Assembly: GCA_030040965.1 (NCBI GenBank)
Contig: JASHOT010000210.1
Coordinates: forward strand, 1-64,000
Direction of reading: 5' to 3'
From: Candidatus Sulfotelmatobacter sp.
GTDB taxonomy: Bacteria > Acidobacteriota > Terriglobia > Terriglobales > Acidobacteriaceae
Length of the DNA: 64,000 nucleotides
Shown here: piece by piece, positions 1-64,000 of the stretch
How positions within the stretch are numbered: position 1 is the stretch's first letter
Layout: each line of letters starts with the position of its first letter
Program-made: the position numbers and the translations under genes
The notes under the pieces: model-generated
The model's input: the letters and a program-made list of their open reading frames with translations, nothing else
What the model was told of the DNA's origin: nothing
Databases searched by the model: none

Positions 1-195
1 AGAAGCGGGGCAATTCCCGTGGAGCGAAGGGGGCAGGTCACCCACGTCAGGATGGAGTCAACGGGAAACCGGAGGAACTCCTTGTCTTGATGGAAGGCGA
101 CAGCCTTCTTTAGGGTGGCACGAGCCGGATGAATCGAGAGGTTCACGTCCGGATCTGTGGGAGGCTCGGGGCGAAATTCCCTGGGCCTACCCGGT
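1..195 (+). mobile_element. 3' end of a group II intron (domains V and VI)
   Basis: The stretch 121-156 reads as a group II intron domain V, with the GAGCCGGATG...CACGTCCGGATCTG pattern. It is followed by a domain VI hairpin in which 162-171 pairs with 179-188 (10 bp including G-U pairs, loop 172-178), and then by the CCTACCC 3' terminus at about 186-192. These catalytic domains are typical of bacterial retrotransposing introns. The reverse transcriptase/maturase, if present, lies left of the window. The exact 3' splice boundary, near 192-196, is inferred. Positions 196-373 hold no gene that I can support. Confidence 0.7.
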
Positions 196-373
196 AACAG
201 GAACCAGGTCCAAGTCAAACCGGATTGAGAGGATGAGGCGAAAGCCGATTCACACGCCCACCGGGAGGCTACAGTCACTGCACCTGTTCTCGACTCTACT
301 CTCGATTACACTCCTTCTGAAGCGGTGGGGAGATGGTGCAAGCCTGTCAAGCCGCATGATTGCGATACTCAGA

Positions 374-970
374 TTACTGGTGGCTTTCCAGTTCATTCAT
401 TGCACGTCCGATTGCCTGCGACAGTTGGGAGGCCTGTTGGTCGGGGAACTTGAAACCATCGCCCTTACAGCCGCTAAGGTAGAGGCCCGAAGAATCGGGA
501 GCGAAGTAGTAAGCGGCATTCAGGGCGTGGACCAGAGGCCTCTTGTCCGCGTACCAGAACAGTTCGGCTCCGACAAAAGCGGTTCCGTCAGATGTCAAGT
601 GATCGCGAGTAGTACCATCGTTTCGTTTGCGCATTGAATCGCGCTCAATCACATCCAAGGCATTTTTATAGAGAGCGAGAGTTTCCTCACCGAGATAGAT
701 TTGATCCTTGGATTCTCGCGACGACAGGTCGATTCGAATGCCGCGCATCCGATCAGGTGGTTGAGCAGTGTCCTGCAGAATCAGTGCCGTGATGACCGCT
801 TGGGACTCGCTGCTCTCGATGCGACCGACTTCCTTTGACCATACGACATGTGTCGCAGATTGTCCGGCGAACGCTTCCATCGGAGTCGGCTGAAGAGACG
901 GAATCTGGTCTTGAGCGGACGCGACAGCGCAGAAAAGACCGAAGCACAACAAGCTAAGAAGTGTCTTCAT
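374..970 (-). CDS. secreted hypothetical protein
   Basis: The 198-aa product starts with a clear Sec signal peptide (MKTLLSLLCFGLFCAVASAQ) and has no domain I recognise. The mature part is soluble and of mixed composition. I chose the ATG at 970 because GGGAG lies 9 bases upstream and the signal peptide begins there. The frame is open further upstream to 1147, and that extension contains CPRC and CPRGHC, which resemble a zinc ribbon, so a longer or fused product cannot be excluded. Function is unknown; it is probably periplasmic or extracellular. Confidence 0.65.
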   Translation of the reverse strand: MKTLLSLLCFGLFCAVASAQDQIPSLQPTPMEAFAGQSATHVVWSKEVGRIESSESQAVITALILQDTAQPPDRMRGIRIDLSSRESKDQIYLGEETLALYKNALDVIERDSMRKRNDGTTRDHLTSDGTAFVGAELFWYADKRPLVHALNAAYYFAPDSSGLYLSGCKGDGFKFPDQQASQLSQAIGRAMNELESHQ

Positions 971-1314
971 GCAGTTCATCTCCCAACTTGAACAATGCCC
1001 GCGCGGGCAGCGGAATTTCGCCTTCATGAGCGCGTCCGGGTGCCAGGAAGGTTCGGCCTGAAACAAATTGCCCGGATATTCAACCCGCTTTGGGCGGGAA
1101 CACCGAGGGCAGGCTAAAGTTGCGCAAGATTCTTGGAATTTCGTCATAGCCGGACTCCGTAACGAATCGATATGGGTCCTCGTTGATAGCTTGCTCTTCT
1201 GCCGTTTTACGTATTGGTCATGTCGCGGTGATGAAGACCTCGGGAGCGGAGCCTAAGGTCAGCTTACCTCCCCTTCATTCGAGATTGGCGTAAAATTGTA
1301 AGAAAGGTGGGATT
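971..1314. other. intergenic region, no separate gene supported
   Basis: This gap lies between the secreted hypothetical gene on the minus strand and a small membrane-protein gene on the plus strand, so it should hold two divergent promoters. The only coding-like signal is the in-frame, zinc-ribbon-like extension (two CPxC/CPxGHC clusters) upstream of the minus-strand gene. No hairpin or repeat stands out. Confidence 0.4.
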
Positions 1315-1509
1315 ATGGAAGGAATTTTGGTATTAGGAGCTTGGCTCGTGATTGCGTGGTTCTGCATTGAGATTGCCATCAATCGCGGCCATTCTCGATC
1401 GAGATGGTCGCTTCTGGCCCTATTCTTCGGCCCTTTTGCATTGGTGGCGGTTTTGCTTCTTCCCCGCGTGAGCAACGCCTCTCAGGCCAGCCGGTTGCAC
1501 CACTCCTAG
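1315..1509 (+). CDS. small two-helix membrane protein
   Basis: A 64-aa product that is almost entirely membrane-embedded: a hydrophobic helix at residues 3-22, a short basic loop (NRGHSRSR) and a second helix at about 31-50. The ATG is preceded by AGGTGGG at a suitable distance. The layout resembles small PLDc_N-like or phage-holin-like membrane peptides, but no diagnostic motif is visible, so no function is assigned. It stands alone, with no co-directional neighbour. Confidence 0.5.
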   Translation: MEGILVLGAWLVIAWFCIEIAINRGHSRSRWSLLALFFGPFALVAVLLLPRVSNASQASRLHHS

Positions 1510-1934
1510 TTCGGGACATGAGTGGGCTTGCGAACTTGTGGGACTGGCGAAAATCTCATTACACTCATCATCGGCGTCGCTTGAAAACTCCCAAAATTGC
1601 CTCTCGCCCGACACGCGCCCGCGCCGGAGTCCCAGGAATGCTTTTGCAGGGAAAACCGGTAGGGGGTGGTCGGGGCAGGCGAGGAATCCTTTTTTTGAAC
1701 CTGTCTTAGCGGCGGGGAGTTGTGACACGGACTGTGACGTAACCGGGGCATGCAAGCCGGGGCAACGCTGTCCCACCGATGCCAACTCAGTGCAACAGTC
1801 GTTGCCCTCAGCCATGAATAGACGGGATTTGTCGCCTGCTCTGTGCGAGCGCGTCCTCCTCAGTGCCAACTCGCATAGCGAATTGACACGGAAGAGGTCG
1901 ATGGTTCGAATCCCCCGATGACGGCCTGATGCAT
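1510..1934. other. intergenic region with a tRNA-like relic
   Basis: No coding sequence is convincing here; open frames on both strands lack signals and overlap each other. The region contains a T-run (1690-1696) and a tRNA-like fragment at 1883-1913, listed separately. It lies between the small membrane protein and the 3' end of the M56 peptidase gene. Confidence 0.4.
1883..1913 (+). pseudogene. possible 3'-half relic of tRNA-Val(GAC)
   Basis: The 31 bases read like a tRNA from the anticodon loop (TTGACAC, anticodon GAC) through the 3' anticodon strand (GGAAG) and variable loop to a T-loop (GGTTCGAATCC). The matching 5' anticodon strand and a pairing acceptor stem are absent, so it cannot fold as a cloverleaf. 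Such 3' fragments often remain where integrative elements used a tRNA end. That origin is inference, and chance similarity remains possible. Confidence 0.3.
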
Positions 1935-3356
1935 TTACTGACCGATGCGGTGGAACAGCCAAGCTACCTTCTGAGGTGAAGGAGTACCGGAATGAGACCC
2001 TATTGGGACAACTCTCCCTTCCGCTTGATCTCCGCCGGTGAGTGTGAGTTCAACTTCCACAACCTCTGAGGAGTTATCCTCCCCGACCTTATTCCCCGAG
2101 ATCTTGAGGAGGAGCTTTTTGCCGGTCGCTGTCGCTTCCAAGATTTTGTGGGTTGAAAGCTCGCTGCCGTCGGGGATCAATTCGCCATCCTCGAGTATTG
2201 CCCACCGCTCGCCAAGAACGCTGGTCCCACCGAGAGTTCCATTCGCTAAGGTGAGATGCACCGTGAAGAACGCTGTTCCCTTATATTTTGCTTCCCACGT
2301 GCCCGCAAACGGCGCAAGATCCTCTGAGTGACTTGCATTGCTGAGCCGCAAGGAAAAGGCCGAAAGGCCAATCGATGCGGCTCCGATCAGACAAACGGCG
2401 ATTAATCTTGAGGCCCGTGTCTTTTTGCGCGTGTCATTGGTTTTGAGAATGTTCATGATTCGTTCCTCCAAAGTGTTCGTATCGAAGAGTTCCAATGCGT
2501 AGTTCGATCGCGCCCGGATAAACATGGACTGTGCCATGTGCAGTAGCGAAGTGGCATACCGCCGGGTAGTCGGTAGCATTTGCGCCGCGATTTCATCGCA
2601 GGCCAACTCTCTGGTCTGCGCGATCCTCGACAGGATCAGCGCCGCGCAAGGGTGAAAACACAACGGAAGGGATGCGATCTCGTATATCAGATTGAACAGG
2701 AAGTCGCGCCGTACTACGTGTGCCAGTTCATGCGATATGGCTGAGAAGAGGTCGTCCTCGGGAACACCGTCGAGAAAGAATGTCTCTGGGAGCAGGAGGA
2801 CGGGGCGTCCGATCCCCAACGTCGCCGGCCCCGATAGTTCTGCCGTGCACAACACGGAAACACACGGAAACGAGAACGAGCGCGCACAATGTTCCACGAT
2901 TTGCGCAAGAGCGGGAGGCAACCGACGCGGATAGGCCGACTGACACACAGTCCGCGTCCGATAGCCAAACCAGGCGAGCCGAGCAGCGTGAAAAAGCAGA
3001 ACAATACCGTACACCCAGAGCAGCGCATAAAGGATCCCGGGAGAAAATGAAACCGCACGGCTAAACGAATGGAGCGACGCCGCAATCGCTCGGGCGTTCG
3101 GCTCCCCGCCAGGATCTAGTTGAGCAGTTGGGGTAACCTCTGACGCTCCGTCAGTGGTCTCTCTGTGCTGAAGCAGGACGGTTGCTGTCGGTATCAGCAA
3201 ACAGGCACCGAGTGCTGCGATCCAGACTCCGTGCGAGAACCGCGACGGCGCTCTGTGCAAAAGCTTCGTGCACAAAAGGGCGAGAGCGGTGATCGCGGTA
3301 ATCTGCCAAATCGCATTCAGAACGAAAGTTGCAAGCAGGTGGCTAGTCTCCGCCAT
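1935..3356 (-). CDS. BlaR1-like M56 family membrane metallopeptidase
   Basis: A 473-aa protein with several N-terminal membrane helices (about residues 10-28 and 40-60, with more further on) and the zinc-protease motif HELAH at residues 209-213 in the context SHELAHVVRRD, diagnostic of the M56/BlaR1 family. The C-terminal third is a soluble extracytoplasmic domain that is not a penicillin-binding sensor. In BlaR1/MecR1 systems such proteases sense an external signal and cause cleavage of the BlaI repressor. The start at 3356 has GGAGG about 6 bases upstream and overlaps the end of the blaI-like gene by 14 bases, so the two are co-expressed. The signal sensed here is unknown. Confidence 0.9.
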   Translation of the reverse strand: MAETSHLLATFVLNAIWQITAITALALLCTKLLHRAPSRFSHGVWIAALGACLLIPTATVLLQHRETTDGASEVTPTAQLDPGGEPNARAIAASLHSFSRAVSFSPGILYALLWVYGIVLLFHAARLAWFGYRTRTVCQSAYPRRLPPALAQIVEHCARSFSFPCVSVLCTAELSGPATLGIGRPVLLLPETFFLDGVPEDDLFSAISHELAHVVRRDFLFNLIYEIASLPLCFHPCAALILSRIAQTRELACDEIAAQMLPTTRRYATSLLHMAQSMFIRARSNYALELFDTNTLEERIMNILKTNDTRKKTRASRLIAVCLIGAASIGLSAFSLRLSNASHSEDLAPFAGTWEAKYKGTAFFTVHLTLANGTLGGTSVLGERWAILEDGELIPDGSELSTHKILEATATGKKLLLKISGNKVGEDNSSEVVEVELTLTGGDQAEGRVVPIGSHSGTPSPQKVAWLFHRIGQ

Positions 3357-3741
3357 GCTGTTCCTCCGTTTCGGCTTGCTCCTGTTTCTCAATGAGTTTC
3401 TGCACTTTGGCAAGCTTGTCAGCGTCTAACTGGTTGCTCTTGGCCAGACTCATGAGAAGAGCTTCGACCGATCCGCCAAACATACGATCGAGCATGTCGC
3501 TAGTGGCCTCGCGCAGGGCCTTGTCGCGGCTCAGCACGGATCGATATTCGTATGCTTTGCCCAGGAGTTTCCGCTTCACCTTGCCCTTGCGTTGCAGAAT
3601 GTTGAGGATCGTCTGAACCGTGGTGTATGCCAATGGTTCGCCGGGGAGGCTCTGCTGAACAGCCTGAACTGTGCTCGGGCCTTTGTTCCAGAGCACCTGC
3701 ATAATCTGAAGTTCCAGTCGAGTGAGTTGGGCTTTCGGCAC
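3343..3741 (-). CDS. BlaI/MecI/CopY family transcriptional repressor
   Basis: The 132-aa product has the winged-helix of the BlaI/MecI family at its N-terminus (RLELQIMQVLW, then AYTTVQTILNIL) and a dimerisation helix bundle after residue 75. I chose the GTG at 3741 because the GGAGGTG sequence just upstream gives 6-base spacing; a GTG three codons earlier would sit directly on the Shine-Dalgarno. It forms an operon with the overlapping M56 peptidase gene, the usual repressor-protease pair. Two inverted repeats upstream are likely its own operators. Confidence 0.93.
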   Translation of the reverse strand: MPKAQLTRLELQIMQVLWNKGPSTVQAVQQSLPGEPLAYTTVQTILNILQRKGKVKRKLLGKAYEYRSVLSRDKALREATSDMLDRMFGGSVEALLMSLAKSNQLDADKLAKVQKLIEKQEQAETEEQHGGD

Positions 3742-3750
3742 GGACCGCAC

Positions 3751-3768
3751 CTCCTAAGCAGTTAGGAG
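3751..3768. promoter_or_regulatory. BlaI-type operator, perfect inverted repeat
   Basis: CTCCTAA-GCAG-TTAGGAG is a perfect 7-bp inverted repeat with a 4-base spacer, directly upstream of the repressor start. BlaI-family dimers bind such palindromes. The right arm also supplies part of the ribosome binding site, so repressor binding and translation signals sit together. Function is inferred from position and symmetry. Confidence 0.6.
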
Positions 3769-3794
3769 ATTAAACTTCATTCTGATCTCTGTCA

Positions 3795-3812
3795 ACTAAA
3801 ATCTTAGGAGTT
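3795..3812. promoter_or_regulatory. second, imperfect BlaI-type operator
   Basis: One arm, TTAGGAGT, matches the upstream operator exactly; the other arm (ACTAAAA) is degenerate. It lies about 26 bases from the first palindrome, the kind of spacing seen for paired BlaI boxes over a promoter. Confidence 0.4.
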
Positions 3813-3964
3813 ATGGGAGAGATGGTGCGGCGTTCACTGTCGTTAATCGCCATAGCACTCACAATCCCAGAATTGCCGAAGACTCGCCAGATGACCTGCC
3901 GATTAGCCAGAAACTATCCACTTCACCAGTCTGTCCGCCTTCGCGGCATCTGTCGCTTCGCTCT

Positions 3965-4915
3965 TCACGCGGCTTGCTGGCGGCGACTCTGACGTTGCTG
4001 TCTGGCGGCTTCCAGCTTGCGGTCGCGTTCCGCGTGGATCTCCTGCTGACGCCCCGCCAGCATGTCCTTCGGCGTGATATAGCCGATGGCGCTGTTCAGG
4101 CGGACGTTGTTGTAATGCCCCACGTAGCCCTCGACCAGACGCCATGCATCTTCCAGTGACAGCGGCGTTCCCGGTCGAATGCATTCGCTTTTCAGCGATT
4201 TGTGCCAGCGCTCGATCTTGCCGTTCGACTGTGGATAGTAAGGGGAGGTTCGGACGTGCGTCATGCCCGAGATGCGAATGAACTCCTTGAAGTCGCGAGC
4301 GATGAACTGCGGGCCATTGTCGGAGATGACTCGCGGCCTCGCTTCCGGGTACTTCTCCTTGGCTCGCTGCAGGATCACTTCGACATCGGCTTCTCGCATG
4401 GACTCCCGCAGATCCCAATGCACGAGGAATCGACTGAACCCATCCAGAATGCTGCACAAGTAATAGAACGTGCCGCACAGGTTGATATAGGACACGTCGA
4501 TATGCCAGTGCTGATGCGGCTCCAGCGGTTGTTCGAACCCGGTTCCCTTGCGCGATGGTTTGCTCTTCCATCGGGATAATAATCCAGCCTGCTTCAATAC
4601 TCGCCAAACACTCGCCGGACTAACCGCCACAACGTCAGCGTCGAGCATCATGAACGTCAGCCGTCGATAGCCCTCCAGCGGGTTCTTCAGATGGAACCCG
4701 ATGATCGCTTCTTTCTCCCACGGCTCCAGCCAGAAATCACGGGGAACCCAACCGTTGTGCTCGTTGACGCGCCCGTACCGCTGCCGCCAGTCATAGAACT
4801 TGCTGGCGCTCACGCCCAGCCACGGGATGAAACGTCCGACGCCGATCTCGGCTTTCTCCGACCAGCGTCGGACGAAATCCACGACTAGATCCCGCACATC
4901 ATGCGGCACCCACAC
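3965..4915 (-). CDS. IS3-family transposase OrfB (DDE integrase catalytic part)
   Basis: This is the integrase-core half of the transposase. The rve/DDE residues are visible as HIDVSYI, ISDNGPQF and the Glu in NGKIERWHKSLK, preceded by an HTH_21-like segment (EGYRRLTFMM). The frame is open upstream through the slippery site, so the functional product is expected to be an OrfAB fusion made by -1 frameshifting, not a protein starting at the GTG at 4915. The basic, glutamine-rich tail (QQRQSRRQQAA) is at the extreme C-terminus. No frameshift or stop interrupts it, so it may be active. Confidence 0.92.
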   Translation of the reverse strand: MWVPHDVRDLVVDFVRRWSEKAEIGVGRFIPWLGVSASKFYDWRQRYGRVNEHNGWVPRDFWLEPWEKEAIIGFHLKNPLEGYRRLTFMMLDADVVAVSPASVWRVLKQAGLLSRWKSKPSRKGTGFEQPLEPHQHWHIDVSYINLCGTFYYLCSILDGFSRFLVHWDLRESMREADVEVILQRAKEKYPEARPRVISDNGPQFIARDFKEFIRISGMTHVRTSPYYPQSNGKIERWHKSLKSECIRPGTPLSLEDAWRLVEGYVGHYNNVRLNSAIGYITPKDMLAGRQQEIHAERDRKLEAARQQRQSRRQQAA

Positions 4916-4920
4916 ACCGG

Positions 4921-5235
4921 TTAGAGTTCCCCAAGACTTTTTTTTAGCGCGATGTGCTCCGCCATTAGCTCAGCCAGTACCTCGTCCTTGGTCTGCACCT
5001 TCTTCTCCAAGAACTCGATCCGCTTCTGCTTCTCCTCCACTTGGCGCTGGGGTCGCTCCTGAGACTGAAAAGCGGCGGCTCCATTCTCGAACAGTTCCTT
5101 CTGCCAGCGGTAGAGCACCGTTGGCCGCAGGCCCAGTTCTTCACACAGCTCCGAGACCGGCACTTTGTCCACAAGATGCCGCCTCAGAATGGCTACTTTT
5201 TCTTCTGGGGTGAAATGCTTCCGTTCTTTCCTCAT
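4921..5235 (-). CDS. IS3-family transposase OrfA (helix-turn-helix part)
   Basis: The 104-aa product has an N-terminal HTH_Tnp_1 domain (HFTPEEKVAILRRHL, then ELCEELGLRPTVLYRWQKE) that should bind the IS ends, and a C-terminal leucine-zipper-like helix (IEFLEKKVQTKDEVLAELM) for multimerisation. The 3' end of the frame crosses the A8G slippery run. Reading back one base there joins it in frame to orfB. Confidence 0.92.
   Translation of the reverse strand: MRKERKHFTPEEKVAILRRHLVDKVPVSELCEELGLRPTVLYRWQKELFENGAAAFQSQERPQRQVEEKQKRIEFLEKKVQTKDEVLAELMAEHIALKKSLGEL
4937..4945 (-). promoter_or_regulatory. programmed -1 ribosomal frameshift site of the IS
   Basis: On the coding strand the orfA frame reads CTA AAA AAA AGT. 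Slippage by -1 on the A8 run gives AAA AAA AAG and enters the orfB frame, which is open through this point. A-rich slippery heptamers at the orfA/orfB junction are a hallmark of the IS3 family. Confidence 0.75.
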
Positions 5236-5344
5236 ACGTTCGCTCCGCTATCTTAACGGACGAACGCTTTCTCCATTTCCAGCCGAGGCAGGACATTCGG
5301 GCCTACCATCCTCCCTCCACAACTTAGACAGCCTTGCCTATCAT

Positions 5345-5839
5345 CTATTGAGCTTCGTCTTCGTAGGTACCGATCATAAGAAGCCATGCGCCCGAAATGA
5401 GGAATCCGAATAAAACAATGGTTGCGATAGCGGCGAGGTAGAGCCCGGCGCTATGCCCGAGAATGAGAAAAATTGCGCCTATGACTTCCGCGAGGTAACA
5501 GATTGTGCCGCCCGCAAGCCGCGGCGTGTTCAATCCAATTGAACTCATGCTCGATCTGATAGCTATCACATAGCCTCTGATGAAGATGGCTGTTGCGATA
5601 AGCCAGAGAACAAGCCACTCAAAGCCGAGCGCTTCGAGAGGTTGATTTCCGATAAGCGCAAAACTGCATGCCATAAAAACTGCGGTGAAGCCAGTAAGCA
5701 TGTTAATGGCCCGGTTTTTATGTGTCGTATTTCGAATGATGATTTCGGGTTTGATCGACATGGCGACGAAAATCAAGCCGGCAAGCGCCGCTGCGCCGCT
5801 TCCCACCATGAAAAAAAAGTTGCTCCATTGCTCCAACAT
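5345..5839 (-). CDS. four-helix membrane protein of unknown function
   Basis: A 164-aa integral membrane protein with about four hydrophobic helices: residues 6-27, 43-65, 70-90 and 112-155 (the last span may be two). It begins MLEQWSNFFFMVGSGAAAL. The ATG at 5839 follows GAGGAAAG by about 10 bases. The longer open frame upstream to 6178 lacks any start signal. I recognise no catalytic motif. It lies just beyond the IS element and has no operon partner. Confidence 0.65.
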   Translation of the reverse strand: MLEQWSNFFFMVGSGAAALAGLIFVAMSIKPEIIIRNTTHKNRAINMLTGFTAVFMACSFALIGNQPLEALGFEWLVLWLIATAIFIRGYVIAIRSSMSSIGLNTPRLAGGTICYLAEVIGAIFLILGHSAGLYLAAIATIVLFGFLISGAWLLMIGTYEDEAQ

Positions 5840-6364
5840 AAAATGTCTTTCCTCAGTTCTAATTCCAGGACGGATACGAACCCCGGAGCCAAATCTGGAG
5901 CCTGAAATGTTCGGGTGCCGCAGGTCTCGCGTTTTGGACCTGGGCACGATAGCGCATCCGTCCGACTCTTTATAACAGAGGAAATCGGGCGACTGGTTTC
6001 GGCGCCGGAACGCGGTTCCCTGCAATTCAGTCTCGACTGTTCCTTCGGCGCCCGTAGCGGGGCGCCACAGTACGCGGACAAATGTGCGAATGCTGTTTCC
6101 ACGACGGTTGCCTCGCGAAAGTGTTAATCTTCCGCACAGTCGTAGGTTGACGCGAAAAGTTCGGTGACCCGAATCCACTCGGGCCCACCGTTTTCGCGAC
6201 CTTCAGATTTTCCGCTCCTCTCGTTGATCCTTCTGCACTCGCCCGTGCGCCTTTGCAGCTTTGGAGATATACTGCTTCGGCGCCGGGCGACGACACTCGT
6301 GCGTAACTGAGAGTCGTTACCACCACAAACAATTTGCACTCAATTCTGGGCGCTGGCGATTCTC
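5840..6364. other. long divergent intergenic region
   Basis: Some 525 bases separate a minus-strand membrane-protein gene from the plus-strand beta-propeller operon, so it should hold promoters for both. A GGTTCGTATCC sequence on the minus strand near 5874 resembles a tRNA T-loop but has no pairing stem. No small gene is supported. Confidence 0.4.
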
Positions 6365-7582
6365 GTGCGTCGGTGTAGCGCTGGGGTTCTCGGAGATCTC
6401 TTGGCATCTCGATCCCGATTCACCGTCTATTTTCTAACGCTGTACATGGCAAGCCTTGTTTTACAGGGCGCGGCGCAGAATGCTCCAGCTTCTGCGGCAT
6501 CCGCTGCGCCGCCGAATCCACCCACGCAGGATTATCTCGTCTACGTGGTGTGTGAGTCGGCCGACAAAATCGTGCTGCTTCGTTTTGGGCCCGGCGGCGC
6601 GCACATCGAGAGTCAGACGCATACCGGCCTCTTAGTGACCGACATCAACGGCCCGCACGGCGTCATCGTGTCGCCCGACCAGAAATATTTCTACGTGGCC
6701 GAGGGCCACGGGCGTCCTGACGGATCGGCGTGGAAATACAGGGCTGGAACGAACGACGTCATCAAGTACACGAGCCTGGGCTTGTTTCCGGCCACTACTG
6801 ACGTTACTCCCGATGGCAATTTTATTTATGTGGCCAACGCCAACTTCCACGGCGACATGGTTCCCTCGTCGATTTCCGTGGTCGCGACCGACCAGATGAT
6901 CGAGGTGAAGCGGATTCAAACCTGCACCATGCCGCACGGGTCGCGGCTGAATCACGCAGGAACCAAGCATTATTCCGTCTGCATGATGGACGACATGCTG
7001 GTCGAAATCGATACCAGCAAGTTTGCTGTCGATCGTTATTTCATGCTGGCGGCGGGAAAAGAAATGGGAATGATGGGAGCGCCATATCCTGAACTGCCGC
7101 AATCGATGGGCGATCACAAAGCGATGGATCACAAACCGATCTGCACGCCGACCTGGGCGCAGCCTTCCAATGACGGATCGACCATTTACGTGGCCTGCAA
7201 TCAGTCGAATGAGATTGTCGCCATCAACACAGATAGCTGGACGCTTTCGCGGCGCTTTCCCGCGGGTAATGGTGTCTACAATCTGGCGATGACCAAAGAC
7301 GGGCGCCTCATCGCAACCAACAAGCGCGGGCAATCGGTTTCGGTATTCGATCCGGTCGGCGGGAAAGAACTGGCGAGGATTCCGACGCTTCGAAAAGTTG
7401 TGCATGGGGCTGTGGTGACGCCTGATGATCGCTACGCGTTCATCACCGTCGAAGGCGTGGGTGCGGAGCCAGGGACGGTCGAAGTCATCGACCTTGCGAG
7501 CTACAAAACCGTGGCGACGGTCGATGTGGGATCGCAGGCCGCGGGCATTGATTTCTGGAAGACGGAACCAAGCAAGCAATAG
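6365..7582 (+). CDS. secreted YncE/YVTN-type beta-propeller protein
   Basis: A 405-aa exported protein. After a hydrophobic signal segment ending near QGAAQNAPA it consists of about seven YVTN/YncE-like blades, with recurring motifs such as VTPDGNFIYVANAN, SNDGSTIYVACNQSNEIVAIN and VTPDDRYAFITVEG. Related beta-propellers are periplasmic or surface proteins, sometimes redox- or metal-linked; no heme motif is seen. The listed GTG start is uncertain: a TTG at 6401 has GGAG 5 bases upstream and would start directly at the signal peptide. It is followed after 35 bases by another propeller-type gene and likely shares its mRNA. Confidence 0.8.
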   Translation: MRRCSAGVLGDLLASRSRFTVYFLTLYMASLVLQGAAQNAPASAASAAPPNPPTQDYLVYVVCESADKIVLLRFGPGGAHIESQTHTGLLVTDINGPHGVIVSPDQKYFYVAEGHGRPDGSAWKYRAGTNDVIKYTSLGLFPATTDVTPDGNFIYVANANFHGDMVPSSISVVATDQMIEVKRIQTCTMPHGSRLNHAGTKHYSVCMMDDMLVEIDTSKFAVDRYFMLAAGKEMGMMGAPYPELPQSMGDHKAMDHKPICTPTWAQPSNDGSTIYVACNQSNEIVAINTDSWTLSRRFPAGNGVYNLAMTKDGRLIATNKRGQSVSVFDPVGGKELARIPTLRKVVHGAVVTPDDRYAFITVEGVGAEPGTVEVIDLASYKTVATVDVGSQAAGIDFWKTEPSKQ

Positions 7583-7617
7583 AGTTCCGAACACAAAGAA
7601 ACTTTCTCGGAGGGGTA

Positions 7618-9690
7618 ATGTTCAAGCACAGCGCATGGGTTACGACGATTGGGGTACTGGCGTTTTCGGTTTCGATGTTATCGGCGCAGAATGCCGCGAA
7701 GCCTCAGGAGCAGGCTCCGACTACATCGGTGGCTCCGGCCAGCGTCGAGATCACGCCGAAAACTCTTGACGCGCACGTGGGCGAGAAGGTCAAGTTCAGC
7801 GCATCCGCCAAAGACGCCGCGGGCAATCCGATCGATGCCAAGCCTTCCGTCTGGTTCGCGGCTCCCTTCGATCTGGCGGGCGCCGATGATGCGGGCGAAG
7901 TTACGTTTCATGCTCCCGGAATCGTTACTGTTGGCGCCGTGATCGCGGGCAAAGCCGGATACGCCACTGTCAACGTGCTGAACTCGAAGGTCACAAGCAT
8001 CGAGATCGAGAAACCGGCCGCTGTGGTTGCGGGAAGCGCCGAGAAGTTGAACGCCATCGCGCGCACGCAGAATGGCAATCCGCGCACCGATGCCGAAATC
8101 AAGTGGGGTTCTGACAAAACTACCGTCGTGACGGTTGATGCCGCCGGGCTCGTGACCGGCGTGGCTCCGGGCAGCGCGACGATCAAGGCGACGGCGGATG
8201 GCGTAAGCGCGACTGCAACCGTTGAGGTTCTGCGCGACGCAGTTCACAAATTGAAAATCACGCCCGCGTCGACCGATGCGCGCACCGGCGACGTGGTGCA
8301 CTTTGCCGCGTCCGATGCTTCGGGAGCCGTCAAGAATCCGCCGGTTCGCTGGTCGATCAGCGGCAGCGGCGCGGCGGTTTATGATGACGGAGCGTTTGTC
8401 GCGGAAAAGGCCGGGACCTATGTCATTACGGCGAGCAGCGGACAGCACACGGCATCGGCATCGGTTGTCGTCCGCCCGCGCAATGTTGAGCGTGAAGTTG
8501 AAGTCGTGGCCCACGTTCCCATGCCCGATCTGCAGATGTCGGAAGAGTGGATCATTGGGCATCACGCCTATCTCTCGACGGTCGCCGACAAAGTTTTCGT
8601 TTATGACATTGCCGACCCTGCCAATCCCAAGCTGCTTGACAGCCTCAAGGTCGATGCCCGCATCATCAACGACATCTCGACCACTCCCGATGAGAAGATC
8701 GGAGTCTTCACGCGCGAAGGCGCGTCTAATCGAAAGAACGGAATCGTCTTCCTCGATACGACCGATCCTTCTCACCTGAAAGTTCTCTCGGAGTACACCG
8801 CGACCGTGACCGGCGGCGTGCACAGCGCCTATATCGATGGTCACTACGTCTACATCACCGACGACGCCACTGGATCGCTGCGCATCATCGATTTCGCCGA
8901 TCCGAAGCATCCCAAAGAAGTCGCACGCTACCAGGTGGAGAATCCGACGGCGGTAACAATCAATACGGGCGAGGGCTCGATTTCAAGTGGCCGTTATCTG
9001 CACGATCTGCAGGTCAAAGATGGCATTGCCTATATCGCGTATTGGCGCGACGGATTGGTCATCCTCGATGTTGGCAACGGCATGGCCGGAGGCAGTCCGG
9101 AAAATCCCAAGGTCATCAGCCAATATCACTACAACCATTACGAGCTTTACGGCGATGGATGGCTCGCGGGCACGCATAGCGTGTTCCGCTACAAGAATTA
9201 TCTTTTCGTCGGCGATGAAGTTTTCCCTGCGATCTTCAATCTGGAAGATCGCGATCGCATTCCTGTCCGCGCCATCTGCCACGTGATGGACGTCACTGAC
9301 ATCAAACATCCGAAGGAAGTTGCGCAGTACGAGGTGCCGGAAGGCGGCTCACATAATTTCTGGGCTGCGAATGACATGCTGTATGAGGGCTATTACAGCG
9401 GTGGAGCGCGCGTGCTCGATATTTCGGGCGAGCTGCGCGGAGACCTCTATCGGCAAGGACGCGAGATTGCGCGTTTCTGGACCGGCGACCCGAAGGGATA
9501 TCGTCCGAACTTGCCGTTTGCCTGGGGTGGGCAGCCGTGCTCGGTGAAGTGCGACAGCGATTTGCTCAACAGCCTGATGTATTTCAATGATATTCACTCC
9601 GGACTGTGGATCGCAAAGCTGGGTGAGGCAAAATTCCAGGGATCGGCGACTGCGCCGCCGGTGCGCAAGAGCGAGCAGATGATTCATTGA
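7618..9690 (+). CDS. secreted protein with Ig-like (BIG2) domains and LVIVD repeats
   Basis: The 690-aa product has a signal peptide (cleavage near SMLSAQ) and two or three bacterial Ig-like segments at about residues 40-285, where motifs such as VTGVAPGSATIKATADG are typical of BIG2. A large C-terminal region (about 290-680) carries LVIVD-type propeller repeats, for example VFVYDIADPANPKLLDSL, LRIIDFADPKHPKEVARY and MDVTDIKHPKEVAQY. The start has GGAGGGG 3-4 bases upstream. LVIVD proteins are outer-surface or periplasmic beta-propellers of largely unknown role. It is in an operon with the preceding YncE-like gene; together they suggest an extracytoplasmic complex. Confidence 0.88.
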   Translation: MFKHSAWVTTIGVLAFSVSMLSAQNAAKPQEQAPTTSVAPASVEITPKTLDAHVGEKVKFSASAKDAAGNPIDAKPSVWFAAPFDLAGADDAGEVTFHAPGIVTVGAVIAGKAGYATVNVLNSKVTSIEIEKPAAVVAGSAEKLNAIARTQNGNPRTDAEIKWGSDKTTVVTVDAAGLVTGVAPGSATIKATADGVSATATVEVLRDAVHKLKITPASTDARTGDVVHFAASDASGAVKNPPVRWSISGSGAAVYDDGAFVAEKAGTYVITASSGQHTASASVVVRPRNVEREVEVVAHVPMPDLQMSEEWIIGHHAYLSTVADKVFVYDIADPANPKLLDSLKVDARIINDISTTPDEKIGVFTREGASNRKNGIVFLDTTDPSHLKVLSEYTATVTGGVHSAYIDGHYVYITDDATGSLRIIDFADPKHPKEVARYQVENPTAVTINTGEGSISSGRYLHDLQVKDGIAYIAYWRDGLVILDVGNGMAGGSPENPKVISQYHYNHYELYGDGWLAGTHSVFRYKNYLFVGDEVFPAIFNLEDRDRIPVRAICHVMDVTDIKHPKEVAQYEVPEGGSHNFWAANDMLYEGYYSGGARVLDISGELRGDLYRQGREIARFWTGDPKGYRPNLPFAWGGQPCSVKCDSDLLNSLMYFNDIHSGLWIAKLGEAKFQGSATAPPVRKSEQMIH

Positions 9691-9705
9691 CGCGCTCGCT
9701 TGGAG

Positions 9706-11055
9706 TCAGATCGCTTTTAGGTCTTGAGCGGAGGCAGTGTCTGAGATCGTTTCAGAGGCCGCGTCCCAATATACCTTCCGGCCCGACCAGTACGACTCTG
9801 CGGCCATCATGCAGGCGACGGAATGCGCAAAGCCGTCGTTCACAGAAGCGTTCGGCTGTTGGCGCGAGCGCATGCAGTCGAACCAGTTCCCCATGTGTTC
9901 CAGCGACAGATCGTCAATTCCCATGGGTGGGAGCTTGGTTTCGCCGGGCAGAAGAATGAACTTCGACCCGCGTTTTGCGTCAATGTCGGCGTCATCCTCG
10001 TGCGTGCCCTTCTCTTCAATCAACTGATAGCGCGGGCTACCCTCGCCGCCGATGTTGATCAGCGTCGCTTTCTTGCCCATGTAGCGCGTGAAGCTTGGGG
10101 CGTCGTTGCCGAAACTGGTGGAGTAGCTGACCAGAAATCCTTTGCGATATTCCAGCAGCGTTTGAAATGTGTCGGCATTCTCGCGGCCGTCGTGCCAGGC
10201 AAAGACTCCGCCATGGGACACGGCCGACTTGGGAAAGCTGTCATTCATACACCAGTGCACCAGATCGATCGCATGGCTCATCCACTGATCTGGAATGCCG
10301 CTTGAAAACTCTTTGTACAGGCGGAACTCGAAATAGAGTTGGGGATCGAACGCCCGCGCGGGCTTGGTCAGCAGCCACTTATTCCAATCAGTTTCCTGTT
10401 GGCGGATTTGCTTCACCTCTTCGCGCCCGCGCCAGCGCGGCCCGTGATAGTTCCAGACGATCTCAACTTTGCTGATGTCTCCTAGAGCGCCGCTTTGTAT
10501 GACGTCGTGTGCCGCTCGAGGATGGGGCTCGCTTCGATGCTGCGTGCCCACCTGCACGACCGATTTGGATTGCAATACGGTGTCGCGCGCTGCTTTTGCC
10601 TCGTCTAGAACATTTCCCATCGGCTTTTCAATATAGACATCTTTCCCAGCCTCAACCGCCATTCTCAGGAGTGTGGAGTGGGAGTGATCGGGCGTGGAGA
10701 TCAGCACCCCGTCGACATCTTTCATGGCAAGCAATTCTTCTATCTGCGCGGCAGCGCGAGGAACTCGACCGTAATAGCCAGTGTTGGTCGCGACCGCTCT
10801 CTGGCGATTCACGGTCCACAAGTCGCAGACGGCGACCATCTCTACACTGTGACTCGATTTCAGTTTGGATGCGATCCTGTCAAGCTCGCGGCCACGATTG
10901 CCGATGCCGACATGTCCAAGGGAAATGCGGTCGTTGGCGCCGATAATTTTTTCATAAGACAGGGCAGTGCGGGGCAGGACCGCGGTCGCTGCGATGGCGG
11001 CAGCCGACGTGCCCAGAAATGCTCGACGATTCATGCGCTCCAAGGAGTCAGTCAT
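9706..11055 (-). CDS. Tat-exported Gfo/Idh/MocA family oxidoreductase
   Basis: A 449-aa protein. It begins with a twin-arginine signal (MNRRAFLGTSAAAIAATAVL), followed by a Rossmann fold (HVGIGNRGREL) and the family motif EKPMGN, whose Lys takes part in substrate and NAD(P) binding. The C-terminal half is the alpha/beta substrate domain. Such Tat-exported members are common in Acidobacteriota and Planctomycetota and probably act on sugars with a pre-bound cofactor. I chose the ATG at 11055, which has GGAG 8 bases upstream, over a TTG four codons earlier. It lies 35 bases downstream of the CRTAC1-type gene and is probably co-transcribed. Confidence 0.9.
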   Translation of the reverse strand: MTDSLERMNRRAFLGTSAAAIAATAVLPRTALSYEKIIGANDRISLGHVGIGNRGRELDRIASKLKSSHSVEMVAVCDLWTVNRQRAVATNTGYYGRVPRAAAQIEELLAMKDVDGVLISTPDHSHSTLLRMAVEAGKDVYIEKPMGNVLDEAKAARDTVLQSKSVVQVGTQHRSEPHPRAAHDVIQSGALGDISKVEIVWNYHGPRWRGREEVKQIRQQETDWNKWLLTKPARAFDPQLYFEFRLYKEFSSGIPDQWMSHAIDLVHWCMNDSFPKSAVSHGGVFAWHDGRENADTFQTLLEYRKGFLVSYSTSFGNDAPSFTRYMGKKATLINIGGEGSPRYQLIEEKGTHEDDADIDAKRGSKFILLPGETKLPPMGIDDLSLEHMGNWFDCMRSRQQPNASVNDGFAHSVACMMAAESYWSGRKVYWDAASETISDTASAQDLKAI

Positions 11056-11090
11056 GGTGCACTCCAATTCTTGATCACCTATAAATTCGA

Positions 11091-12845
11091 TTAGCGAGAA
11101 ACAGCTTCGGACGATGGCAGGGCTACTTTGTCCTTGATGCCCTGACCTTCAACGATCGTATAGATGAAATCCGCAGGCACGTTGCGCAGGGTCTCGATTT
11201 CGCCGTTCGGCCAACGCACGGTTACTTCGTCCATGTTCGTGTTCTTGCCCAGCCCAAAGTGCTGCCGCAGATCGTTCTGAGAAATGTAGCTCGAGCCACC
11301 TTTCACTTCGCTCAACTGCGTCACGCCACCGGCCTTCACAGTCACACGGGCACCGATGGCGAGCCGGTTGCTCTTTGTTCCCAGCAGACGAAACAGCGCG
11401 CGATGATTTCCATTCTGGCAATGATTGAGCAGAAGCGACGGCGGCTGACCAACGTTAAGCGTCACAACATCGACGCAGCCGTCGTTGTTAATGTCGCCGA
11501 ATGCCGCGCCCCGCCGCGATTGCAGGGGCATGTCGGAAAATCCCACCGACCCACCGACTTCCTCAAACGTTCCGTCATGCTTGTTGCGGAATAGCAGCAT
11601 CGGCTGCTTGTAGTGCGCCGCGTTGGGAATCGTATCGACCTGCGGATAGACATGCCCGTTGGCAACAAAAATGTCGGTCCAGCCCGAATTGTCGAAGTCC
11701 ACGAATCCTGTGCCCCACCCCACATACGGATGGCTCGGCTGCCCGATGCCCGCATGCCAGGTCACGTCGGCGAATCCATTGTCGCCATTATTGTGATAGA
11801 GCGTGTCGGACTGATCGACAAACTCGGTCACCATCAAATCGAGCCGGCCCCTGTGATCGTAATCGCCAAAATCGACGCCCATCGATCCCAGTTCCTGCCC
11901 GTCTCCGCTCAGGTCGGCGCCCAGCATGAGCCCCATTTCTTCGAACGTTCCATCATGCTTGTTGCGATAGAGATAATTTGGGCCCGCGTCGTTGGCGACG
12001 TATAAATCCGGCCAGCCATCGTTGTCGTAATCGCCCCACACCACGCCCATGCCGTAATAGTGCTTGGGATCGTCCACCCCGGCCTTCTTCGATACATCTT
12101 CAAACGTTCCATCACCGCGGTTGTGAAACAGAAAATCCGACTCGCCCGGCAATCCCCAGGGACCGCACTGCACCATCACGCCCCGAAAGCGGCAAAACTT
12201 TTCGTTGCTGCCGAGTTCGGGCAGTTTGTCCATATCGACGTGGACATAGCGCGAAACGAACAGATCGACGTTTCCGTCACGGTCGTAATCGCCCCACGCC
12301 GCTCCCAGACTCAGCCCGCCGACGGCGACCCCTGCCTTCTCGGTCACATCTTCAAACTTGCATCCGCCCAGATTGTGGTAAAGCACATTGCCGCCGTAGC
12401 TGGTGACATAAAGATCGGGCAGACCATCGTTGTCGTAGTCGGCAACCGCAACACCCATGCCCCAGCCAATGCGATTCAGCCCAGCTTGTTTGGTGATGTC
12501 AGTGAACTTGAGATCCGCGTCCTGATGGTAGAGCGTCACCAGCGGATCGCCGCCGTGCTGGCGATAACGGTCGACGGTCGATCCGTTGACCACGACGATG
12601 TCGAGTTTGCCGTCGTTGTCGCAATCGAACAGGCCGATGCCTCCGCTGACCGATTCAATGATGTAACGCTTGTCGGGAGAAGAAATATGCGGAACCGTCA
12701 GCCCGGCCTGCCGGGCGATGTCTTCAAAATGAGGCAGAGAAGATGGATTGCTGATTTGAGTCTTGGGCAAGGCTGATTTGAGAGGAGTGACTTGCGCAGA
12801 AGCCAGCGCTGCCGAGAAAAAAAGTAGGGAGAAGAGCCTGCGCAT
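11091..12845 (-). CDS. CRTAC1-family secreted protein (VCBS/FG-GAP repeats, ASPIC/UnbV domain)
   Basis: The 584-aa protein has a Sec signal peptide (cleavage after LASAQ) and a series of integrin-like calcium-binding repeats such as LFDCDNDGKLDIVVVNG, VADYDNDGLPDLYVTSYG, GDYDRDGNVDLFVSRY and GDYDNDGWPDLYVANDAG. It ends in an ASPIC/UnbV domain (SNRLAIGARVTVKAGG, then VTVRWPNGEIETLRNVP). The repeats form a beta-propeller with a Ca2+ site in the D-x-D-x-D/N-G loops. Family members are secreted and their substrate is unknown. It precedes the oxidoreductase gene in the same direction. Confidence 0.92.
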   Translation of the reverse strand: MRRLFSLLFFSAALASAQVTPLKSALPKTQISNPSSLPHFEDIARQAGLTVPHISSPDKRYIIESVSGGIGLFDCDNDGKLDIVVVNGSTVDRYRQHGGDPLVTLYHQDADLKFTDITKQAGLNRIGWGMGVAVADYDNDGLPDLYVTSYGGNVLYHNLGGCKFEDVTEKAGVAVGGLSLGAAWGDYDRDGNVDLFVSRYVHVDMDKLPELGSNEKFCRFRGVMVQCGPWGLPGESDFLFHNRGDGTFEDVSKKAGVDDPKHYYGMGVVWGDYDNDGWPDLYVANDAGPNYLYRNKHDGTFEEMGLMLGADLSGDGQELGSMGVDFGDYDHRGRLDLMVTEFVDQSDTLYHNNGDNGFADVTWHAGIGQPSHPYVGWGTGFVDFDNSGWTDIFVANGHVYPQVDTIPNAAHYKQPMLLFRNKHDGTFEEVGGSVGFSDMPLQSRRGAAFGDINNDGCVDVVTLNVGQPPSLLLNHCQNGNHRALFRLLGTKSNRLAIGARVTVKAGGVTQLSEVKGGSSYISQNDLRQHFGLGKNTNMDEVTVRWPNGEIETLRNVPADFIYTIVEGQGIKDKVALPSSEAVSR

Positions 12846-12975
12846 GAGAACGAATCGTGGTTATTGTATCCCCTTCAGGACGCGAAATATCTTCCCATGG
12901 GATGGAGATTGGATTGGGATCGATGGGCTGAGGCGGCCTGAATTCAGGGTCAATTCGTGATTTTTTCGTATTCGA

Positions 12976-13506
12976 TTACTTTTCTTTGCTGGCTTTGCCG
13001 TCCATCACCATGGTCCAGTTTGTCCCGTCCGGCGACATTTCGAAGGTGAAAGTATAGGAGGTCGGCGAACCGATCTTCATCGTGAACTTGCCTTTCAACG
13101 TCTTGCCGCCCATCTTCTCGTCGCTCGTCCAGGTCCAGGTATCGCCGTTCACTTGTCCTCGCGAGTCGTCGAACTCGCCCCAGCTGTTGAACTCACGATA
13201 GGTGTAAGCCTTGTCGTCGGCGGAGTAGCCTAGCACCGATAGCCCGGTTCCATTGCCCATCGAACTCTGATAATTCGAGTGGCAGACGAGGAAGAAGTCT
13301 CCCTCCATCCATTCGCACTTTTCATTTTCGGTCATCTTGCCAGCCGGATTCATCGGCCCGGCTTTCATATCTCCCTCGAGAGTCCAGGTGCCGGCAAAGA
13401 TTGCAAGTTTTTGGTGCTCAGGGCCAGGCTTGGGCATATCCGTCTGGCAGAGTGCCGCGATGGTCAGTGCGGCACAGGCGGCAAGCAGGATCGCAGTTTT
13501 TTTCAT
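12976..13506 (-). CDS. DUF1579 family secreted protein
   Basis: A 176-aa exported protein: signal peptide MKKTAILLAACAALTIAALCQ, then a lipocalin-like DUF1579 domain with its usual opening (HQKLAIFAGTWTLEGDMK) and later YREFNSWGEFDDSRG. The family's function is unknown; the fold suggests binding of a small ligand. I chose the ATG at 13506 because it begins the signal peptide and has GAGG 5 bases upstream; the upstream frame to 13602 has no signal. It is monocistronic, with a divergent GloVer array beyond. Confidence 0.88.
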   Translation of the reverse strand: MKKTAILLAACAALTIAALCQTDMPKPGPEHQKLAIFAGTWTLEGDMKAGPMNPAGKMTENEKCEWMEGDFFLVCHSNYQSSMGNGTGLSVLGYSADDKAYTYREFNSWGEFDDSRGQVNGDTWTWTSDEKMGGKTLKGKFTMKIGSPTSYTFTFEMSPDGTNWTMVMDGKASKEK

Positions 13507-13996
13507 GTTGCCTCGTGACTGATGATATAGACGAATCCGATCGCGGATTGTGAGTCGCAGCGCGGTTGCGATTGCGGGCGCCATCTTAGCTTCGCGCCAC
13601 AAAGATCGTCAACCGCGGCGCTTCGCACATATGCAAGAATCTTCACTCCTATCAGTATTGATTTGGGGCGTGCAAAAAGATACTCACAATTGACAACCAA
13701 AATACGCTTCGAGAATAATGCCGTGGTTCGCCAAAGTCGACCCTCCTCCGCAAGTCTGAAGCCTGGCAGGTTTCGAGTTTATCCCGCAGACTTGCTCTGC
13801 CGTAGTCCGATCATTTCGCATGCGAAGTGATCTTCATCCGATCGCAGGATTGTAGCTGGCAAGCGAATTTAAGACTGGAACGATTCAGTTCACGACAACC
13901 GAGTAGACCTGAACGGGAGACTCCATTTCCAGATGTGTAGTTCCGGGTAACGTTAACCTTTGCGACGCGGCAGCATAGCCGCAGAAGGAGATTCTC
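13507..13996. other. divergent intergenic region upstream of the GloVer array
   Basis: About 490 bases with no supported gene. It must contain the promoter of the DUF1579 gene and, on the other side, the promoter for the first GloVer gene, whose AAGGAG ribosome site is at 13985-13990. No clear operator or hairpin was found. Confidence 0.4.
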
Positions 13997-15571
13997 ATGA
14001 AGAAAATTACGTTCGCGAAGATCGTTTGTCTTGCAGCCGCATTCTGCCTGGCAGCATCGATCGCACTAAACGCGCAAGCCTTTACCGAATTGCGCGCATT
14101 CAATGGGACGAATGGCTGGAGCGCATCATCACTCGTGCAAGGGTTCGACGGGAACTTCTACGGGACGACACAGTGGGGTGGGACCACCTTCCGCGAAAGC
14201 GGGCCCACCGACCCCGGCGATGGCACGGTTTTTGAGATCACGCCCGATGGCGGGTTGGCTACGCTCTACAATTTCTGTTCTCTGGTAAATTCCCAGGGCG
14301 AATGCGCCGACGGCCAACGCCCGAACGGCCTGATCTTGGCGGGCAACGGAAACTTTTATGGGACGACGTTTGCCGGCGGCAGCGGCGGCAACTCGGGATT
14401 TATTGCACCGGAAGGCACCGTCTTTGAGATCACCGCGACGGGGACGTTGACAACCCTCTACAGCTTTTGCACCCAGATCAGCGGTCCGGTTTGCCTCGAC
14501 GGCGCGTATCCCATGGCTGGGCTAGTGCAGGGCGTGAACGGGAGTTTTTACGGGACGACGCAGAGCGGAGGGAACGGAAGCACCGCCGGCGGCGGAGGGA
14601 CGATCTTTGAGATCACGGCGGCGGGGAAGCTGACCACGCTCTATAACTTCTGCTCGCAAACCAATTGCACGGACGGCGCCGAACCTTTGAATGGCCTGGT
14701 GCTGGCACACGATGGGAATTTCTACGGGACCACTACCGAGGGTGGGGCGAACGTGAACCAGTTCTGTCCGTCGGGCTGTGGAACGATCTTCAAAATCACG
14801 CCAGAAGGCGAACTGACCACGCTGCACAATTTTTGCGCGAAAAAGGGCTGCACAGATGGCGCCAACCCGGCGGGGGCGCTGATCGAAGGGTCCGATGGGG
14901 CATTCTATGGAACCGTACAAACGGGAGGAAACGCGAGTTCGTTGGGCGGTTTCGATTACCGGATAACCCCCGCGGGAAAATTCTCGGTCCTTTACGAATT
15001 CTGCGCCGAGTCGGGCTGCCCCGACGGCGTGGATCCGCAAGGCGGAGTGATCCAGGCTACGGATGGGAACTTCTACGGGGTAACCAACCAGGGCGGTGCC
15101 CACACCCTCGGCACGGCATACGAATTGACTCCGGCGGGCGATTTAACCACGCTCTACAGCTTCTGCTCGCAAAGCGGCTGCAGCGACGGTGAGTACATCA
15201 CTTCGGGCCTGATGCAAGCCACGAACGGAACGTTCTACGGCGCGTCCAGCGCGGGGGGGAAAGACTCCGACTGCTCCAATGACGGCACGCCGGGGTGCGG
15301 CACGATCTACAGCATCGCGAACGGACTGGGTCCATTCGTCGAATCGAATCCGGTGTTCGGCAAGGCCGGGCAGAACGTCCACATTCTCGGAAACAATCTG
15401 ACGGGCGCAAGCAGCGTGGCGTTCAACGGAACGGCGGCGACGACGTTCACTGTGGTTTCGGCGACGCAGATTCGAGTGACTGTGCCGACGGGGGCGACGA
15501 CAGGGACGATCGTTGTGACCACGCCGACAGGAACACTGAACAGCAATGTGGCGTTCCAGGTGTTGCCGTAA
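13997..15571 (+). CDS. GloVer repeat protein 1 (seven-unit, TIG-terminated)
   Basis: The 524-aa protein has a signal peptide (to about LNAQA) and seven repeats of the TIGR03803 Gloeo/Verruco type. Each unit has a DGNFYGTT-xx-GG stretch, then GTVFEITPxGxLTTLYNFC and a short loop ending in CxDG. A C-terminal IPT/TIG-like domain begins near GLGPFVESNPVFGKAG and ends NSNVAFQVLP. The cysteines in each FC-x4-C loop are well placed for a disulfide. Seven units suggest a seven-bladed beta-propeller; this is inference. Export is certain from the signal; the ligand and role are unknown. It is first of the array, preceded by an AAGGAG site. Confidence 0.92.
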   Translation: MKKITFAKIVCLAAAFCLAASIALNAQAFTELRAFNGTNGWSASSLVQGFDGNFYGTTQWGGTTFRESGPTDPGDGTVFEITPDGGLATLYNFCSLVNSQGECADGQRPNGLILAGNGNFYGTTFAGGSGGNSGFIAPEGTVFEITATGTLTTLYSFCTQISGPVCLDGAYPMAGLVQGVNGSFYGTTQSGGNGSTAGGGGTIFEITAAGKLTTLYNFCSQTNCTDGAEPLNGLVLAHDGNFYGTTTEGGANVNQFCPSGCGTIFKITPEGELTTLHNFCAKKGCTDGANPAGALIEGSDGAFYGTVQTGGNASSLGGFDYRITPAGKFSVLYEFCAESGCPDGVDPQGGVIQATDGNFYGVTNQGGAHTLGTAYELTPAGDLTTLYSFCSQSGCSDGEYITSGLMQATNGTFYGASSAGGKDSDCSNDGTPGCGTIYSIANGLGPFVESNPVFGKAGQNVHILGNNLTGASSVAFNGTAATTFTVVSATQIRVTVPTGATTGTIVVTTPTGTLNSNVAFQVLP

Positions 15572-15674
15572 GGCCTCGTGGGCCGCGAAAACAGGAAAGC
15601 GCGAGGCCTTTTCGGGCCTCCCCAAACCTTTCTGAACAGAAAGAATATTTTGGCCAAAGAAAGAGGAGCTTGCC

Positions 15675-17246
15675 ATGAAGAAGACTACACTTTTCACCTT
15701 TTGCCTCGTGGCTTTGCTGGGCACGGCGGCAGCGATCGCCGCGCAGGGGCAAAGCTACTCGGTGGTCGCGGATTTCAACCCGACGTACGGGGAGAATCCG
15801 GCGGGGCCGCTGGTGCAAGGAACCGATGGCAATTTGTACGGCGTCACGGAAACGGGCGGGAACACCAACAGTGTCTGCCCACAGCCGGAAAGCGGAACGA
15901 TCGGCGCCGGCTGCGGATCGGTGTACAAGGTGACGCCGGCGGGACAACTGACCGAACTGTATGAGTTCTGCTCGCAGACGGACTGCGTGGATGGCGCCTA
16001 TCCCATCGGCAGCCTCGTCTTGGGGACGAACGGGAACTTCTATGGAACGACTTTCATTGGCGGAGCCAGCAACCAGGGCACGGTATTCGAAATTACGCCT
16101 GCGGGCAAACTGACCACTCTTTATAGTTTCTGCTCGCTGGCGAATTGTACCGATGGCGCATTGCCGAACGGCGGATTGGTGGAAGGCGCGAACGGAAATT
16201 TCTACGGCACGACGGAGATCGGCGGAGGCGGAAAAGATACGAGCATCTGCGTGCCGTGGTATTACGACCCTCCGGTTAGCGGATGCGGGACGGTGTTTGA
16301 AATTACGTCCGCCGGGAAGTTGCAGACCCTCTACTCGTTCTGCTCGAAGGACAAGTGTACGGACGGAGACCTGCCATATACGGGGATGACGCTGGGATCT
16401 GACGGGATTTTCTACGGCACGACATATGGCGGGGGAAACACGATTGCCACCTCAATCTGTGTGACGCCGGGATGCGGAACGATCTTCCGCATGTCGCAAG
16501 CCGGAGAGCTTACGACGATGTACAGATTTTGCCTGCTGGCCAACGAAGCGAATCCGTGCCTGTCCGGTGTGAATCCCGAGACGACGCTGGTGCAGGCGAC
16601 GGACGGAAATCTGTATGGAACGGCAGGGAACATTTTTTCGATCACACCCACGGACAAGCTGACCGTTATTCGTCACGGACGCGGGATACCTGCTATCTCG
16701 GGGATGATTCAAGCCACGGACGGGAATTTTTATGCCACGCAATGGGGCGGGCTCGCCAAGTGCAGCGAAGGCAGCCCGTGCGGGGACATTTTAAAGTTCC
16801 AGAGTTCGGGCACCTACAACTTCCTCTACGACTTCTGCGAGCAGTCGGGTTGCGCCGATGGCGCGTTACCGGCCAGTGGACTGATGCAGGCTACGAACGG
16901 AATTCTTTATGGCACAACGCTGTTCGGAGGCACCGGGCTCGAGGAAGGCTGCAATGTGCATGGGAATTCGGGTTGCGGCGTGGTATTCAGCGAGGCGCTC
17001 GGCTTTAGCCCGTTTGTCGAGACGGTTTTCAATTTTGGCAGGGCCGGTGCGACCGTGGGCATCCTGGGCAATGGATTGACGGGCACCACAAGTGTGACGT
17101 TCAACGGAGTGGTGGCGACGTTCCATGTCGTATCCGACACCCACATCACGGCGACGGTGCCGGCGGGTGCGGCGAGTGGAGCGATTGAAGTGGTGACGCC
17201 GAGCGGAACGCTCTCGAGTAATGTGGCGTTTCATGTTTTGCCGTAA
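15675..17246 (+). CDS. GloVer repeat protein 2
   Basis: A 523-aa paralogue of the preceding gene with the same plan: signal peptide, seven repeats and the TIG-like end (GATVGILGNGLTGTTSVTFNG). Unit 5 is short (GNLYGTAGNIFSITPTDKL) and has lost the FC/C cysteine pair, so this copy has diverged most in the middle. The start has GAGGAGCTTGCC upstream. It lies 103 bases after the first gene, in the same direction. Confidence 0.92.
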   Translation: MKKTTLFTFCLVALLGTAAAIAAQGQSYSVVADFNPTYGENPAGPLVQGTDGNLYGVTETGGNTNSVCPQPESGTIGAGCGSVYKVTPAGQLTELYEFCSQTDCVDGAYPIGSLVLGTNGNFYGTTFIGGASNQGTVFEITPAGKLTTLYSFCSLANCTDGALPNGGLVEGANGNFYGTTEIGGGGKDTSICVPWYYDPPVSGCGTVFEITSAGKLQTLYSFCSKDKCTDGDLPYTGMTLGSDGIFYGTTYGGGNTIATSICVTPGCGTIFRMSQAGELTTMYRFCLLANEANPCLSGVNPETTLVQATDGNLYGTAGNIFSITPTDKLTVIRHGRGIPAISGMIQATDGNFYATQWGGLAKCSEGSPCGDILKFQSSGTYNFLYDFCEQSGCADGALPASGLMQATNGILYGTTLFGGTGLEEGCNVHGNSGCGVVFSEALGFSPFVETVFNFGRAGATVGILGNGLTGTTSVTFNGVVATFHVVSDTHITATVPAGAASGAIEVVTPSGTLSSNVAFHVLP

Positions 17247-17294
17247 GGTCTTTCACCGCAGAGGACACAGGTCCATTCAGAGGACGGAGGAACG

Positions 17295-18818
17295 ATGAGA
17301 TCAACTGGAAATGTGAAGAGTGCTTGCATCGTGGCTGCATTTTTCGTGGCGGTGACCGCGAGTTCTGCGGCGCAGACTTTCACGTATAAAGCCTTCAACG
17401 GAAAGAACGGTGGAAATCCGCAGGTACCGCCGGTGCAGGGTTTGAATGGGAATCTCTTTGGAACGACGGGCGGCGGGGGTGCGTACGGATATGGGACGGT
17501 CTATGAGCAGCAGGCCGACGGCAAGCTGACCACGCTCTACAGCTTCTGTTCGCAGGCGAACTGCGCCGACGGAGCTTATCCGTATGGATTGGTGCTGGCG
17601 GCGAATGGAAATTTCTATGGCACGACTGGAGGCGGAGGAGCGAATTCGAACTCCGCAATCTGCAAGACTGGTTGTGGAACGGTTTTTGAAATTACGCCCG
17701 CGGGCAAATTCACCTCACTTTACAGTTTTTGTGCTCAGGCGAGCTGCTCTGACGGCGCCGTGCCGTTTGGCACGCTGGCGCAAGGCGTGAACGGAAACTT
17801 CTATGGCACGACGTTTCAGGGCGGAAATTGCGGAGGATTATGCGGCACGATTTTCGAAATCACGGCTGCGGGCAAGTTGAGCACACTGTACAGCTTCTGT
17901 CCGGGGGAGACGACGTGCCCCGATGGCGACCAACCGGTGGCCGGACTGGTGCTCGGCACCGACGGAAATTTTTATGGAACCGCGGGCTTTGGCGGCCTCA
18001 ACTCGTATCAGGTTTCGAGCGGATATGGCACAGCGTTCAAAATCAGTCCGCAAGGCCACTACACAACGATGCACCAGTTTTGCTCGTTAAGTGAATGCGA
18101 GGATGGATGGTATCCGAAGGCGGGATTGGTTCAGGGCGCGGACGGGAATTTTTATGGAGTGACGTACGGCGGCGGCGCGTATGACCAGGGCGTGCTGTGG
18201 CGGTTCTCGCGCGATGGAGCGTTTGATGTGCTCTATACGTTTTGCCAGGGGACGACCGGTTGTGCAAATACGGACGGGAACGATCCGTCGTCGCCGTTGA
18301 TTCAGGCGCAGGACGGAAACTTTTACAGCACGACGTATCAGGGCGGTGCGAACACTGCCGGCGTCGTTTTCGAATACAGTCTGACCGGTGGAGTAAGCGT
18401 TCTCTACAGCTTCTGCAGCGTGGAACCGTACTGCAAAGATGGCGAGGGTCCGACTTCCGGGCTGATGGAAGCTACGGATGGCACGTTGTACGGGACTGTA
18501 GTGGATGGCGGGCCGGCGCATAACGGGTGCTTTTCGGGAGGATCGTGCGGGACGCTGTACTCGCTGGCGACGGGGCTGGGGCCGTTTGTCGAGTCCAATC
18601 CGGTTTTTGGGAAGGCGGGATACACGATCAATATTCTCGGAAACAATCTCACCGGAACAACGAGCGTAACGTTCAACGGAGTGGCGGCAGAATTCACGGT
18701 GGTGTCCGGCGCCTATATCAAGGCGACGGTGCCGAGCGGCGCCACGACGGGGACGATTTCAGTCGTGACGCCGACGGCAACACTGAACAGCAATGTAGCG
18801 TTTCAGGTGGTGGAGTAG
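17295..18818 (+). CDS. GloVer repeat protein 3
   Basis: The 507-aa paralogue has a signal peptide (TASSAAQ), seven units and a TIG-like domain. Unit 6 is followed by CSVEPYCKDG, a variant spacing of the loop cysteines. The start follows CGGAGGAACG. Only 48 bases separate it from gene 2, the tightest spacing in the array, so those two are probably co-transcribed. Its last 150 bases are unusually similar to the end of the fifth, frameshifted gene. Confidence 0.92.
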   Translation: MRSTGNVKSACIVAAFFVAVTASSAAQTFTYKAFNGKNGGNPQVPPVQGLNGNLFGTTGGGGAYGYGTVYEQQADGKLTTLYSFCSQANCADGAYPYGLVLAANGNFYGTTGGGGANSNSAICKTGCGTVFEITPAGKFTSLYSFCAQASCSDGAVPFGTLAQGVNGNFYGTTFQGGNCGGLCGTIFEITAAGKLSTLYSFCPGETTCPDGDQPVAGLVLGTDGNFYGTAGFGGLNSYQVSSGYGTAFKISPQGHYTTMHQFCSLSECEDGWYPKAGLVQGADGNFYGVTYGGGAYDQGVLWRFSRDGAFDVLYTFCQGTTGCANTDGNDPSSPLIQAQDGNFYSTTYQGGANTAGVVFEYSLTGGVSVLYSFCSVEPYCKDGEGPTSGLMEATDGTLYGTVVDGGPAHNGCFSGGSCGTLYSLATGLGPFVESNPVFGKAGYTINILGNNLTGTTSVTFNGVAAEFTVVSGAYIKATVPSGATTGTISVVTPTATLNSNVAFQVVE

Positions 18819-18953
18819 TTAGTCCGCGCCAAGCTGAAGCCGGGCCCCACCGCACCCGCGATCACTGCACGGTCTGGGGACGGCCGGGCTTGAGTGGGGC
18901 AAGACCGGCCGGGAACAAAATAGTTCGAAAAGGAAATCAGAAGAGGAGCAAAC

Positions 18954-20423
18954 ATGCAAGCGCATCGGTTGATCGGAGTCGTCCGGGTGATGGCTATATT
19001 CTGCGCTGCGACGGCGATTGGGGCGTCTGCGCAAACCTTCACCACGCTGGTGAATTTTCACGGGACCAATGGCCAACATCCCCAGGCCGCAATGGTGCAG
19101 GGCACCGACGGAAATCTCTATGGACTCACTTCCGGGGGCGGAGATGTAAGCCCGGGAGGCACGGTGTTCAGAATGACGCCCGCGGGTGAGTTAACGACGA
19201 TTTACTCTTTTTGCTCGCTGGCGAACTGCGCCGATGGCTCCGGCCCCGACCAATTGCTGCTGGCCGCCGACGGAAATTTCTACGGAACCACGGGAAGCGG
19301 CGGAGTTAACTGTCAGGATCTGGTCAATCCAGGTTGCGGCACGGTCTTCAAACTCACCCCCGCGGGCGCTCTGACCACGCTTTACAGTTTCTGCAGCCAG
19401 GCGAACTGCGCCGACGGCTGGGTTCCGAATTCGCTGGTGCAGGGTGCTGACGGAAATTTTTATGGGATCACGGGCGCGGGGGGAGTCGGCTACCCCAACG
19501 GTTTCGGCACGGTATTCAAGATCACGGCGGCCGGCGTGCTCACCATCCTTCACGACTTTTGCTCTGATGTCGAAAATGGAAACTGCGCAGACGGGAATCT
19601 CCCTCAGTCCTTAATGCTTGCCACCAATGGGAACTTCTACGGCATCGCTTCTGAGGGCGGGCCCGACGATTGCGGCGAGGTCTTCGAAATCACTCCCGCG
19701 GGCGCGCTGAGTATTGTCTATGGCTTCGAAGCCGGCGCGGGCTGCGGTGACGACAGCGGCCTGCTTCAGGCAAGCGATGGAAACTTCTACGGCACCAGCG
19801 GCGAAGGCGGAGCACACCGCAAGGGGGTGGTTTTCAAGCTGACGCCGTCAGGCGGGTTCTCGGTGCTTTATGCCTTCTGCGCGCTGGCGAACTGTGCGGA
19901 CGGGGAAAATCCAAATGCACTGGTGCAGGGCACCGATGGAAACTTCTACGGGACGACCCACGGAGTACTGGCGGGATCGCGGACAACCGATGGGACGGTT
20001 TTTCAGCTCACCCCAACCGGAACGCTGACGACGCTGCACACGTTCGACTTTACCGACGGCGCCTGGCCGGCCGCTCCGCTGGTGCAGGCCACAAATGGGA
20101 TCTTCTATGGGTCGACCACCTTTGGTGGCGCATCCAGCTGCGATGCGAGCTGCGGCACCCTCTTCAGCGAATCGATGGGCCTCACCCCGTTCGTGGAAGC
20201 CAGCCCGAATTTCGGCGCAGTCGGGCGCGTCGTGAACATCCTGGGAAACAACCTGAAGGGAACAACCAGCGTGACCTTTAACGGAGTATCGGCTACGTTT
20301 AAGGTCGTCTCGTCCAGCTATAGCAAGGCGGAAGTGCCGACGGGCGCGACGAGTGGAACGATTGAAGTGGTGACGCCGACGGGAACATTGGACAGCAATG
20401 TGGGGTTCCAAGTATTGCAATAA
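18954..20423 (+). CDS. GloVer repeat protein 4
   Basis: The 489-aa paralogue begins MQAHRLIGVVRVMAIFCAATAIGASAQ, a signal peptide, followed by seven units and a TIG-like end (NNLKGTTSVTFNGVSATFKVV). Units 4 and 6 lack the loop cysteines (YGFEAGAGCGDD, LHTFDFTDG). The start follows AGAGGAGCAAAC. The gap of 135 bases before it has no gene. Confidence 0.92.
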   Translation: MQAHRLIGVVRVMAIFCAATAIGASAQTFTTLVNFHGTNGQHPQAAMVQGTDGNLYGLTSGGGDVSPGGTVFRMTPAGELTTIYSFCSLANCADGSGPDQLLLAADGNFYGTTGSGGVNCQDLVNPGCGTVFKLTPAGALTTLYSFCSQANCADGWVPNSLVQGADGNFYGITGAGGVGYPNGFGTVFKITAAGVLTILHDFCSDVENGNCADGNLPQSLMLATNGNFYGIASEGGPDDCGEVFEITPAGALSIVYGFEAGAGCGDDSGLLQASDGNFYGTSGEGGAHRKGVVFKLTPSGGFSVLYAFCALANCADGENPNALVQGTDGNFYGTTHGVLAGSRTTDGTVFQLTPTGTLTTLHTFDFTDGAWPAAPLVQATNGIFYGSTTFGGASSCDASCGTLFSESMGLTPFVEASPNFGAVGRVVNILGNNLKGTTSVTFNGVSATFKVVSSSYSKAEVPTGATSGTIEVVTPTGTLDSNVGFQVLQ

Positions 20424-20516
20424 TCGCAGCGCGGAATGGGAAGTTGTTTTTGTGCCGGCGGCTTCCCGCGATTCTGCCAGTTCGATCTAACTGTGGCGAA
20501 AGCCCTTGAGGATTTC

Positions 20517-22013
20517 ATGATGATGCCTCGACTCGAAAAAGCTACTTTTTTGTTGACTGTGTTTTGCGTGGCATCTGCGCTTGCTGCGCGCGCTCAAACC
20601 GTCAGCACGATTTTGACTTTCACTTCTTCGACTGGTGGCAACGCTAACGCGCTTACCCAGGGCACCAACGGTAATTTCTATGGAACCGCTGAGCAGTACG
20701 GGAAAAACATGTCCGGCACAGCTTATGAAATGGCGCCTGCCGGAAATCTGACTGAGGTTTACAGCTTTTGCTCTCAGCCCAATTGCGCCGACGGAGGAGG
20801 GCCGGTGGCACCGCTACTGTTGGCCGGCGACGGAAACTTTTACGGAACCACGAATGGCGCAACCGTCGGCCTGCCTGGAACTGTCTTCAAGGTCGGCACC
20901 GGCGGCCAGCTGACGACGCTGTACAGTTTTTGTTCGCTGCCTAATTGCGCTGATGGGTCCAATTCCACGGTGTTGGTGGAAGGCCGTGACGGGAACCTGT
21001 ACGGCATAACCGCGGCGGGAGACACGGGCAACCACTGCAACAACGGTAATTCCGGCTGCGGGACGTTTTTCAAAATTACGAAAACAGGAGCGCTTACGAC
21101 GCTGCATAATTTTTGTACCTTCAAAACCTGTGCGGATGGCTCTTTCCCCGGCACCCTGATGCTGGCCACGGATGGCACTTTCTACGGAACTGCCTTGGAG
21201 GGCGGAACCAGCAGCGCTTGCGGAATTTTTGGCTGCGGCGTGCTTTTCCGTATGAAGGCGGAGGGAACGTTGCTGCTGGCGTATTCATTTAGCAGTGCGC
21301 TCGGATCTGAACCGAATGGTGTGATCGAGGGATCCGACGGAAATTTCTATGGCACGACGCTTATCGGTGGCGCCAATGATCAGGGCATCGTGTTCCAATA
21401 CACTTCGAGCGGAACCCTGAACGATTTGCACGATTTTTGCGGTACCTCCCGGCTGCGCCGACGGCGCCAACCCGGGGGCAGGGTTGGTGCAGGGCACCGA
21501 CGGCAACTTCTACGGCACAACAAATGAGCTCGGCACGGGAACGATTTGCCCCACCGAGGGCGCGCTTTGCGGAACGATCTTCAAAATCACTTCCACGGGT
21601 GGGTTCGCCAGCCTTTACAACTTCTGCTCTCTGCCGGGATGCAGCGATGGAGGAGTACCGCTTTCTCAGTTGATGCAGGGCACCGATGGCGCATTTTACG
21701 GAACGACTTCTGAGGGAGGCAGTACGAGCTGCTCTTTTGGTTGTGGCACTGTTTTCAAATTGTCTGTGGGATTGGCGTCATTCGTTCAATCCACTCCTGC
21801 TTTCGGCAAAGTGGGGTACACAATTTCATTCTGGGGAACAATCTGACGGGGACGTCGAGTGTGACCTTCAACGGTGTGGCGGCAGAGTTCACGGTTGTGT
21901 CCGGCAGTTATATCAAGGCGACGGTGCCGAGCGGCGCCACGACCGGGACGATTTCAGTCGTGACGCCGACGGGAACGCTGAACAGCAATGTGGCGTTTCA
22001 GGTTTTGCCGTAG
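20517..22013 (+). pseudogene. GloVer repeat gene 5, two frameshifts
   Basis: Reading from the ATG at 20517 (GAGGATTTC upstream) gives a signal peptide and five units, then the frame breaks near 21441-21453. There the FC-to-C loop has 13 bases instead of 12, so there is one extra base in a C-rich run. The next frame holds units 6 and 7 up to about 21830, where one A appears missing before TTCTGGGG, and the TIG-like end resumes in the original frame to 22013. Restoring both indels gives a normal seven-unit paralogue of about 499 aa. It could be a young pseudogene or two base-call errors; the sequence alone cannot decide. Confidence 0.8.
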
Positions 22014-22102
22014 GTTCGTTTAATCCAGCTAAGTCTCTCGGCGCCTTCGTGAAAACACAGGGTCGACTTTCATCCTAGCGTGCAGCTGGACGCGAGGAAA
22101 CC

Positions 22103-23647
22103 ATGAGGAAAATGGAATTCGCCAGGATCGCATCCATCGTCGCTTTGTTCTGCACTGCAACCGCGGTGTCGGCATCTGCGCAGACATTCACCTCAATTTT
22201 CAGCTTCAACAGCAGGGACGGCGCCGGACCCAACAGCCCGCTCGTCCAAGGGTTCAACGGCAATCTCTATCAGACAACCACCGGCGGCGGGCAATCCAGC
22301 AATTGCCACTTCCAGATGGGCTGCGGAACGGTTTTTGAGATCACGCCGAGCGGGAAGTTGACCACGGTTTACAACTTCTGTTCGCTGGCGAAATGTGCCG
22401 ACGGCGGCAGCCCCGTCGCACCGTTGTCGCTGGGGAGCGAAGGAAGCTTTTACGGCACGACCTTCTACGGGGGCGCTAATAACAACCGGCAATACTGCAA
22501 TTCCCTGGGCTGCGGAACGGTTTTTAACGTCAGTGCAGGCAAGCTGACTACGCTCTACAACTTCTGCTCGCAATCGGGATGCGCTGACGGCTGGTCTGCG
22601 GCCGGCGTCATCCAGGCGGCGAATGGGAACCTCTACGGCACAACCAGCCAGGGAGGGGCCAATAGCAGCCATACCTGCGAGGACGGTTGTGGCACGTTCT
22701 TTGAGTTAACGCCGACCGGCAAGTTCACCACGCTTTACAACTTTTGCGCGCAAACCAACTGCGCCGATGGCGCGCTTCCCGTATCAGGCGTGGTGCAGGG
22801 CACGAACGGCAATTTCTACGGAGTCACTGAGAGTAGTGGCGCGTACGGCGCAGGAACGGTATTCGAAATAACCGCCGCCGGAAAGTTGACAGTCCTCCAT
22901 AGCTTCTGTGCTCAATCCGTGGGTGGAAGCTGCGTCGATGGATCCTCTCCGGTCGGACCGCTCATCCAGGCGAACGATGGAAATTTCTACGGAACAACAT
23001 ACCAAGGCGGGACGGGATTAAACGACGGCACGGTCTTCGCCATTACTGCGACCGGTCAGCTGACCACTCTTTACAGCTTTTGTTCTGTGACAAACTGCGA
23101 CGACGGAGCCGAACCCGTTTCGAAACTGGTACAAGGAGCGGATGGAAACTTTTACGGTACAACCACCCTGGGCGGGCACACTTCGCATTGCCTTTATGGG
23201 TGCGGTACTGCGTTTGAACTTACACCCGGCGGAGAACTGACCACCCTTTACAACTTTTGCGCTGAATCGGGCTGCCCGGATGGCCTATACCCGATCGCAA
23301 TGGCGCAATCCACAAATGGGATCTTTTACGGCACGACCGGACAGGGCGGTCTTAATGCCTGCTTCGGCGAGAGCTGTGGGACCATCTTCAGTTTGTCCAC
23401 AGGGCTGGGTGCATTCGTTCAACCGGCCGCCAGCTTTGGCAAAGTGGAGGCGCTCGTTCACATTATGGGAAACAACCTGACAGGCGCCACGAGCGTCACC
23501 TTTAACGGTGTACCGGCCTATTTTGACGCCGTTTCGAGCACACTCATCCAGGCAAAAGTTCCAACCGGCGCAACAACCGGCCCAATCCAGGTTACGACGC
23601 CGTCGGGAACGCTGAACAGCAATATGGCGTTTCAGGTTTTGCCGTAG
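22103..23647 (+). CDS. GloVer repeat protein 6
   Basis: The 514-aa paralogue is intact: a signal peptide (to VSASAQ), seven units with nearly all FC/C loop pairs kept, and a TIG-like end (NNLTGATSVTFNGVPAYFDAV) closing in NSNMAFQVLP. The start follows GAGGAAACC. It is the last complete copy before the array decays into a truncated one. Confidence 0.92.
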   Translation: MRKMEFARIASIVALFCTATAVSASAQTFTSIFSFNSRDGAGPNSPLVQGFNGNLYQTTTGGGQSSNCHFQMGCGTVFEITPSGKLTTVYNFCSLAKCADGGSPVAPLSLGSEGSFYGTTFYGGANNNRQYCNSLGCGTVFNVSAGKLTTLYNFCSQSGCADGWSAAGVIQAANGNLYGTTSQGGANSSHTCEDGCGTFFELTPTGKFTTLYNFCAQTNCADGALPVSGVVQGTNGNFYGVTESSGAYGAGTVFEITAAGKLTVLHSFCAQSVGGSCVDGSSPVGPLIQANDGNFYGTTYQGGTGLNDGTVFAITATGQLTTLYSFCSVTNCDDGAEPVSKLVQGADGNFYGTTTLGGHTSHCLYGCGTAFELTPGGELTTLYNFCAESGCPDGLYPIAMAQSTNGIFYGTTGQGGLNACFGESCGTIFSLSTGLGAFVQPAASFGKVEALVHIMGNNLTGATSVTFNGVPAYFDAVSSTLIQAKVPTGATTGPIQVTTPSGTLNSNMAFQVLP

Positions 23648-23719
23648 GAGGATTATCGTAGAAGCGCAATGTGTATTGGGCCCAGGTTCGCACTTTGCCT
23701 TCAGAATGTGGGGACCACT

Positions 23720-24056
23720 ATGAAAAAGACCGGATTGGTAAGGTCGGTTGTCGTTGTGTTCGCCTCTTGCGTGGCGGCGGCTTCCGCGCAGGCGCAAACA
23801 TACACGGCACTAGCCAGCTGGCAGCGATGCGCGAAGCGGACAACTTGTCCAAGGGCCGAACGGCGACTTTTATGGGGTCACGGAGTTCACCGGAGACGGG
23901 AGCTTTTGTAATCCCAGCGGCAGATGCGGCATGGTCTTCCAGGTCACACCGGAAGGAGCGTTCAGCACGCTCTACAACTTCTGCTCGCAGGCCAACTGTG
24001 CCGATGGGTCCGATCCGCAAGGTAGCCTTCTGGTGGTGAATGGCAATCTCTGCTGA
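23720..24056 (+). pseudogene. GloVer repeat gene 7, truncated and frameshifted
   Basis: The ATG at 23720 opens a signal peptide (MKKTGLVRSVVVVFASCVAA, cleavage near AQAQ). Two single-base losses follow, near 23818 and 23853. A second frame then gives one good unit (GDFYGVTEFTGDGSF, then MVFQVTPEGAFSTLYNFC) and stops at NGNLC-TGA, where paralogues continue NGNLYGTT. Six units and the TIG-like end are gone. The truncation abuts another broken gene on the opposite strand, which points to a deletion joining the two. Confidence 0.75.
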
Positions 24057-24192
24057 TGGCCGTCTTTGAAGGTGATGACCAGCGTTTTGGGCCCTATTGG
24101 AGCTTGTTCTGCCTCTTGTGCATAGGCAGAAGCGGCGCAGGCGGCGGCAATCAGGATTCCAGAGTTCAGACGGTCTTGATCAACTTAGGAAT
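24057..24192 (-). pseudogene. 5' remnant of a secreted-protein gene
   Basis: Read on the minus strand, a signal-peptide-like stretch (LNSGILIAAACAASAYAQ) is followed by LVITFKDGHQQRL, a beginning I associate with short secreted proteins of unknown function in Acidobacteriota. Upstream, the initiation region has AAAGGAG but an ATT where ATG is expected, and the frame shifts by one base before the signal peptide. The 3' end is missing where it meets the truncated GloVer gene. No function remains. Confidence 0.5.
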
Positions 24193-24281
24193 GGCGTTCT
24201 CCTTTCGGGACAGTCGATGCGAGCCTGATGATTCCAGTTGCACTTCGTCGTGGCCAAACGAGCTCCAGAAGAGCTTCTATG

Positions 24282-24749
24282 TTATGCCGCGGATGACTGC
24301 TTTAAATAAACCAACACTTCTTCGGCGTGGCCGTCTGGATTGACCTTCTGGAAAATGTGCTCAATTCTGCCGTCCGGCCCAATGACAAAGGTCGTCCGCG
24401 CTATACCCCATACTTTCTTACCGTACATGTTCTTTTCTTTCATCACGCCAAACATCCCGGCCACTTTCTTTTCGGCATCGGCGAGCAGAGTAAAGGGCAA
24501 CTTTTCCTTTTCCTGAAATTTCTTTTGGGCTGCTGGGGTATCGGCGGAGATGCCAAGCAGCACGGCGCCCGTCTTTTGAATCTTTCTATATGTATCGCGG
24601 AACCCGCGAGCCTCAACCGTTCAACCGGGAGTATTTGCCTTCGGGTAGAAAAACAAAATGACCGTCTTACCGCGAAAGTCCTTTAATCCGACTTCTTTGC
24701 CGTTCTCATCCTGCAAAGTGAACTCGGGAGCTTTATCATGGATATTCAT
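24282..24749 (-). CDS. PrxQ/Bcp peroxiredoxin with in-frame UGA at the catalytic cysteine (probable selenoprotein)
   Basis: Thiol peroxidase of the AhpC/TSA, Bcp/PrxQ branch, reducing H2O2 and organic peroxides in the cytoplasm. The frame from ATG 24749 (GGAG about 9 bases upstream) reads MNIHDKAPEFTLQDENGKEV ... FFYPKANTPG, then TGA at 24621-24623 as codon 43, then TVEARGFRDTYRKI and on to ...LVYLKQSSAA, 155 residues, the normal Bcp length. The TGA replaces exactly the peroxidatic Cys of TPGCT; no other stop or shift is present. A 6-bp hairpin with a GUU loop starts 11 bases after the TGA, as selenocysteine insertion requires. The usual Bcp resolving Cys, five residues on, is Arg. The alternative is a nonsense mutation; the hairpin and intact downstream frame argue against it. 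Confidence 0.85.
24595..24609 (-). promoter_or_regulatory. candidate bacterial SECIS hairpin
   Basis: On the coding strand UCGCGG-GUU-CCGCGA forms six consecutive pairs with a three-base loop whose first base is G. The loop starts 17 bases after the UGA codon. Known bacterial SECIS elements have a small loop with a G among the first two bases, about 16-37 bases after UGA. The fit is direct; activity needs SelB in the genome. Confidence 0.65.
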
Positions 24750-24768
24750 GGGGATCTCTCCAGGCCAA

Positions 24769-26571
24769 ATGCAACACGATGATGGCGAGCGGACGACTTC
24801 TGAGCAGCAGGAATTATACAGGCGCACGCTCCCCGGAAATCCATGCCGCCAGCAAAGTAAGTTCGGGCGGATTGTCTATGCGTGGTTTTTCGGCGTGGCC
24901 TTGCCTGGCCTCCTCTTGTTCGGAGTTCTTTCTGTCCAGACCGCCCTTGCGCAGGACCCAACCCCCCAAATCACGGTTGAGCGCAAAAGCCAGCGCAAGA
25001 CAGATAACGGGCCGCGCGCGGTAGCCGTGCTGCGGCTCGACGCGAAGGGAAAGGCCTCGCTCGTCCCAATTGCAATTCTGATCAATGGCAAGTTTTGGGA
25101 TGCAAGCTCCTACAAGGCCGACCCCGTCCCGATGGCCCTTGAGACCGGGACCGTCTATGAAGCCGAACGAAGCGGAAATTCTCTAGGATTATTCACCGTT
25201 GGCAGCGCCTTGCACAGCAATGCAGTCAACGTGGCGAATCCGTGGCTGGGAACGGGAAGCTGGGTTCCTGGAGGGGCGGATACGACGAAAGCGCCGATGA
25301 AGGCCAACAACGTACCGGTCGGAATGGATACGAGCGATCAACCTCCGCGCCTCACGAAGAATCCAGCCTCTCCGACACCGGCGCCGCCAGCGTCTGCCCC
25401 TTCAACTGCCTCACCCGCTTCGCCACCAGCATCGTCAGATCCCGATTCTCCGCCGCGGCTTAATCGACCGGCTTCGACAACGACTCCGGATTCGTCATCA
25501 CCGGCCGGGTCATCACAGACTGGAGCAGGACAGGCTGGGTCATCGCAGGCTGGCTCTGCGCAATCCGGATCGGCGCAACCGGGATCTGGTCAATCTGGTT
25601 CCACTCAAACAGGTTCGACTCAGGCAGGATCGCAGACGGGTTCGTCTCAACCAGCCAGTAAGCCGGGTTCGTCCGCGCCTTCCGGATCGAGTGCGCCCGA
25701 TACCGGATCGAGTACTCAAAAGTCCAGCAACCCCGCATCAGACAGCAAAACTCCCCCGATAAAACCAGTACAAGAACCCGCCTCGGACAGCGGCGTCAAC
25801 GAAGCCACCAGACCGAGACTGCGCCGCGGAAGGCCAGCGACCGCACTGCCCGACGACGAAGACATACCCGGATATAGCAAGGTCGGCGCAAAACCCTCGG
25901 CCACAGCGGGAAAGGTTGCGACCGCTGCGGATGAGAGTGCAATCCAGTCCATCCCCGCCATTTCGGACGCAAAGGGACCGCAGCCGCGTTCTTTCAATTT
26001 CGAGTGGCTCAAGGACGAAGAAGGGGAAAAGAAGCAGCAGATGATTGCATTGGCCAAGGAACAGGTGCGCGCCTATCTCGACGCGCAGGCCAAATCCAGA
26101 ATTGCGCTGGTCAACGGGCCGAAGACGGCAAGCGCGTCAAGCTCTCGTCATGCGTCGGCCAAAGCGGGAGCGAAATCGCCGGAACCGATTCTCGAAAATG
26201 TTCAGATGATCGCTTACGATCTGTGGAATTCGAACCAGCCGATTATCGTTTTCAGCGCCCAGGCTCATCTTCCGCCGCCAGCGGCGGGAACTGCTCATTC
26301 GGAGACTGATGCCGAATTGCGATATTCGGTGACCCTGGTCGCGTTTCCCGACATCTACAACAACCTGCATAAGCTGTATGTCGGGGTGACCGACAAGTAT
26401 CACCTGGATCTGACGCCGCGGCTTGATCTGGTCGACGCCCTGGACGCCGACGGGGACGGTCTGGGCGAGCTGCTTTTCAGAGAAACTTCGGATGCCGGCA
26501 CGGGCTGGGCGATTTATCGCGCCACCGGCGACAAGCTCTGGAAGATGTTTGACAGCCTGAACCCGGAGTAA
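24769..26571 (+). CDS. secreted or membrane-anchored protein with Ser/Gly/Gln-rich linker
   Basis: About 600 aa. A hydrophobic segment (YAWFFGVALPGLLLFGVL, then QTALAQ) exports it. Next is a small folded domain with ILINGKFWDASSYKADPVPM, then a Pro-rich stretch and a low-complexity linker (25460-25740) of repeated GS/GSQ units. A C-terminal domain has VTLVAFPDIYNNLHKLYVGV and DALDADGDGLGELLF, the latter like a Ca2+-binding or FG-GAP loop. I recognise no named family. The start is uncertain; the ATG at 24769 lies in the divergent promoter region of the peroxiredoxin gene, and another in-frame ATG is at 24748. Confidence 0.75.
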   Translation: MQHDDGERTTSEQQELYRRTLPGNPCRQQSKFGRIVYAWFFGVALPGLLLFGVLSVQTALAQDPTPQITVERKSQRKTDNGPRAVAVLRLDAKGKASLVPIAILINGKFWDASSYKADPVPMALETGTVYEAERSGNSLGLFTVGSALHSNAVNVANPWLGTGSWVPGGADTTKAPMKANNVPVGMDTSDQPPRLTKNPASPTPAPPASAPSTASPASPPASSDPDSPPRLNRPASTTTPDSSSPAGSSQTGAGQAGSSQAGSAQSGSAQPGSGQSGSTQTGSTQAGSQTGSSQPASKPGSSAPSGSSAPDTGSSTQKSSNPASDSKTPPIKPVQEPASDSGVNEATRPRLRRGRPATALPDDEDIPGYSKVGAKPSATAGKVATAADESAIQSIPAISDAKGPQPRSFNFEWLKDEEGEKKQQMIALAKEQVRAYLDAQAKSRIALVNGPKTASASSSRHASAKAGAKSPEPILENVQMIAYDLWNSNQPIIVFSAQAHLPPPAAGTAHSETDAELRYSVTLVAFPDIYNNLHKLYVGVTDKYHLDLTPRLDLVDALDADGDGLGELLFRETSDAGTGWAIYRATGDKLWKMFDSLNPE

Positions 26572-26766
26572 GGCGTTTGCTCACAGAGCCAGTTACCAGA
26601 TCGGCTGTCACTCTTTCGTAAGTCCGCACTTCACCCGATTTCCGTTAGAATATTTTTCCGGTGCATCGGAAACGGTGCAATAGAACCGCGTCGTCTCAGA
26701 CGCGTCATCGCGATCCACATGATGTTGCAGTATGAATGCTGAAATTATGAAAGAGCGAGAATTCCG

Positions 26767-28275
26767 TTGCCTTTGACTCGGCGCAAATTTCTGCGATCGG
26801 TTCTTGCTGCCGGAGCAGTGTCGGCGCTGCCCGCCGGAGTATTCCCGGCTTGCAGTGTTTCTTCGAAAGCGGGCACGGCCACGCACGCGGCTCCGGTCAG
26901 CCAGTTTACGCCGTCTTCTCCCGTTACGTTTCCTAAAGGATTTTTCTGGGGCACGGCCACGGCGGCATATCAGATTGAAGGCGCGTGGAACGAGGACGGC
27001 AAGGGCGAATCCATCTGGGACCATTTCGCGCACACGCCCGGCAAGATCAAGAACGGCGACACGGGAGATGTCGCCTGTGATTCTTATCATCGCTGGCGGG
27101 AAGATATTGCGCTCGCGCGCACGATGAACTTGAACAGCTATCGCTTCTCCATCTCCTGGCCGCGGATTCAGGCGAATGGACGGGGCGCAGCCAACCAGAA
27201 AGGGCTCGATTATTACAGTCGTCTCGTCGATGCTCTGCTCGAAGCCCGCATTCGCCCGCTCGTTACGCTTTATCACTGGGACCTGCCGCAGGCTCTCGAA
27301 GATGCCGGTGGATGGACGAACCGCGACACGGCCTCGCGCTTTGCCGACTACGCGCAACTCGTGGTGCAATCGCTGGGCGATCGCGTCAATGACTGGGTCA
27401 TCTTCAATGAGGCCGTTTCGTTCGTCGACCTTGGCTATCTGATCGGAACCCATGCGCCCGGACGCAAGAGCCTGCTCGACTTTCTCGCCGCCACCCACGT
27501 CGTCAATCTGGCGCAGGGTGCGGCGTTTCGCGCCGTCAAGTCGGTTCGTCCTAACTCGCGCGTGGGCAGCGCCCTTAATATGTCGTGGTGCGAGCCGGCG
27601 AGCGACTCCGACGACGACAAACTCGCCGCGGAGCGCGCCCACGCCATGAGCAATATCTGGTTCCTCGATCCCGCGCTACGTGGACGCTATCCGGAAGCGC
27701 TGACCTTTCTTCCGGAAACTGCCATGGGCGTCCAGTCCGGCGACATGGAAAAAGTGCGCGCCCCGTTGGACTTCATCGGCATCAATCTCTACTACCGCAT
27801 TATCGCTTCTGATCCCGGAGCGGTTGACCGCGCCGCGCACGCCCAGAACTGGCTGTTTCCGGTGCGAATGGAGGGCGGCAAAGAAGGCCCCAAAACCGAT
27901 TTCGGATGGGAGGTTTGGCCCGCGGCTCTGTACAACATGGTTACGCGCATTACCCGCGACTATAACCGGCCCGCCATCGAGATCACCGAAAGCGGATGCT
28001 CCTATAACGACGGCCCGGATGCGACGGGCGCAATCCACGACAGCCGCCGCATTTCCTATCACCGCGAATATCTCGCGGCATTGGCCCGCGCGATGGTCGA
28101 GGGCGCCGACGTTCGCGGATACCACGCGTGGACTCTGATGGACAATTTCGAGTGGGCGGAAGGATTCAGCCAGCGCTTTGGCCTGGCTTACACGGATTTT
28201 GAAACTCAGAAGCGGACGATCAAAGACTCGGGTCGCTGGTATGCGAAGGTCGCAGCGGAGAATAAACTCAGCTAG
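26767..28275 (+). CDS. Tat-exported GH1 beta-glucosidase
   Basis: The 502-aa glycoside hydrolase family 1 protein carries a twin-arginine signal (LTRRKFLRSVLAAGAVSALP) and a Cys in the PAC position that might be lipidated. The GH1 barrel is clear: FFWGTATAAYQIEGAW at the start, NSYRFSISWPRI, and a C-terminal TLMDNFEWAEGFSQRFGL. The acid/base is Glu215 in FNEAVS, where NEP is usual; the nucleophile is Glu408 in ITESGC, where TENG is usual. Both glutamates are kept. It should hydrolyse beta-glucosides in the periplasm. The start is a TTG at 26767; no ATG is available in frame. Confidence 0.92.
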   Translation: MPLTRRKFLRSVLAAGAVSALPAGVFPACSVSSKAGTATHAAPVSQFTPSSPVTFPKGFFWGTATAAYQIEGAWNEDGKGESIWDHFAHTPGKIKNGDTGDVACDSYHRWREDIALARTMNLNSYRFSISWPRIQANGRGAANQKGLDYYSRLVDALLEARIRPLVTLYHWDLPQALEDAGGWTNRDTASRFADYAQLVVQSLGDRVNDWVIFNEAVSFVDLGYLIGTHAPGRKSLLDFLAATHVVNLAQGAAFRAVKSVRPNSRVGSALNMSWCEPASDSDDDKLAAERAHAMSNIWFLDPALRGRYPEALTFLPETAMGVQSGDMEKVRAPLDFIGINLYYRIIASDPGAVDRAAHAQNWLFPVRMEGGKEGPKTDFGWEVWPAALYNMVTRITRDYNRPAIEITESGCSYNDGPDATGAIHDSRRISYHREYLAALARAMVEGADVRGYHAWTLMDNFEWAEGFSQRFGLAYTDFETQKRTIKDSGRWYAKVAAENKLS

Positions 28276-28349
28276 GTAACTTCAAATTCCCTTTTTCGAG
28301 GACCACCAGGGCTCTGCTAGCCCGGGCACCGTTCCACATAGCAGCACGT

Positions 28350-29003
28350 CTAGTGCGAGTCATTTGGAACCTTAAGCCGGTCGCGTTCTTCGGCAAGCTT
28401 CCTCTGCAATTCCGGATTTACCAGCTCGACAGGAACTTCCATATCGCCAACCTTGAATTCGGTTGGATCGAAGGTAGCGTAGCCGTCTTTTTCGCCCATA
28501 CGGCCGGAAATGGTGACCCAGACGTCTTTGCCGTTAATTTCCGTCAGGAACTTGCCGTGGACGATGTCGCCATCCATCGTGACCTGCTGATCTTTAATGT
28601 TGGGCTCGCCGCTGCCCACGTTCGAGTCGGGCGTGAGACTCCCGCCCCCGCCACCGAGCATCTTGGCGACCATGCCGCTGATCGCATCGGAATTCGCGGC
28701 TGCGTTCGCCTTGGCATTCGGTGAACTTGTTGCCGCGCTTTGGTTCGGAGCTGCGGCTTGGGGGATGACTGTCGAACTGGCCGGTGCTGCAGCCGGTTTT
28801 GCAGATTCTACTGTCGTGCTGGCTTGCTGCGGGCGCGAAGAATCCGGTTGCGGGGTTTTCGGTGCGGCAGTTTCGGCATGCGAACTGTTCGCGGCCGGAG
28901 CCTGCGGTTGCGGTGCAGGCGTTGGCTTTCTTAATGCCAGGATAATCGCCACCAAGGCCGCGGCCAGCGTGGCAAGACTGATGATGCGATCCAGCTTCAT
29001 CAT
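28350..29003 (-). CDS. membrane-anchored hypothetical protein with Ala/Pro-rich linker
   Basis: A 217-aa protein. An N-terminal membrane anchor (SLATLAAALVAIILAL) is followed by a long Ala/Pro/Ser-rich linker to about residue 120 and a C-terminal domain of about 85 aa (DGDIVHGKFLTEINGKDVWVT, then DPTEFKVGDMEVPVELVNPE). I know no function for it. No strong Shine-Dalgarno is seen before the tandem ATG codons at 29003. It probably projects into the periplasm from the inner membrane. Confidence 0.7.
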   Translation of the reverse strand: MMKLDRIISLATLAAALVAIILALRKPTPAPQPQAPAANSSHAETAAPKTPQPDSSRPQQASTTVESAKPAAAPASSTVIPQAAAPNQSAATSSPNAKANAAANSDAISGMVAKMLGGGGGSLTPDSNVGSGEPNIKDQQVTMDGDIVHGKFLTEINGKDVWVTISGRMGEKDGYATFDPTEFKVGDMEVPVELVNPELQRKLAEERDRLKVPNDSH

Positions 29004-29122
29004 GTCATGGTAGTCGGCAACGAAGGCTCTATCACGTAACTAAAGTGACATTCACATCAGGTGTGGGACCGGGTCTGTGTGCGGGCTGGGTCTTTGTGTG
29101 GGACCGAGTTTGACCCGGTCGG

Positions 29123-29149
29123 GCGGCCTGAAAGGCCGCGGGGTTTTCG
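29123..29149 (+). terminator. hairpin with T-rich tail between two minus-strand genes
   Basis: GCGGCCT-GAA-AGGCCGC (29123-29139) is a perfect 7-bp stem, followed by GGGGTTTTCGTTT. The T-rich side is to the right, so it would stop plus-strand transcripts, although both flanking genes are read on the minus strand. Just left of it, GTGTGGGACCG occurs twice as a direct repeat. Confidence 0.4.
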
Positions 29150-29165
29150 TTTATCGCACACATAT

Positions 29166-30641
29166 CTAGCCCAGTTTCCTGGCGAGCAACTCGTTCACGA
29201 TCTGAGGGTTGGCTTGCCCCTTCGAGGCTTTCATCACCTGACCGACAAAAAATCCCAGCATGGTCTTTTTTCCGGCGCGATACTGTTCGAGTTGCTTGGG
29301 ATTGGCGGCCAGGATCTCGTCGATGACTTTCTCCAGCGCCGATGTGTCGGTCGACTGCTGCGGCCGGCCTTCTTCCTCATAGACAACGGGAAAATCTTTT
29401 CCCCGCTCGAAAGATAAATCGTAGAGGTCCTTCAGCATCTTTCCGGAGATCGTGCCCGATTCGACCAGATCCGCGGATGCCGCTACCCCTCGCATGGAAA
29501 TCGGCGACTGAGCAATGTCAATTCCCTTGGCCTTCAGTCTTCCCATCAGTTCACTCTGGACGAGGTTAGCGACGCGCTTGGGATTCTTTGCAGCTCGCGC
29601 GGCCTCTTCAAACTGATCAGCCAAAGACTTTGAGAATGTAAGAACCTGGGCGTCGTATTCGGTGATGGCGTACTCTTTGACCATGCGCCCGCGCCGGGCC
29701 TCGGGCAACTCGGGCAACTGCCGCGCAATCTCGGCCTTCCATTTCTCGTCGATCACCAATGGCAGCAGGTCGGGCTCGGGAAAATATCGGTAATCATGCG
29801 CCTGTTCCTTCGAGCGCATGCCGTAGGTCTTGCCTTCGTTGGCGTTGTAGAGGCGGGTCTCCTGCGTAATCTTGCCGCCGTCTTCAATCACTTCGATCTG
29901 CCGCGCGATCTCATACTCCAGAGCCTCGCGAATAAATCGGAAGGAGTTCACGTTTTTAATTTCCGTCTTGGTTCCGAACTCTTTCTGACCGCGCGGCCTT
30001 ACACTCACGTTGGCATCGGCGCGGAGCGATCCTTCTTCCATGTTGCAGTCGCTGACACCGGTGTAGAGAATGATTTCCTTCAACCGCGTCAGGTACTCAT
30101 AAGCCTCGTCGGGCGAGGAAATATCCGGCTCGCTGACAATTTCAATTAGCGGCACGCCGGTGCGGTTGAGGTCGATCGCCGTCTTCTCGTCGGAGTCGGC
30201 AAAGCCTTCGTGCAGGCTTTTGCCCGCGTCTTCTTCCATGTGGACGCGGGTGATGCCGATTTTTTTTCGACCCGTGCCGGAGGGAATTTCAATGAATCCG
30301 AACTCCGCCACCGGCTTGTCGTATTGGGAGATCTGGTAGCCCTTGGGCAGGTCGGGATAAAAATAATTCTTGCGGGCAAAAATCGACGTTTCGTTAATGC
30401 GACAATTCAACGCCGAGGCCGCGAGCGCGGCGAACTCCACTGCCTTGCTATTCAGCACGGGCAGGGCTCCCGGCATGCCGAGACAGACCGGGCAGACGTT
30501 GCTGTTGGGCGGCGCGCCGAAGCGAGTGGAACACGAGCAGAAAATCTTTGTCGCCGTGAGTAACTGAACGTGCACTTCGAGTCCGATCACGGGTTCGAAT
30601 TTCGCGTGCACTGCGGCAGAGGTGTCGGAGCGTGTCGCCAT
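29166..30641 (-). CDS. gatB: Asp-tRNA(Asn)/Glu-tRNA(Gln) amidotransferase subunit B
   Basis: GatB binds misacylated Glu-tRNA(Gln) or Asp-tRNA(Asn), activates it with ATP and supports transamidation within GatCAB. The 491-aa product is full length and shows FEPVIGLEVHVQL, the zinc cysteines (CSCSTRFG, then VCPVCLGMPGALPV), MEEDAGKSLH, NRTGVPLIEIVSEPD and DYRYFPEPDLLPL, followed by the C-terminal Yqey-like tRNA-binding domain. The ATG at 30641 is the family start; a longer open frame upstream crosses a repeat and has no support. A TATAAT lies 10 bases before the ATG, so the mRNA may be nearly leaderless. gatA and gatC are not adjacent. Confidence 0.97.
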   Translation of the reverse strand: MATRSDTSAAVHAKFEPVIGLEVHVQLLTATKIFCSCSTRFGAPPNSNVCPVCLGMPGALPVLNSKAVEFAALAASALNCRINETSIFARKNYFYPDLPKGYQISQYDKPVAEFGFIEIPSGTGRKKIGITRVHMEEDAGKSLHEGFADSDEKTAIDLNRTGVPLIEIVSEPDISSPDEAYEYLTRLKEIILYTGVSDCNMEEGSLRADANVSVRPRGQKEFGTKTEIKNVNSFRFIREALEYEIARQIEVIEDGGKITQETRLYNANEGKTYGMRSKEQAHDYRYFPEPDLLPLVIDEKWKAEIARQLPELPEARRGRMVKEYAITEYDAQVLTFSKSLADQFEEAARAAKNPKRVANLVQSELMGRLKAKGIDIAQSPISMRGVAASADLVESGTISGKMLKDLYDLSFERGKDFPVVYEEEGRPQQSTDTSALEKVIDEILAANPKQLEQYRAGKKTMLGFFVGQVMKASKGQANPQIVNELLARKLG

Positions 30642-30651
30642 GGAACTTAGG

Positions 30652-30657
30652 ATTATA
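30652..30657 (-). promoter_or_regulatory. TATAAT -10 box directly before gatB
   Basis: A perfect sigma70-type -10 hexamer ends 10 bases before the gatB ATG, which would put the transcript start only a few bases from the start codon. There is no Shine-Dalgarno in between. The -35 region is weak, so this is tentative. Confidence 0.4.
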
Positions 30658-30742
30658 AAGCGGGAGGGGAATGCGACGGTGGTTGGTGGAAGCTCGGGTG
30701 CGCGTCGGAACTCTACTAAGAACGCATGACTCCTATCAGTTG

Positions 30743-30889
30743 CGTCATCCCGAGCGAAGCCGTTCTTCAGGCAGAACGAGGGATTTCCCTGGGCAAGGAC
30801 CGTTGCACGGGAGACCCCTCCGGCCCGGCGGCTTCGCCCCCGACTGAAAGTCGAGGGGCTACCTGAAAACGCGAGCCGTTCGGATGACG
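30743..30889. repeat. palindromic intergenic repeat, copy 1 (CGTCATCC ends)
   Basis: A 147-bp non-coding block upstream of gatB begins CGTCATCCCGAGCG and ends with the inverse CGGATGACG. It resembles the GTCATCCCGAGCG-type dispersed repeats of Acidobacteriota genomes. A similar block lies at 54870-54984 and a half copy near 58838-58862. Confidence 0.55.
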
Positions 30890-30933
30890 ACCAAAAAACT
30901 GAAATCATTCTGAGCCACACATATCCGTAACGC

Positions 30934-31623
30934 TTACGGTTTGGCGCCGGGTTTCAGATAGCTATCCATCGGAATCTCGAAGTACATCAACTCGTGACCT
31001 TTGGCGTCGGTGACACCGGTGATATCCATGTTGGCGCCGGCCAAGGGAGAATCGATATCGGCCACGTCGAAGAAGAGAAAACCGGATTGCGTCCCATGCG
31101 GCTCGACCGCTCTCGCCTCAAACTGCGAAGAATCGATCTCCTCCATTTCTTTTTTGCTGATTCCCGACTTCACCGTCTTGCGCGGAATGGGAAAGGGATT
31201 GGGCCCGGTATTGGCCGTGGGATTCGAAAGCTTGCGGTACAGGTCCTCCATGGCGATGGGCGTGAGCTTTGATCGATGGGCGGTGATCAGCATGACTTCC
31301 ATGTGGGCGATGGATATGGGTTGATTTCCATCGTTGGTAATGACAAAAAAGACGGGTAGGCATCCGTGATCTTTGAAATTGACGGAAAAAATCTTTGCTT
31401 TCTCGGCCGTGTCATAGGGATCGGCAGCAATGCCGACTTTCTCGTCGCTATGCACATCGTGCGCGGGATATTTGCCGGCGGCTTCCGCAACCGGCTTCAC
31501 AAAACCTTTGCCCGCCCTCACAAGGGGAGCCAGTAAAAGAGCACAAAGGGCGGTGAGCGCCAGATAGCCGGATGCGCGCAACCCAGATACAGACAACGAC
31601 GTGAGCGGAAGTCGAACTCGCAT
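30934..31623 (-). CDS. secreted hypothetical protein
   Basis: The 229-aa product has an N-terminal hydrophobic signal (SGYLALTALCALLLAPLVRA) and a soluble domain with FFVITNDGNQPISIAHMEV, which suggests an immunoglobulin-like beta-sandwich, and GFLFFDVADIDSPLAGANMDI. I know no function for it. It is divergent from the LPS operon beginning at 31700, with only 76 bases between them, so the two probably share a promoter region. Confidence 0.7.
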   Translation of the reverse strand: MRVRLPLTSLSVSGLRASGYLALTALCALLLAPLVRAGKGFVKPVAEAAGKYPAHDVHSDEKVGIAADPYDTAEKAKIFSVNFKDHGCLPVFFVITNDGNQPISIAHMEVMLITAHRSKLTPIAMEDLYRKLSNPTANTGPNPFPIPRKTVKSGISKKEMEEIDSSQFEARAVEPHGTQSGFLFFDVADIDSPLAGANMDITGVTDAKGHELMYFEIPMDSYLKPGAKP

Positions 31624-31699
31624 ACGCGCAATTATAAAACTGGCGGTTCATGGAGCGCAGTTCAATCGGCAAGCATGCCGGGGTTAGAATGACTCCAGG

Positions 31700-33037
31700 T
31701 TGAGCTACTTTCTCTATAGCCTGATGCTGGGCGCAGCCATGGTTCTGAGCCTGCCTTATTGGCTCTATCACATACTGCGTCACGGCAAATATCGCAGCGG
31801 ATTGCGCGAGCGGTTGGGCGCCGTTCCGCCGCGACTGGCCGGAGTCGAAGCATCGGGCCCAGTCATGTGGATTCACGCGGTTTCAGTCGGGGAAGTGCTG
31901 GCGGTCAGCGGCCTGATCGAGCAGATGCGACGGAATTTCGCCGAATATCGCATCGTCGTATCCACTACAACTGACACCGGCCAGGAACTCGCGCGCAAAA
32001 GATTTGGAGCTGACGACGTTTTTTATTTTCCGATGGACTTTGCCTTTGCCATCCGTCCGTATTTGCGGGCGTTGCGGCCCAAGCTGGTCGTTCTTGCGGA
32101 AACCGAATTCTGGCCCAATTTCCTGCATCTGGCACACTTGAGCGGAGCACAAATCGTAGTTGTGAACGCACGCATTTCCGATCGCTCCCTGCCGCGCTAT
32201 CGTCGATTTCTCTGGGCGCTTCGCAGGATGCTGGCCCATATTGACCTCTTCCTGGCGCAGACACCGGAAGACGCCGCTCGGCTGGAGTCCATTGGAGCGC
32301 CGGCTGGCCGGGTGCGCGTCACCGGCAATCTCAAATTCGATCTCGGTTCGTCCACTCCGCCATCGATCATTGAAGCTCTGCGGCGTTCGCTGCAGGCGGA
32401 AGGTGCGGGCCCGATTCTGGTCTGTGGCAGCACGGTCGAAGATGAAGAGTCCCTGCTGCTGAAAGCGTTTGAAAACGTGCTGGTTCGGCATCCCCGCGCG
32501 GTGATGATGCTTGCACCGCGCCATCCCGAGCGCTTTGACGATGTTGCCATACTGGCACAGAAGATGAATATTCGTTTCCATCGGCGTTCCCGCTGGACGC
32601 GAGAACCGCTCGCCGGCAAGGTGCTGCTCGTCGACTCGATTGGCGAATTGGCAGCGCTCTACGCTTTGGCCGACATCGCTTTTGTGGGCGGAAGCCTGGT
32701 TCCTCGCGGAGGCCACAATATTATTGAGCCCGCGCAGCGTGGAGTTGCGATCGTGGTCGGCAACCACACCGAAAATTTTCGTGATATCGTCGCTCTGTTC
32801 CAGAGCCGCAATGCGGTACGAATCGTCACAATGTCAGAACTGCCGTTAACGCTGATGCAACTGCTTGAAAATGAATCCGAGCGCCACGAGTTGGGGCGTC
32901 GCGCGCAGGAAACAATGCGCTCGCAGGCGGGCGCGACGGCGCGCACCGTGGAAGCGTTACACGGAGTTCTGGCCCAGCAAAATCGCGAGCACCGCACTCC
33001 CCAAGACCTTTCCGTGCAGGCCGCGCACACCGATTGA
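31700..33037 (+). CDS. waaA: 3-deoxy-D-manno-octulosonic acid (Kdo) transferase
   Basis: WaaA (KdtA) transfers Kdo from CMP-Kdo to lipid IVA at the inner membrane, the first step of LPS core assembly. The 445-aa product has the N-terminal membrane helix (YSLMLGAAMVLSLPYWLY), the acceptor-site motif WIHAVSVGEVLA and the donor-site motif GGSLVPRGGHNIIEPA, all diagnostic of GT30. The start is a TTG at 31700 with CAGG upstream. It is the first gene of a six-gene LPS operon and overlaps lpxK by 4 bases. Confidence 0.95.
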   Translation: MSYFLYSLMLGAAMVLSLPYWLYHILRHGKYRSGLRERLGAVPPRLAGVEASGPVMWIHAVSVGEVLAVSGLIEQMRRNFAEYRIVVSTTTDTGQELARKRFGADDVFYFPMDFAFAIRPYLRALRPKLVVLAETEFWPNFLHLAHLSGAQIVVVNARISDRSLPRYRRFLWALRRMLAHIDLFLAQTPEDAARLESIGAPAGRVRVTGNLKFDLGSSTPPSIIEALRRSLQAEGAGPILVCGSTVEDEESLLLKAFENVLVRHPRAVMMLAPRHPERFDDVAILAQKMNIRFHRRSRWTREPLAGKVLLVDSIGELAALYALADIAFVGGSLVPRGGHNIIEPAQRGVAIVVGNHTENFRDIVALFQSRNAVRIVTMSELPLTLMQLLENESERHELGRRAQETMRSQAGATARTVEALHGVLAQQNREHRTPQDLSVQAAHTD

Positions 33038-33978
33038 ATCCTCTCGCAGCCATTTACGGCGGAGTGGTTGCAGTTCGCAATGCGCTCTACGATCGCGGAG
33101 CGTTGCGCGCTCGCCGTTTGCAAGGACCGGTCATCAGCATCGGGAATCTCTCCGCCGGCGGGTCGGGAAAGACGCCGTTTGTGATCCTGCTTGCGGATCT
33201 GCTCACCAAGCGCGGCATACGATGCGATGTATTGTCGCGCGGCTACGGCCGCAAGAGTCGAGGAGTATTACTGGTCGATCCTGCCGGTCTGCCGCGGGAT
33301 TTTGGCGATGAACCGCTGCTGATCGCGCGCAAGACGCAGATTCCGGTGATTGTGGGCGAAGATCGATATGCGGCCGGCGTTCTCGCTGAAAAGAAATTCG
33401 GGCCGCAAATTCATTTGCTGGACGATGGATTTCAGCATCGCGCTCTCGCCCGTGACTTCGATATAGTGCTGGTCACGCCGCAGGACGCCAACGATCAACT
33501 GCTTCCTGCAGGACGCCTGCGCGAGCCAAGGCACGCGCTGCGCCGTGCTGACGCTGTGGTGCTGACTAGTGGCGCTTCCGCCGATGCTTTTCCGCTTAAG
33601 AATCAGCTGGCTTGGCGCGTCCGACGCGGCATTTCGCCAGGGGGGATTCCGCTGCGCCCGGTGGTGTTCTGCGGAATCGCTCGTCCGCAGAATTTCGTTT
33701 TGCAACTGCGGGCGGCGAATGTGGAACCGGCGGCGGAAGCTTTCTATCGCGACCATCACGCTTACACGGAAAAAGACATCCGAGAACTGCTGACGTTGCG
33801 CGACAAAAGCGAAGCCGGCGGATTTGTCACCACGGAGAAAGATGCGGTCAATCTGGCCGGATATCTTTGCACGCTCGATCCTCTGGCCGTTGTTCCGGTG
33901 AAGATGGAACTGGAGAACGCAGCTAACGCCGTGGATACCATCCTGCATAAGATCGCGGAACGAAGGCACGGCGCATGA
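33034..33978 (+). CDS. lpxK: tetraacyldisaccharide 4'-kinase
   Basis: LpxK phosphorylates the 4' position of the lipid A disaccharide. The 314-aa protein has a Walker A loop (SAGGSGKTPF), the RGYGRKSRG motif and LLDDGFQHRAL, all typical of LpxK. It starts with TTG within the TTGA overlap to waaA and has no strong ribosome site, which suggests translational coupling. Pairing with waaA is common in Gram-negative bacteria. Confidence 0.95.
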   Translation: MNPLAAIYGGVVAVRNALYDRGALRARRLQGPVISIGNLSAGGSGKTPFVILLADLLTKRGIRCDVLSRGYGRKSRGVLLVDPAGLPRDFGDEPLLIARKTQIPVIVGEDRYAAGVLAEKKFGPQIHLLDDGFQHRALARDFDIVLVTPQDANDQLLPAGRLREPRHALRRADAVVLTSGASADAFPLKNQLAWRVRRGISPGGIPLRPVVFCGIARPQNFVLQLRAANVEPAAEAFYRDHHAYTEKDIRELLTLRDKSEAGGFVTTEKDAVNLAGYLCTLDPLAVVPVKMELENAANAVDTILHKIAERRHGA

Positions 33979-33997
33979 GAAAATCTGCTTGTCGCAG

Positions 33998-35032
33998 ATG
34001 ACCAAACATCCCAAAGAAGCCGAGCGGCTGAAGAAGATCGTCGAGTCGTTCCCCAAGCTCACCATCACGGTGCTGGGCGACATGGTGGCCGACGAATTTA
34101 TTTTCGGCGAAATCTCACGCGTCTCGCGCGAAGCGCCAGTTCTTATCCTCAAGCACCGCGAGCGGACGGTCGTACCTGGCGGCGGCGCAAATGCGGCGAA
34201 TAATCTCGCTGATCTGGGAGTCAACGTTCTTCCTGTCGGCATTGTCGGCGATGACGAACCGGGCCGTTTGCTCATGAAATATTTTCGCCACAAGCGCATG
34301 GCGATGAGCGGAATCTTGAAAGACAAGTCTTACACGACGGTCACGAAAACCCGCATTCTTGCCGGGATGACACACACAGCGCGGCAGCAGGTGGTTCGTG
34401 TGGATCGTGAGCCTGCCGCCTCACCGAATTCTCACCTGACACGCGAACTTTATCTGGCAGCGCGAAACTATGCGCATGCCTCCGACGCGTTGCTCGTCTC
34501 CGACTACGGGTACGGCGCGGCAACTCCGGCGATTGTGGAGACGCTTCGCGAAAAAGGAAAACTCGGAACGGTTCCCATCATTCTGGACTCGCGCTATCGC
34601 ATGCTCGAATATTCGGGAATCACAGCCGCGACTCCCAACGAACCGGAAGTGGAAGCGACCCTCGGCCTCCGCATCGGCGAAGAGTGGGAGAAAGTTGTCG
34701 GCGCGGGTGAGCAACTGATGAAGCGGATGAAGCTCGAATCCCTGGTGATCACGCGCGGAGGCGACGGCATGGTCGCGTTCGATGGACGCCATAAACCGGT
34801 AGACATTCCGATTTTCGGTTCGGACCAGGTTACCGATGTTACCGGCGCGGGCGATACGGTGATCGCAGCTTTCAGCGCTGCCTTGGCGGCGGGTGCAACC
34901 ACCGAGGAAGCGGCGCAACTGGCGAACTATGCTGGCGGAATTGTTGTGATGAAACGGGGGACGGCTACCGTTTCGCGGGAAGAGTTGCTGCACGCTCTTG
35001 AACAGTCTCCGCCGGCCACGCGACCCCATTGA
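33998..35032 (+). CDS. rfaE1: D-glycero-beta-D-manno-heptose-7-phosphate kinase
   Basis: A PfkB/ribokinase-type kinase that makes heptose-1,7-bisphosphate for ADP-heptose, the donor for LPS inner core. About 344 aa; motifs are the sugar-binding GGGANAANNLADLG and the catalytic TDVTGAGDTVIAAF, whose GAGD Asp is the base. It equals the N-terminal half of fused HldE; the adenylyltransferase is a separate downstream gene. I prefer the ATG at 33998; a TTG at 33989 is also possible. It overlaps the next gene by 4 bases. Confidence 0.93.
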   Translation: MTKHPKEAERLKKIVESFPKLTITVLGDMVADEFIFGEISRVSREAPVLILKHRERTVVPGGGANAANNLADLGVNVLPVGIVGDDEPGRLLMKYFRHKRMAMSGILKDKSYTTVTKTRILAGMTHTARQQVVRVDREPAASPNSHLTRELYLAARNYAHASDALLVSDYGYGAATPAIVETLREKGKLGTVPIILDSRYRMLEYSGITAATPNEPEVEATLGLRIGEEWEKVVGAGEQLMKRMKLESLVITRGGDGMVAFDGRHKPVDIPIFGSDQVTDVTGAGDTVIAAFSAALAAGATTEEAAQLANYAGGIVVMKRGTATVSREELLHALEQSPPATRPH

Positions 35033-35517
35033 ATACACAGAGCAAAATTTTGAGCCGCGAACAATTGCGGCAACGCGTGGGGGAATGGCGCCACGGCGGA
35101 GAACGCATCACTCTGGCCAACGGCAACTTCGATCTTCTCCACGTCGGCCACGTGCGCTATCTGCGGGGAGCGAAGGCTCTGGGCGGGAAGCTTGTAGTGG
35201 CGATAAATTCTGACGCGTCGGTGCGAGCGCTCAAAGGCGAGGGCCGGCCGATTGCGCCCGAGGACGAACGGGCTGAGATTGTCGCCGCGCTCGCGGACGT
35301 GGATGCAGTCGTCATCTTTCCGGAACTCGATGTCCGCGCCATCATTCGCGAGATTCGCCCCGACATTCAGGCCAAGGGCACCGATTACACAGCCGATTCC
35401 GTTCCCGAACGCGACGTCGTGGCCGAATACGGAGGCCGCGTCGCCATCGTTGGCGATCCCAAGAATCATTCCACCAGCGAAATCATCCGCGCGCACCTCG
35501 CACCGAGGAAATCTTGA
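35029..35517 (+). CDS. rfaE2: D-glycero-beta-D-manno-heptose 1-phosphate adenylyltransferase
   Basis: A cytidylyltransferase-fold enzyme that adenylates heptose-1-phosphate. The 162-aa product shows NGNFDLLHVGHVRYL with the HxGH nucleotide motif, and ends near STSEIIRAHL, the ISS/TSE-type motif. It matches the C-terminal half of HldE. The TTG start lies in a TTGA overlap with the kinase gene and has no strong ribosome site. Confidence 0.93.
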   Translation: MNTQSKILSREQLRQRVGEWRHGGERITLANGNFDLLHVGHVRYLRGAKALGGKLVVAINSDASVRALKGEGRPIAPEDERAEIVAALADVDAVVIFPELDVRAIIREIRPDIQAKGTDYTADSVPERDVVAEYGGRVAIVGDPKNHSTSEIIRAHLAPRKS

Positions 35518-36629
35518 TCGCCTCGGCGGAAGGCAACTCGCGCGCCGCTGAACCCAAGAGTCTCCTCATCGTTCGTCTGAGCGCGATGGGAGATGTCATC
35601 CATACTCTGCCGGCTGTCGAGGCTCTGCGGCAGGCATTTCCCCAGGCGACGATCGGCTGGCTGATCGATGAACGTTGGGCGGAACTTCTATGTGCGCCTG
35701 AGACGGCGCGCCGCGGCCCGACTTCGCCCGGGCGTCCGCTCGTCGATTGGGTGCACACCGTCAACTTGCGCGACTGGCGAAAATCGTTCTTCACCCTCTC
35801 AACTTCCCAGCAGATTGCGAGAGTCTGGAACGACGTGCGCAGCGTGCACTATGACGTTGCGCTTGATCTTCAGGGTGCAATTCGTTCCGCAGTGCTCGTT
35901 CGTTGGTCGCGCGCGCCGGTTATCTATGGAGCGGCACAACCACGGGAATCGCCGGCCAGCTTGCTCTACACGCGGCGCATCATCGCTCGCGGTACGCACG
36001 TCGTCGAACAAAATCTTTCGATAGCAGAAGCGGTAGTCGGTGCGAAACTTTCATCGCCCTCGGTGCAGCTTCCGCATCATCGTGAGTCGGAAGGTAAAGT
36101 TGATGATCTGCTGCGACAACTTGGTCTGCATTCTTGTGAGCTGGTAATTCTCAATCCAGGCGCAGGATGGGGAGCGAAGCGCTGGCCGGCGGAGTACTAT
36201 GGGCGCGTCGCTGTAGCGCTTGCCGGGAGCGGCATCCGTTCGATCATCAATTATGGGCCGGGGGAGGAAAGTCTCGCAGAAGAAGTTGAGGCCGCGAGCA
36301 ATGGAAAGGCGAAGGCGGTCAAGACATCGATCAGCGAACTGATCGCGCTCACCCGGCGCGGGCGCCTGTTCATTGGGGGAGACACCGGACCGATGCATCT
36401 GGCAGCCGCTTTGCAGGTTCCCGTGGTCGCAATCTTCGGACCAACCGATCCTGCGCGTAACGGCCCACACGCGACCCGGAGCGTTGTGCTTCGCAATCCA
36501 AAAAGTTTGACTTCGCACGCGCGACGCCCGAAGCCCGACGAGGCAATGCTGGAGATCAGTGTGGAGGCAGTGGTCGAGGCGGCGCGCAGCTTGCTGGCCG
36601 AACATCTGACGGAAGGCGCACATGGCTGA
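35514..36629 (+). CDS. GT9 family LPS heptosyltransferase
   Basis: The 371-aa glycosyltransferase family 9 enzyme probably transfers heptose from ADP-heptose to the Kdo-lipid A core. Motifs: LLIVRLSAMGDVIHTLPAVEAL at the start, VILNPGAGWGAKRWP in the middle and the donor site GGDTGPMHLAAALQVPVVAIFG. It is closest in layout to WaaC, the first heptosyltransferase, but WaaF or WaaQ cannot be ruled out. The TTG start has GAGGAAATC before it and overlaps the adenylyltransferase gene by 4 bases. Confidence 0.92.
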   Translation: MIASAEGNSRAAEPKSLLIVRLSAMGDVIHTLPAVEALRQAFPQATIGWLIDERWAELLCAPETARRGPTSPGRPLVDWVHTVNLRDWRKSFFTLSTSQQIARVWNDVRSVHYDVALDLQGAIRSAVLVRWSRAPVIYGAAQPRESPASLLYTRRIIARGTHVVEQNLSIAEAVVGAKLSSPSVQLPHHRESEGKVDDLLRQLGLHSCELVILNPGAGWGAKRWPAEYYGRVAVALAGSGIRSIINYGPGEESLAEEVEAASNGKAKAVKTSISELIALTRRGRLFIGGDTGPMHLAAALQVPVVAIFGPTDPARNGPHATRSVVLRNPKSLTSHARRPKPDEAMLEISVEAVVEAARSLLAEHLTEGAHG

Positions 36630-37185
36630 ATGGTCGCGCGTCGCCCGCCGTATTCGCGTGCCGCTGGGATTTGCGCTGGCCGTTCTCTATTTCTGGCTGG
36701 CACGGCCAAGCATTCGGGTCATCGGCCTCGGTCTGATTCTCATCGTTGTGGGTCTCACCATTCGGGCGACGGCGTCAGGGCACGTGCGCAAGAACGAGAC
36801 GTTGGCCACAACCGGACCCTATGCCTACACCCGCAATCCCTTGTACCTCGGATCTTTATTGATCGCGCTCGGATTTGCCGTCGCGGCGCGAAGTTGGTGG
36901 ATGGTGGTGGCGATCGTCGTGATGTTTCTTGCCATCTATTTGCCGGTCATTCACTCTGAAGAAGCATACCTGCGGTCGACGTTCCCTGAGTTCGACGAGT
37001 ATGCAATGAATGTACCGTGCATGCTGCCACGGATTAGGCCATGGCATCCATCTTCCGGCACTTCGCAGAACGACGGGAAGTTCTCACTCGATTTGTATCT
37101 GAAGCATCGTGAATACAATGCTCTGCTCGGAGCCTTCGCGTTGCTGGCGGGATTACTCGTGAAGATGGCGCTCCTCAAGAACTAA
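36622..37185 (+). CDS. isoprenylcysteine carboxyl methyltransferase-like membrane protein
   Basis: A 187-aa polytopic protein of the ICMT/PEMT superfamily with about four helices. The SAM-binding region is visible as GPYAYTRNPLYLGSLL and, later, HSEEAYLRSTFPEFDEY, where the E-E-x-x-L motif is conserved. In bacteria these enzymes methylate membrane-associated substrates that are mostly unknown. It overlaps the heptosyltransferase gene by 8 bases, so a role in envelope lipid or LPS modification is plausible, by context only. Confidence 0.85.
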   Translation: MAEWSRVARRIRVPLGFALAVLYFWLARPSIRVIGLGLILIVVGLTIRATASGHVRKNETLATTGPYAYTRNPLYLGSLLIALGFAVAARSWWMVVAIVVMFLAIYLPVIHSEEAYLRSTFPEFDEYAMNVPCMLPRIRPWHPSSGTSQNDGKFSLDLYLKHREYNALLGAFALLAGLLVKMALLKN

Positions 37186-37257
37186 GGACCTCGTCGCCAG
37201 TCGATATGCAAAACGCGCCATTACTCACGATGATTCGTTTTTCAAAATGACTCGTTT

Positions 37258-37671
37258 TCAAAATGACTCGAGGTAATAGCGCGGCGGGCGGAAGTTGGCT
37301 CCGTGATCTGCGAGTTTTGAGGCAACTTTCTGTTTCAGCAGTTCGGTAACTTCGTTGTCGAGCTTGTAGAGTTCTTCCGGCGAAATACGGGTGATGCGAA
37401 AGGGCTGCAGATATCCGCTTGCGCCGCGCATCGGGAACATCATCTCGGCGGTCAATTGCACAATGTCGAATCCCGCAGGAATTTTCAGCTCAACCCAGAC
37501 TCTTTCCTCCAGACAGGGATTGAGTTCCAGCAGGCCGCCGGTGATCGAGAGTTGATTCACTTTGGCGTAGAGCTGGCGGCCGTTTTGGAGCGAGATCGTT
37601 GCTGGAATGGGTTGCCGCAGAGTGGCACGGGGTGCGCGTCGCAGGGGTCGCGATTGAGAAAACTGAGTCAT
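37258..37671 (-). CDS. PilZ-domain protein
   Basis: The 137-aa protein has a PilZ-like beta-barrel: a basic RRAPRATLRQ segment in place of the RxxxR motif, and QLSITGG where D/NxSxxG is expected, so the second c-di-GMP motif is degenerate. ISPEELYKLDNEV and a C-terminal helix follow. PilZ domains bind c-di-GMP and control motility or exopolysaccharide; binding here is uncertain. It ends a minus-strand group that contains a zinc-ribbon and a response-regulator gene. Confidence 0.75.
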   Translation of the reverse strand: MTQFSQSRPLRRAPRATLRQPIPATISLQNGRQLYAKVNQLSITGGLLELNPCLEERVWVELKIPAGFDIVQLTAEMMFPMRGASGYLQPFRITRISPEELYKLDNEVTELLKQKVASKLADHGANFRPPRYYLESF

Positions 37672-37744
37672 AAGATGTTCGACGAATTACTGGCGCGTAT
37701 GACTTGACGTTATGGATATGAGAAACTGCCGGCAAGACACGTCG

Positions 37745-37948
37745 CTAATGAAAGGCGCCCTGTGGCGAAATTTTCGCGTCGGTTGTTGCCTTCAGAACTC
37801 GGCCGGTGTGCTTCATCTGTTGCCAGTCATACTCGAACGCCATTCCGCAACTCAGACAGATCTGGTAGTGACGCCCTTGCTCATCCACACGCGGCCATGA
37901 GAAGCGGTGGGTGCAGCCTTGCCCCAGGAGCTTGCGCAGGAGATTCAT
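37745..37948 (-). CDS. small zinc-ribbon-like protein
   Basis: A 67-aa protein with cysteines and histidine spaced like a small zinc site (GCTHRFSWPR, then ICLSCGMAF). Its ATG overlaps the TGA of the upstream response-regulator gene as ATGA, so the two are translationally coupled. The product is unknown; the coupling supports it being a real gene. Confidence 0.65.
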   Translation of the reverse strand: MNLLRKLLGQGCTHRFSWPRVDEQGRHYQICLSCGMAFEYDWQQMKHTGRVLKATTDAKISPQGAFH

Positions 37949-38373
37949 TTGGTCACCGTCTGGTTCTGCACCCTCCAGCGATCGAGCCAGCGGTGGAAGA
38001 AAGAATTCGGACGCAGGTTCAGCAACTCGTGCACGGCCGACAAAAGGGCAGTCGGCGATTCGGACTTGGAGAGAAATTTATCGACCGACTGCAATTTTCG
38101 TTGCGGTGGAGTGGTGTATCCGGACAAAAGCATGATCGGGGTTTGCGAATTGATGAACTTCATCCGTGCCGCAACTACGTCTCCGTTCATGCCGGGCATT
38201 TGTTGGTCGAGGATGACGGCGTCAACCGCGCGCGAGAGGAACAACTGCATTCCCTCTTCTCCGCTGGTCGCTTCGAGAACCTGATAGCCGCTCTGTTCGA
38301 GGAGCATTTTTCGGCCGATGAGCCCGTTGCGGTGATCATCGATGCAGAGGATCGTTGCTTTAGCGCGATACAT
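37945..38373 (-). CDS. single-domain response regulator
   Basis: The 142-aa receiver-domain protein has the acidic pocket CIDDH, phospho-acceptor Asp56 (VILDQQMPGMNG), the Ser/Thr switch (LLSGYT) and the conserved Lys in KFLSKS. After the receiver domain there is only a short basic tail, so it has no DNA-binding output and probably works by protein contact. I chose the ATG at 38373; an in-frame ATG five codons earlier exists. No histidine kinase is adjacent. Confidence 0.9.
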   Translation of the reverse strand: MYRAKATILCIDDHRNGLIGRKMLLEQSGYQVLEATSGEEGMQLFLSRAVDAVILDQQMPGMNGDVVAARMKFINSQTPIMLLSGYTTPPQRKLQSVDKFLSKSESPTALLSAVHELLNLRPNSFFHRWLDRWRVQNQTVTK

Positions 38374-38547
38374 GACTCTGATTCCCATCCGGCCAGAGCG
38401 AATTCTTCAGCGGCGTTGCTTCAGGGGAGAACAACGAATGCTGGATGAAGTGGTGGGCAAAGTCATTCTGCATTGGTTCGTGCCCACATTCAAATTACGA
38501 ATGTGCAACATCGCGGACGTTACCGTGTTCGCGGCGAAAAAAATCGA

Positions 38548-39009
38548 TTATGCGTCGTGGATCACTGGCAGGCCGGAAACCTCTCTTGCCTTGGCGGAGA
38601 GATCGTAGCTGACCGTCGTGACCTCCGGGCAGCGGCGGCAGGCTTCGGCGCCCTCCTGAGAGAACCAGCGGCAGTCTTTGCGAATGGTGCAGGGCGGCAG
38701 GCAATCCGTCACGGGCGGCAGCATCTTTACAATTCGTGTGGCCAAGCGGCAGTCGATGCCGTCGAAGTGCGGGCACTTGTGTTCGGCACAAGTCGCGGAA
38801 AGTCGGAAAACTTCGGTCGGCTTCAAGGGAGCCGAAAGCGCCAGCACCTCATCGGTTGCGGGCAAGATCTGGTTCAGATAGACGATTCTGGCGGCTGGTT
38901 TAGGGGATTGTGCTGGGGATGGTTGCGCGAGTTCGTCCTGCGCTTCGACCACCCCCAGAACTCTGCAGTTCTCCATGCCGGGCTGGGCACTGGGACAAAG
39001 CTTCGACAT
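38548..39009 (-). CDS. ten-cysteine protein of unknown function
   Basis: A 153-aa soluble protein with cysteines at 5, 15, 74, 79, 87, 103, 107, 113, 124 and 127. The cluster region reads CAEHKCPHFDGIDC, CLPPCTIRKDC and ACRRCPEV, spacing suited to Fe-S or zinc binding. The N-terminal CPSAQPGMENCRVLGVV is a conserved-looking opening. The start has GGAGG upstream. It lies 12 bases after the small 111-aa gene, so they form a two-gene operon. I do not recognise the family well enough to name it. Confidence 0.75.
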   Translation of the reverse strand: MSKLCPSAQPGMENCRVLGVVEAQDELAQPSPAQSPKPAARIVYLNQILPATDEVLALSAPLKPTEVFRLSATCAEHKCPHFDGIDCRLATRIVKMLPPVTDCLPPCTIRKDCRWFSQEGAEACRRCPEVTTVSYDLSAKAREVSGLPVIHDA

Positions 39010-39021
39010 GGTCGCCTCCGA

Positions 39022-39357
39022 TTACTGTTTCAGTTCGATTGTTTCCACCGGGGGCATTCCACAGATGATGTGTCCGCCGCCGGAGTAGATGACGCCCTGG
39101 CCGATCAGCGCTTTATCGACAGTGCCCGCTTCGGTTGCTATGCTGGTCGCCACGTCATTCACGAAGGACTGCGCTTCGGCGAAGGTGACATTGTTCAGGA
39201 TGGTTGGCGGAACCGGGAAGCCGCGAATCAGATACGAGAATGTGACTTCTTCCGGAACGGGCACTTGAAACTTGGGATGCCGCTTCACCGCGGCTTTCAC
39301 GGCGGATTGAACGGCTTTGGTGAATTGACTGAGTGAGATCGACTTCGCTGGCGGCAT
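39022..39357 (-). CDS. small protein of unknown function, partner of the Cys-rich protein
   Basis: The 111-aa product begins MPPAKSISLSQFTKAVQSAV, an amphipathic helix, continues through FQVPVPEEVTFSYLIRGFPVP and ends GVIYSGGGHIICGMPPVE plus a short acidic/basic tail. It has one cysteine. The Gly-Gly-Gly before the tail recalls double-glycine processing sites, but no peptidase is nearby, so that is speculation. A very strong ribosome site (AAGGAGGGG) precedes the ATG at 39357. The gene leads the operon with the Cys-rich protein. Confidence 0.7.
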   Translation of the reverse strand: MPPAKSISLSQFTKAVQSAVKAAVKRHPKFQVPVPEEVTFSYLIRGFPVPPTILNNVTFAEAQSFVNDVATSIATEAGTVDKALIGQGVIYSGGGHIICGMPPVETIELKQ

Positions 39358-39494
39358 TTTCCCCTCCTTGAAATCTCGGTGGATGAACAGCAATCTTCTT
39401 GAACGATAGTGAGAATAGAGCGGCAGGCGTTTCATGGAGGGCGAGGAAAAACCGGCGTTCATTCAGAGAACGGATGACGAGAGTTTCCGGAGAA

Positions 39495-39521
39495 TGAAAA
39501 ACCCCTCGCTTGCGCGAGGGG
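39495..39521 (-). terminator. intrinsic terminator after the OmpA-like gene
   Basis: CCCCTCGC-TTGC-GCGAGGGG (39502-39521) is a perfect 8-bp stem. On the minus strand it is followed by TTTTT (39501-39497). It sits about 50 bases after the stop of the OmpA-like gene and would separate it from the downstream small-protein operon. Confidence 0.85.
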
Positions 39522-39573
39522 CTCTTGGGGAAGGCTCCGGGCGACGTGCCCATGCTTTCGAATCGTTAACTCT

Positions 39574-40431
39574 TTACTTGGGTTGCTGCTGCTGATCCAT
39601 GCTGCCCGGCGCTCCGCTATTGGCCGAGAGCTGTTCCAGGTCATTCTTCAGCAGGCTGATTTCGACGCGGCCACCGCTGACGTGCTTGCCTTCATCGGCG
39701 CCGGTGGGGGCGTTGCCCATGCCGACGAGATAAATCCGGTAGACCGGGATATCATGCGTCAGCACAAGGTAACGTACAACCGACTCCGCCATTTTCTGCG
39801 AAGTGGTGATCGCCGTCTGGCCCCTGCCGGACGAGAATCCCTGAACTTCGAAAATGTAACCGTGCTGGCCTTTAACGGTCGTGGCCATCTGATCGATCGC
39901 ATCCTTGGCAGCCTTGCTCAACACGGTCTGGCCGGGACGGAAGCGGATCTCGGTCTGGTTCTGCGCCTTGTACTGGTCGATATTGCTGACCACATTCTCG
40001 ACCGTGGTCACGCGCGTCGTGACCTGCTGCGCCGTCTGCTGAGCCTGGTTGGCCTTGTTACCGGCGTCCGTGGCGTGCTGATCCGCTGCGTCGGCTTTGT
40101 CAGAAGCCAGCTTGATGCCAGCCTGGGCGCGAGCGTCGGTATCTTTGATCGCCTTGCTGTTGGCAGCGGTTAGGTCGTCAAGTTCGTTGACGCGATCGCG
40201 GATCGGTTCGGTCTGGCGCTGGACATATTTCTTGCGGGCAAAGGGATTCACGCGTCCCCAGAAACCTTCCCGTGAAGGTGGGGTAAGAGGAGCTTTCCCA
40301 GTCGCGGTGCCGTTATCGGTCGAGCTCGACTGGGCCTGAGTTTGTCCCTGGGTCGAGGAGGTGGTCTGCGCGAGGGCCGGCATGGCGAGCACGGCAGCCA
40401 GCGGCAGGGCGATGACGAGACGATGGTTCAT
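39574..40431 (-). CDS. OmpA-family protein with coiled coil
   Basis: A 285-aa exported protein: signal peptide (VLAMPALAQ), a Gln/Ser-rich linker, a predicted coiled coil at about residues 80-150 (repeated DTDARAQAGIKLASDKADAA-like heptads), and a C-terminal OmpA-like domain (FRPGQTVLSKAAKDAIDQMA, then VQGFSSGRGQTAITTSQKMA). OmpA-like domains bind peptidoglycan; the coiled coil suggests a trimeric or spacer role between outer membrane and cell wall. Replacement of the usual G-H/Y-T-D by GFSS may weaken peptidoglycan binding. Confidence 0.82.
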   Translation of the reverse strand: MNHRLVIALPLAAVLAMPALAQTTSSTQGQTQAQSSSTDNGTATGKAPLTPPSREGFWGRVNPFARKKYVQRQTEPIRDRVNELDDLTAANSKAIKDTDARAQAGIKLASDKADAADQHATDAGNKANQAQQTAQQVTTRVTTVENVVSNIDQYKAQNQTEIRFRPGQTVLSKAAKDAIDQMATTVKGQHGYIFEVQGFSSGRGQTAITTSQKMAESVVRYLVLTHDIPVYRIYLVGMGNAPTGADEGKHVSGGRVEISLLKNDLEQLSANSGAPGSMDQQQQPK

Positions 40432-40916
40432 ATTTGAGTTCCTCCATTATTTGGCGGAGCGATTCAGATTCAGCTCTTCCGCCATGCACGTCTTATGCGT
40501 GCGAAAATTTGACTGCGTCCCCTGAAAAAATTGAAAAGGCAAGCTGTTTGGCTATGCCGGTCAGGCGTTGACGCGCCGCCAGACCTGATGCCGGGCACCC
40601 ACAGGTACCCCTACTCCCAATACAGTTCTGATGCCAAAGGCGAATGCAGGGTTTACGAGCTAAATGATTGATTTCTATAGATATTATAGTACTCTTGGGC
40701 GGCCGAAGGATAGTGGGGTCCGTTGCGGCAGGGTAAATTTGGGAAAGCTGGTATAAAAAAGCGTCGGTTGGGAGCAGCTTGCTTCGGTCAGTAGGATGTT
40801 CAGTTTAGACAAGGAAAGGACGGTTCGGGAAGCTCTGCGAAATGATGGAGTTGAGCTTAAAGGTCGATGCGCCGTGAGGTCGACCCATCATCAGATTGAT
40901 CATCATCGGAGGAAAT
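40432..40916. other. divergent intergenic region with imperfect hairpin
   Basis: About 485 bases lie between the OmpA-like gene and an M20 peptidase gene. An imperfect inverted repeat (40556-40596, GCCGGTCAGG against CCTGATGCCGG) and an AT-rich patch at 40672-40692 are visible. The AT-rich patch may hold a promoter. No small gene is supported. Confidence 0.4.
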
Positions 40917-42446
40917 TTGCGCACCAGAAAAAGGGGTTCTGGCTGGAACTGGATACAGCTTGCAGGTCGGGGTGGAGCATGGTTGGGACTGGCAGTGGTA
41001 ATCCTTTGTGGGGCAACTTGGGCCAAGCAAGCTGCAGTGCAAGGAACAGCTTCCGCGCACTTGTCGAGTGAGCACCTGCGGGAATATTCCAATTTAGCCG
41101 TGGAGTGGATGCAGGAGTATCTCCGCATCGACACAACGAATCCGCCGGGAAATGAGATGCGGGCGGTCGCCTTCTACAAGAAGATCTTTGATCAGGAGGG
41201 AATTGAGAACCGCACGTTTGAGTTTGCGCCCGGTCGAGGAGATTTGTGGGCACGGATCCCGCATACCCAGTCGCCGGGCAAGTCTTCGTCCGGCAAGTCT
41301 TCCCCAGGGAATTCGAGCGAGCCGGCAAAAAGGCCGATCGTTCTGCTGAATCACATGGACGTCGTTACCAGCGACGCGTCGCATTGGAAGGTGCCTCCGT
41401 TCAGCGGCAAGATCCAGGATGGCTACATCTGGGGACGAGGCGCGCAGGACATGAAGGATGAGGGACTCGCGCAACTGATAGTCATGGTGATGTTGAAGCG
41501 CGAGAAGGTTGCGCTCGATCGCGACGTGATTTTTCTGGCTGTGGCGGATGAAGAGGCGAATGGAACGGGCACGGACTGGTTCATCAAGAATCAGCGCGAT
41601 CTGCTGGAGAACGCCGAATTTCTGATCAACGAGGGCGGTGAGAACCTGCTCGAAGACGCCAAGGTGAAGTACGTTGGCGTGGATGTTGGCGAAAAAACCT
41701 CGTACTGGCTGCACGTGGTGGCGCATGGCCGGCCAGGGCACGGATCGCGGCCCAATGTGGATTCTGCTCCAAACCGGCTGGTGCGCGCGCTCAAGCGTAT
41801 TCAGGCCTATCAAACGCCGCTGCGGGTCTTGCCCGTGGTGGATGAGTTTCTGCGCGATATGGCCCCATACGAGCCGCCGGAACGCGCGGCCTATTATCGT
41901 GACGTGAACAACGCCATTGAGGATAAGAAGTTTCAGGAGATGGTCGAGTCGGACGAATCGCTGAATTTTCTGCTTCGCGACACGATCTCATTGACCATGC
42001 TGGGCGGCTCGCAACAAACGAACGTGATTCCCGCCGAAGCCTGGGCCAATCTCGACGTCAGGATTCTTCCCGGGGGCGATCCTAAGGCGGTTGCAGAGAC
42101 GCTGCGCAAAATCGTGAACGATCCCAATATCACGATTGAACCGCTGGAACCGGAATTCCGAGTGGCCAATTATTCCGGCACCGATAACTCGCTGTTTGCG
42201 GCAATTAGAGACGTCTCGGGGAAGTATTTCCCGGGAACTCCCGTGGTGCCACACATCACCAGCGGATATACGGAAAATCAGCGCTACCGGCCATTGGGAA
42301 TTATCGCCTATGGGTTCAATCCGTATACCGCGACCGACGAGGAGGGCAACACCGAGCACGGCAACGACGAGCGTATTCGCGTGGAAGAGGTTCGCCGCGG
42401 CCCTCGAATTCTGTTTGACGTCGTGGCGGAAGTAGCTGGGAGATAG
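40917..42446 (+). CDS. M20 family metallopeptidase, exported
   Basis: About 509 aa. An N-terminal hydrophobic segment (GGAWLGLAVVILCGATWA) exports or anchors it. The M20/M25/M40 zinc fold follows: LLNHMDVV with the first zinc His/Asp, IWGRGAQDMKDEG with the bridging Asp, AVADEEANGTG with the catalytic Glu pair, and a dimerisation domain (HGRPGHGSRPNVDSAPNRL). Such enzymes hydrolyse dipeptides or N-acyl amino acids. The start is a TTG; 40917 follows GGAGGA closely, while a TTG at 40896 is the other choice. Confidence 0.88.
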   Translation: MRTRKRGSGWNWIQLAGRGGAWLGLAVVILCGATWAKQAAVQGTASAHLSSEHLREYSNLAVEWMQEYLRIDTTNPPGNEMRAVAFYKKIFDQEGIENRTFEFAPGRGDLWARIPHTQSPGKSSSGKSSPGNSSEPAKRPIVLLNHMDVVTSDASHWKVPPFSGKIQDGYIWGRGAQDMKDEGLAQLIVMVMLKREKVALDRDVIFLAVADEEANGTGTDWFIKNQRDLLENAEFLINEGGENLLEDAKVKYVGVDVGEKTSYWLHVVAHGRPGHGSRPNVDSAPNRLVRALKRIQAYQTPLRVLPVVDEFLRDMAPYEPPERAAYYRDVNNAIEDKKFQEMVESDESLNFLLRDTISLTMLGGSQQTNVIPAEAWANLDVRILPGGDPKAVAETLRKIVNDPNITIEPLEPEFRVANYSGTDNSLFAAIRDVSGKYFPGTPVVPHITSGYTENQRYRPLGIIAYGFNPYTATDEEGNTEHGNDERIRVEEVRRGPRILFDVVAEVAGR

Positions 42447-42483
42447 AACTTCGTCTCCACAAATCCACGCGGATGGGCCCGGA

Positions 42484-43729
42484 TTATTGTGAAGGTGCTT
42501 TTGGAACTACGTACTCGTCGAAATAGCGATAGAGGACGTCGCGGTGGGCACTGCGATAGGGCGCGTAATCCTGCGCGATTTCCTTGTCGGCGCGGTTGAG
42601 AAGCGCGAAGGGCTCGAGGAAACCAGCTTGGTCGATTTTGACGAGGGCAGCGAGCGACGCGTCGAGTTTGGGCATGTTTTCTGGACGCGCCAAAACCTCG
42701 ACCATGAGGTGCAGCGCGTCGGCCTCTTCACTCAGCGTGTGACGATATCTTGGCTCGCTCGGAAATTCCTGCTTGAATTTTTCTCTCTGCCACGTCAGGC
42801 GGTCGCCGCTGTAAAATCAGCCATGCCCCCAGCGACGGATCATCTTTCTGAATCGACGCATCGATCGTGATGGTCGCGCCCTGCTCGCCGGTGGATGATT
42901 TGCTCTTGTCCTGCAGACGTACCCAATTGAGCTTAACTTTATTTCGCTGCGCCCATTGGTTTATGCCGACCCAGCAGCGGTTGTTGTAAGGATCGGCGAC
43001 GATGGCCTGGATGTATTTCTCGCGGGCTTCAGCGTTTTTTCCCATTGCCGATAACGCATCTCCCCAATAGCGGTACGCCGTCTCGCGGTTGGGATCGATC
43101 TCGATCGCGCGGGCAAACCAGTCACCTGCACTGCCGTTCTCATGCTGCTTGAAAAAGACGTCGCCCATGAAGAGAGCAGCTTCATAGTTTTTGGGCTCCA
43201 GCAGCAGTGCATGTAGATAGCCATCTTTGGCCTGATCATAGTCTCCTCGGGCAAAGTCGGCTTCCGCGTGCTGCATGATCTCGTTGACTTCTTTGCTGGC
43301 GGAGTAACTGCCTTCGCCGCCGTCTTCGGGAAGGTTGGCAAGAACAATCTGGAGGAGGTTGCTGTTGTCTCCCAGTTCCTTGGCTTTGGCCAGCCGTGAA
43401 CGCGCCAGCGCCCGGGTTTTCTTGCGCTGGTCGGGATCGGATAGAGTGTCGGCATAGCCGAGCGTCGTCATTTCCCATGCTTCCCACATGGCATTATCTT
43501 TGGGATATGTAGTGCACAGATTCTCAAAGAGCGGCATCGACTGGACCATCTTGCCGGCGCGGTATAACTCGAGCGCGTTAACGCGGACGGAATCATTCTT
43601 TGGAACGGAGTCGCTGGGAGATGCTTGCGGCGGCGCGGGCGCGGAACTCTGCGCCGCACAGGAAAATGGAATCGCGGTCGCAATCACAAGAGAAACAAAA
43701 CACCATAGAAACGCAGTTGGCAGGCGCAT
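42484..43729 (-). pseudogene. secreted TPR-repeat gene with one frameshift
   Basis: The ATG at 43729 (GGAG 8 bases upstream) opens a signal peptide (ending SCAAQ) and TPR-like helices (AEADFARGDYDQAKDGYLHA, then ALFMGDVFFKQHENGSAGDW). Near 42813-42816 a four-T run on the coding strand shifts the frame. Removing one base restores AWLIYSGDRLTWQREKF and joins the downstream 73-aa frame ending EYVVPKAPSQ, giving about 414 aa. Either it is a fresh single-base pseudogene or a homopolymer sequencing error. Confidence 0.75.
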
Positions 43730-43825
43730 GGTGATATCTCCAGCCTAATCTAGATGGACACGCGAAGAACGTTTCAAGTTCCAAAGTTTGCGGGACTTAG
43801 GTAAGGAATGCAAGCCTCATAGGCA

Positions 43826-44833
43826 TCAGTGGACGATATTTACCGCAATCGCGGGCGTGATCGAATTGGAGGTGTTCTTGCCAGCGGGAAAGACGCGTGC
43901 GCCCATAATCACGCCGACTTTATTCGTAAAGTTGTATTCGATGGCGGGGGCGAGCGCGAAGGCCTGACTTGAACCGGAGTTAAGGAAAAGAGTCTGTGAC
44001 GGGTCCGAGATGTTATATCCGGTTACAGGGGTGTTGTACTGATGTCGGTAAGTAGCGTCTGAGGCGAGCACCCAATGGCGGGTGATGCTGTACTCCGCGG
44101 CGAGATCCACGAAAAGCGCGGCACCGGGATCGGCATGTCCGCGAAATCCTTGAGATGTGCCGTACACGCTGACATCCTGCACGTTCACGCCTTTTGAAAA
44201 CGCCTGCGTCACATTGAAGCGGGTGCGCAGGATGCGGCCGTTGGGCATCCAGAAAAATGTCTGGTTATAGAAACACAGTGTCGTCGTATAGGCGCCGGCG
44301 CCCAGCCCGGCGCTAGGCCGATTGCCAAGCTGATCGTACTTGCCCGTGGGAAACGTCTGCTGCACCGCTATTGATGTAGTTGGAACCCAACCGCCTTCAT
44401 GAAAAAAATGCAGACGATATTGCGCCTGCACCGTAAGGTCGGATACGCCGAGGCTCTTTGGCCCCGTGCTCACATCGTTGTAGTAGAAAGTCGGAATCAG
44501 GCCGACGGTAAACTTCTCGATCAAGCCATAGTTGATATACGTGAGCGATCCGAATTCATTCGCATGCGGCGCGCTATGGTGTGTGCCCTGCGAATCGTAA
44601 ATACCCTGCGAGATGACATCGAACAAATAAGGCTCGACCAGCACGTGGCCGCGCGGCAGCGTATTCGCCGAAGGCGCCAGCAGCGGGCCGGTCCACCAGG
44701 CGTCATCCAGCGACTGATGAAAGCCCGGCGCTGATTGGCCGAAGGATGATTGGCTGCTCGCCAATCCGCACGCCACCAGGCATGCCAGACAAGCGACAAA
44801 GATTCTGCATTCTTCCGCGGACCAAAACTCCAT
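43826..44833 (-). CDS. putative outer-membrane beta-barrel protein (phenol MetA-like)
   Basis: The 335-aa protein has an N-terminal signal segment (IFVACLACLVACGLASSQ) and a pattern of alternating beta strands with aromatic girdles, ending in NSITPAIAVNIVH. It resembles the MetA-pathway or transporter-like outer-membrane family: YGLIEKFTVGLIPTFYYND, LTVQAQYRLHFF and VVGVIMGARVFPAGKN-like segments. Substrate unknown. The ATG at 44833 lies close to the end of the upstream tandem DUF1579-like gene, so they are probably co-transcribed. Confidence 0.7.
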   Translation of the reverse strand: MEFWSAEECRIFVACLACLVACGLASSQSSFGQSAPGFHQSLDDAWWTGPLLAPSANTLPRGHVLVEPYLFDVISQGIYDSQGTHHSAPHANEFGSLTYINYGLIEKFTVGLIPTFYYNDVSTGPKSLGVSDLTVQAQYRLHFFHEGGWVPTTSIAVQQTFPTGKYDQLGNRPSAGLGAGAYTTTLCFYNQTFFWMPNGRILRTRFNVTQAFSKGVNVQDVSVYGTSQGFRGHADPGAALFVDLAAEYSITRHWVLASDATYRHQYNTPVTGYNISDPSQTLFLNSGSSQAFALAPAIEYNFTNKVGVIMGARVFPAGKNTSNSITPAIAVNIVH

Positions 44834-44843
44834 TGTCGTCAGG

Positions 44844-45965
44844 CTAGTTGGATTGGCCCTGGCAGGTGAAAGTCGCAATCCAATTCGGCTCCCACGTTTT
44901 GCCTCCGTCCGCGGAAAATGACTGCTCGGTCTTGAACGACGAAGATGTTATGTCTGAAAAAACAAAACGCACGAGGATGGTTTTTCCCTCGTATTCCTCC
45001 TGATCAAGAAATTCTCCGCGGCCGTTCTGAAATTCGCCGACGGTTGGAACAGCCAGGCTGCCATCCTTGCTATTCGCCCAAAACAGGCTCCACTGGTGGG
45101 ATTCTGGATTGTAGAGCCGCAAGGTCAGGCCCTCGATGTGGACGCCATCCCCGTCAACCTCGAGTTCCCCGAGATTGGCTCGACCGCCCCAGATCTTTCG
45201 CACGACGGAACTGCCGTCGTAGTCGACCCAGGTCGTTGATCCGGAAAGAGGATGCACCAGCCGCTTGAGGTGTGCGTGCCACGTTCCGAACTCGAAGTCA
45301 AAACTGTGTGCCGCTTCTTCGGCCGACACGTCTTTCGGTCCAGTTTTCTGAGCGCCTGTATTCACATCCGGCTCGTCGCCGACTCGCGTCTGATCGGTGA
45401 TCCAATTCACTTCCCAGGTTTTTCCGCCATCATCGGAGAACGATTGTTCGAAATGGGCTGAAGTTGGCGTAATCTCGGACCAGACATAACGAACCAGGAT
45501 GGCGCGCCCCTTGAAAGGCTCCTGATCGATAAACTCTCCGCGGCCATTCTTGAATTCGCCGATCGTGGGCTGGGCCAATTTGCCGTCCCGACTGTTGACC
45601 CAGTAAAGGCTCCACTGATGCGACTGCGGATTGTACAGGCGCAGCGTCATTCCTTCGATGTGGCCGGAAGGACCGTCGGTCTCAAACTCCTCCAACTGCG
45701 AGCGTCCGTTCCAGACCTTGCGCGTGACCGAGCTACCGTCGAATTCAATCCACGTGGTAGAACCGGTGAGAGGATGGTCGAGCTTTTTCAGATGAATCTT
45801 CCAAGTGCCGAGTTCGAAATCGAAGTCGTGGCTGCCATCGTGGGCGAGGGCGGATTGGGCATCTGCCGGAACCGATGCCGTCGTGTTCATCATCGATACG
45901 GCCAAACCCGGAACGAGAAGAATACATAGCAACAGACATTTGTGAGCAGTCGAGAAAAGGTGCAT
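44844..45965 (-). CDS. secreted protein with two tandem DUF1579-like domains
   Basis: A 373-aa exported protein: signal peptide (CLLLCILLVPGLAVSMM), then two copies of the same domain of about 140 aa. Copy 1 begins HDFDFELGTWKIHLKKLDHP and copy 2 HSFDFEFGTWHAHLKRLVHP; both continue GSTTW, MTLRLYNPQSHQWSLYW versus LTLRLYNPESHQWSLFW, and end GGKTWEVNWI versus GGKTWEPNWI. The repeat is a clear internal duplication of a lipocalin-like domain. The ATG at 45965 has GGAGG upstream. It diverges from a MocR-type regulator gene 122 bases away, a likely controller. Confidence 0.88.
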   Translation of the reverse strand: MHLFSTAHKCLLLCILLVPGLAVSMMNTTASVPADAQSALAHDGSHDFDFELGTWKIHLKKLDHPLTGSTTWIEFDGSSVTRKVWNGRSQLEEFETDGPSGHIEGMTLRLYNPQSHQWSLYWVNSRDGKLAQPTIGEFKNGRGEFIDQEPFKGRAILVRYVWSEITPTSAHFEQSFSDDGGKTWEVNWITDQTRVGDEPDVNTGAQKTGPKDVSAEEAAHSFDFEFGTWHAHLKRLVHPLSGSTTWVDYDGSSVVRKIWGGRANLGELEVDGDGVHIEGLTLRLYNPESHQWSLFWANSKDGSLAVPTVGEFQNGRGEFLDQEEYEGKTILVRFVFSDITSSSFKTEQSFSADGGKTWEPNWIATFTCQGQSN

Positions 45966-46087
45966 TGTTGACCTCCATCTCTTGAATTGCCGAGTTTGAA
46001 TGACCTCGCACGAGCCTGAACAACCTGCATCTGAAAGTCTCGGCTCAGCATGACCCACGGCATGGTATTTTAAAAGCACCACTTTGT

Positions 46088-47521
46088 GTGTCATTCGCGA
46101 TACCACTTTCGAAGCGCAAGGGCCCTCTGTTCCGGCAGGTGTATCTCGGTTTGCGGGAAGGCATCCTTTCTGGAACACTTCGCAGCGGCGAACGGTTGCC
46201 CTCGACGCGAGATCTGGCCGATCAACTCCGTATTTCTAGAACGGTTACGCTGCTTGCCTACGATCAGCTGTTGAGCGAGGGTTTTGCGACGGGCCGTCCC
46301 GGTTCCGGGACATACGTGTCGAGCGGAATCGTCGCAAGGCCTCCTACGTTTGCGGAATCTCCCGTGAAGGTGCGGCTGTCGCGCTTTGGAATGGCTGCAC
46401 AGGCTGCATGGTCGAGGGTCAACTTTCCTTCTCGCGAGAAGAAATCGCTCCCCTATGATTTTTCCTATGGCGAGAGTGATCTGGAAATGTTTCCTTTTGA
46501 GATGTGGCGGCGCATTTTGCTGCGGTGCGCGAGATCCGCGCCGGTTTCATCTCTGGACTACGCTTCGGCGGCTGGAAATGTCGCTCTGCGGGAAGCCATC
46601 TGCGCTCACTTGCGCCGGTCAAGGGCCGTGGTGTGCGATGCGGCGCAAGTGGTGATCGTCAATGGATCGCAACAGGCTTTGGACCTGATCGCGCGAGTAT
46701 TGATCGCGCCGGGTGCTGCAGTGGCGCTCGAAGATCCGAATTATCAGGGCACGCGCGAAGTTCTGCGTGCCGCGGGAGCGCGTTTGCTGCCGGTGCCCGT
46801 CGATCGCGAGGGATTGAATCCTGCCAGGATTCCCGCGAAGGTCCGGCTCGCGTTCGTCACGCCATCGCATCAGTTTCCAACCGGTGCAATCCTTCCTCTT
46901 GCACGTCGACTGGCGCTGTTGGCGTGGGCAAAACGGTGCAGCGCGATGATTGTGGAAGACGATTACGATGGCGAGTTCCGCTACGAAGGACAATCTCTCG
47001 ATTCGCTGCAAGGCCTGGATCGCGAAGGCCGCGTGATTTATGTCGGAACGTTTTCGCGGACTATTTTTTCCGCCTTGCGGATCGGCTATCTGATCGCGCC
47101 GAAGAACCTGGTGAATTCTTTTTCGGCGGCCAAGTGGCTGTGCGACCGGCATACCGCGACTCTGGAGCAGGAAACTCTGGCGCAATTCATTAGCGGCGGA
47201 ACCTATGAACGATATCTGCGCCGGGTTCGGCGCCGAAACGCTTTGCGCCGCGATGTGCTTCTGGATGCAATTCGCGTTAATTTTGGCGATCGCGTTGATG
47301 TGACGGGCGGGGGCGCAGGCGCTCACGTCGTCCTCTGGCTGCAAAAGGACCTTGCAGAAGAATCCGTGATTGCTGCCGCCGCGGCTCGCGGAGTTCGTGT
47401 CTATGGAATTTCAAAATACTTTCTCAAGACGCCGCGCCGCTCGGGCATCATGCTCGGATACGCGCGCATGAGCGAAGGCCGCATCCGCGAAGGCATTCAT
47501 CGCCTCGGTCACGTACTCTGA
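46088..47521 (+). CDS. MocR/PdxR-type GntR regulator lacking the PLP lysine
   Basis: The 477-aa protein has a GntR winged helix at residues 10-75 (LFRQVYLGLREGILSGTL, then RLPSTRDLADQLRISRTVT) and a fold-type I aminotransferase-like domain (LDYASAAGNVALREAICAHL, VALEDPNYQGTREVL, IVEDDYDGEFRY). In MocR proteins the PLP Schiff-base lysine lies in GTFSK; here the sequence is GTFSRTIFSALRIGY with Arg324 in that place, so PLP cannot bind covalently in the usual way. It starts with GTG and is divergent from the tandem DUF1579-like gene. Confidence 0.92.
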   Translation: MSFAIPLSKRKGPLFRQVYLGLREGILSGTLRSGERLPSTRDLADQLRISRTVTLLAYDQLLSEGFATGRPGSGTYVSSGIVARPPTFAESPVKVRLSRFGMAAQAAWSRVNFPSREKKSLPYDFSYGESDLEMFPFEMWRRILLRCARSAPVSSLDYASAAGNVALREAICAHLRRSRAVVCDAAQVVIVNGSQQALDLIARVLIAPGAAVALEDPNYQGTREVLRAAGARLLPVPVDREGLNPARIPAKVRLAFVTPSHQFPTGAILPLARRLALLAWAKRCSAMIVEDDYDGEFRYEGQSLDSLQGLDREGRVIYVGTFSRTIFSALRIGYLIAPKNLVNSFSAAKWLCDRHTATLEQETLAQFISGGTYERYLRRVRRRNALRRDVLLDAIRVNFGDRVDVTGGGAGAHVVLWLQKDLAEESVIAAAAARGVRVYGISKYFLKTPRRSGIMLGYARMSEGRIREGIHRLGHVL

Positions 47522-47546
47522 TCGTCTGCCGGCGAATGCTTTGCCA

Positions 47547-48662
47547 TCATGCACCGCAATACTTTTCGTATTGTTCGTAAATGAAGTTGTCGGTCATACC
47601 CGCGATGTAATCGCAGATGACGCGAGGCGGACCCTCTTCTTTTGCTTTTTCCTGATAATTGTGCGGCAAAGACTCGGGATGATTCATCCAGAAGGAGAAC
47701 AGCTCGCTGATAACCCGCTCCGCATCGTCTTTTTCGTCGGCGAGCGCCGGGCTGAAATAAAGATTCTCGTAGAGAAATTCCTTGCCGGCCTTGCGCTCCG
47801 CGTCGACTGCCAAACTGAACGCGGCGAGACGCTCGTTTTGGCGCCGAACATCTTCCGTTGAGTGAAGACCGGCGGCATCGATTCTCTTTTGCGTGTTCCG
47901 GATCAGATCGTCGACAAAACGGTTGAGAATGCGCTTGACCGTTTCATTGAATTTCAGCTTTTCCGGCGCGCTGGGATAAATCTGCATCACTTCGCGATAG
48001 AAACGGTCGAAGAGCGGAACGCCATCCCGTATTTCATCCAGCGAAAGAAGATGTGCTTCATAGCCGTCATCGAGATCGGCGGTATGGTAGGCAATTTCAT
48101 CGCTGAGATCGATGAGTTGCGCTTCGAGTGGAGAACGCTGATCGAGAAGATATTCCGCCAGTTCCGGATGTTCACTTTCGTCGTAATCGCGCGAGTGCTT
48201 GATGATTCCCTCGCGGACTTCGAAGGTAAGATTCAACCCACGGAAGGCGGCGTAACGCTGCTCAAAGTCTTCGACGATGCGAAGCGCGTGAAGGTTGTGA
48301 TCGAAGAAAAGCCCATGTTGACGCATAGCTGCATCGAGAGCTTTCTCTCCCGCGTGGCCGAACGGGGGATGACCGATGTCGTGCACCAGAGCGAGGGCCT
48401 CGGCAAGATCGACGTTGAGCCGCAGCGCGCCGGCGATGGTGCGGGAGATTTGCGAGACTTCGAGCGTGTGAGTCAACCGGTTGCGGAAGTGATCGGAGTA
48501 ACGGCGGGTAAAAACTTGCGTCTTGGCTTCCAGGCGCCGAAAGGCGCGCGCGTGGATGACGCGATCGCGGTCGCGCTGAAAATCGTTGCGGTAGGGATGC
48601 TGCGCTTCCGGAAAGCGGCGTCCACGGGATTGCGTGACTTCGACCGCGTAGGCCGCCAGCAT
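47547..48662 (-). CDS. deoxyguanosinetriphosphate triphosphohydrolase-like protein
   Basis: A 371-aa HD-domain enzyme that hydrolyses dNTPs to deoxynucleoside and triphosphate. Visible are the start RRFPEAQHPYRNDFQRDRDR, RLTHTLEVSQISRTIAGAL, and the metal-binding LVHDIGHPPFGHAGEKAL, all matching the dGTPase-like family. Length and motif order are typical of type 2 dGTPases. It may maintain dNTP pools. The ATG at 48662 agrees with the family start. Confidence 0.93.
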   Translation of the reverse strand: MLAAYAVEVTQSRGRRFPEAQHPYRNDFQRDRDRVIHARAFRRLEAKTQVFTRRYSDHFRNRLTHTLEVSQISRTIAGALRLNVDLAEALALVHDIGHPPFGHAGEKALDAAMRQHGLFFDHNLHALRIVEDFEQRYAAFRGLNLTFEVREGIIKHSRDYDESEHPELAEYLLDQRSPLEAQLIDLSDEIAYHTADLDDGYEAHLLSLDEIRDGVPLFDRFYREVMQIYPSAPEKLKFNETVKRILNRFVDDLIRNTQKRIDAAGLHSTEDVRRQNERLAAFSLAVDAERKAGKEFLYENLYFSPALADEKDDAERVISELFSFWMNHPESLPHNYQEKAKEEGPPRVICDYIAGMTDNFIYEQYEKYCGA

Positions 48663-48739
48663 GAGGGAAGAATATCAGACACGGGATTCGGATTCGTGTG
48701 CGTCACGGCATTGTCGCCTTGGCACGGGCGACGACCCGA

Positions 48740-50374
48740 TCAATCTCTTTTTTGACCCGCAGCGTTTTGCCCGAGGAGAGAGATCAAACCATCGGCAAGC
48801 GAGCCGCGCCAATAGTAATAATCGTGCCCGCCATCAAACTCGCGATAGTCGAGCGAGTAACCCTTGAGCATAAGAATGTCGCGCAGCTCCCGATTCAGCG
48901 AGTAGAGAGAGTCAAAGCGACCAACTTCCATATAGAAGCGGATTGGCAGGCGCGGGCTGTTTCGGAAGGATAGGAGCAGGTCCCCCGAATCGAGGGACAA
49001 CGGCCAGGGTGGAGAATAGGGCTCGTCGTTTCTGACCCAAAACGCTCCCGACTGCGAAAGAACGTTGCCCACAACATCGGGGTGGAAGAATGCGCAATGG
49101 CCGGCGGCGACTCCGCCACGGCTCGAGCCGGCCAATACAACGTGGCTGGGACCATCTTTGATCCGGTAGTTCTTCCGCATCCACGGGATCAGCTCCAACG
49201 CCACAAAGTCGGAGAATGGCGTGTAGCCGCCCAAGTCGCGGTTGCGCTGGACATTGTTGTTGACAAAAACCGCCACTGCCGGTCCGATCTTGCCCGCTGC
49301 CATAAGATTGTCGAGGATAGTTGGCGTCGGAACCAGACTGCTTGCTTCTCCGTCGTAGACTGCACCGTCAAAGACGATCACCAAATCCGCAGCCTTCACG
49401 CTGTCGTAGCCAGGAGGAGTGTAAATGCTGATCTTGCGGTCCTCGTTCAGCGATGTGCTCTTGAAACTCGTTGCGCTTACCTTTCCATGCGGCACAGAGT
49501 TGTTTTCGGCAACATAAGGTTGTGGAGGCGCATCGGGCAGGGTCAGAATGGAAAGACCGCCAAAAATATCGGGATTGAAAGGATCAGTGGTATCGAGCTC
49601 GTCCGAAATCTGGACAGTTTGTTTCGTTCCAAAGGAGCGACTTTCAATGACGGTGTAGCCGTAACGGTATCGGGAATCCTTAGGGACGGTCTCGCTGCCA
49701 TAGAAAAGCGGCGTATGCAGAAACCGGTCCAGCTGAATCCCGCCCACTGAGGAATGCGTGCCGCCGAACACCTGGACGCTCGCTGTATTTTCGTCTCCAA
49801 AATAGAGGTAGATCACATTGACATCTTTCGCGTCGTCCTTGATTTCTTCAATGATCGGCCCTTTGCCTTTTCGGCCGGCCACGAATCGTTCCAGCGCCGC
49901 CGGGTCTTTGATGTAGTCTTTCCAGAGGGCCTGAATGGCAGCCGGATAATTCTTCTCTGCCAGGCGCGCACCGTTCTCTTCGGCGGTCACGACCCGCTCA
50001 ATCTTCATGACGTATTTACCGGGCGCGGCTGCCTTATCGAGCGTGTGGATGACGAGCTTGTACTCACCCGTTGTGAATGCGGTCAGATCGATCGGTTCAG
50101 GACCTTCGGTGCCGTTCGGACTATCGACGGTGCGGATCAGCTTGCCATCCGGGGCAAACTCATCGATGACGAGATCGACTCCGTGCTGGTCGGCCTCTCC
50201 GAGGATTGCATATCCTTCCGTCAGAGTAACGGTGTAGACGTGGTTGTCACCTGCGCCGAGGGTTCGTTCCTGCGTGAAACCTGCGCTCAACTTGATTGGC
50301 TCCTGCCCGCGAGCGACTGCTGAGCTGGAGAAAGCCGCCAAGGCTGCAAACAAAGAAATCCGTGCGATACGCAT
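48740..50374 (-). CDS. secreted esterase of the enterochelin-esterase (Fes) type
   Basis: The 544-aa protein has a signal peptide (ending SAVARGQ), a pre-peptidase-type beta domain at 25-130, a helical middle and a C-terminal alpha/beta hydrolase. The latter has LVIVFDGAVYDGEA, the nucleophile elbow LAGSSRGGVAA with Ser, and the catalytic His in FDGGHDYYYWRGSL. Such enzymes cleave siderophore or polyester esters; the substrate is unknown. The ATG at 50374 gives the best signal peptide; another in-frame start is three codons upstream. Confidence 0.88.
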   Translation of the reverse strand: MRIARISLFAALAAFSSSAVARGQEPIKLSAGFTQERTLGAGDNHVYTVTLTEGYAILGEADQHGVDLVIDEFAPDGKLIRTVDSPNGTEGPEPIDLTAFTTGEYKLVIHTLDKAAAPGKYVMKIERVVTAEENGARLAEKNYPAAIQALWKDYIKDPAALERFVAGRKGKGPIIEEIKDDAKDVNVIYLYFGDENTASVQVFGGTHSSVGGIQLDRFLHTPLFYGSETVPKDSRYRYGYTVIESRSFGTKQTVQISDELDTTDPFNPDIFGGLSILTLPDAPPQPYVAENNSVPHGKVSATSFKSTSLNEDRKISIYTPPGYDSVKAADLVIVFDGAVYDGEASSLVPTPTILDNLMAAGKIGPAVAVFVNNNVQRNRDLGGYTPFSDFVALELIPWMRKNYRIKDGPSHVVLAGSSRGGVAAGHCAFFHPDVVGNVLSQSGAFWVRNDEPYSPPWPLSLDSGDLLLSFRNSPRLPIRFYMEVGRFDSLYSLNRELRDILMLKGYSLDYREFDGGHDYYYWRGSLADGLISLLGQNAAGQKRD

Positions 50375-50407
50375 CGTGATCACGAACCTCCACTGGACAC
50401 TTGCAGA

Positions 50408-50878
50408 CTACCGAAGACTCAGGCGCATTTCATTGCTCGGCTCAAATCCGAGTGATTCGTAAAGATGACGTCCGTCATCGCTGGCGTGCAGCGTGACCCG
50501 CGCCAGCCCTTCCTGCTTGCACCATTCGATCGCCGTCTGCATCAGCTCTCGGGCGATGCCACGGCGGCGATACTCACTATCGGTGTATACGTTGAGAATG
50601 GTGGCGCGGCGGCATTCCAAATCGTAAGGATGCGCCGGCCACGGATTGATGATGACCGAGGCTCCGGCAACCGGCCGTTCTCCATCGCAGGCGAACCACG
50701 AGTGGAAGGAGCCGTCAGTCAAAGCCTTTGCCAGGTAGGTGGCGGCCAACGATTCCATGGCGGTGAGTGCGAAGGAATCAGCCTCGCCCATGTCTTCATA
50801 CATTTTGCGGCGCTGGCGAACAATTTCCGGGATGTCGGAAAGCGAGGCGGAGCGGATGGTGATTCCTTGCAGAGGCAT
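50408..50878 (-). CDS. GNAT family N-acetyltransferase
   Basis: A 156-aa acyltransferase with the GNAT fold. It begins IRSASLSDIPEIVRQRRKMY; the acetyl-CoA loop is visible as LNVYTDSEYRRRGIARELM (R-R-G-I-A), followed by RVTLHASDDGRHLYESLGF. The acceptor is unknown. It is followed after 33 bases by the esterase gene on the same strand, so co-transcription is possible. Confidence 0.9.
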   Translation of the reverse strand: MPLQGITIRSASLSDIPEIVRQRRKMYEDMGEADSFALTAMESLAATYLAKALTDGSFHSWFACDGERPVAGASVIINPWPAHPYDLECRRATILNVYTDSEYRRRGIARELMQTAIEWCKQEGLARVTLHASDDGRHLYESLGFEPSNEMRLSLR

Positions 50879-50944
50879 GCCGGGAGTCTACCAAGCATTA
50901 TGCCCGAAAAGTCTGCAGGGGCTGATGTTCGAGCTAAAGCTCCG

Positions 50945-53047
50945 TTAGTGCTTCTCTGATTCTTCCTTGGCCAGCCGGACCTTCGCCGCATCGAGTTTCT
51001 GCTGCACCTTGGCAAAGGCCTCGGTGTCCTGTTCGGCAGGAACGGTCTTGTTCCACTCCTGCACGGAGCGCTCCCAGTGTGCTGCAGCGAGTTTCAGGCG
51101 TCCCGTCTTCTGGTACATGTCGCCCAGATGCTCTTGAATCGTCGGATCCGAGCCCATGTGAGCTTCGGCCTTGGTCAGATTCTCTTCCGCCAGATCGTAC
51201 TTGCCCATCTTGAAGTAAACCCACCCTAGCGAGTCGAGGTAGGCGCCGTTGGTGGGCTCAAGAGCAAGGGCTTGCTTCACGAAATTCAGCGATTCCTCAA
51301 GCTTTACGCCGCGGTCGGCGTTCATGTAGCCGAGATAATTCAATGTGGCTGCGGCCTGCGGATCGGTCGGCGGCGTTGAAGCCAGCACCTTGCGGAATTC
51401 TGCGTCGGCCTGGTCGTACATCTTCTGCCGCTGGTAGAGATCACCGCGCAGGAACCACACATATGCTTTATCTTCGCTCTTGGTCGAAAGTTTCTCGGAT
51501 TGCGCCAGGGCGTCTTCCGCTTCGCTCCATCGCTTGGCTCGCGTGTAAATGATGGCGAGGCGGAGATAGACTTCGCGATCCGTGTCGCCTTTGCCGGTGA
51601 GCATGGAGCGCACATCGGCAATCGACTTATTGAATTCGCCGGTGTCGGCTAACTGCGCGTCCAGCACCATGCGCAGATCGCGATCGTCGGGCATTTTCTG
51701 CACGGCCTCTTTGGCGACTGCTGTGGCCTGCGGCCAGTTTTTGGCGTCGCGATAAGTGTCGATAATCTCCTGGTAACCGCCTCGGGCGTTGTCGTCCCCG
51801 AGAGTCAGCATCTTGCGGAAAGTGTCGACCGCGGCCGTGTAGTTTCCCTGCTCGCGATAAATGATGCCCAGCCGTTCGAGGAAAATGGCGCGGTTGGTAT
51901 GATCGGCCTGGTTCGCGTCCGTTTTCTTCAGCAGGTCCTGGAGCAGCGAGATCGCGTCATCGTAGCGTCCTTGCACCTGATAAACCGCGGCCATGTTGTA
52001 TGCCACTTCTGCCGAGTCGGGAACCAGCGCATCTGCCTTTTTCAGGCTTTCCAGAGCTTCGTCGTACTTGGCCTCGCGACGGTAAATCTCGGAGATGCGA
52101 ACGTAACTCTGCGCATCCTCAGGATTGGAATCGATGATGACCTTATATTGTTCGAGCGCCTGATCGAACTGCCCGTCATTGAAATAATTTTCGGCGAGAC
52201 CGCGAATCGCATCCAGATTATCGCGATCGAGAATTACGGCATGGCGGTATGCATCGATGGCGCTCTTGTAATCCTTGCGCTGCTCGTAGGCCGCGCCGAG
52301 AGCGGAATACAGTTTGGCGGACCGCGCCGAGTCGGGCACCGAGGCCAGCACCTTCAATGCTTGCGCGGTGTCGCCCTCATCGGTATACAGCAGAGCCAGC
52401 GAGGTGACCGCCTCTTCCGAAGTCGGATCGAGCTTGATTGCCGTCTTCAATTCCGACTCTGCCTTCTGCATGTCGTTGTTGATCCGATAAAGCCTTCCGA
52501 GAAGCAAGTGATCGTCCACACTGTCAGGCTCGATCTTAACGATTTCTTCGTATTGTTCGATGGCGAGCTTGAGAATGTTGTCGGAACCCGATCCGCCCGG
52601 CATATCGCCAAGCGAGCGCAGGTAGATGCGTCCCAGCAGCTTGTGAGCTTCGAGATTGTTCGGGTCGCGCTTGAGGATGTCTTGTGCCTCAACCACAGCA
52701 TCGCGGATTCGACCGGTCTTAACGTAGAGTTCCGCGAGCGCAGAAGTCAGGTACTCGGCTGACGGATCGGCCTCGATGGCAAGCCGATACTCTTCAATGG
52801 CTTTGTTGGCCAGATCGCTGCGCCCGTAGGCGGTGACCATCTCTTCGTAAAAATGCGCCAGCGTGTAGTGGTAATACGATGCCGAGCGATCGGGAGCCTT
52901 GCGCGCAGTCGGTGGCGCCGGCGGCGTCTGGGCGGGCTGAGATGCTTCGTTGGATCCAGACTGAGCGGCAGGAGCGTCCTGGGCGAAACTGCTCGCCGCA
53001 GTGGCCGTTAAAGCGATCGTCAAAAAGAGGCGAAAAATTCTATTCAT
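50945..53047 (-). CDS. large secreted TPR-repeat protein
   Basis: The 700-aa protein starts with a signal peptide (LFLTIALTATAASSFAQ) and a Pro/Gln-rich linker, and then has around 15 tetratricopeptide repeats over most of its length, such as DHLLLGRLYRINNDMQKAESELKTA and YSALGAAYEQRKDYKSAIDAY. TPRs are protein-protein scaffolds; in the periplasm they often serve secretion or envelope assembly. I chose the ATG at 53047 because it begins the signal peptide; the longer open frame to 53194 has no signal. Confidence 0.9.
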   Translation of the reverse strand: MNRIFRLFLTIALTATAASSFAQDAPAAQSGSNEASQPAQTPPAPPTARKAPDRSASYYHYTLAHFYEEMVTAYGRSDLANKAIEEYRLAIEADPSAEYLTSALAELYVKTGRIRDAVVEAQDILKRDPNNLEAHKLLGRIYLRSLGDMPGGSGSDNILKLAIEQYEEIVKIEPDSVDDHLLLGRLYRINNDMQKAESELKTAIKLDPTSEEAVTSLALLYTDEGDTAQALKVLASVPDSARSAKLYSALGAAYEQRKDYKSAIDAYRHAVILDRDNLDAIRGLAENYFNDGQFDQALEQYKVIIDSNPEDAQSYVRISEIYRREAKYDEALESLKKADALVPDSAEVAYNMAAVYQVQGRYDDAISLLQDLLKKTDANQADHTNRAIFLERLGIIYREQGNYTAAVDTFRKMLTLGDDNARGGYQEIIDTYRDAKNWPQATAVAKEAVQKMPDDRDLRMVLDAQLADTGEFNKSIADVRSMLTGKGDTDREVYLRLAIIYTRAKRWSEAEDALAQSEKLSTKSEDKAYVWFLRGDLYQRQKMYDQADAEFRKVLASTPPTDPQAAATLNYLGYMNADRGVKLEESLNFVKQALALEPTNGAYLDSLGWVYFKMGKYDLAEENLTKAEAHMGSDPTIQEHLGDMYQKTGRLKLAAAHWERSVQEWNKTVPAEQDTEAFAKVQQKLDAAKVRLAKEESEKH

Positions 53048-53205
53048 GTACTCGATTGCGCTCCCGCGCGTTTCCGAAGCGTCAGCTAATTGGATGCAAA
53101 GCCGCCGGGGGAAAGGTGCTCCTATTTTACCGCGAGGGGTCTCCGGTTGGGAAAAATCGCAAGCAGACCGGAAGTACACGGACGATTGTGTCAATTAACG
53201 TAAAT

Positions 53206-54765
53206 TCAGTGCCGGAAGTGGCGCACGCCGGTAAACAACATGGCGAGGCCGAGACGATCCCCAGCTTCGATTACTTCGGGGTCGCGTTGCGAGCCCCCGG
53301 GTTGGATGATCGCCGTCGCTCCGGCTTTGGCGATTTCTTCAACGCCATCGGGAAACGGGAAGAATGCGTCTGAGGCGGCGACTGTTCCCTTGAGCGGAAG
53401 CTGCGCCTTCATCGCTCCAATTTTGGCGGAATCGACGCGCGACATTTGTCCGGCTCCTACGCCAACGGTCTGGCCATCGCGCGCGTAGACAATGGCATTG
53501 GACTTCACGTGCTTGCAAACTTTCCAGGCGAAGAGCATGGAGCGAATTTCTTCCGGCGTCGGAGCGCGTTTCGTGACTACTTTCAGGTCGACTTCCCGCA
53601 AGGGACGCACGTCGGCATCCTGCACCAGCATGCCGCCAGAGACATTCTTCAGCACCCATTTCTGATCTGCAGCCTGGACTTCGACCAGGCGCAAGTTCTT
53701 CTTCGAAGCGAACTTCGCCTTGGCTGCGTCGTCAAAAGATGGAGCTGCAATTACTTCCAGGAAGAGCTTGTGCATCTCCTCAGCGGATTCGGCATCGACC
53801 GGGCGATTCACTCCGATCACACCTCCGAACGCGGATACGGGATCGCATTCAAGGGCTCGTTTGTAAGCTTCCGCGAGCGTCTTGCCCGTGGCCGTGCCGC
53901 ACGGGTTGGTGTGCTTGATGATGGCGCACACCGGTTCGTCGAATTCCTGCGCCAGATCCCACGCTGCCTGCAGGTCGACGATATTGTTGTAGGAAAGTTC
54001 CTTGCCCTGGAGTTGACGCGCGTTGGCCACGCCCACTCCTGAGCCATCGGAGTACATGGCGGCCTTCTGGTGAGGATTCTCCCCGTAACGCAGGTCGAGA
54101 ACTTTGTGAAAGCTAAATCGCAGCGAGCGGGGAAATTCTGTCCCTTGCGTTTCCAGCGAAGTCGAATCGGGACGAATTCGCTCCAGCGTCGATGCGATCG
54201 CCGAATCGTACGCAGCGGTTGTCGCAAACGCCTTCTGCGCCAGGTTCCATTTCGTCTCGCGAGACAGGCTGCCGTGTTCGCGTTCGAGTTCGGCAGCAAC
54301 CGAATCGTAATCGGCCGGTGAAGTCACCACCGCGACATCGTTGAAGTTCTTCGCGGCCGAACGAATCATGGATGGCCCGCCGATATCAATGTTCTCGATC
54401 AATTCCTCAAGATGTACTCCAGGCGTGGCCGCAGTCTTCTCGAAGGCATAAAGATTCACCACGATCATGTCGATGGGAGCGATGCCATGCTCGGCAACGG
54501 CGGCCACGTGTTTGGGATCGTCGCGGCGATGAAGGATTCCAGCATGAACTTTGGGATGAAGCGTCTTCACGCGCCCATCCAGCATCTCGGGAAATCCGGT
54601 GAGCACGGAAATATCTTTAACCGTGACGCCAGATTCACGGAGCAGTTTCGCCGTCCCTCCGGTTGAAATCAATTCGATGCCCAGCGCGGCGAGCCTGCGG
54701 GCAAACTCGACGAGACCAGATTTATCGGTAACACTGAGAATGGCACGTTGAATGCGGGAAGACAT
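53206..54765 (-). CDS. purH: bifunctional AICAR formyltransferase/IMP cyclohydrolase
   Basis: PurH catalyses the last two steps of purine synthesis. The 519-aa product is full length: the N-terminal MGS-like IMP cyclohydrolase (ILSVTDKSGLVEFARRLAAL, LISTGGTAKLL, MLDGRVKTLHPKVHAGIL) and the C-terminal AICAR transformylase (LRYGENPHQKAAMY, IIKHTNPCGTATGKTL, ending AMLFTGVRHFRH). It starts ATG at 54765. It is preceded by a palindromic intergenic repeat. Confidence 0.97.
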   Translation of the reverse strand: MSSRIQRAILSVTDKSGLVEFARRLAALGIELISTGGTAKLLRESGVTVKDISVLTGFPEMLDGRVKTLHPKVHAGILHRRDDPKHVAAVAEHGIAPIDMIVVNLYAFEKTAATPGVHLEELIENIDIGGPSMIRSAAKNFNDVAVVTSPADYDSVAAELEREHGSLSRETKWNLAQKAFATTAAYDSAIASTLERIRPDSTSLETQGTEFPRSLRFSFHKVLDLRYGENPHQKAAMYSDGSGVGVANARQLQGKELSYNNIVDLQAAWDLAQEFDEPVCAIIKHTNPCGTATGKTLAEAYKRALECDPVSAFGGVIGVNRPVDAESAEEMHKLFLEVIAAPSFDDAAKAKFASKKNLRLVEVQAADQKWVLKNVSGGMLVQDADVRPLREVDLKVVTKRAPTPEEIRSMLFAWKVCKHVKSNAIVYARDGQTVGVGAGQMSRVDSAKIGAMKAQLPLKGTVAASDAFFPFPDGVEEIAKAGATAIIQPGGSQRDPEVIEAGDRLGLAMLFTGVRHFRH

Positions 54766-54869
54766 GGGGTTTTAGGAAACGCAACCGACGATTCTAGCAG
54801 TTGCGGATTGTCTACGTTGCGGCCGTTGCTCGCGAGTAGTGCATTAGTTTGAAATCTGCAACGAGCCGG

Positions 54870-54984
54870 CGTCATCTCGAAGCCCGCGCTTTTCACCGGC
54901 GGGCCTAGAGCTCTCCCGCACCACGACTTTATGCTGAGGGAGATCGCTGTCTCCGCCTGGAAGGCGACTCCGCTCGGGATGACG
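54870..54984. repeat. palindromic intergenic repeat, copy 2
   Basis: A 115-bp block with inverted ends CGTCATCTCGA and TCGGGATGACG, 10 of 11 positions complementary. The ends match those of the block at 30743-30889, while the interiors differ in length, as in dispersed palindromic elements. Confidence 0.55.
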
Positions 54985-55053
54985 CTGGACCGCTGGCAAT
55001 TCAAAACTGAGCCTCCGCCCGTTCGTGACCGAATCGACGACAGTCGGCGCTGC

Positions 55054-55085
55054 AAAAAAACAGGCCGCGAAGATTTCGCGGCCTG
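55054..55085 (-). terminator. intrinsic terminator
   Basis: CAGGCCGCGAA-GAT-TTCGCGGCCTG (55061-55085) is an 11-bp perfect stem. On the minus strand it runs into TTTTTTT (55060-55054). It lies just downstream of the secreted-protein gene at 55111-55752 and should end its transcript. Confidence 0.9.
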
Positions 55086-55110
55086 AAGCAACAATCAAAC
55101 GAAAAATCGA

Positions 55111-55752
55111 TTATGGGATGGTGCCGCGCACCAGTACGGCCGGTACGTTGCCGCTGAAGGTGAACCAGCCCTCGGTCTCCGGGTTGTAGGCAATGGTGGA
55201 CGAGTTGGAGGACATGAACACGCCAGTGAAGGCGGGAGCATTGGTGTCGTCGGTCTGCGCGACGATCCAGTACTGCGTTCCCGCGGTCACAGCCGAAGAG
55301 GTGATGGAAACGTTGGCCGTCTCGCAGCAAGTGCCGAAAACCGGCAGCTTGTTGGTCTCACCCTGTGCGATCAGAGTTCCAACATCCCCCGATCCGTCGT
55401 CGCTGTAAAGTCCGAGGAAAAATGCCTTTTCACCAGAGATCCAGCCGACCGCCGCCGAGATTTCCGAAACATGGGCGTTGCTCGCCGGAGTAAACGGTGT
55501 AGCGATCCACTGCTCGCCATCGCCGACCGAGTTGTTGGGCCCGAGCACATAGTAGCCGGACTCATCAAAGTACGAATTCGATGCAGTGGGTCCAAGGTTG
55601 CTGTAGATGGTCTTCAGCGGAGTTGAGGGCGGCTGAAAGGGAACCACCGTCCCATGAGATGTGGTGTGAGCTACCTTCGGGCCTTGCGCCCAAAGCAAGC
55701 CCGAGGCGAGCATCAACAGAACGAAGCAGCCAAGCGCACGCTTTACTACCAT
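55111..55752 (-). CDS. secreted choice-of-anchor-like hypothetical protein
   Basis: The 213-aa protein has a signal peptide (FVLLMLASGLLWAQ) followed by a beta-rich domain (IYSNLGPTASNSYFDESGYY, then WIATPFTPASNAHVSEISAAVG and GTQYWIVAQTDDTNAPAF). This layout is that of choice-of-anchor type proteins found in several environmental phyla, though no sorting anchor is visible here. The ATG at 55752 has GGAGG upstream. A strong terminator follows. Confidence 0.75.
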   Translation of the reverse strand: MVVKRALGCFVLLMLASGLLWAQGPKVAHTTSHGTVVPFQPPSTPLKTIYSNLGPTASNSYFDESGYYVLGPNNSVGDGEQWIATPFTPASNAHVSEISAAVGWISGEKAFFLGLYSDDGSGDVGTLIAQGETNKLPVFGTCCETANVSITSSAVTAGTQYWIVAQTDDTNAPAFTGVFMSSNSSTIAYNPETEGWFTFSGNVPAVLVRGTIP

Positions 55753-56017
55753 TTTGTGTCCTCCACTTGATTTTTGATCGCAGCACGCCCCGGATGTGTG
55801 GCCCTGGGAGAGCCGTTGCATCATGGGGAGACATCTGGCTACACACGACAGGGGATGCGATGCCGAATGCCCCGAGGCTGCGTGGGACATGGTATTCACA
55901 ATGGCAGAGAAGTCAATGCGGGATAAAGACTTGAGAAGAAAGTCACTAGGTCGCTACGGTATGGCGCAGATGTGTGATGAGAGGTAATGAAGCCAGGATG
56001 TCGGGCTCTCATCCCGC

Positions 56018-56647
56018 CTAAGTTTTCGCCTTGGCCTTCAGCTTCACCTGGCCATCGGCGAGCTCGACCGAATATTCGACATTCTCGCATTTGTACTGCT
56101 TGCGAATTTGCTCGGTCTTTTTCTGCACAAATTGAGCGAAAGAGTCGACGTTGCCGCTCACCTTCTCGCCTGTTTTCTTCTTGGCCGCGACCAGTGTGTT
56201 GTAAAGCCGCTCCAACTGCTCCCGCTCGCCTTGATCAACGCTGTGGAATGAGAATGGCTGAGACGAATTTCCGTCGGACCCGGCCGCTGCGGCATGCGCC
56301 ACTCCATAGACGGGATGATGATGCGGCTTCAGCTCCTCTTCGGTAGTGCGCACTCCCTGCACCGAGAGCAGCGCGTCCTGTGGACGCCGGTATCCTTCTT
56401 CGCGGATGCGGGATTTCTTGCGCCACAGATCGCTGTAGACCGCGTAGCGCTGTGCCATTTCGTTATAGCGATAGCGCTGGGAGAAATTCATGCGGCCGCC
56501 GTCGGAAAACTTGCGCAGCATGCTCAGCACTTTCCACTCGATATCGGTGGGAGGGCGCTTGGTCGGATTGCTGAAAAAGATCTCGTACTCGATCTTTAAC
56601 CGGCGCAGCAGGCCATCGAGAACTGTCAGTTCCTCGTCGGTGGTCAC
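56018..56647 (-). CDS. MXAN_5187-C-domain-like protein
   Basis: A 209-aa soluble, helix-rich protein. The N-terminal part (LDGLLRRLKIEYEIFFSNPTK, then SDGGRMNFSQRYRYNEMAQR) resembles the C-terminal domain of the myxobacterial MXAN_5187 family; the C-terminal part has SFAQFVQKKTEQIRKQYKCE and VKLKAKAKT. Function unknown. I chose the GTG at 56647, which has GGAG 6 bases before it, over the GTG at 56659. Confidence 0.7.
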   Translation of the reverse strand: MTTDEELTVLDGLLRRLKIEYEIFFSNPTKRPPTDIEWKVLSMLRKFSDGGRMNFSQRYRYNEMAQRYAVYSDLWRKKSRIREEGYRRPQDALLSVQGVRTTEEELKPHHHPVYGVAHAAAAGSDGNSSQPFSFHSVDQGEREQLERLYNTLVAAKKKTGEKVSGNVDSFAQFVQKKTEQIRKQYKCENVEYSVELADGQVKLKAKAKT

Positions 56648-56735
56648 AGTCGTCTCCACCTACAGTCTAGTGAGGTCGAACCAGGGTCGCGAGGTGCCTG
56701 ACGGTCACCACGAGGCATGGTACGAAAGTGCAACG

Positions 56736-56893
56736 AGTCCCGGGTCGTGAGTCCTGGGTCCCGAGCGGAGCGGCATCCAAAGAGGAGCTCTTAGCGGGAA
56801 AGGGAAGTAAAAGAGAAGTGCAGGCTTGATCACGGGAGCGTTTGTTTTGTTCAGGACTCGCAGCTCAGGACCTGCGACGCAAGACTCGGGACT
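56736..56893. repeat. intergenic inverted-repeat block
   Basis: The ends AGTCCCGGGTC and GACTCGGGACT are inverted copies (10 of 11). Between them are further GAGTCCTGGGTCCCGAG- and GGACTCGCAGCTCAGGACC-type sequences. It is unlike the CGTCATCC family in the same window. The right end reaches the stop codon of the XRE gene. Confidence 0.45.
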
Positions 56894-57239
56894 ACTTGGA
56901 ATTCGCCGCCATTTTCTTCACCATGGCCAGGACCAGCTTGCGGTCACTGTCATTGAGGTTGGTGGCATAGCGGCGGATCTGGCTCAGGAAGCGCACTTCA
57001 TCGTCGGAGAGTTGGGGAAGTCCCTTCGATCCGTTGTTGTGCCCCGGTTCGGCGAAAAACTGCGAAAGCGGAAGTTCCATCGCCCCGGCAATTTTCGAGA
57101 GCGTGTCGAGCGAAGGAATCGTATGCCCATTTTCCACGCGCGAGAGATAGCAGCGCAACAGGCCCGTACGCTTTTCAATGTCGCCCTGAGACATGCCTTT
57201 CTGCAGCCGGTAGTTGCGGATGGTCTCGCCGATATTCAT
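56892..57239 (-). CDS. XRE-family transcriptional regulator
   Basis: The 115-aa product has a Cro/C1-type helix-turn-helix at residues 5-60 (IGETIRNYRLQKGMSQGDIE, then LLRCYLSRVENGHTIPSLDT) and a C-terminal helical tail (LSQIRRYATNLNDSDRKLVL). It is likely a cytoplasmic dimeric DNA-binding protein. I chose the ATG at 57239, which opens the helix-turn-helix; the frame is open to 57311. Its target is unknown. Confidence 0.88.
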   Translation of the reverse strand: MNIGETIRNYRLQKGMSQGDIEKRTGLLRCYLSRVENGHTIPSLDTLSKIAGAMELPLSQFFAEPGHNNGSKGLPQLSDDEVRFLSQIRRYATNLNDSDRKLVLAMVKKMAANSK

Positions 57240-57460
57240 GGTAGGGAGCATTTCAGGATGGGCAATGGTAACCACATCGGCAACTTCTGGCAAGTGGGAA
57301 ATTTGTGCCATCGACCGGACATTCGTGCCATATGGCAGACCATGCGCGTCAGGCAGCCCGCAGGCGCAATATGGACTTTTCTTATACAGCGTATTAGTAA
57401 CGCATGCCCTTGAACTCGGTTTTCAAAGGCGTGTTTCAAGCATACAAAAATCCGGCACGT

Positions 57461-58219
57461 CTACTTTTTCAGATTCGCGGCGAAGAACGCAACGGTTCGA
57501 TTCCACGCGTCGGCAGCATCCGCGGGACGATAGCCGTCTTTGTTGTTGGGATTTTCGAACGCATGGCCGGCATCGTCATAAATTTTGATGTCAGCCGTCT
57601 TGCCGAGCTGTTTAAGCGTCGCCTCGAATTTGTGAACGTCGTCGGGAGTGATGCCGCGATCGAGCGCGCCAAACGATCCCAGGATCGGTGCGTTGATTTT
57701 CCTGATCGCATCAGGATCGGTCGCCAGATGGCCATAGTTGATGACGTCCGCGGCCAGCGTGGGCTCCTCGAGTGCGACTCCAAGCGAATAGCCGCCGCCC
57801 ATGCACCAGCCGATCGCGCCGATGCGGTTTTTCTTCACGTTGGGCTGCGCAGCAAGAAAGTCAAAAGCCGCATGAAGATCGCGCCGGGCGCGGTCTTCCG
57901 GTACGCCGCGCATAATCTCGTGTGCCTCGTCGGGCGTTGTCGCGACTTTTCCGCGGTACAGATCAATGGCCAGCGTGACATAACCCTCATCTGACAATTT
58001 CGATGCTTCCTCTTTAATCCAGTCATTCAAGCCCCACCATTCGTGGATCACGATGATGGCGGGAAATGGACCTTTGGCCGCAGGCGTGTACAGGATGCCC
58101 TGGACTGTTTCATCGCCGGATTTATAAGAGACGGTTTTACTTTCGGCAGCGAAGGCGGATGCGACAACAAGAATGGCTAAGAGCGACAGCAGTAGAGAGA
58201 TGCAGAACAGGCGCTTCAT
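57461..58219 (-). CDS. secreted dienelactone hydrolase family protein
   Basis: A 252-aa alpha/beta hydrolase with a signal peptide (LLSLLAILVVASAFAAE). The family features are AIIVIHEWWGLNDWIKEEA, the nucleophile elbow GAIGWCMGGGYSLG with Cys, the acid Asp in FGALDRGITPDD, and the His in YDDAGHAFENPNN. It is probably a periplasmic ester hydrolase; the substrate is unclear. The ATG at 58219 has GAGGGG upstream and begins the signal peptide. Confidence 0.92.
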   Translation of the reverse strand: MKRLFCISLLLSLLAILVVASAFAAESKTVSYKSGDETVQGILYTPAAKGPFPAIIVIHEWWGLNDWIKEEASKLSDEGYVTLAIDLYRGKVATTPDEAHEIMRGVPEDRARRDLHAAFDFLAAQPNVKKNRIGAIGWCMGGGYSLGVALEEPTLAADVINYGHLATDPDAIRKINAPILGSFGALDRGITPDDVHKFEATLKQLGKTADIKIYDDAGHAFENPNNKDGYRPADAADAWNRTVAFFAANLKK

Positions 58220-58271
58220 AGGAGACCCCTCTTGTCGATCGTGACCGTATTGTGGCCTGAGTGCGAAGGAA

Positions 58272-58814
58272 TTACAACTCCAACTCCATATACAGCGCGC
58301 CCGCGATTGGATTCTCGCAATAAGGGGCGATTTCCCGGAAGCCGATTTTCCGGTACATCTCGACCGCATCCTTCATGACGGGCTCAACCGTGTCGAGACG
58401 CATGCGCTTATAGCCAATGATTCGCGCCTCGGCAATGATGCGGTCGGCAAGCGCGCGTCCCAGTCCCTTGCCGCGAAACTGCGGGCGCAGATAGAGGCGC
58501 TTCATTTCACAAACGTCGGAACCGGCCTCGGAGCCGAGTTTGTGTAATGCGACGCAGCCGGCGAGTTGGCCTTCGTATTCGGCCAGCAGGAGACGCCCAT
58601 CCGGAGGCGCATACTCACCGGGCAGGTTCGCTAATTCTTTATCGAAGTTCTGGAAGCACAGGCTGAACACGAGCGACTGCGCATATTCGAGGAAGAGTCC
58701 TCGGGCGTGGGTGATCTGCGCCGCGGACTCCGCTTGTGCGAAGGAAACACCTTTTACCGCCGAGATCGCAGAGTGCGCCGAGGAGAACTGGTGATTGTGT
58801 GTGTCGAGGTTCAT
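58272..58814 (-). CDS. GNAT family N-acetyltransferase
   Basis: The 180-aa protein has a GNAT domain in its C-terminal part: CEMKRLYLRPQFRGKGLGRALAD contains the acetyl-CoA-binding R-G-K-G-L-G loop, and RMRLDTVEPVMKDAVEMYRKI follows. The first 30 residues look unstructured; an internal start is possible. It precedes the dienelactone hydrolase gene on the same strand by 52 bases. Confidence 0.88.
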   Translation of the reverse strand: MNLDTHNHQFSSAHSAISAVKGVSFAQAESAAQITHARGLFLEYAQSLVFSLCFQNFDKELANLPGEYAPPDGRLLLAEYEGQLAGCVALHKLGSEAGSDVCEMKRLYLRPQFRGKGLGRALADRIIAEARIIGYKRMRLDTVEPVMKDAVEMYRKIGFREIAPYCENPIAGALYMELEL

Positions 58815-58837
58815 GATCGGTTCGGCGAAAAGCAGGT

Positions 58838-58862
58838 TCCTCGCTGCGCTCGGAATGACAAT
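58838..58862. repeat. half copy of the GTCATTCCGAGCG-type repeat
   Basis: TTCCTCGCTGCGCTCGGAATGAC is the reverse complement of the GTCATTCCGAGCG repeat end. It matches the inverted ends of the blocks at 30743 and 54870, but no second arm was found. Confidence 0.4.
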
Positions 58863-58915
58863 CCCGTATTTTGCCTTCTTGGCGCTCTCGGTGTGCTCCG
58901 TGGTAAGAGCGTTGT

Positions 58916-59659
58916 CTATCCCATCAACATGCCGCCGTTCACGTTGAGCACGTGGCCGGTAACGTAAGCGGCATCGTCGGAAGCGAGAAACGCCACGGCT
59001 CCGGCAATATCTTCCGGCGATCCTACGCGTCCCAGCGGATTCTGCTTGATCGCACTCTGCTTGAATTCATCGCTCAAGACGGCGGTCATGGCGGTTTCGA
59101 TGAAGCCTGGTGCGACCGCGTTACAAGTAATGTTGCGCGACCCGACTTCGCGGGCAATGGCCATGGTAAGCCCAATCAGACCCGCTTTCGAGGCGGCATA
59201 ATTCGCCTGGCCGGCTTGTCCCATCTGCCCGAAAACGCTGGTGATGTTGATGATTCGTCCCCAGCGCTGCTTTAGCATCGAGGGAATTGTCTGCTGGATG
59301 CAGAGATAGGCCGAGGTAAGATTCGTCTGCAGCACCGCCTCCCAGTCAGCGCGTTTCATGCGCATGACGAGCTGGTCGCGCGTGATGCCGGCGTTGTTGA
59401 CCAGGATGTCGATCTTGCCAAACTGTGCAATCGCGGCTTTGATCGTCTCTTTGACTTGATCTTCATTTGCGACGTCCAGGGCGAAAGCGGCGGCTTTGCC
59501 CCCCGCGCCGGCGATTTCGCTGACCAGTTCGTTCAGCTTTTCCAGATTGCGTGCGGCGACAGCGACCGTCGCGCCTTCCTTGGCAAGACGCAGGGCACAA
59601 GTGCGTCCGATGCCTTGCGAGGCGCCGGTGATAAAGGCGACGTGGCCGGAAAGGGACAT
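58916..59659 (-). CDS. fabG: 3-oxoacyl-[acyl-carrier-protein] reductase
   Basis: FabG reduces beta-ketoacyl-ACP with NADPH in fatty-acid synthesis. The 247-aa short-chain dehydrogenase shows FITGASQGIGRTCALRL, ILVNNAGITRDQL, the catalytic Ser-Tyr-Lys in NITSVFGQMGQAGQANYAASK, and VAPGFIETAM. The ATG at 59659 has GGGAG upstream. Other fatty-acid genes are not adjacent. Confidence 0.93.
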   Translation of the reverse strand: MSLSGHVAFITGASQGIGRTCALRLAKEGATVAVAARNLEKLNELVSEIAGAGGKAAAFALDVANEDQVKETIKAAIAQFGKIDILVNNAGITRDQLVMRMKRADWEAVLQTNLTSAYLCIQQTIPSMLKQRWGRIINITSVFGQMGQAGQANYAASKAGLIGLTMAIAREVGSRNITCNAVAPGFIETAMTAVLSDEFKQSAIKQNPLGRVGSPEDIAGAVAFLASDDAAYVTGHVLNVNGGMLMG

Positions 59660-59832
59660 GGAAGTTCTCCCGATGCTGTTCTGATTGCGTCGAATGAATT
59701 CGGTGAAACGCTGCATTATACGCGGGATCAGTTGATGTGCGTCGTCGACGAGGCAGCCCCGAGTTCGCGGATGATGACGACTCAGTCACGACTCAGTTTT
59801 CACATTGCGAATCCACAACGACGGCGCGTAAC

Positions 59833-61554
59833 ATGACACTCCTTATGTCGCAGACTGCCACGAACGTTCTCATGATGCCCCGGCCTTCAGACAAGAATCC
59901 GAGCGACAAGGACAGTAATTCCGGACACCGCTCGACGCAGCGGCCGTCGGCAGAAAAGCCCGCGACTGAAGCAGTCGACGCGGGCATGAGTGCCCACGCC
60001 ACAGAAGCTGAGCCTTCGACCGAAGTCTACGCCGTCTTCGGCGTCGAGCCCGAGATTCAGGCCTACGCCATGGCGAAATATTCGCGCTCGGCGCTGTCGA
60101 TGAAAGAATCTCTGCGCGAGATCTCGACGCAGAAGGCGGAAAAGTTTCTTAACACTTTTTATTTCCAGTACGGCCATCGGTCGATCGCCGACCTCGCCCA
60201 CATCGCGCTCGCCATCGAGCGACTGTCGATCCTCGCTGCGATCGAACTCGCCGACGAGCAACGCTGGGACGGGCAGGAGCGCTCGACGCGCTATCAGGAT
60301 TTCAAAAAGAGCGGTTACTACACGCCCGATTTCGGCTCGGATGACGAAGCTCGCAAGCTCTATCACGAAACTCTCGACTTTCTGTTCACCGAGTATGAAG
60401 CGCTCTCGGCGGTGATGACCGACCATCTCATCAGCATCACGCCCAAGCCGGCCGACATGAAGCAAGAGGCATACGAGCGCACGCTGAAGGCAAGGGCGTT
60501 CGACATCACACGCTATCTTTTGCCATTGGCGACGAACACTTCGCTCGGCGAGATCGTCAACGCCCGCACGCTCGAAACGCAGGTGGCGCACCTTCTTAGT
60601 CATAGCCATAAAGAAGTCAGAACGCTCGGCGAGTCGCTGAAGAAAGCGGCCACCGGCGCGGCTTACAACGTCAACGCGGAATCCCTCGCAGATCTTGTCT
60701 CCCGCATTCGTGCCGTCGATGCTGAACTTGGCGCTCGCGCTGAGCAAGAACTCCTGCGCGAAGTTCGTGTCGCGCCCACGCTGGTCAAATACGCTGATCC
60801 CAATTTGTACAAAATGGAAACTCGCCGTGAGCTGCGGCAGGCCGCGCGTGAATTGATGGCCCACGAACAGCTTGCGCCCTCGAAGGCCATCGTCGACCTG
60901 CTCGACGAAGAGCCGCTCGAAGTCGAAATTGCGACTACGCTGCTGTACGAGCATTCGCATCATTCGTATCGGCAGATTCGCCAGGCGGTGCAGGTTGCGG
61001 GAGAACGCCGCCGTCGCGAGATCATCGATCTAGGCCTTCGGCATCGCGGCAGGCATGATGAAATGCTGCGCGGCTTCCGTGCCGGCCAGCAGTTCCGCTT
61101 CGACATCCTCATGGACACCGGAGGCTTCCGCGACATGCACCGCCATCGCCGCTGCATTCAGGTGATGCAGCAGTCCACCACGCAGCACGGATACGAGATG
61201 CTGATGGATCTGGAAGACGCGGGCGTGCGGTCTCGATTTGACGCGGCGATGCGGCGGGCACAATCGACGGTGGAAAATCTGGCTGCGCGCAAGACGGCCG
61301 GAGTGCCCGCTCTCGAAGCGGAAGAGAATTCGCAGTATGCCATTCCGCTGGCGTTCAAGAAGCGCGCACTGTTCAAGATGGACTTCGCCGAAGCCGTCTA
61401 CATCTCCGAACTGCGCACCGGTCCCGCGGGACATATTTCCTATCGCAACGTGGCCTATGCGATGTATGAGGCGGTGGCGAGGAAGTATCCCGCGCTGGCG
61501 AAATATTTCAGGGTGCATGATGTGACCGCGCCGGTGGATCTGCTGCAGAGATAG
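59833..61554 (+). CDS. long, two-half ThyX-like FAD-dependent thymidylate synthase
   Basis: ThyX methylates dUMP using methylene-THF and FADH2. The 573-aa product is more than twice the usual 220-250 aa. Half 1 (about residues 60-290) has YGHRSIADLAHIALAIERLS and GQERSTRY, the E-x-S-x-R-Y end of the ThyX signature, but DEQ in place of RHR. Half 2 (about 330-573) has HRHRRCIQ at about 436-441, with the RHR, but STTQHGY for the rest. The halves may form one composite site. The N-terminus is low-complexity. The start at 59833 is uncertain, as no Shine-Dalgarno is clear. Confidence 0.85.
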   Translation: MTLLMSQTATNVLMMPRPSDKNPSDKDSNSGHRSTQRPSAEKPATEAVDAGMSAHATEAEPSTEVYAVFGVEPEIQAYAMAKYSRSALSMKESLREISTQKAEKFLNTFYFQYGHRSIADLAHIALAIERLSILAAIELADEQRWDGQERSTRYQDFKKSGYYTPDFGSDDEARKLYHETLDFLFTEYEALSAVMTDHLISITPKPADMKQEAYERTLKARAFDITRYLLPLATNTSLGEIVNARTLETQVAHLLSHSHKEVRTLGESLKKAATGAAYNVNAESLADLVSRIRAVDAELGARAEQELLREVRVAPTLVKYADPNLYKMETRRELRQAARELMAHEQLAPSKAIVDLLDEEPLEVEIATTLLYEHSHHSYRQIRQAVQVAGERRRREIIDLGLRHRGRHDEMLRGFRAGQQFRFDILMDTGGFRDMHRHRRCIQVMQQSTTQHGYEMLMDLEDAGVRSRFDAAMRRAQSTVENLAARKTAGVPALEAEENSQYAIPLAFKKRALFKMDFAEAVYISELRTGPAGHISYRNVAYAMYEAVARKYPALAKYFRVHDVTAPVDLLQR

Positions 61555-61701
61555 AGCGGCGCTTGACTGATCCTTTACACTGTAGTTGAGGGTTAAGGCT
61601 AATCCTCCCTGTTTCCCGGCTTGCAGTAAACTGGCTCCTCGCCATAACAGGATCTCAACGAGCCATCCCGCAAAATCTAAGTTCACACTAGGAGGCAGTC
61701 A

Positions 61702-62139
61702 ATGCCCGTTATGGCTTCCATTCAGTTCAGATTTAAGTGTCCGCTTTGTGAGGAGTCGATCACGCTCCCCCGTCTAAGTGAGTTAGGAACTTACATTAAT
61801 GAGAAATATCACTTGGGTTCCACGCCATGGCCCATCTCATGGATTTGCGCAGCTCACGAACGGATATGCGATTGTTTCCCGGAAACAATTGAGAGAATCG
61901 AATTCGAGATACAACCAAACATCAAATATCCAGCTGCAGTCTGGAAAGTCGAACATCCATGCGGTCAAGAGAACTGCGAAGTCGAATTTAATGGATATAC
62001 ATGGGGGCACGCTGCAGAGTCGAGTGGGGGAGCGCTTGTTGAGCGTCTAATCGATATGAAACCAGAAATTAAGTGCTGTGTTGGTCACGAAATGGCTTGG
62101 AACCCTCGGCGCCTCAAAGCCACGCTTTTGCCTTTCTGA
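61702..62139 (+). CDS. zinc-ribbon-like hypothetical protein
   Basis: A 145-aa soluble protein with cysteine clusters (FKCPLCEESITL near the N-terminus; CGQENCEV; CCVGHEMAW near the end), suited to one or two zinc sites. No known family is evident to me. The start has GGAGGCAGTCA before the ATG, a good ribosome site. It sits between thyX and recA and is read in the same direction. Its base composition is less GC-rich than its neighbours, which may reflect transfer. Confidence 0.7.
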   Translation: MPVMASIQFRFKCPLCEESITLPRLSELGTYINEKYHLGSTPWPISWICAAHERICDCFPETIERIEFEIQPNIKYPAAVWKVEHPCGQENCEVEFNGYTWGHAAESSGGALVERLIDMKPEIKCCVGHEMAWNPRRLKATLLPF

Positions 62140-62338
62140 GGCGACATAGATTCCTGGTTGGTGCGCAGTGGCACGACTCTTTCCAAGCCTGCTGCCGAAT
62201 AGTCGTTTGAACCATTTCGGGAAGTTTTTCCACTGAAATCTGCAAATTCGCCTTTTCTTCGCTTTCATTCCTCTGTATAATCCGACGAGACTTAGAAAGC
62301 ACTTAACTTTGTCATTGCAATCCTAAGGAGCCTCCTTT

Positions 62339-63439
62339 ATGGCGGACGAACGGGCCAAGGCTATTGACCTCGCGGTATCGCAAATCGAAAAACAATTCGG
62401 CAAGGGATCGATCATGCGGCTGGGATCGAAAGACGCGATCCTGCCCATCTCGGTCATCTCCACCGGCTCCATCTCATTCGACGCCGCGCTCGGCGTCGGC
62501 GGATTTCCCCGCGGCCGCGTCATTGAAGTTTTCGGCCCGGAATCTTCGGGCAAAACCACGATTACGCTACAAGTTATTGCCGAGGCGCAGAAGACCGGCG
62601 GCATGGCTGGCTTCGTCGATGCCGAGCATGCGCTTGATCCTGGTTATGCGAAAAAACTGGGCGTCGATGTAGACAACCTGCTGGTTTCGCAGCCTGACTA
62701 CGGCGAGCAGGCGCTGGAAATCACCGAAGCGCTGGTGCGTTCGAATGCCATGGACGTGCTGGTGGTCGACTCGGTCGCCGCGCTTGTGCCCAAGGCCGAA
62801 CTCGACGGCGAAATGGGCGACAGCCACATGGGACTGCAGGCGCGCCTGATGTCGCAGGCTCTGCGCAAGCTGACTGGAACGGTATCGAAGTCGAGAACGT
62901 GTCTCGTTTTCATCAACCAGATTCGCGAAAAGATCGGCGTTATGTTCGGCAATCCCGAGACGACGACCGGCGGCAAGGCGCTGAAGTTTTATTCTTCGGT
63001 GCGTGTCGATATCCGCCGCATCGCGGCCGTCAAGGAAGGCGACGTCGTCATCGGATCGCGCACGAAAGTAAAAGTAGTGAAGAACAAGGTTGCGCCGCCA
63101 TTTCGCGAGGCAGAATTTGACATCCTGTATGGCGAAGGGATTTCGCGCGAAGGTGATCTGCTCGATCTCGCCGTCAACAACAATATCGTCGAAAAGTCTG
63201 GCTCGTGGTTCAGCTACAAGGGCGAGCGCATCGGCCAGGGACGCGAGAATGCCCGCCAGTTCCTGAAAGACAATAAAGACGTCATGGCGAAGCTCGACAC
63301 AGAGGTCCGCAAGGCGCTGGGATTGATTGCTGCACCGGCGCAGCCGACGAACGGTGCCGCGCCATCCGCTAGCGGAAAAGTGGCGACCATGCCGGAAACG
63401 GCGACGGCAAAGGCACCGATCGTTGCCGCGCGCCGCTAA
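62339..63439 (+). CDS. recA: recombinase A
   Basis: RecA drives homologous recombination and the SOS response. The 366-aa product is complete: Walker [10 protein letters not shown] (66-74), Walker [41 protein letters not shown] and a Pro/Ala-rich C-terminal tail. The start follows AAGGAGCCTCCTTT. A TATAAT at 62276-62281 is a plausible -10 box; no LexA-type box was identified. A strong hairpin follows the gene. Confidence 0.98.
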
Positions 63440-63452
63440 CTTCGTTGCCATC

Positions 63453-63478
63453 GGATGCGGCAGCCCGCTGCCGCATCC
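63453..63478 (+). terminator. hairpin after recA without T-run
   Basis: GGATGCGGCAG-CCCG-CTGCCGCATCC is an 11-bp perfect stem starting 14 bases after the recA stop. It is followed by CCTCCCTGCG, not a T-run, so termination would depend on a weaker mechanism. Confidence 0.6.
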
Positions 63479-63575
63479 CCTCCCTGCGTGATTCCCGCAT
63501 TGCCATCCCTGCTCCCGCCCGCATAGAATCTCCTATTGCTCGGCTTGTTGACTGCGCAGCCTTGAGCGAGGACGA

Positions 63576-64000
63576 TTGAACAAAGGCATCGCGATTTATC
63601 CCGGCTCCTTCGATCCGCCCACCAACGGGCACCTCGACCTGATTCAGCGAGGCAGCAAGATTTTTGAGGAACTGGTGGTCGCGATTCTGCGGAACTCGGA
63701 GAAAAGCCCGATGTTCAGCCTGCCGGAACGCCTCGAAATGCTGCGCGAGTTGACGAAAGATTTGAGCAACGTACGCATTGATACCTTCGACGGCCTGATG
63801 GTCGAATACGCCAAATCGATCGACGCGATGTGCGTGCTGCGCGGCATCCGCGCCATCAGCGACTACGAGTATGAGTTGCAAATGGCTCTGATGAACCGGA
63901 AACTTGAGCCGACGCTCGAAACCGTCTTCATGATGCCGGCGGACAAATATTCGTACGTCAGCTCCCGGCTGGTGCGCGAAGTGGCGCAGGTCGGCGGCCC
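63576..64000 (+). CDS. coaD: phosphopantetheine adenylyltransferase, partial at the window end
   Basis: CoaD transfers AMP from ATP to 4'-phosphopantetheine in CoA synthesis. About 141 residues are visible, starting with TTG at 63576 (GAGGACGA upstream): MNKGIAIYPGSFDPPTNGHLD with the TNGH nucleotide motif, CVLRGIRAISDYEYELQMAL and YSYVSSRLVREVA with the SSR/ISS motif. The usual length is about 160 aa, so only the C-terminal end is missing beyond the window. Confidence 0.95.
   Translation, partial: MNKGIAIYPGSFDPPTNGHLDLIQRGSKIFEELVVAILRNSEKSPMFSLPERLEMLRELTKDLSNVRIDTFDGLMVEYAKSIDAMCVLRGIRAISDYEYELQMALMNRKLEPTLETVFMMPADKYSYVSSRLVREVAQVGG

Follow-up and report, generated by a model that had tools for sequence, protein, structure and literature searches.

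Proteins with the GloVer repeat are catalogued in NCBIfam as TIGR03803 (Gloeo_Verruco, 'choice-of-anchor tandem repeat GloVer-containing protein'), a known but uncharacterised family, and our literature search returned no paper describing it. The name implies interchangeable C-terminal anchors, and we take its description to mean that a sorting anchor such as PEP-CTERM is to be expected at the C-terminus, outside the TIGR03803 profile itself. The closest described systems are beta-propellers of other families. In galactose oxidase and the other AA5 oxidases an Ig-like domain comes after the propeller, a domain order like that of a GloVer protein with its TIG domain. However, no active-site residues are conserved in GloVer and identity is about 12%. 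SMP-30-type propellers resemble GloVer in predicted structure, but GloVer is without their conserved metal-site residues, while the ScyD/ScyE family (NF033206) is matched weakly by sequence (E 3e-9 in the second gene of the array described here), and at 37 bits the match to ScyE stays under its cut-off of 80. The WD40 propellers PkwA and WRAP (PMC6805158) are alike in having four-stranded blades and a last blade completed by an N-terminal strand, i.e., the velcro closure by a split blade described for propellers in the same paper, and WRAP has 14 blades. No sequence relation between the WD40 propellers and GloVer was found, and GloVer differs from them by its disulfide-bearing loops and its TIG end.

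Here we analysed a window of 64,000 nucleotides from Candidatus Sulfotelmatobacter sp. (contig JASHOT010000210.1), in which GloVer genes form an array on the plus strand at 13997-24056. The array is a good example of the family, and its five intact proteins carry the TIGR03803 repeat far over the curated cut-off of 44 bits (227-327 bits, E 7e-69 to 5e-100). Instead of an interchangeable anchor, the array proteins end in a TIG domain (...NSNVAFQVLP) with no anchor after it, and searches with Pfam and NCBIfam found no C-terminal sorting anchor in them.

Layout and history of the array

A first-pass annotation of the sequence had counted seven genes, each intact copy with seven repeats and a TIG-like end. 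We resolve these as five intact genes, one copy with two frameshifts and, as the seventh, a truncated remnant. The first gene, g1 (13997..15571), encodes 524 aa with a signal peptide, seven units and a TIG-like end, and the other intact genes are g2 (15675..17246, 523 aa, TIG domain 17010-17234), g3 (17295..18818, 507 aa, TIG domain 18597-18806), g4 (18954..20423, 489 aa, TIG domain 20199-20375) and g6 (22103..23647, 514 aa), which was chosen for structure prediction. The frameshifted copy g5 (20517..22013) probably starts at 20517 and is broken near 21450 and 21828, its successive frames holding five units, then two units, then the TIG domain. What is left of g7 (23720..24056), which is also frameshifted, is a signal peptide and the N-terminal strand, followed by a single unit and the beginning of another. 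The TIG domain (PF01833) lies above the gathering cut-off in g2, g3, g4 and g6, whereas the C-terminus of g1 falls below the Pfam threshold, yet aligns with these four across the same stretch. Pfam matches to SR1P were below cut-off and were discarded, and none of the PHROGs matched.

Gaps between the array genes measure about 50-135 bases, and a sigma-70-like site upstream of g1 (TTGACA-18-AATAAT, 13690..13719, plus strand) is a candidate promoter. It is the only such site on the plus strand of 13500-24800, a number not above chance, and together with the gaps it fits a single transcription unit, being compatible with one rather than proof of it. Rfam gave no match within 13000-25500. The array is flanked by a DUF1579 gene on the left (12976-13602, minus strand) and a peroxiredoxin gene on the right (24282-24749, minus strand). 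Three more repeat or propeller-type proteins are encoded left of the array within 6365-12845, i.e., a lactonase-like propeller (6365-7582), a Big_2/LVIVD protein (7618-9690) and an FG-GAP/ASPIC-UnbV protein (11091-12845).

The peroxiredoxin, which is of Bcp type, has an in-frame TGA (24621-24623) exactly at the peroxidatic cysteine (TPG-U-TVEARGFRD). This TGA is common to twelve congeners, in which the second cysteine is always replaced by arginine, while twelve others have TGC and keep the second cysteine. The genome encodes SelA, SelB and tRNA-Sec, and a 6-bp hairpin lies 3' of the TGA. The product is very probably a selenocysteine peroxiredoxin, truncated by ordinary annotation; such peroxiredoxins are a known kind (PMC1794560). 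Next to it, a 637-aa protein of no known family (window 24658-26571) occurs in 40 of 45 genomes of the genus, and the peroxiredoxin gene adjoins its gene wherever read. As listed, its ORF overlaps the peroxiredoxin gene antisense at the start, so the true start probably lies further downstream.

The array copies are about 50% identical, their codons agree at about 42% of shared residues and synonymous sites are saturated, and this low identity and codon agreement argue that the duplication is old. Units at the same blade position are barely more similar (0.49) than other units (0.46), and blade homology between the copies is nearly erased. In other species of the genus, the proteins that match g1 best (51-57%) resemble it no more closely than the other array copies do, and in a gene tree g1-g5 group weakly (SH-aLRT 89), with g6 placed elsewhere, also weakly. 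The TIG ends of g3 and g5 (18633-18818 and 21828-22013) are 93% identical with 71% codon agreement, against 47% identity in their propellers, which is a sign of a recombination or conversion tract.

Tandem duplication had been taken to point to a role in which variation is useful. A contingency or antigenic-variation locus, in which tandem copies recombine or phase-vary to alter a surface protein, could draw on the tandem copies themselves, on the dead ones among them (g5 and g7, two of the seven) and on the recombination sign between g3 and g5. However, that recombination is seen solely in the conserved TIG end, the copies are old, no simple tandem repeats occur in the array and the g5 frameshifts lie outside long homopolymers. 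Inverted repeats of 60 bases or more were also not found. Moreover, whole-protein dN/dS is 0.17-0.24 in four homologue pairs at 66-69% identity, none of them from the array itself, indicating that the closest homologues are under purifying selection. We consider a contingency locus very improbable, and the step from tandem duplication to useful variation is not supported. By our reading, the array goes back to old local duplication, has since been maintained by birth and death, and has recombined in its TIG ends.

Repeat count and predicted fold

The seven repeats of each intact copy had first been counted by eye and interpreted as a closed seven-bladed beta-propeller. An HMM built from the array's own units finds seven units, six of them complete, in all five intact copies, so the count stayed constant when scored. 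In every one of them the seventh unit breaks off at an identical point, about 60% of the way through and after strand c, and the strand missing from it is the N-terminal 'AQTFTTLxxF'.

A retrained unit profile was run on 132 closed GloVer ORFs from the same genome and from public loci, and found exactly seven a/b strand pairs in 119, a count that overstates independence as the units are related to each other. A half unit stands at the end in 117 of the 119 seven-unit ORFs, and the complementary N-terminal half is detectable in 61. Several of the 13 exceptions, g5 included, are too short for a whole propeller, and in the remaining ones a unit has been lost or was missed by the profile. Elsewhere in the phylum, several genomes with few GloVer matches give 7 or 14, and several single-gene genomes give 7. 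The count of seven is a rule of the whole family, and not the property of this array that it had been taken for. Relatives of double length contain 14 units and so recall WRAP. In three of them (L172, L174 and L175) the units form one uninterrupted series that closes with a single half unit, and in a fourth (L179) they are arranged as 7+7 around a linker. These are probably two rings in tandem, although one 14-bladed ring is possible.

A fixed integer count combined with a circularly permuted unit implies a closed ring with velcro closure, and structure prediction gave the same picture. AlphaFold2, run on g6 with 58 aligned homologues (pLDDT 92.3, pTM 0.90), predicts four-stranded blades in seven groups followed by a TIG sandwich, with the first strand taking the place of the fourth strand that the last blade is short of. 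This N-terminal velcro strand (residues 28-34, 22184..22204), which would complete blade 7, is marked both by the strands of the model and by the N-terminal half units in homologues. It is preceded by the signal peptide (residues 1-27, 22103..22183), assigned from the sequence and a predicted helix at residues 2-23, and the TIG/E-set domain (residues 438-514, 23414..23644) is supported by Pfam and the model alike. A single-sequence AlphaFold2 prediction of g4 reached a pLDDT of 49 and was discarded. Searched against the PDB with Foldseek, the g6 model has its best matches in beta-propellers; galactose oxidases rank near the top, DFPase and SMP-30 lactonases lower, and TM-scores to solved propellers are only about 0.3-0.6. 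By sequence, the PDB gave no match for the one protein searched, profile searches gave only weak matches (to a TIG protein and a gluconolactonase), and no PDB relative of the GloVer propeller was found in this way.

An open repeat solenoid could in principle also be built from tandem repeats of about 55 residues, but nothing further was found in favour of one. The fixed count of 7 or 14, the split unit, the AlphaFold2 model, in which no open geometry occurred, and the Foldseek matches all argue against a solenoid, which we regard as extremely improbable. Closure of the ring in the model is read from strand order, model confidence and Foldseek and, taken together with the split seventh unit and the counts, makes the closed seven-bladed propeller the very probable fold of GloVer, as had been proposed at first.

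The same predicted fold is found in a Pithovirus LCPAC304 protein (BFVD A0A481Z910; TM 0.81 by target length, 22% identity to g6), and GloVer relatives are encoded on five IMG/VR contigs (loci L189-L193).

Cysteines, loop face and putative function

For 625 units, the cysteines of the b-c loop and of the d-a loop were counted separately and compared with the expectation from independent placement; as the units are related, these numbers too overstate independence. The b-c loop has zero, one or two cysteines in 423, 22 and 180 units (expected 339, 208 and 64) and the d-a loop in 221, 18 and 382 units (expected 180, 222 and 137); by our tally each loop holds none or two in 603 of the 625. The sum over both loops is even in 614 units, and a single b-c cysteine is usually accompanied by a single d-a cysteine in the same blade (15 cases with one in both loops, against 0.6 expected). 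The 'FC-x4-C' pattern noted initially is true of most units, with longer spacing in some. This parity points to disulfides and, independently of any model, to b-c and d-a loops that are adjacent on one face. Propeller topology demands just this placement of the two loops, side by side on one face.

In the five intact array proteins the cysteine total is even in every unit and all mature cysteines pair, the 16, 20, 18, 14 and 22 cysteines of g1, g2, g3, g4 and g6 giving 8, 10, 9, 7 and 11 predicted disulfides, respectively. Single cysteines occur in these proteins solely in blade 4 of g4, whose two loops carry one apiece, within PDDCGE and GAGCGD, and one of the 7 predicted disulfides of g4 joins them. 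Unit 5 of g2 is shortened and without cysteines. From the signal peptides and the cysteine parity we infer export, and it is highly likely that the real protein is exported and carries disulfides, which lends strong support to the original suggestion that these form outside the cytoplasm.

The mature protein would comprise, once the signal peptide is removed, a closed seven-bladed ring and then a TIG (E-set) domain without further anchor. Each blade would be built from strands a (GLVQATDG), b (NFYGTT), c (GTVFKITP) and d (LTTLYSF), and the ring would be shut by velcro, the first strand of the mature protein serving as strand d of blade 7. The long b-c and d-a loops, variable in sequence and length, would lie on one face and short turns on the opposite one, and disulfides would brace the loops, mostly inside a single loop and in rare cases across both loops of one blade.

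Seven positions of the unit have an entropy above 3.3 bits, and all of them are in the b-c and d-a loops. The chief site of length change, in the b-c loop, affects 37% of units and amounts to 5.4 residues on average. Tyrosine makes up 12.5% of residues at the variable loop positions against 4.1% elsewhere, a modest enrichment. In the four homologue pairs, loop dN is 3.5-5.8 times strand dN, and dN/dS in the loops remains below 0.5; the loops therefore seem at most relaxed or mildly diversifying, short of demonstrated positive selection.

The propeller shape is typical of proteins that bind other molecules, and the concentration of variation on one face makes a binding role plausible. With moderate confidence we favour a secreted ligand-binding propeller, whose loop face would be the putative binding surface outside the cytoplasm and whose TIG domain would act as a spacer or attachment module. 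That the ligand is a glycan is a guess from the Tyr/Asn/Ser/Gly make-up of the loop face. Genes next to GloVer genes in public loci reveal no common functional context, as the most frequent family accounts for at most 4 of 88 neighbours. A secreted structural or matrix protein would also agree with the high copy number, the many disulfide cross-links, the TIG-like ends and the lack of a conserved site; in that case the propellers would serve in the envelope or the extracellular matrix as stable modules or as scaffolds between proteins, with no specific ligand. However, variation concentrated on one face exceeds what a pure scaffold needs, and we judge this explanation possible but somewhat unlikely.

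A secreted enzyme, e.g., a propeller hydrolase, lactonase, lyase or oxidase of SMP-30/DFPase or galactose-oxidase type, is suggested by the Foldseek matches and the weak profile match to ScyD/ScyE. Identity to the matched enzymes is only 10-15%, however, and the 58 homologues have no blade-specific conserved residue of catalytic type, their conserved residues being those of the repeat consensus. At no blade position does H, R, E or W reach 60% conservation among the 58 rows, K does so once, with 60%, and the metal- or copper-site residues of SMP-30/DFPase and AA5 enzymes are not conserved. An enzymatic role is, in our view, distinctly improbable.

Distribution and meaning of the family

Of 36 congeners in the first draw, 33 have GloVer genes, whereas 14 control genomes have none, and this presence in congeners and absence in controls argues that the array is not a product of chance. 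Across the phylum, 30 of 297 genomes carry the family. In addition to the array, the genome itself (437 contigs) contains about 28 GloVer genes or gene fragments. Among public loci, those that resemble the array most are from MAGs of Acidobacteriota, many of them labelled Candidatus Sulfotelmatobacter or Terriglobia. GloVer runs in other genomes comprise two to four genes, and the six recognisable ORFs in a row of this array are the longest run seen. The right flank, i.e., the genes of the peroxiredoxin and of the 637-aa protein, recurs in 20 congeners; no GloVer gene lies beside it in the stretches read from them (two of which were short), so the position of the array is not common to congeners.

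With this locus the GloVer family gains a predicted fold, a rule for how the ring closes, a means of predicting disulfides from the cysteine pattern and a face that is a candidate for binding, and its expansion marks a lineage-specific investment in abundant soil bacteria that are hard to grow. More tentatively, and as a rather unlikely reading in its full form, GloVer may be a lineage-expanded repertoire of secreted recognition proteins, in which a fixed frame presents disulfide-locked, Tyr-rich variable loops on one face. If true, a single genome would hold about thirty different faces, like a binder library for soil glycans or the envelopes of neighbours.
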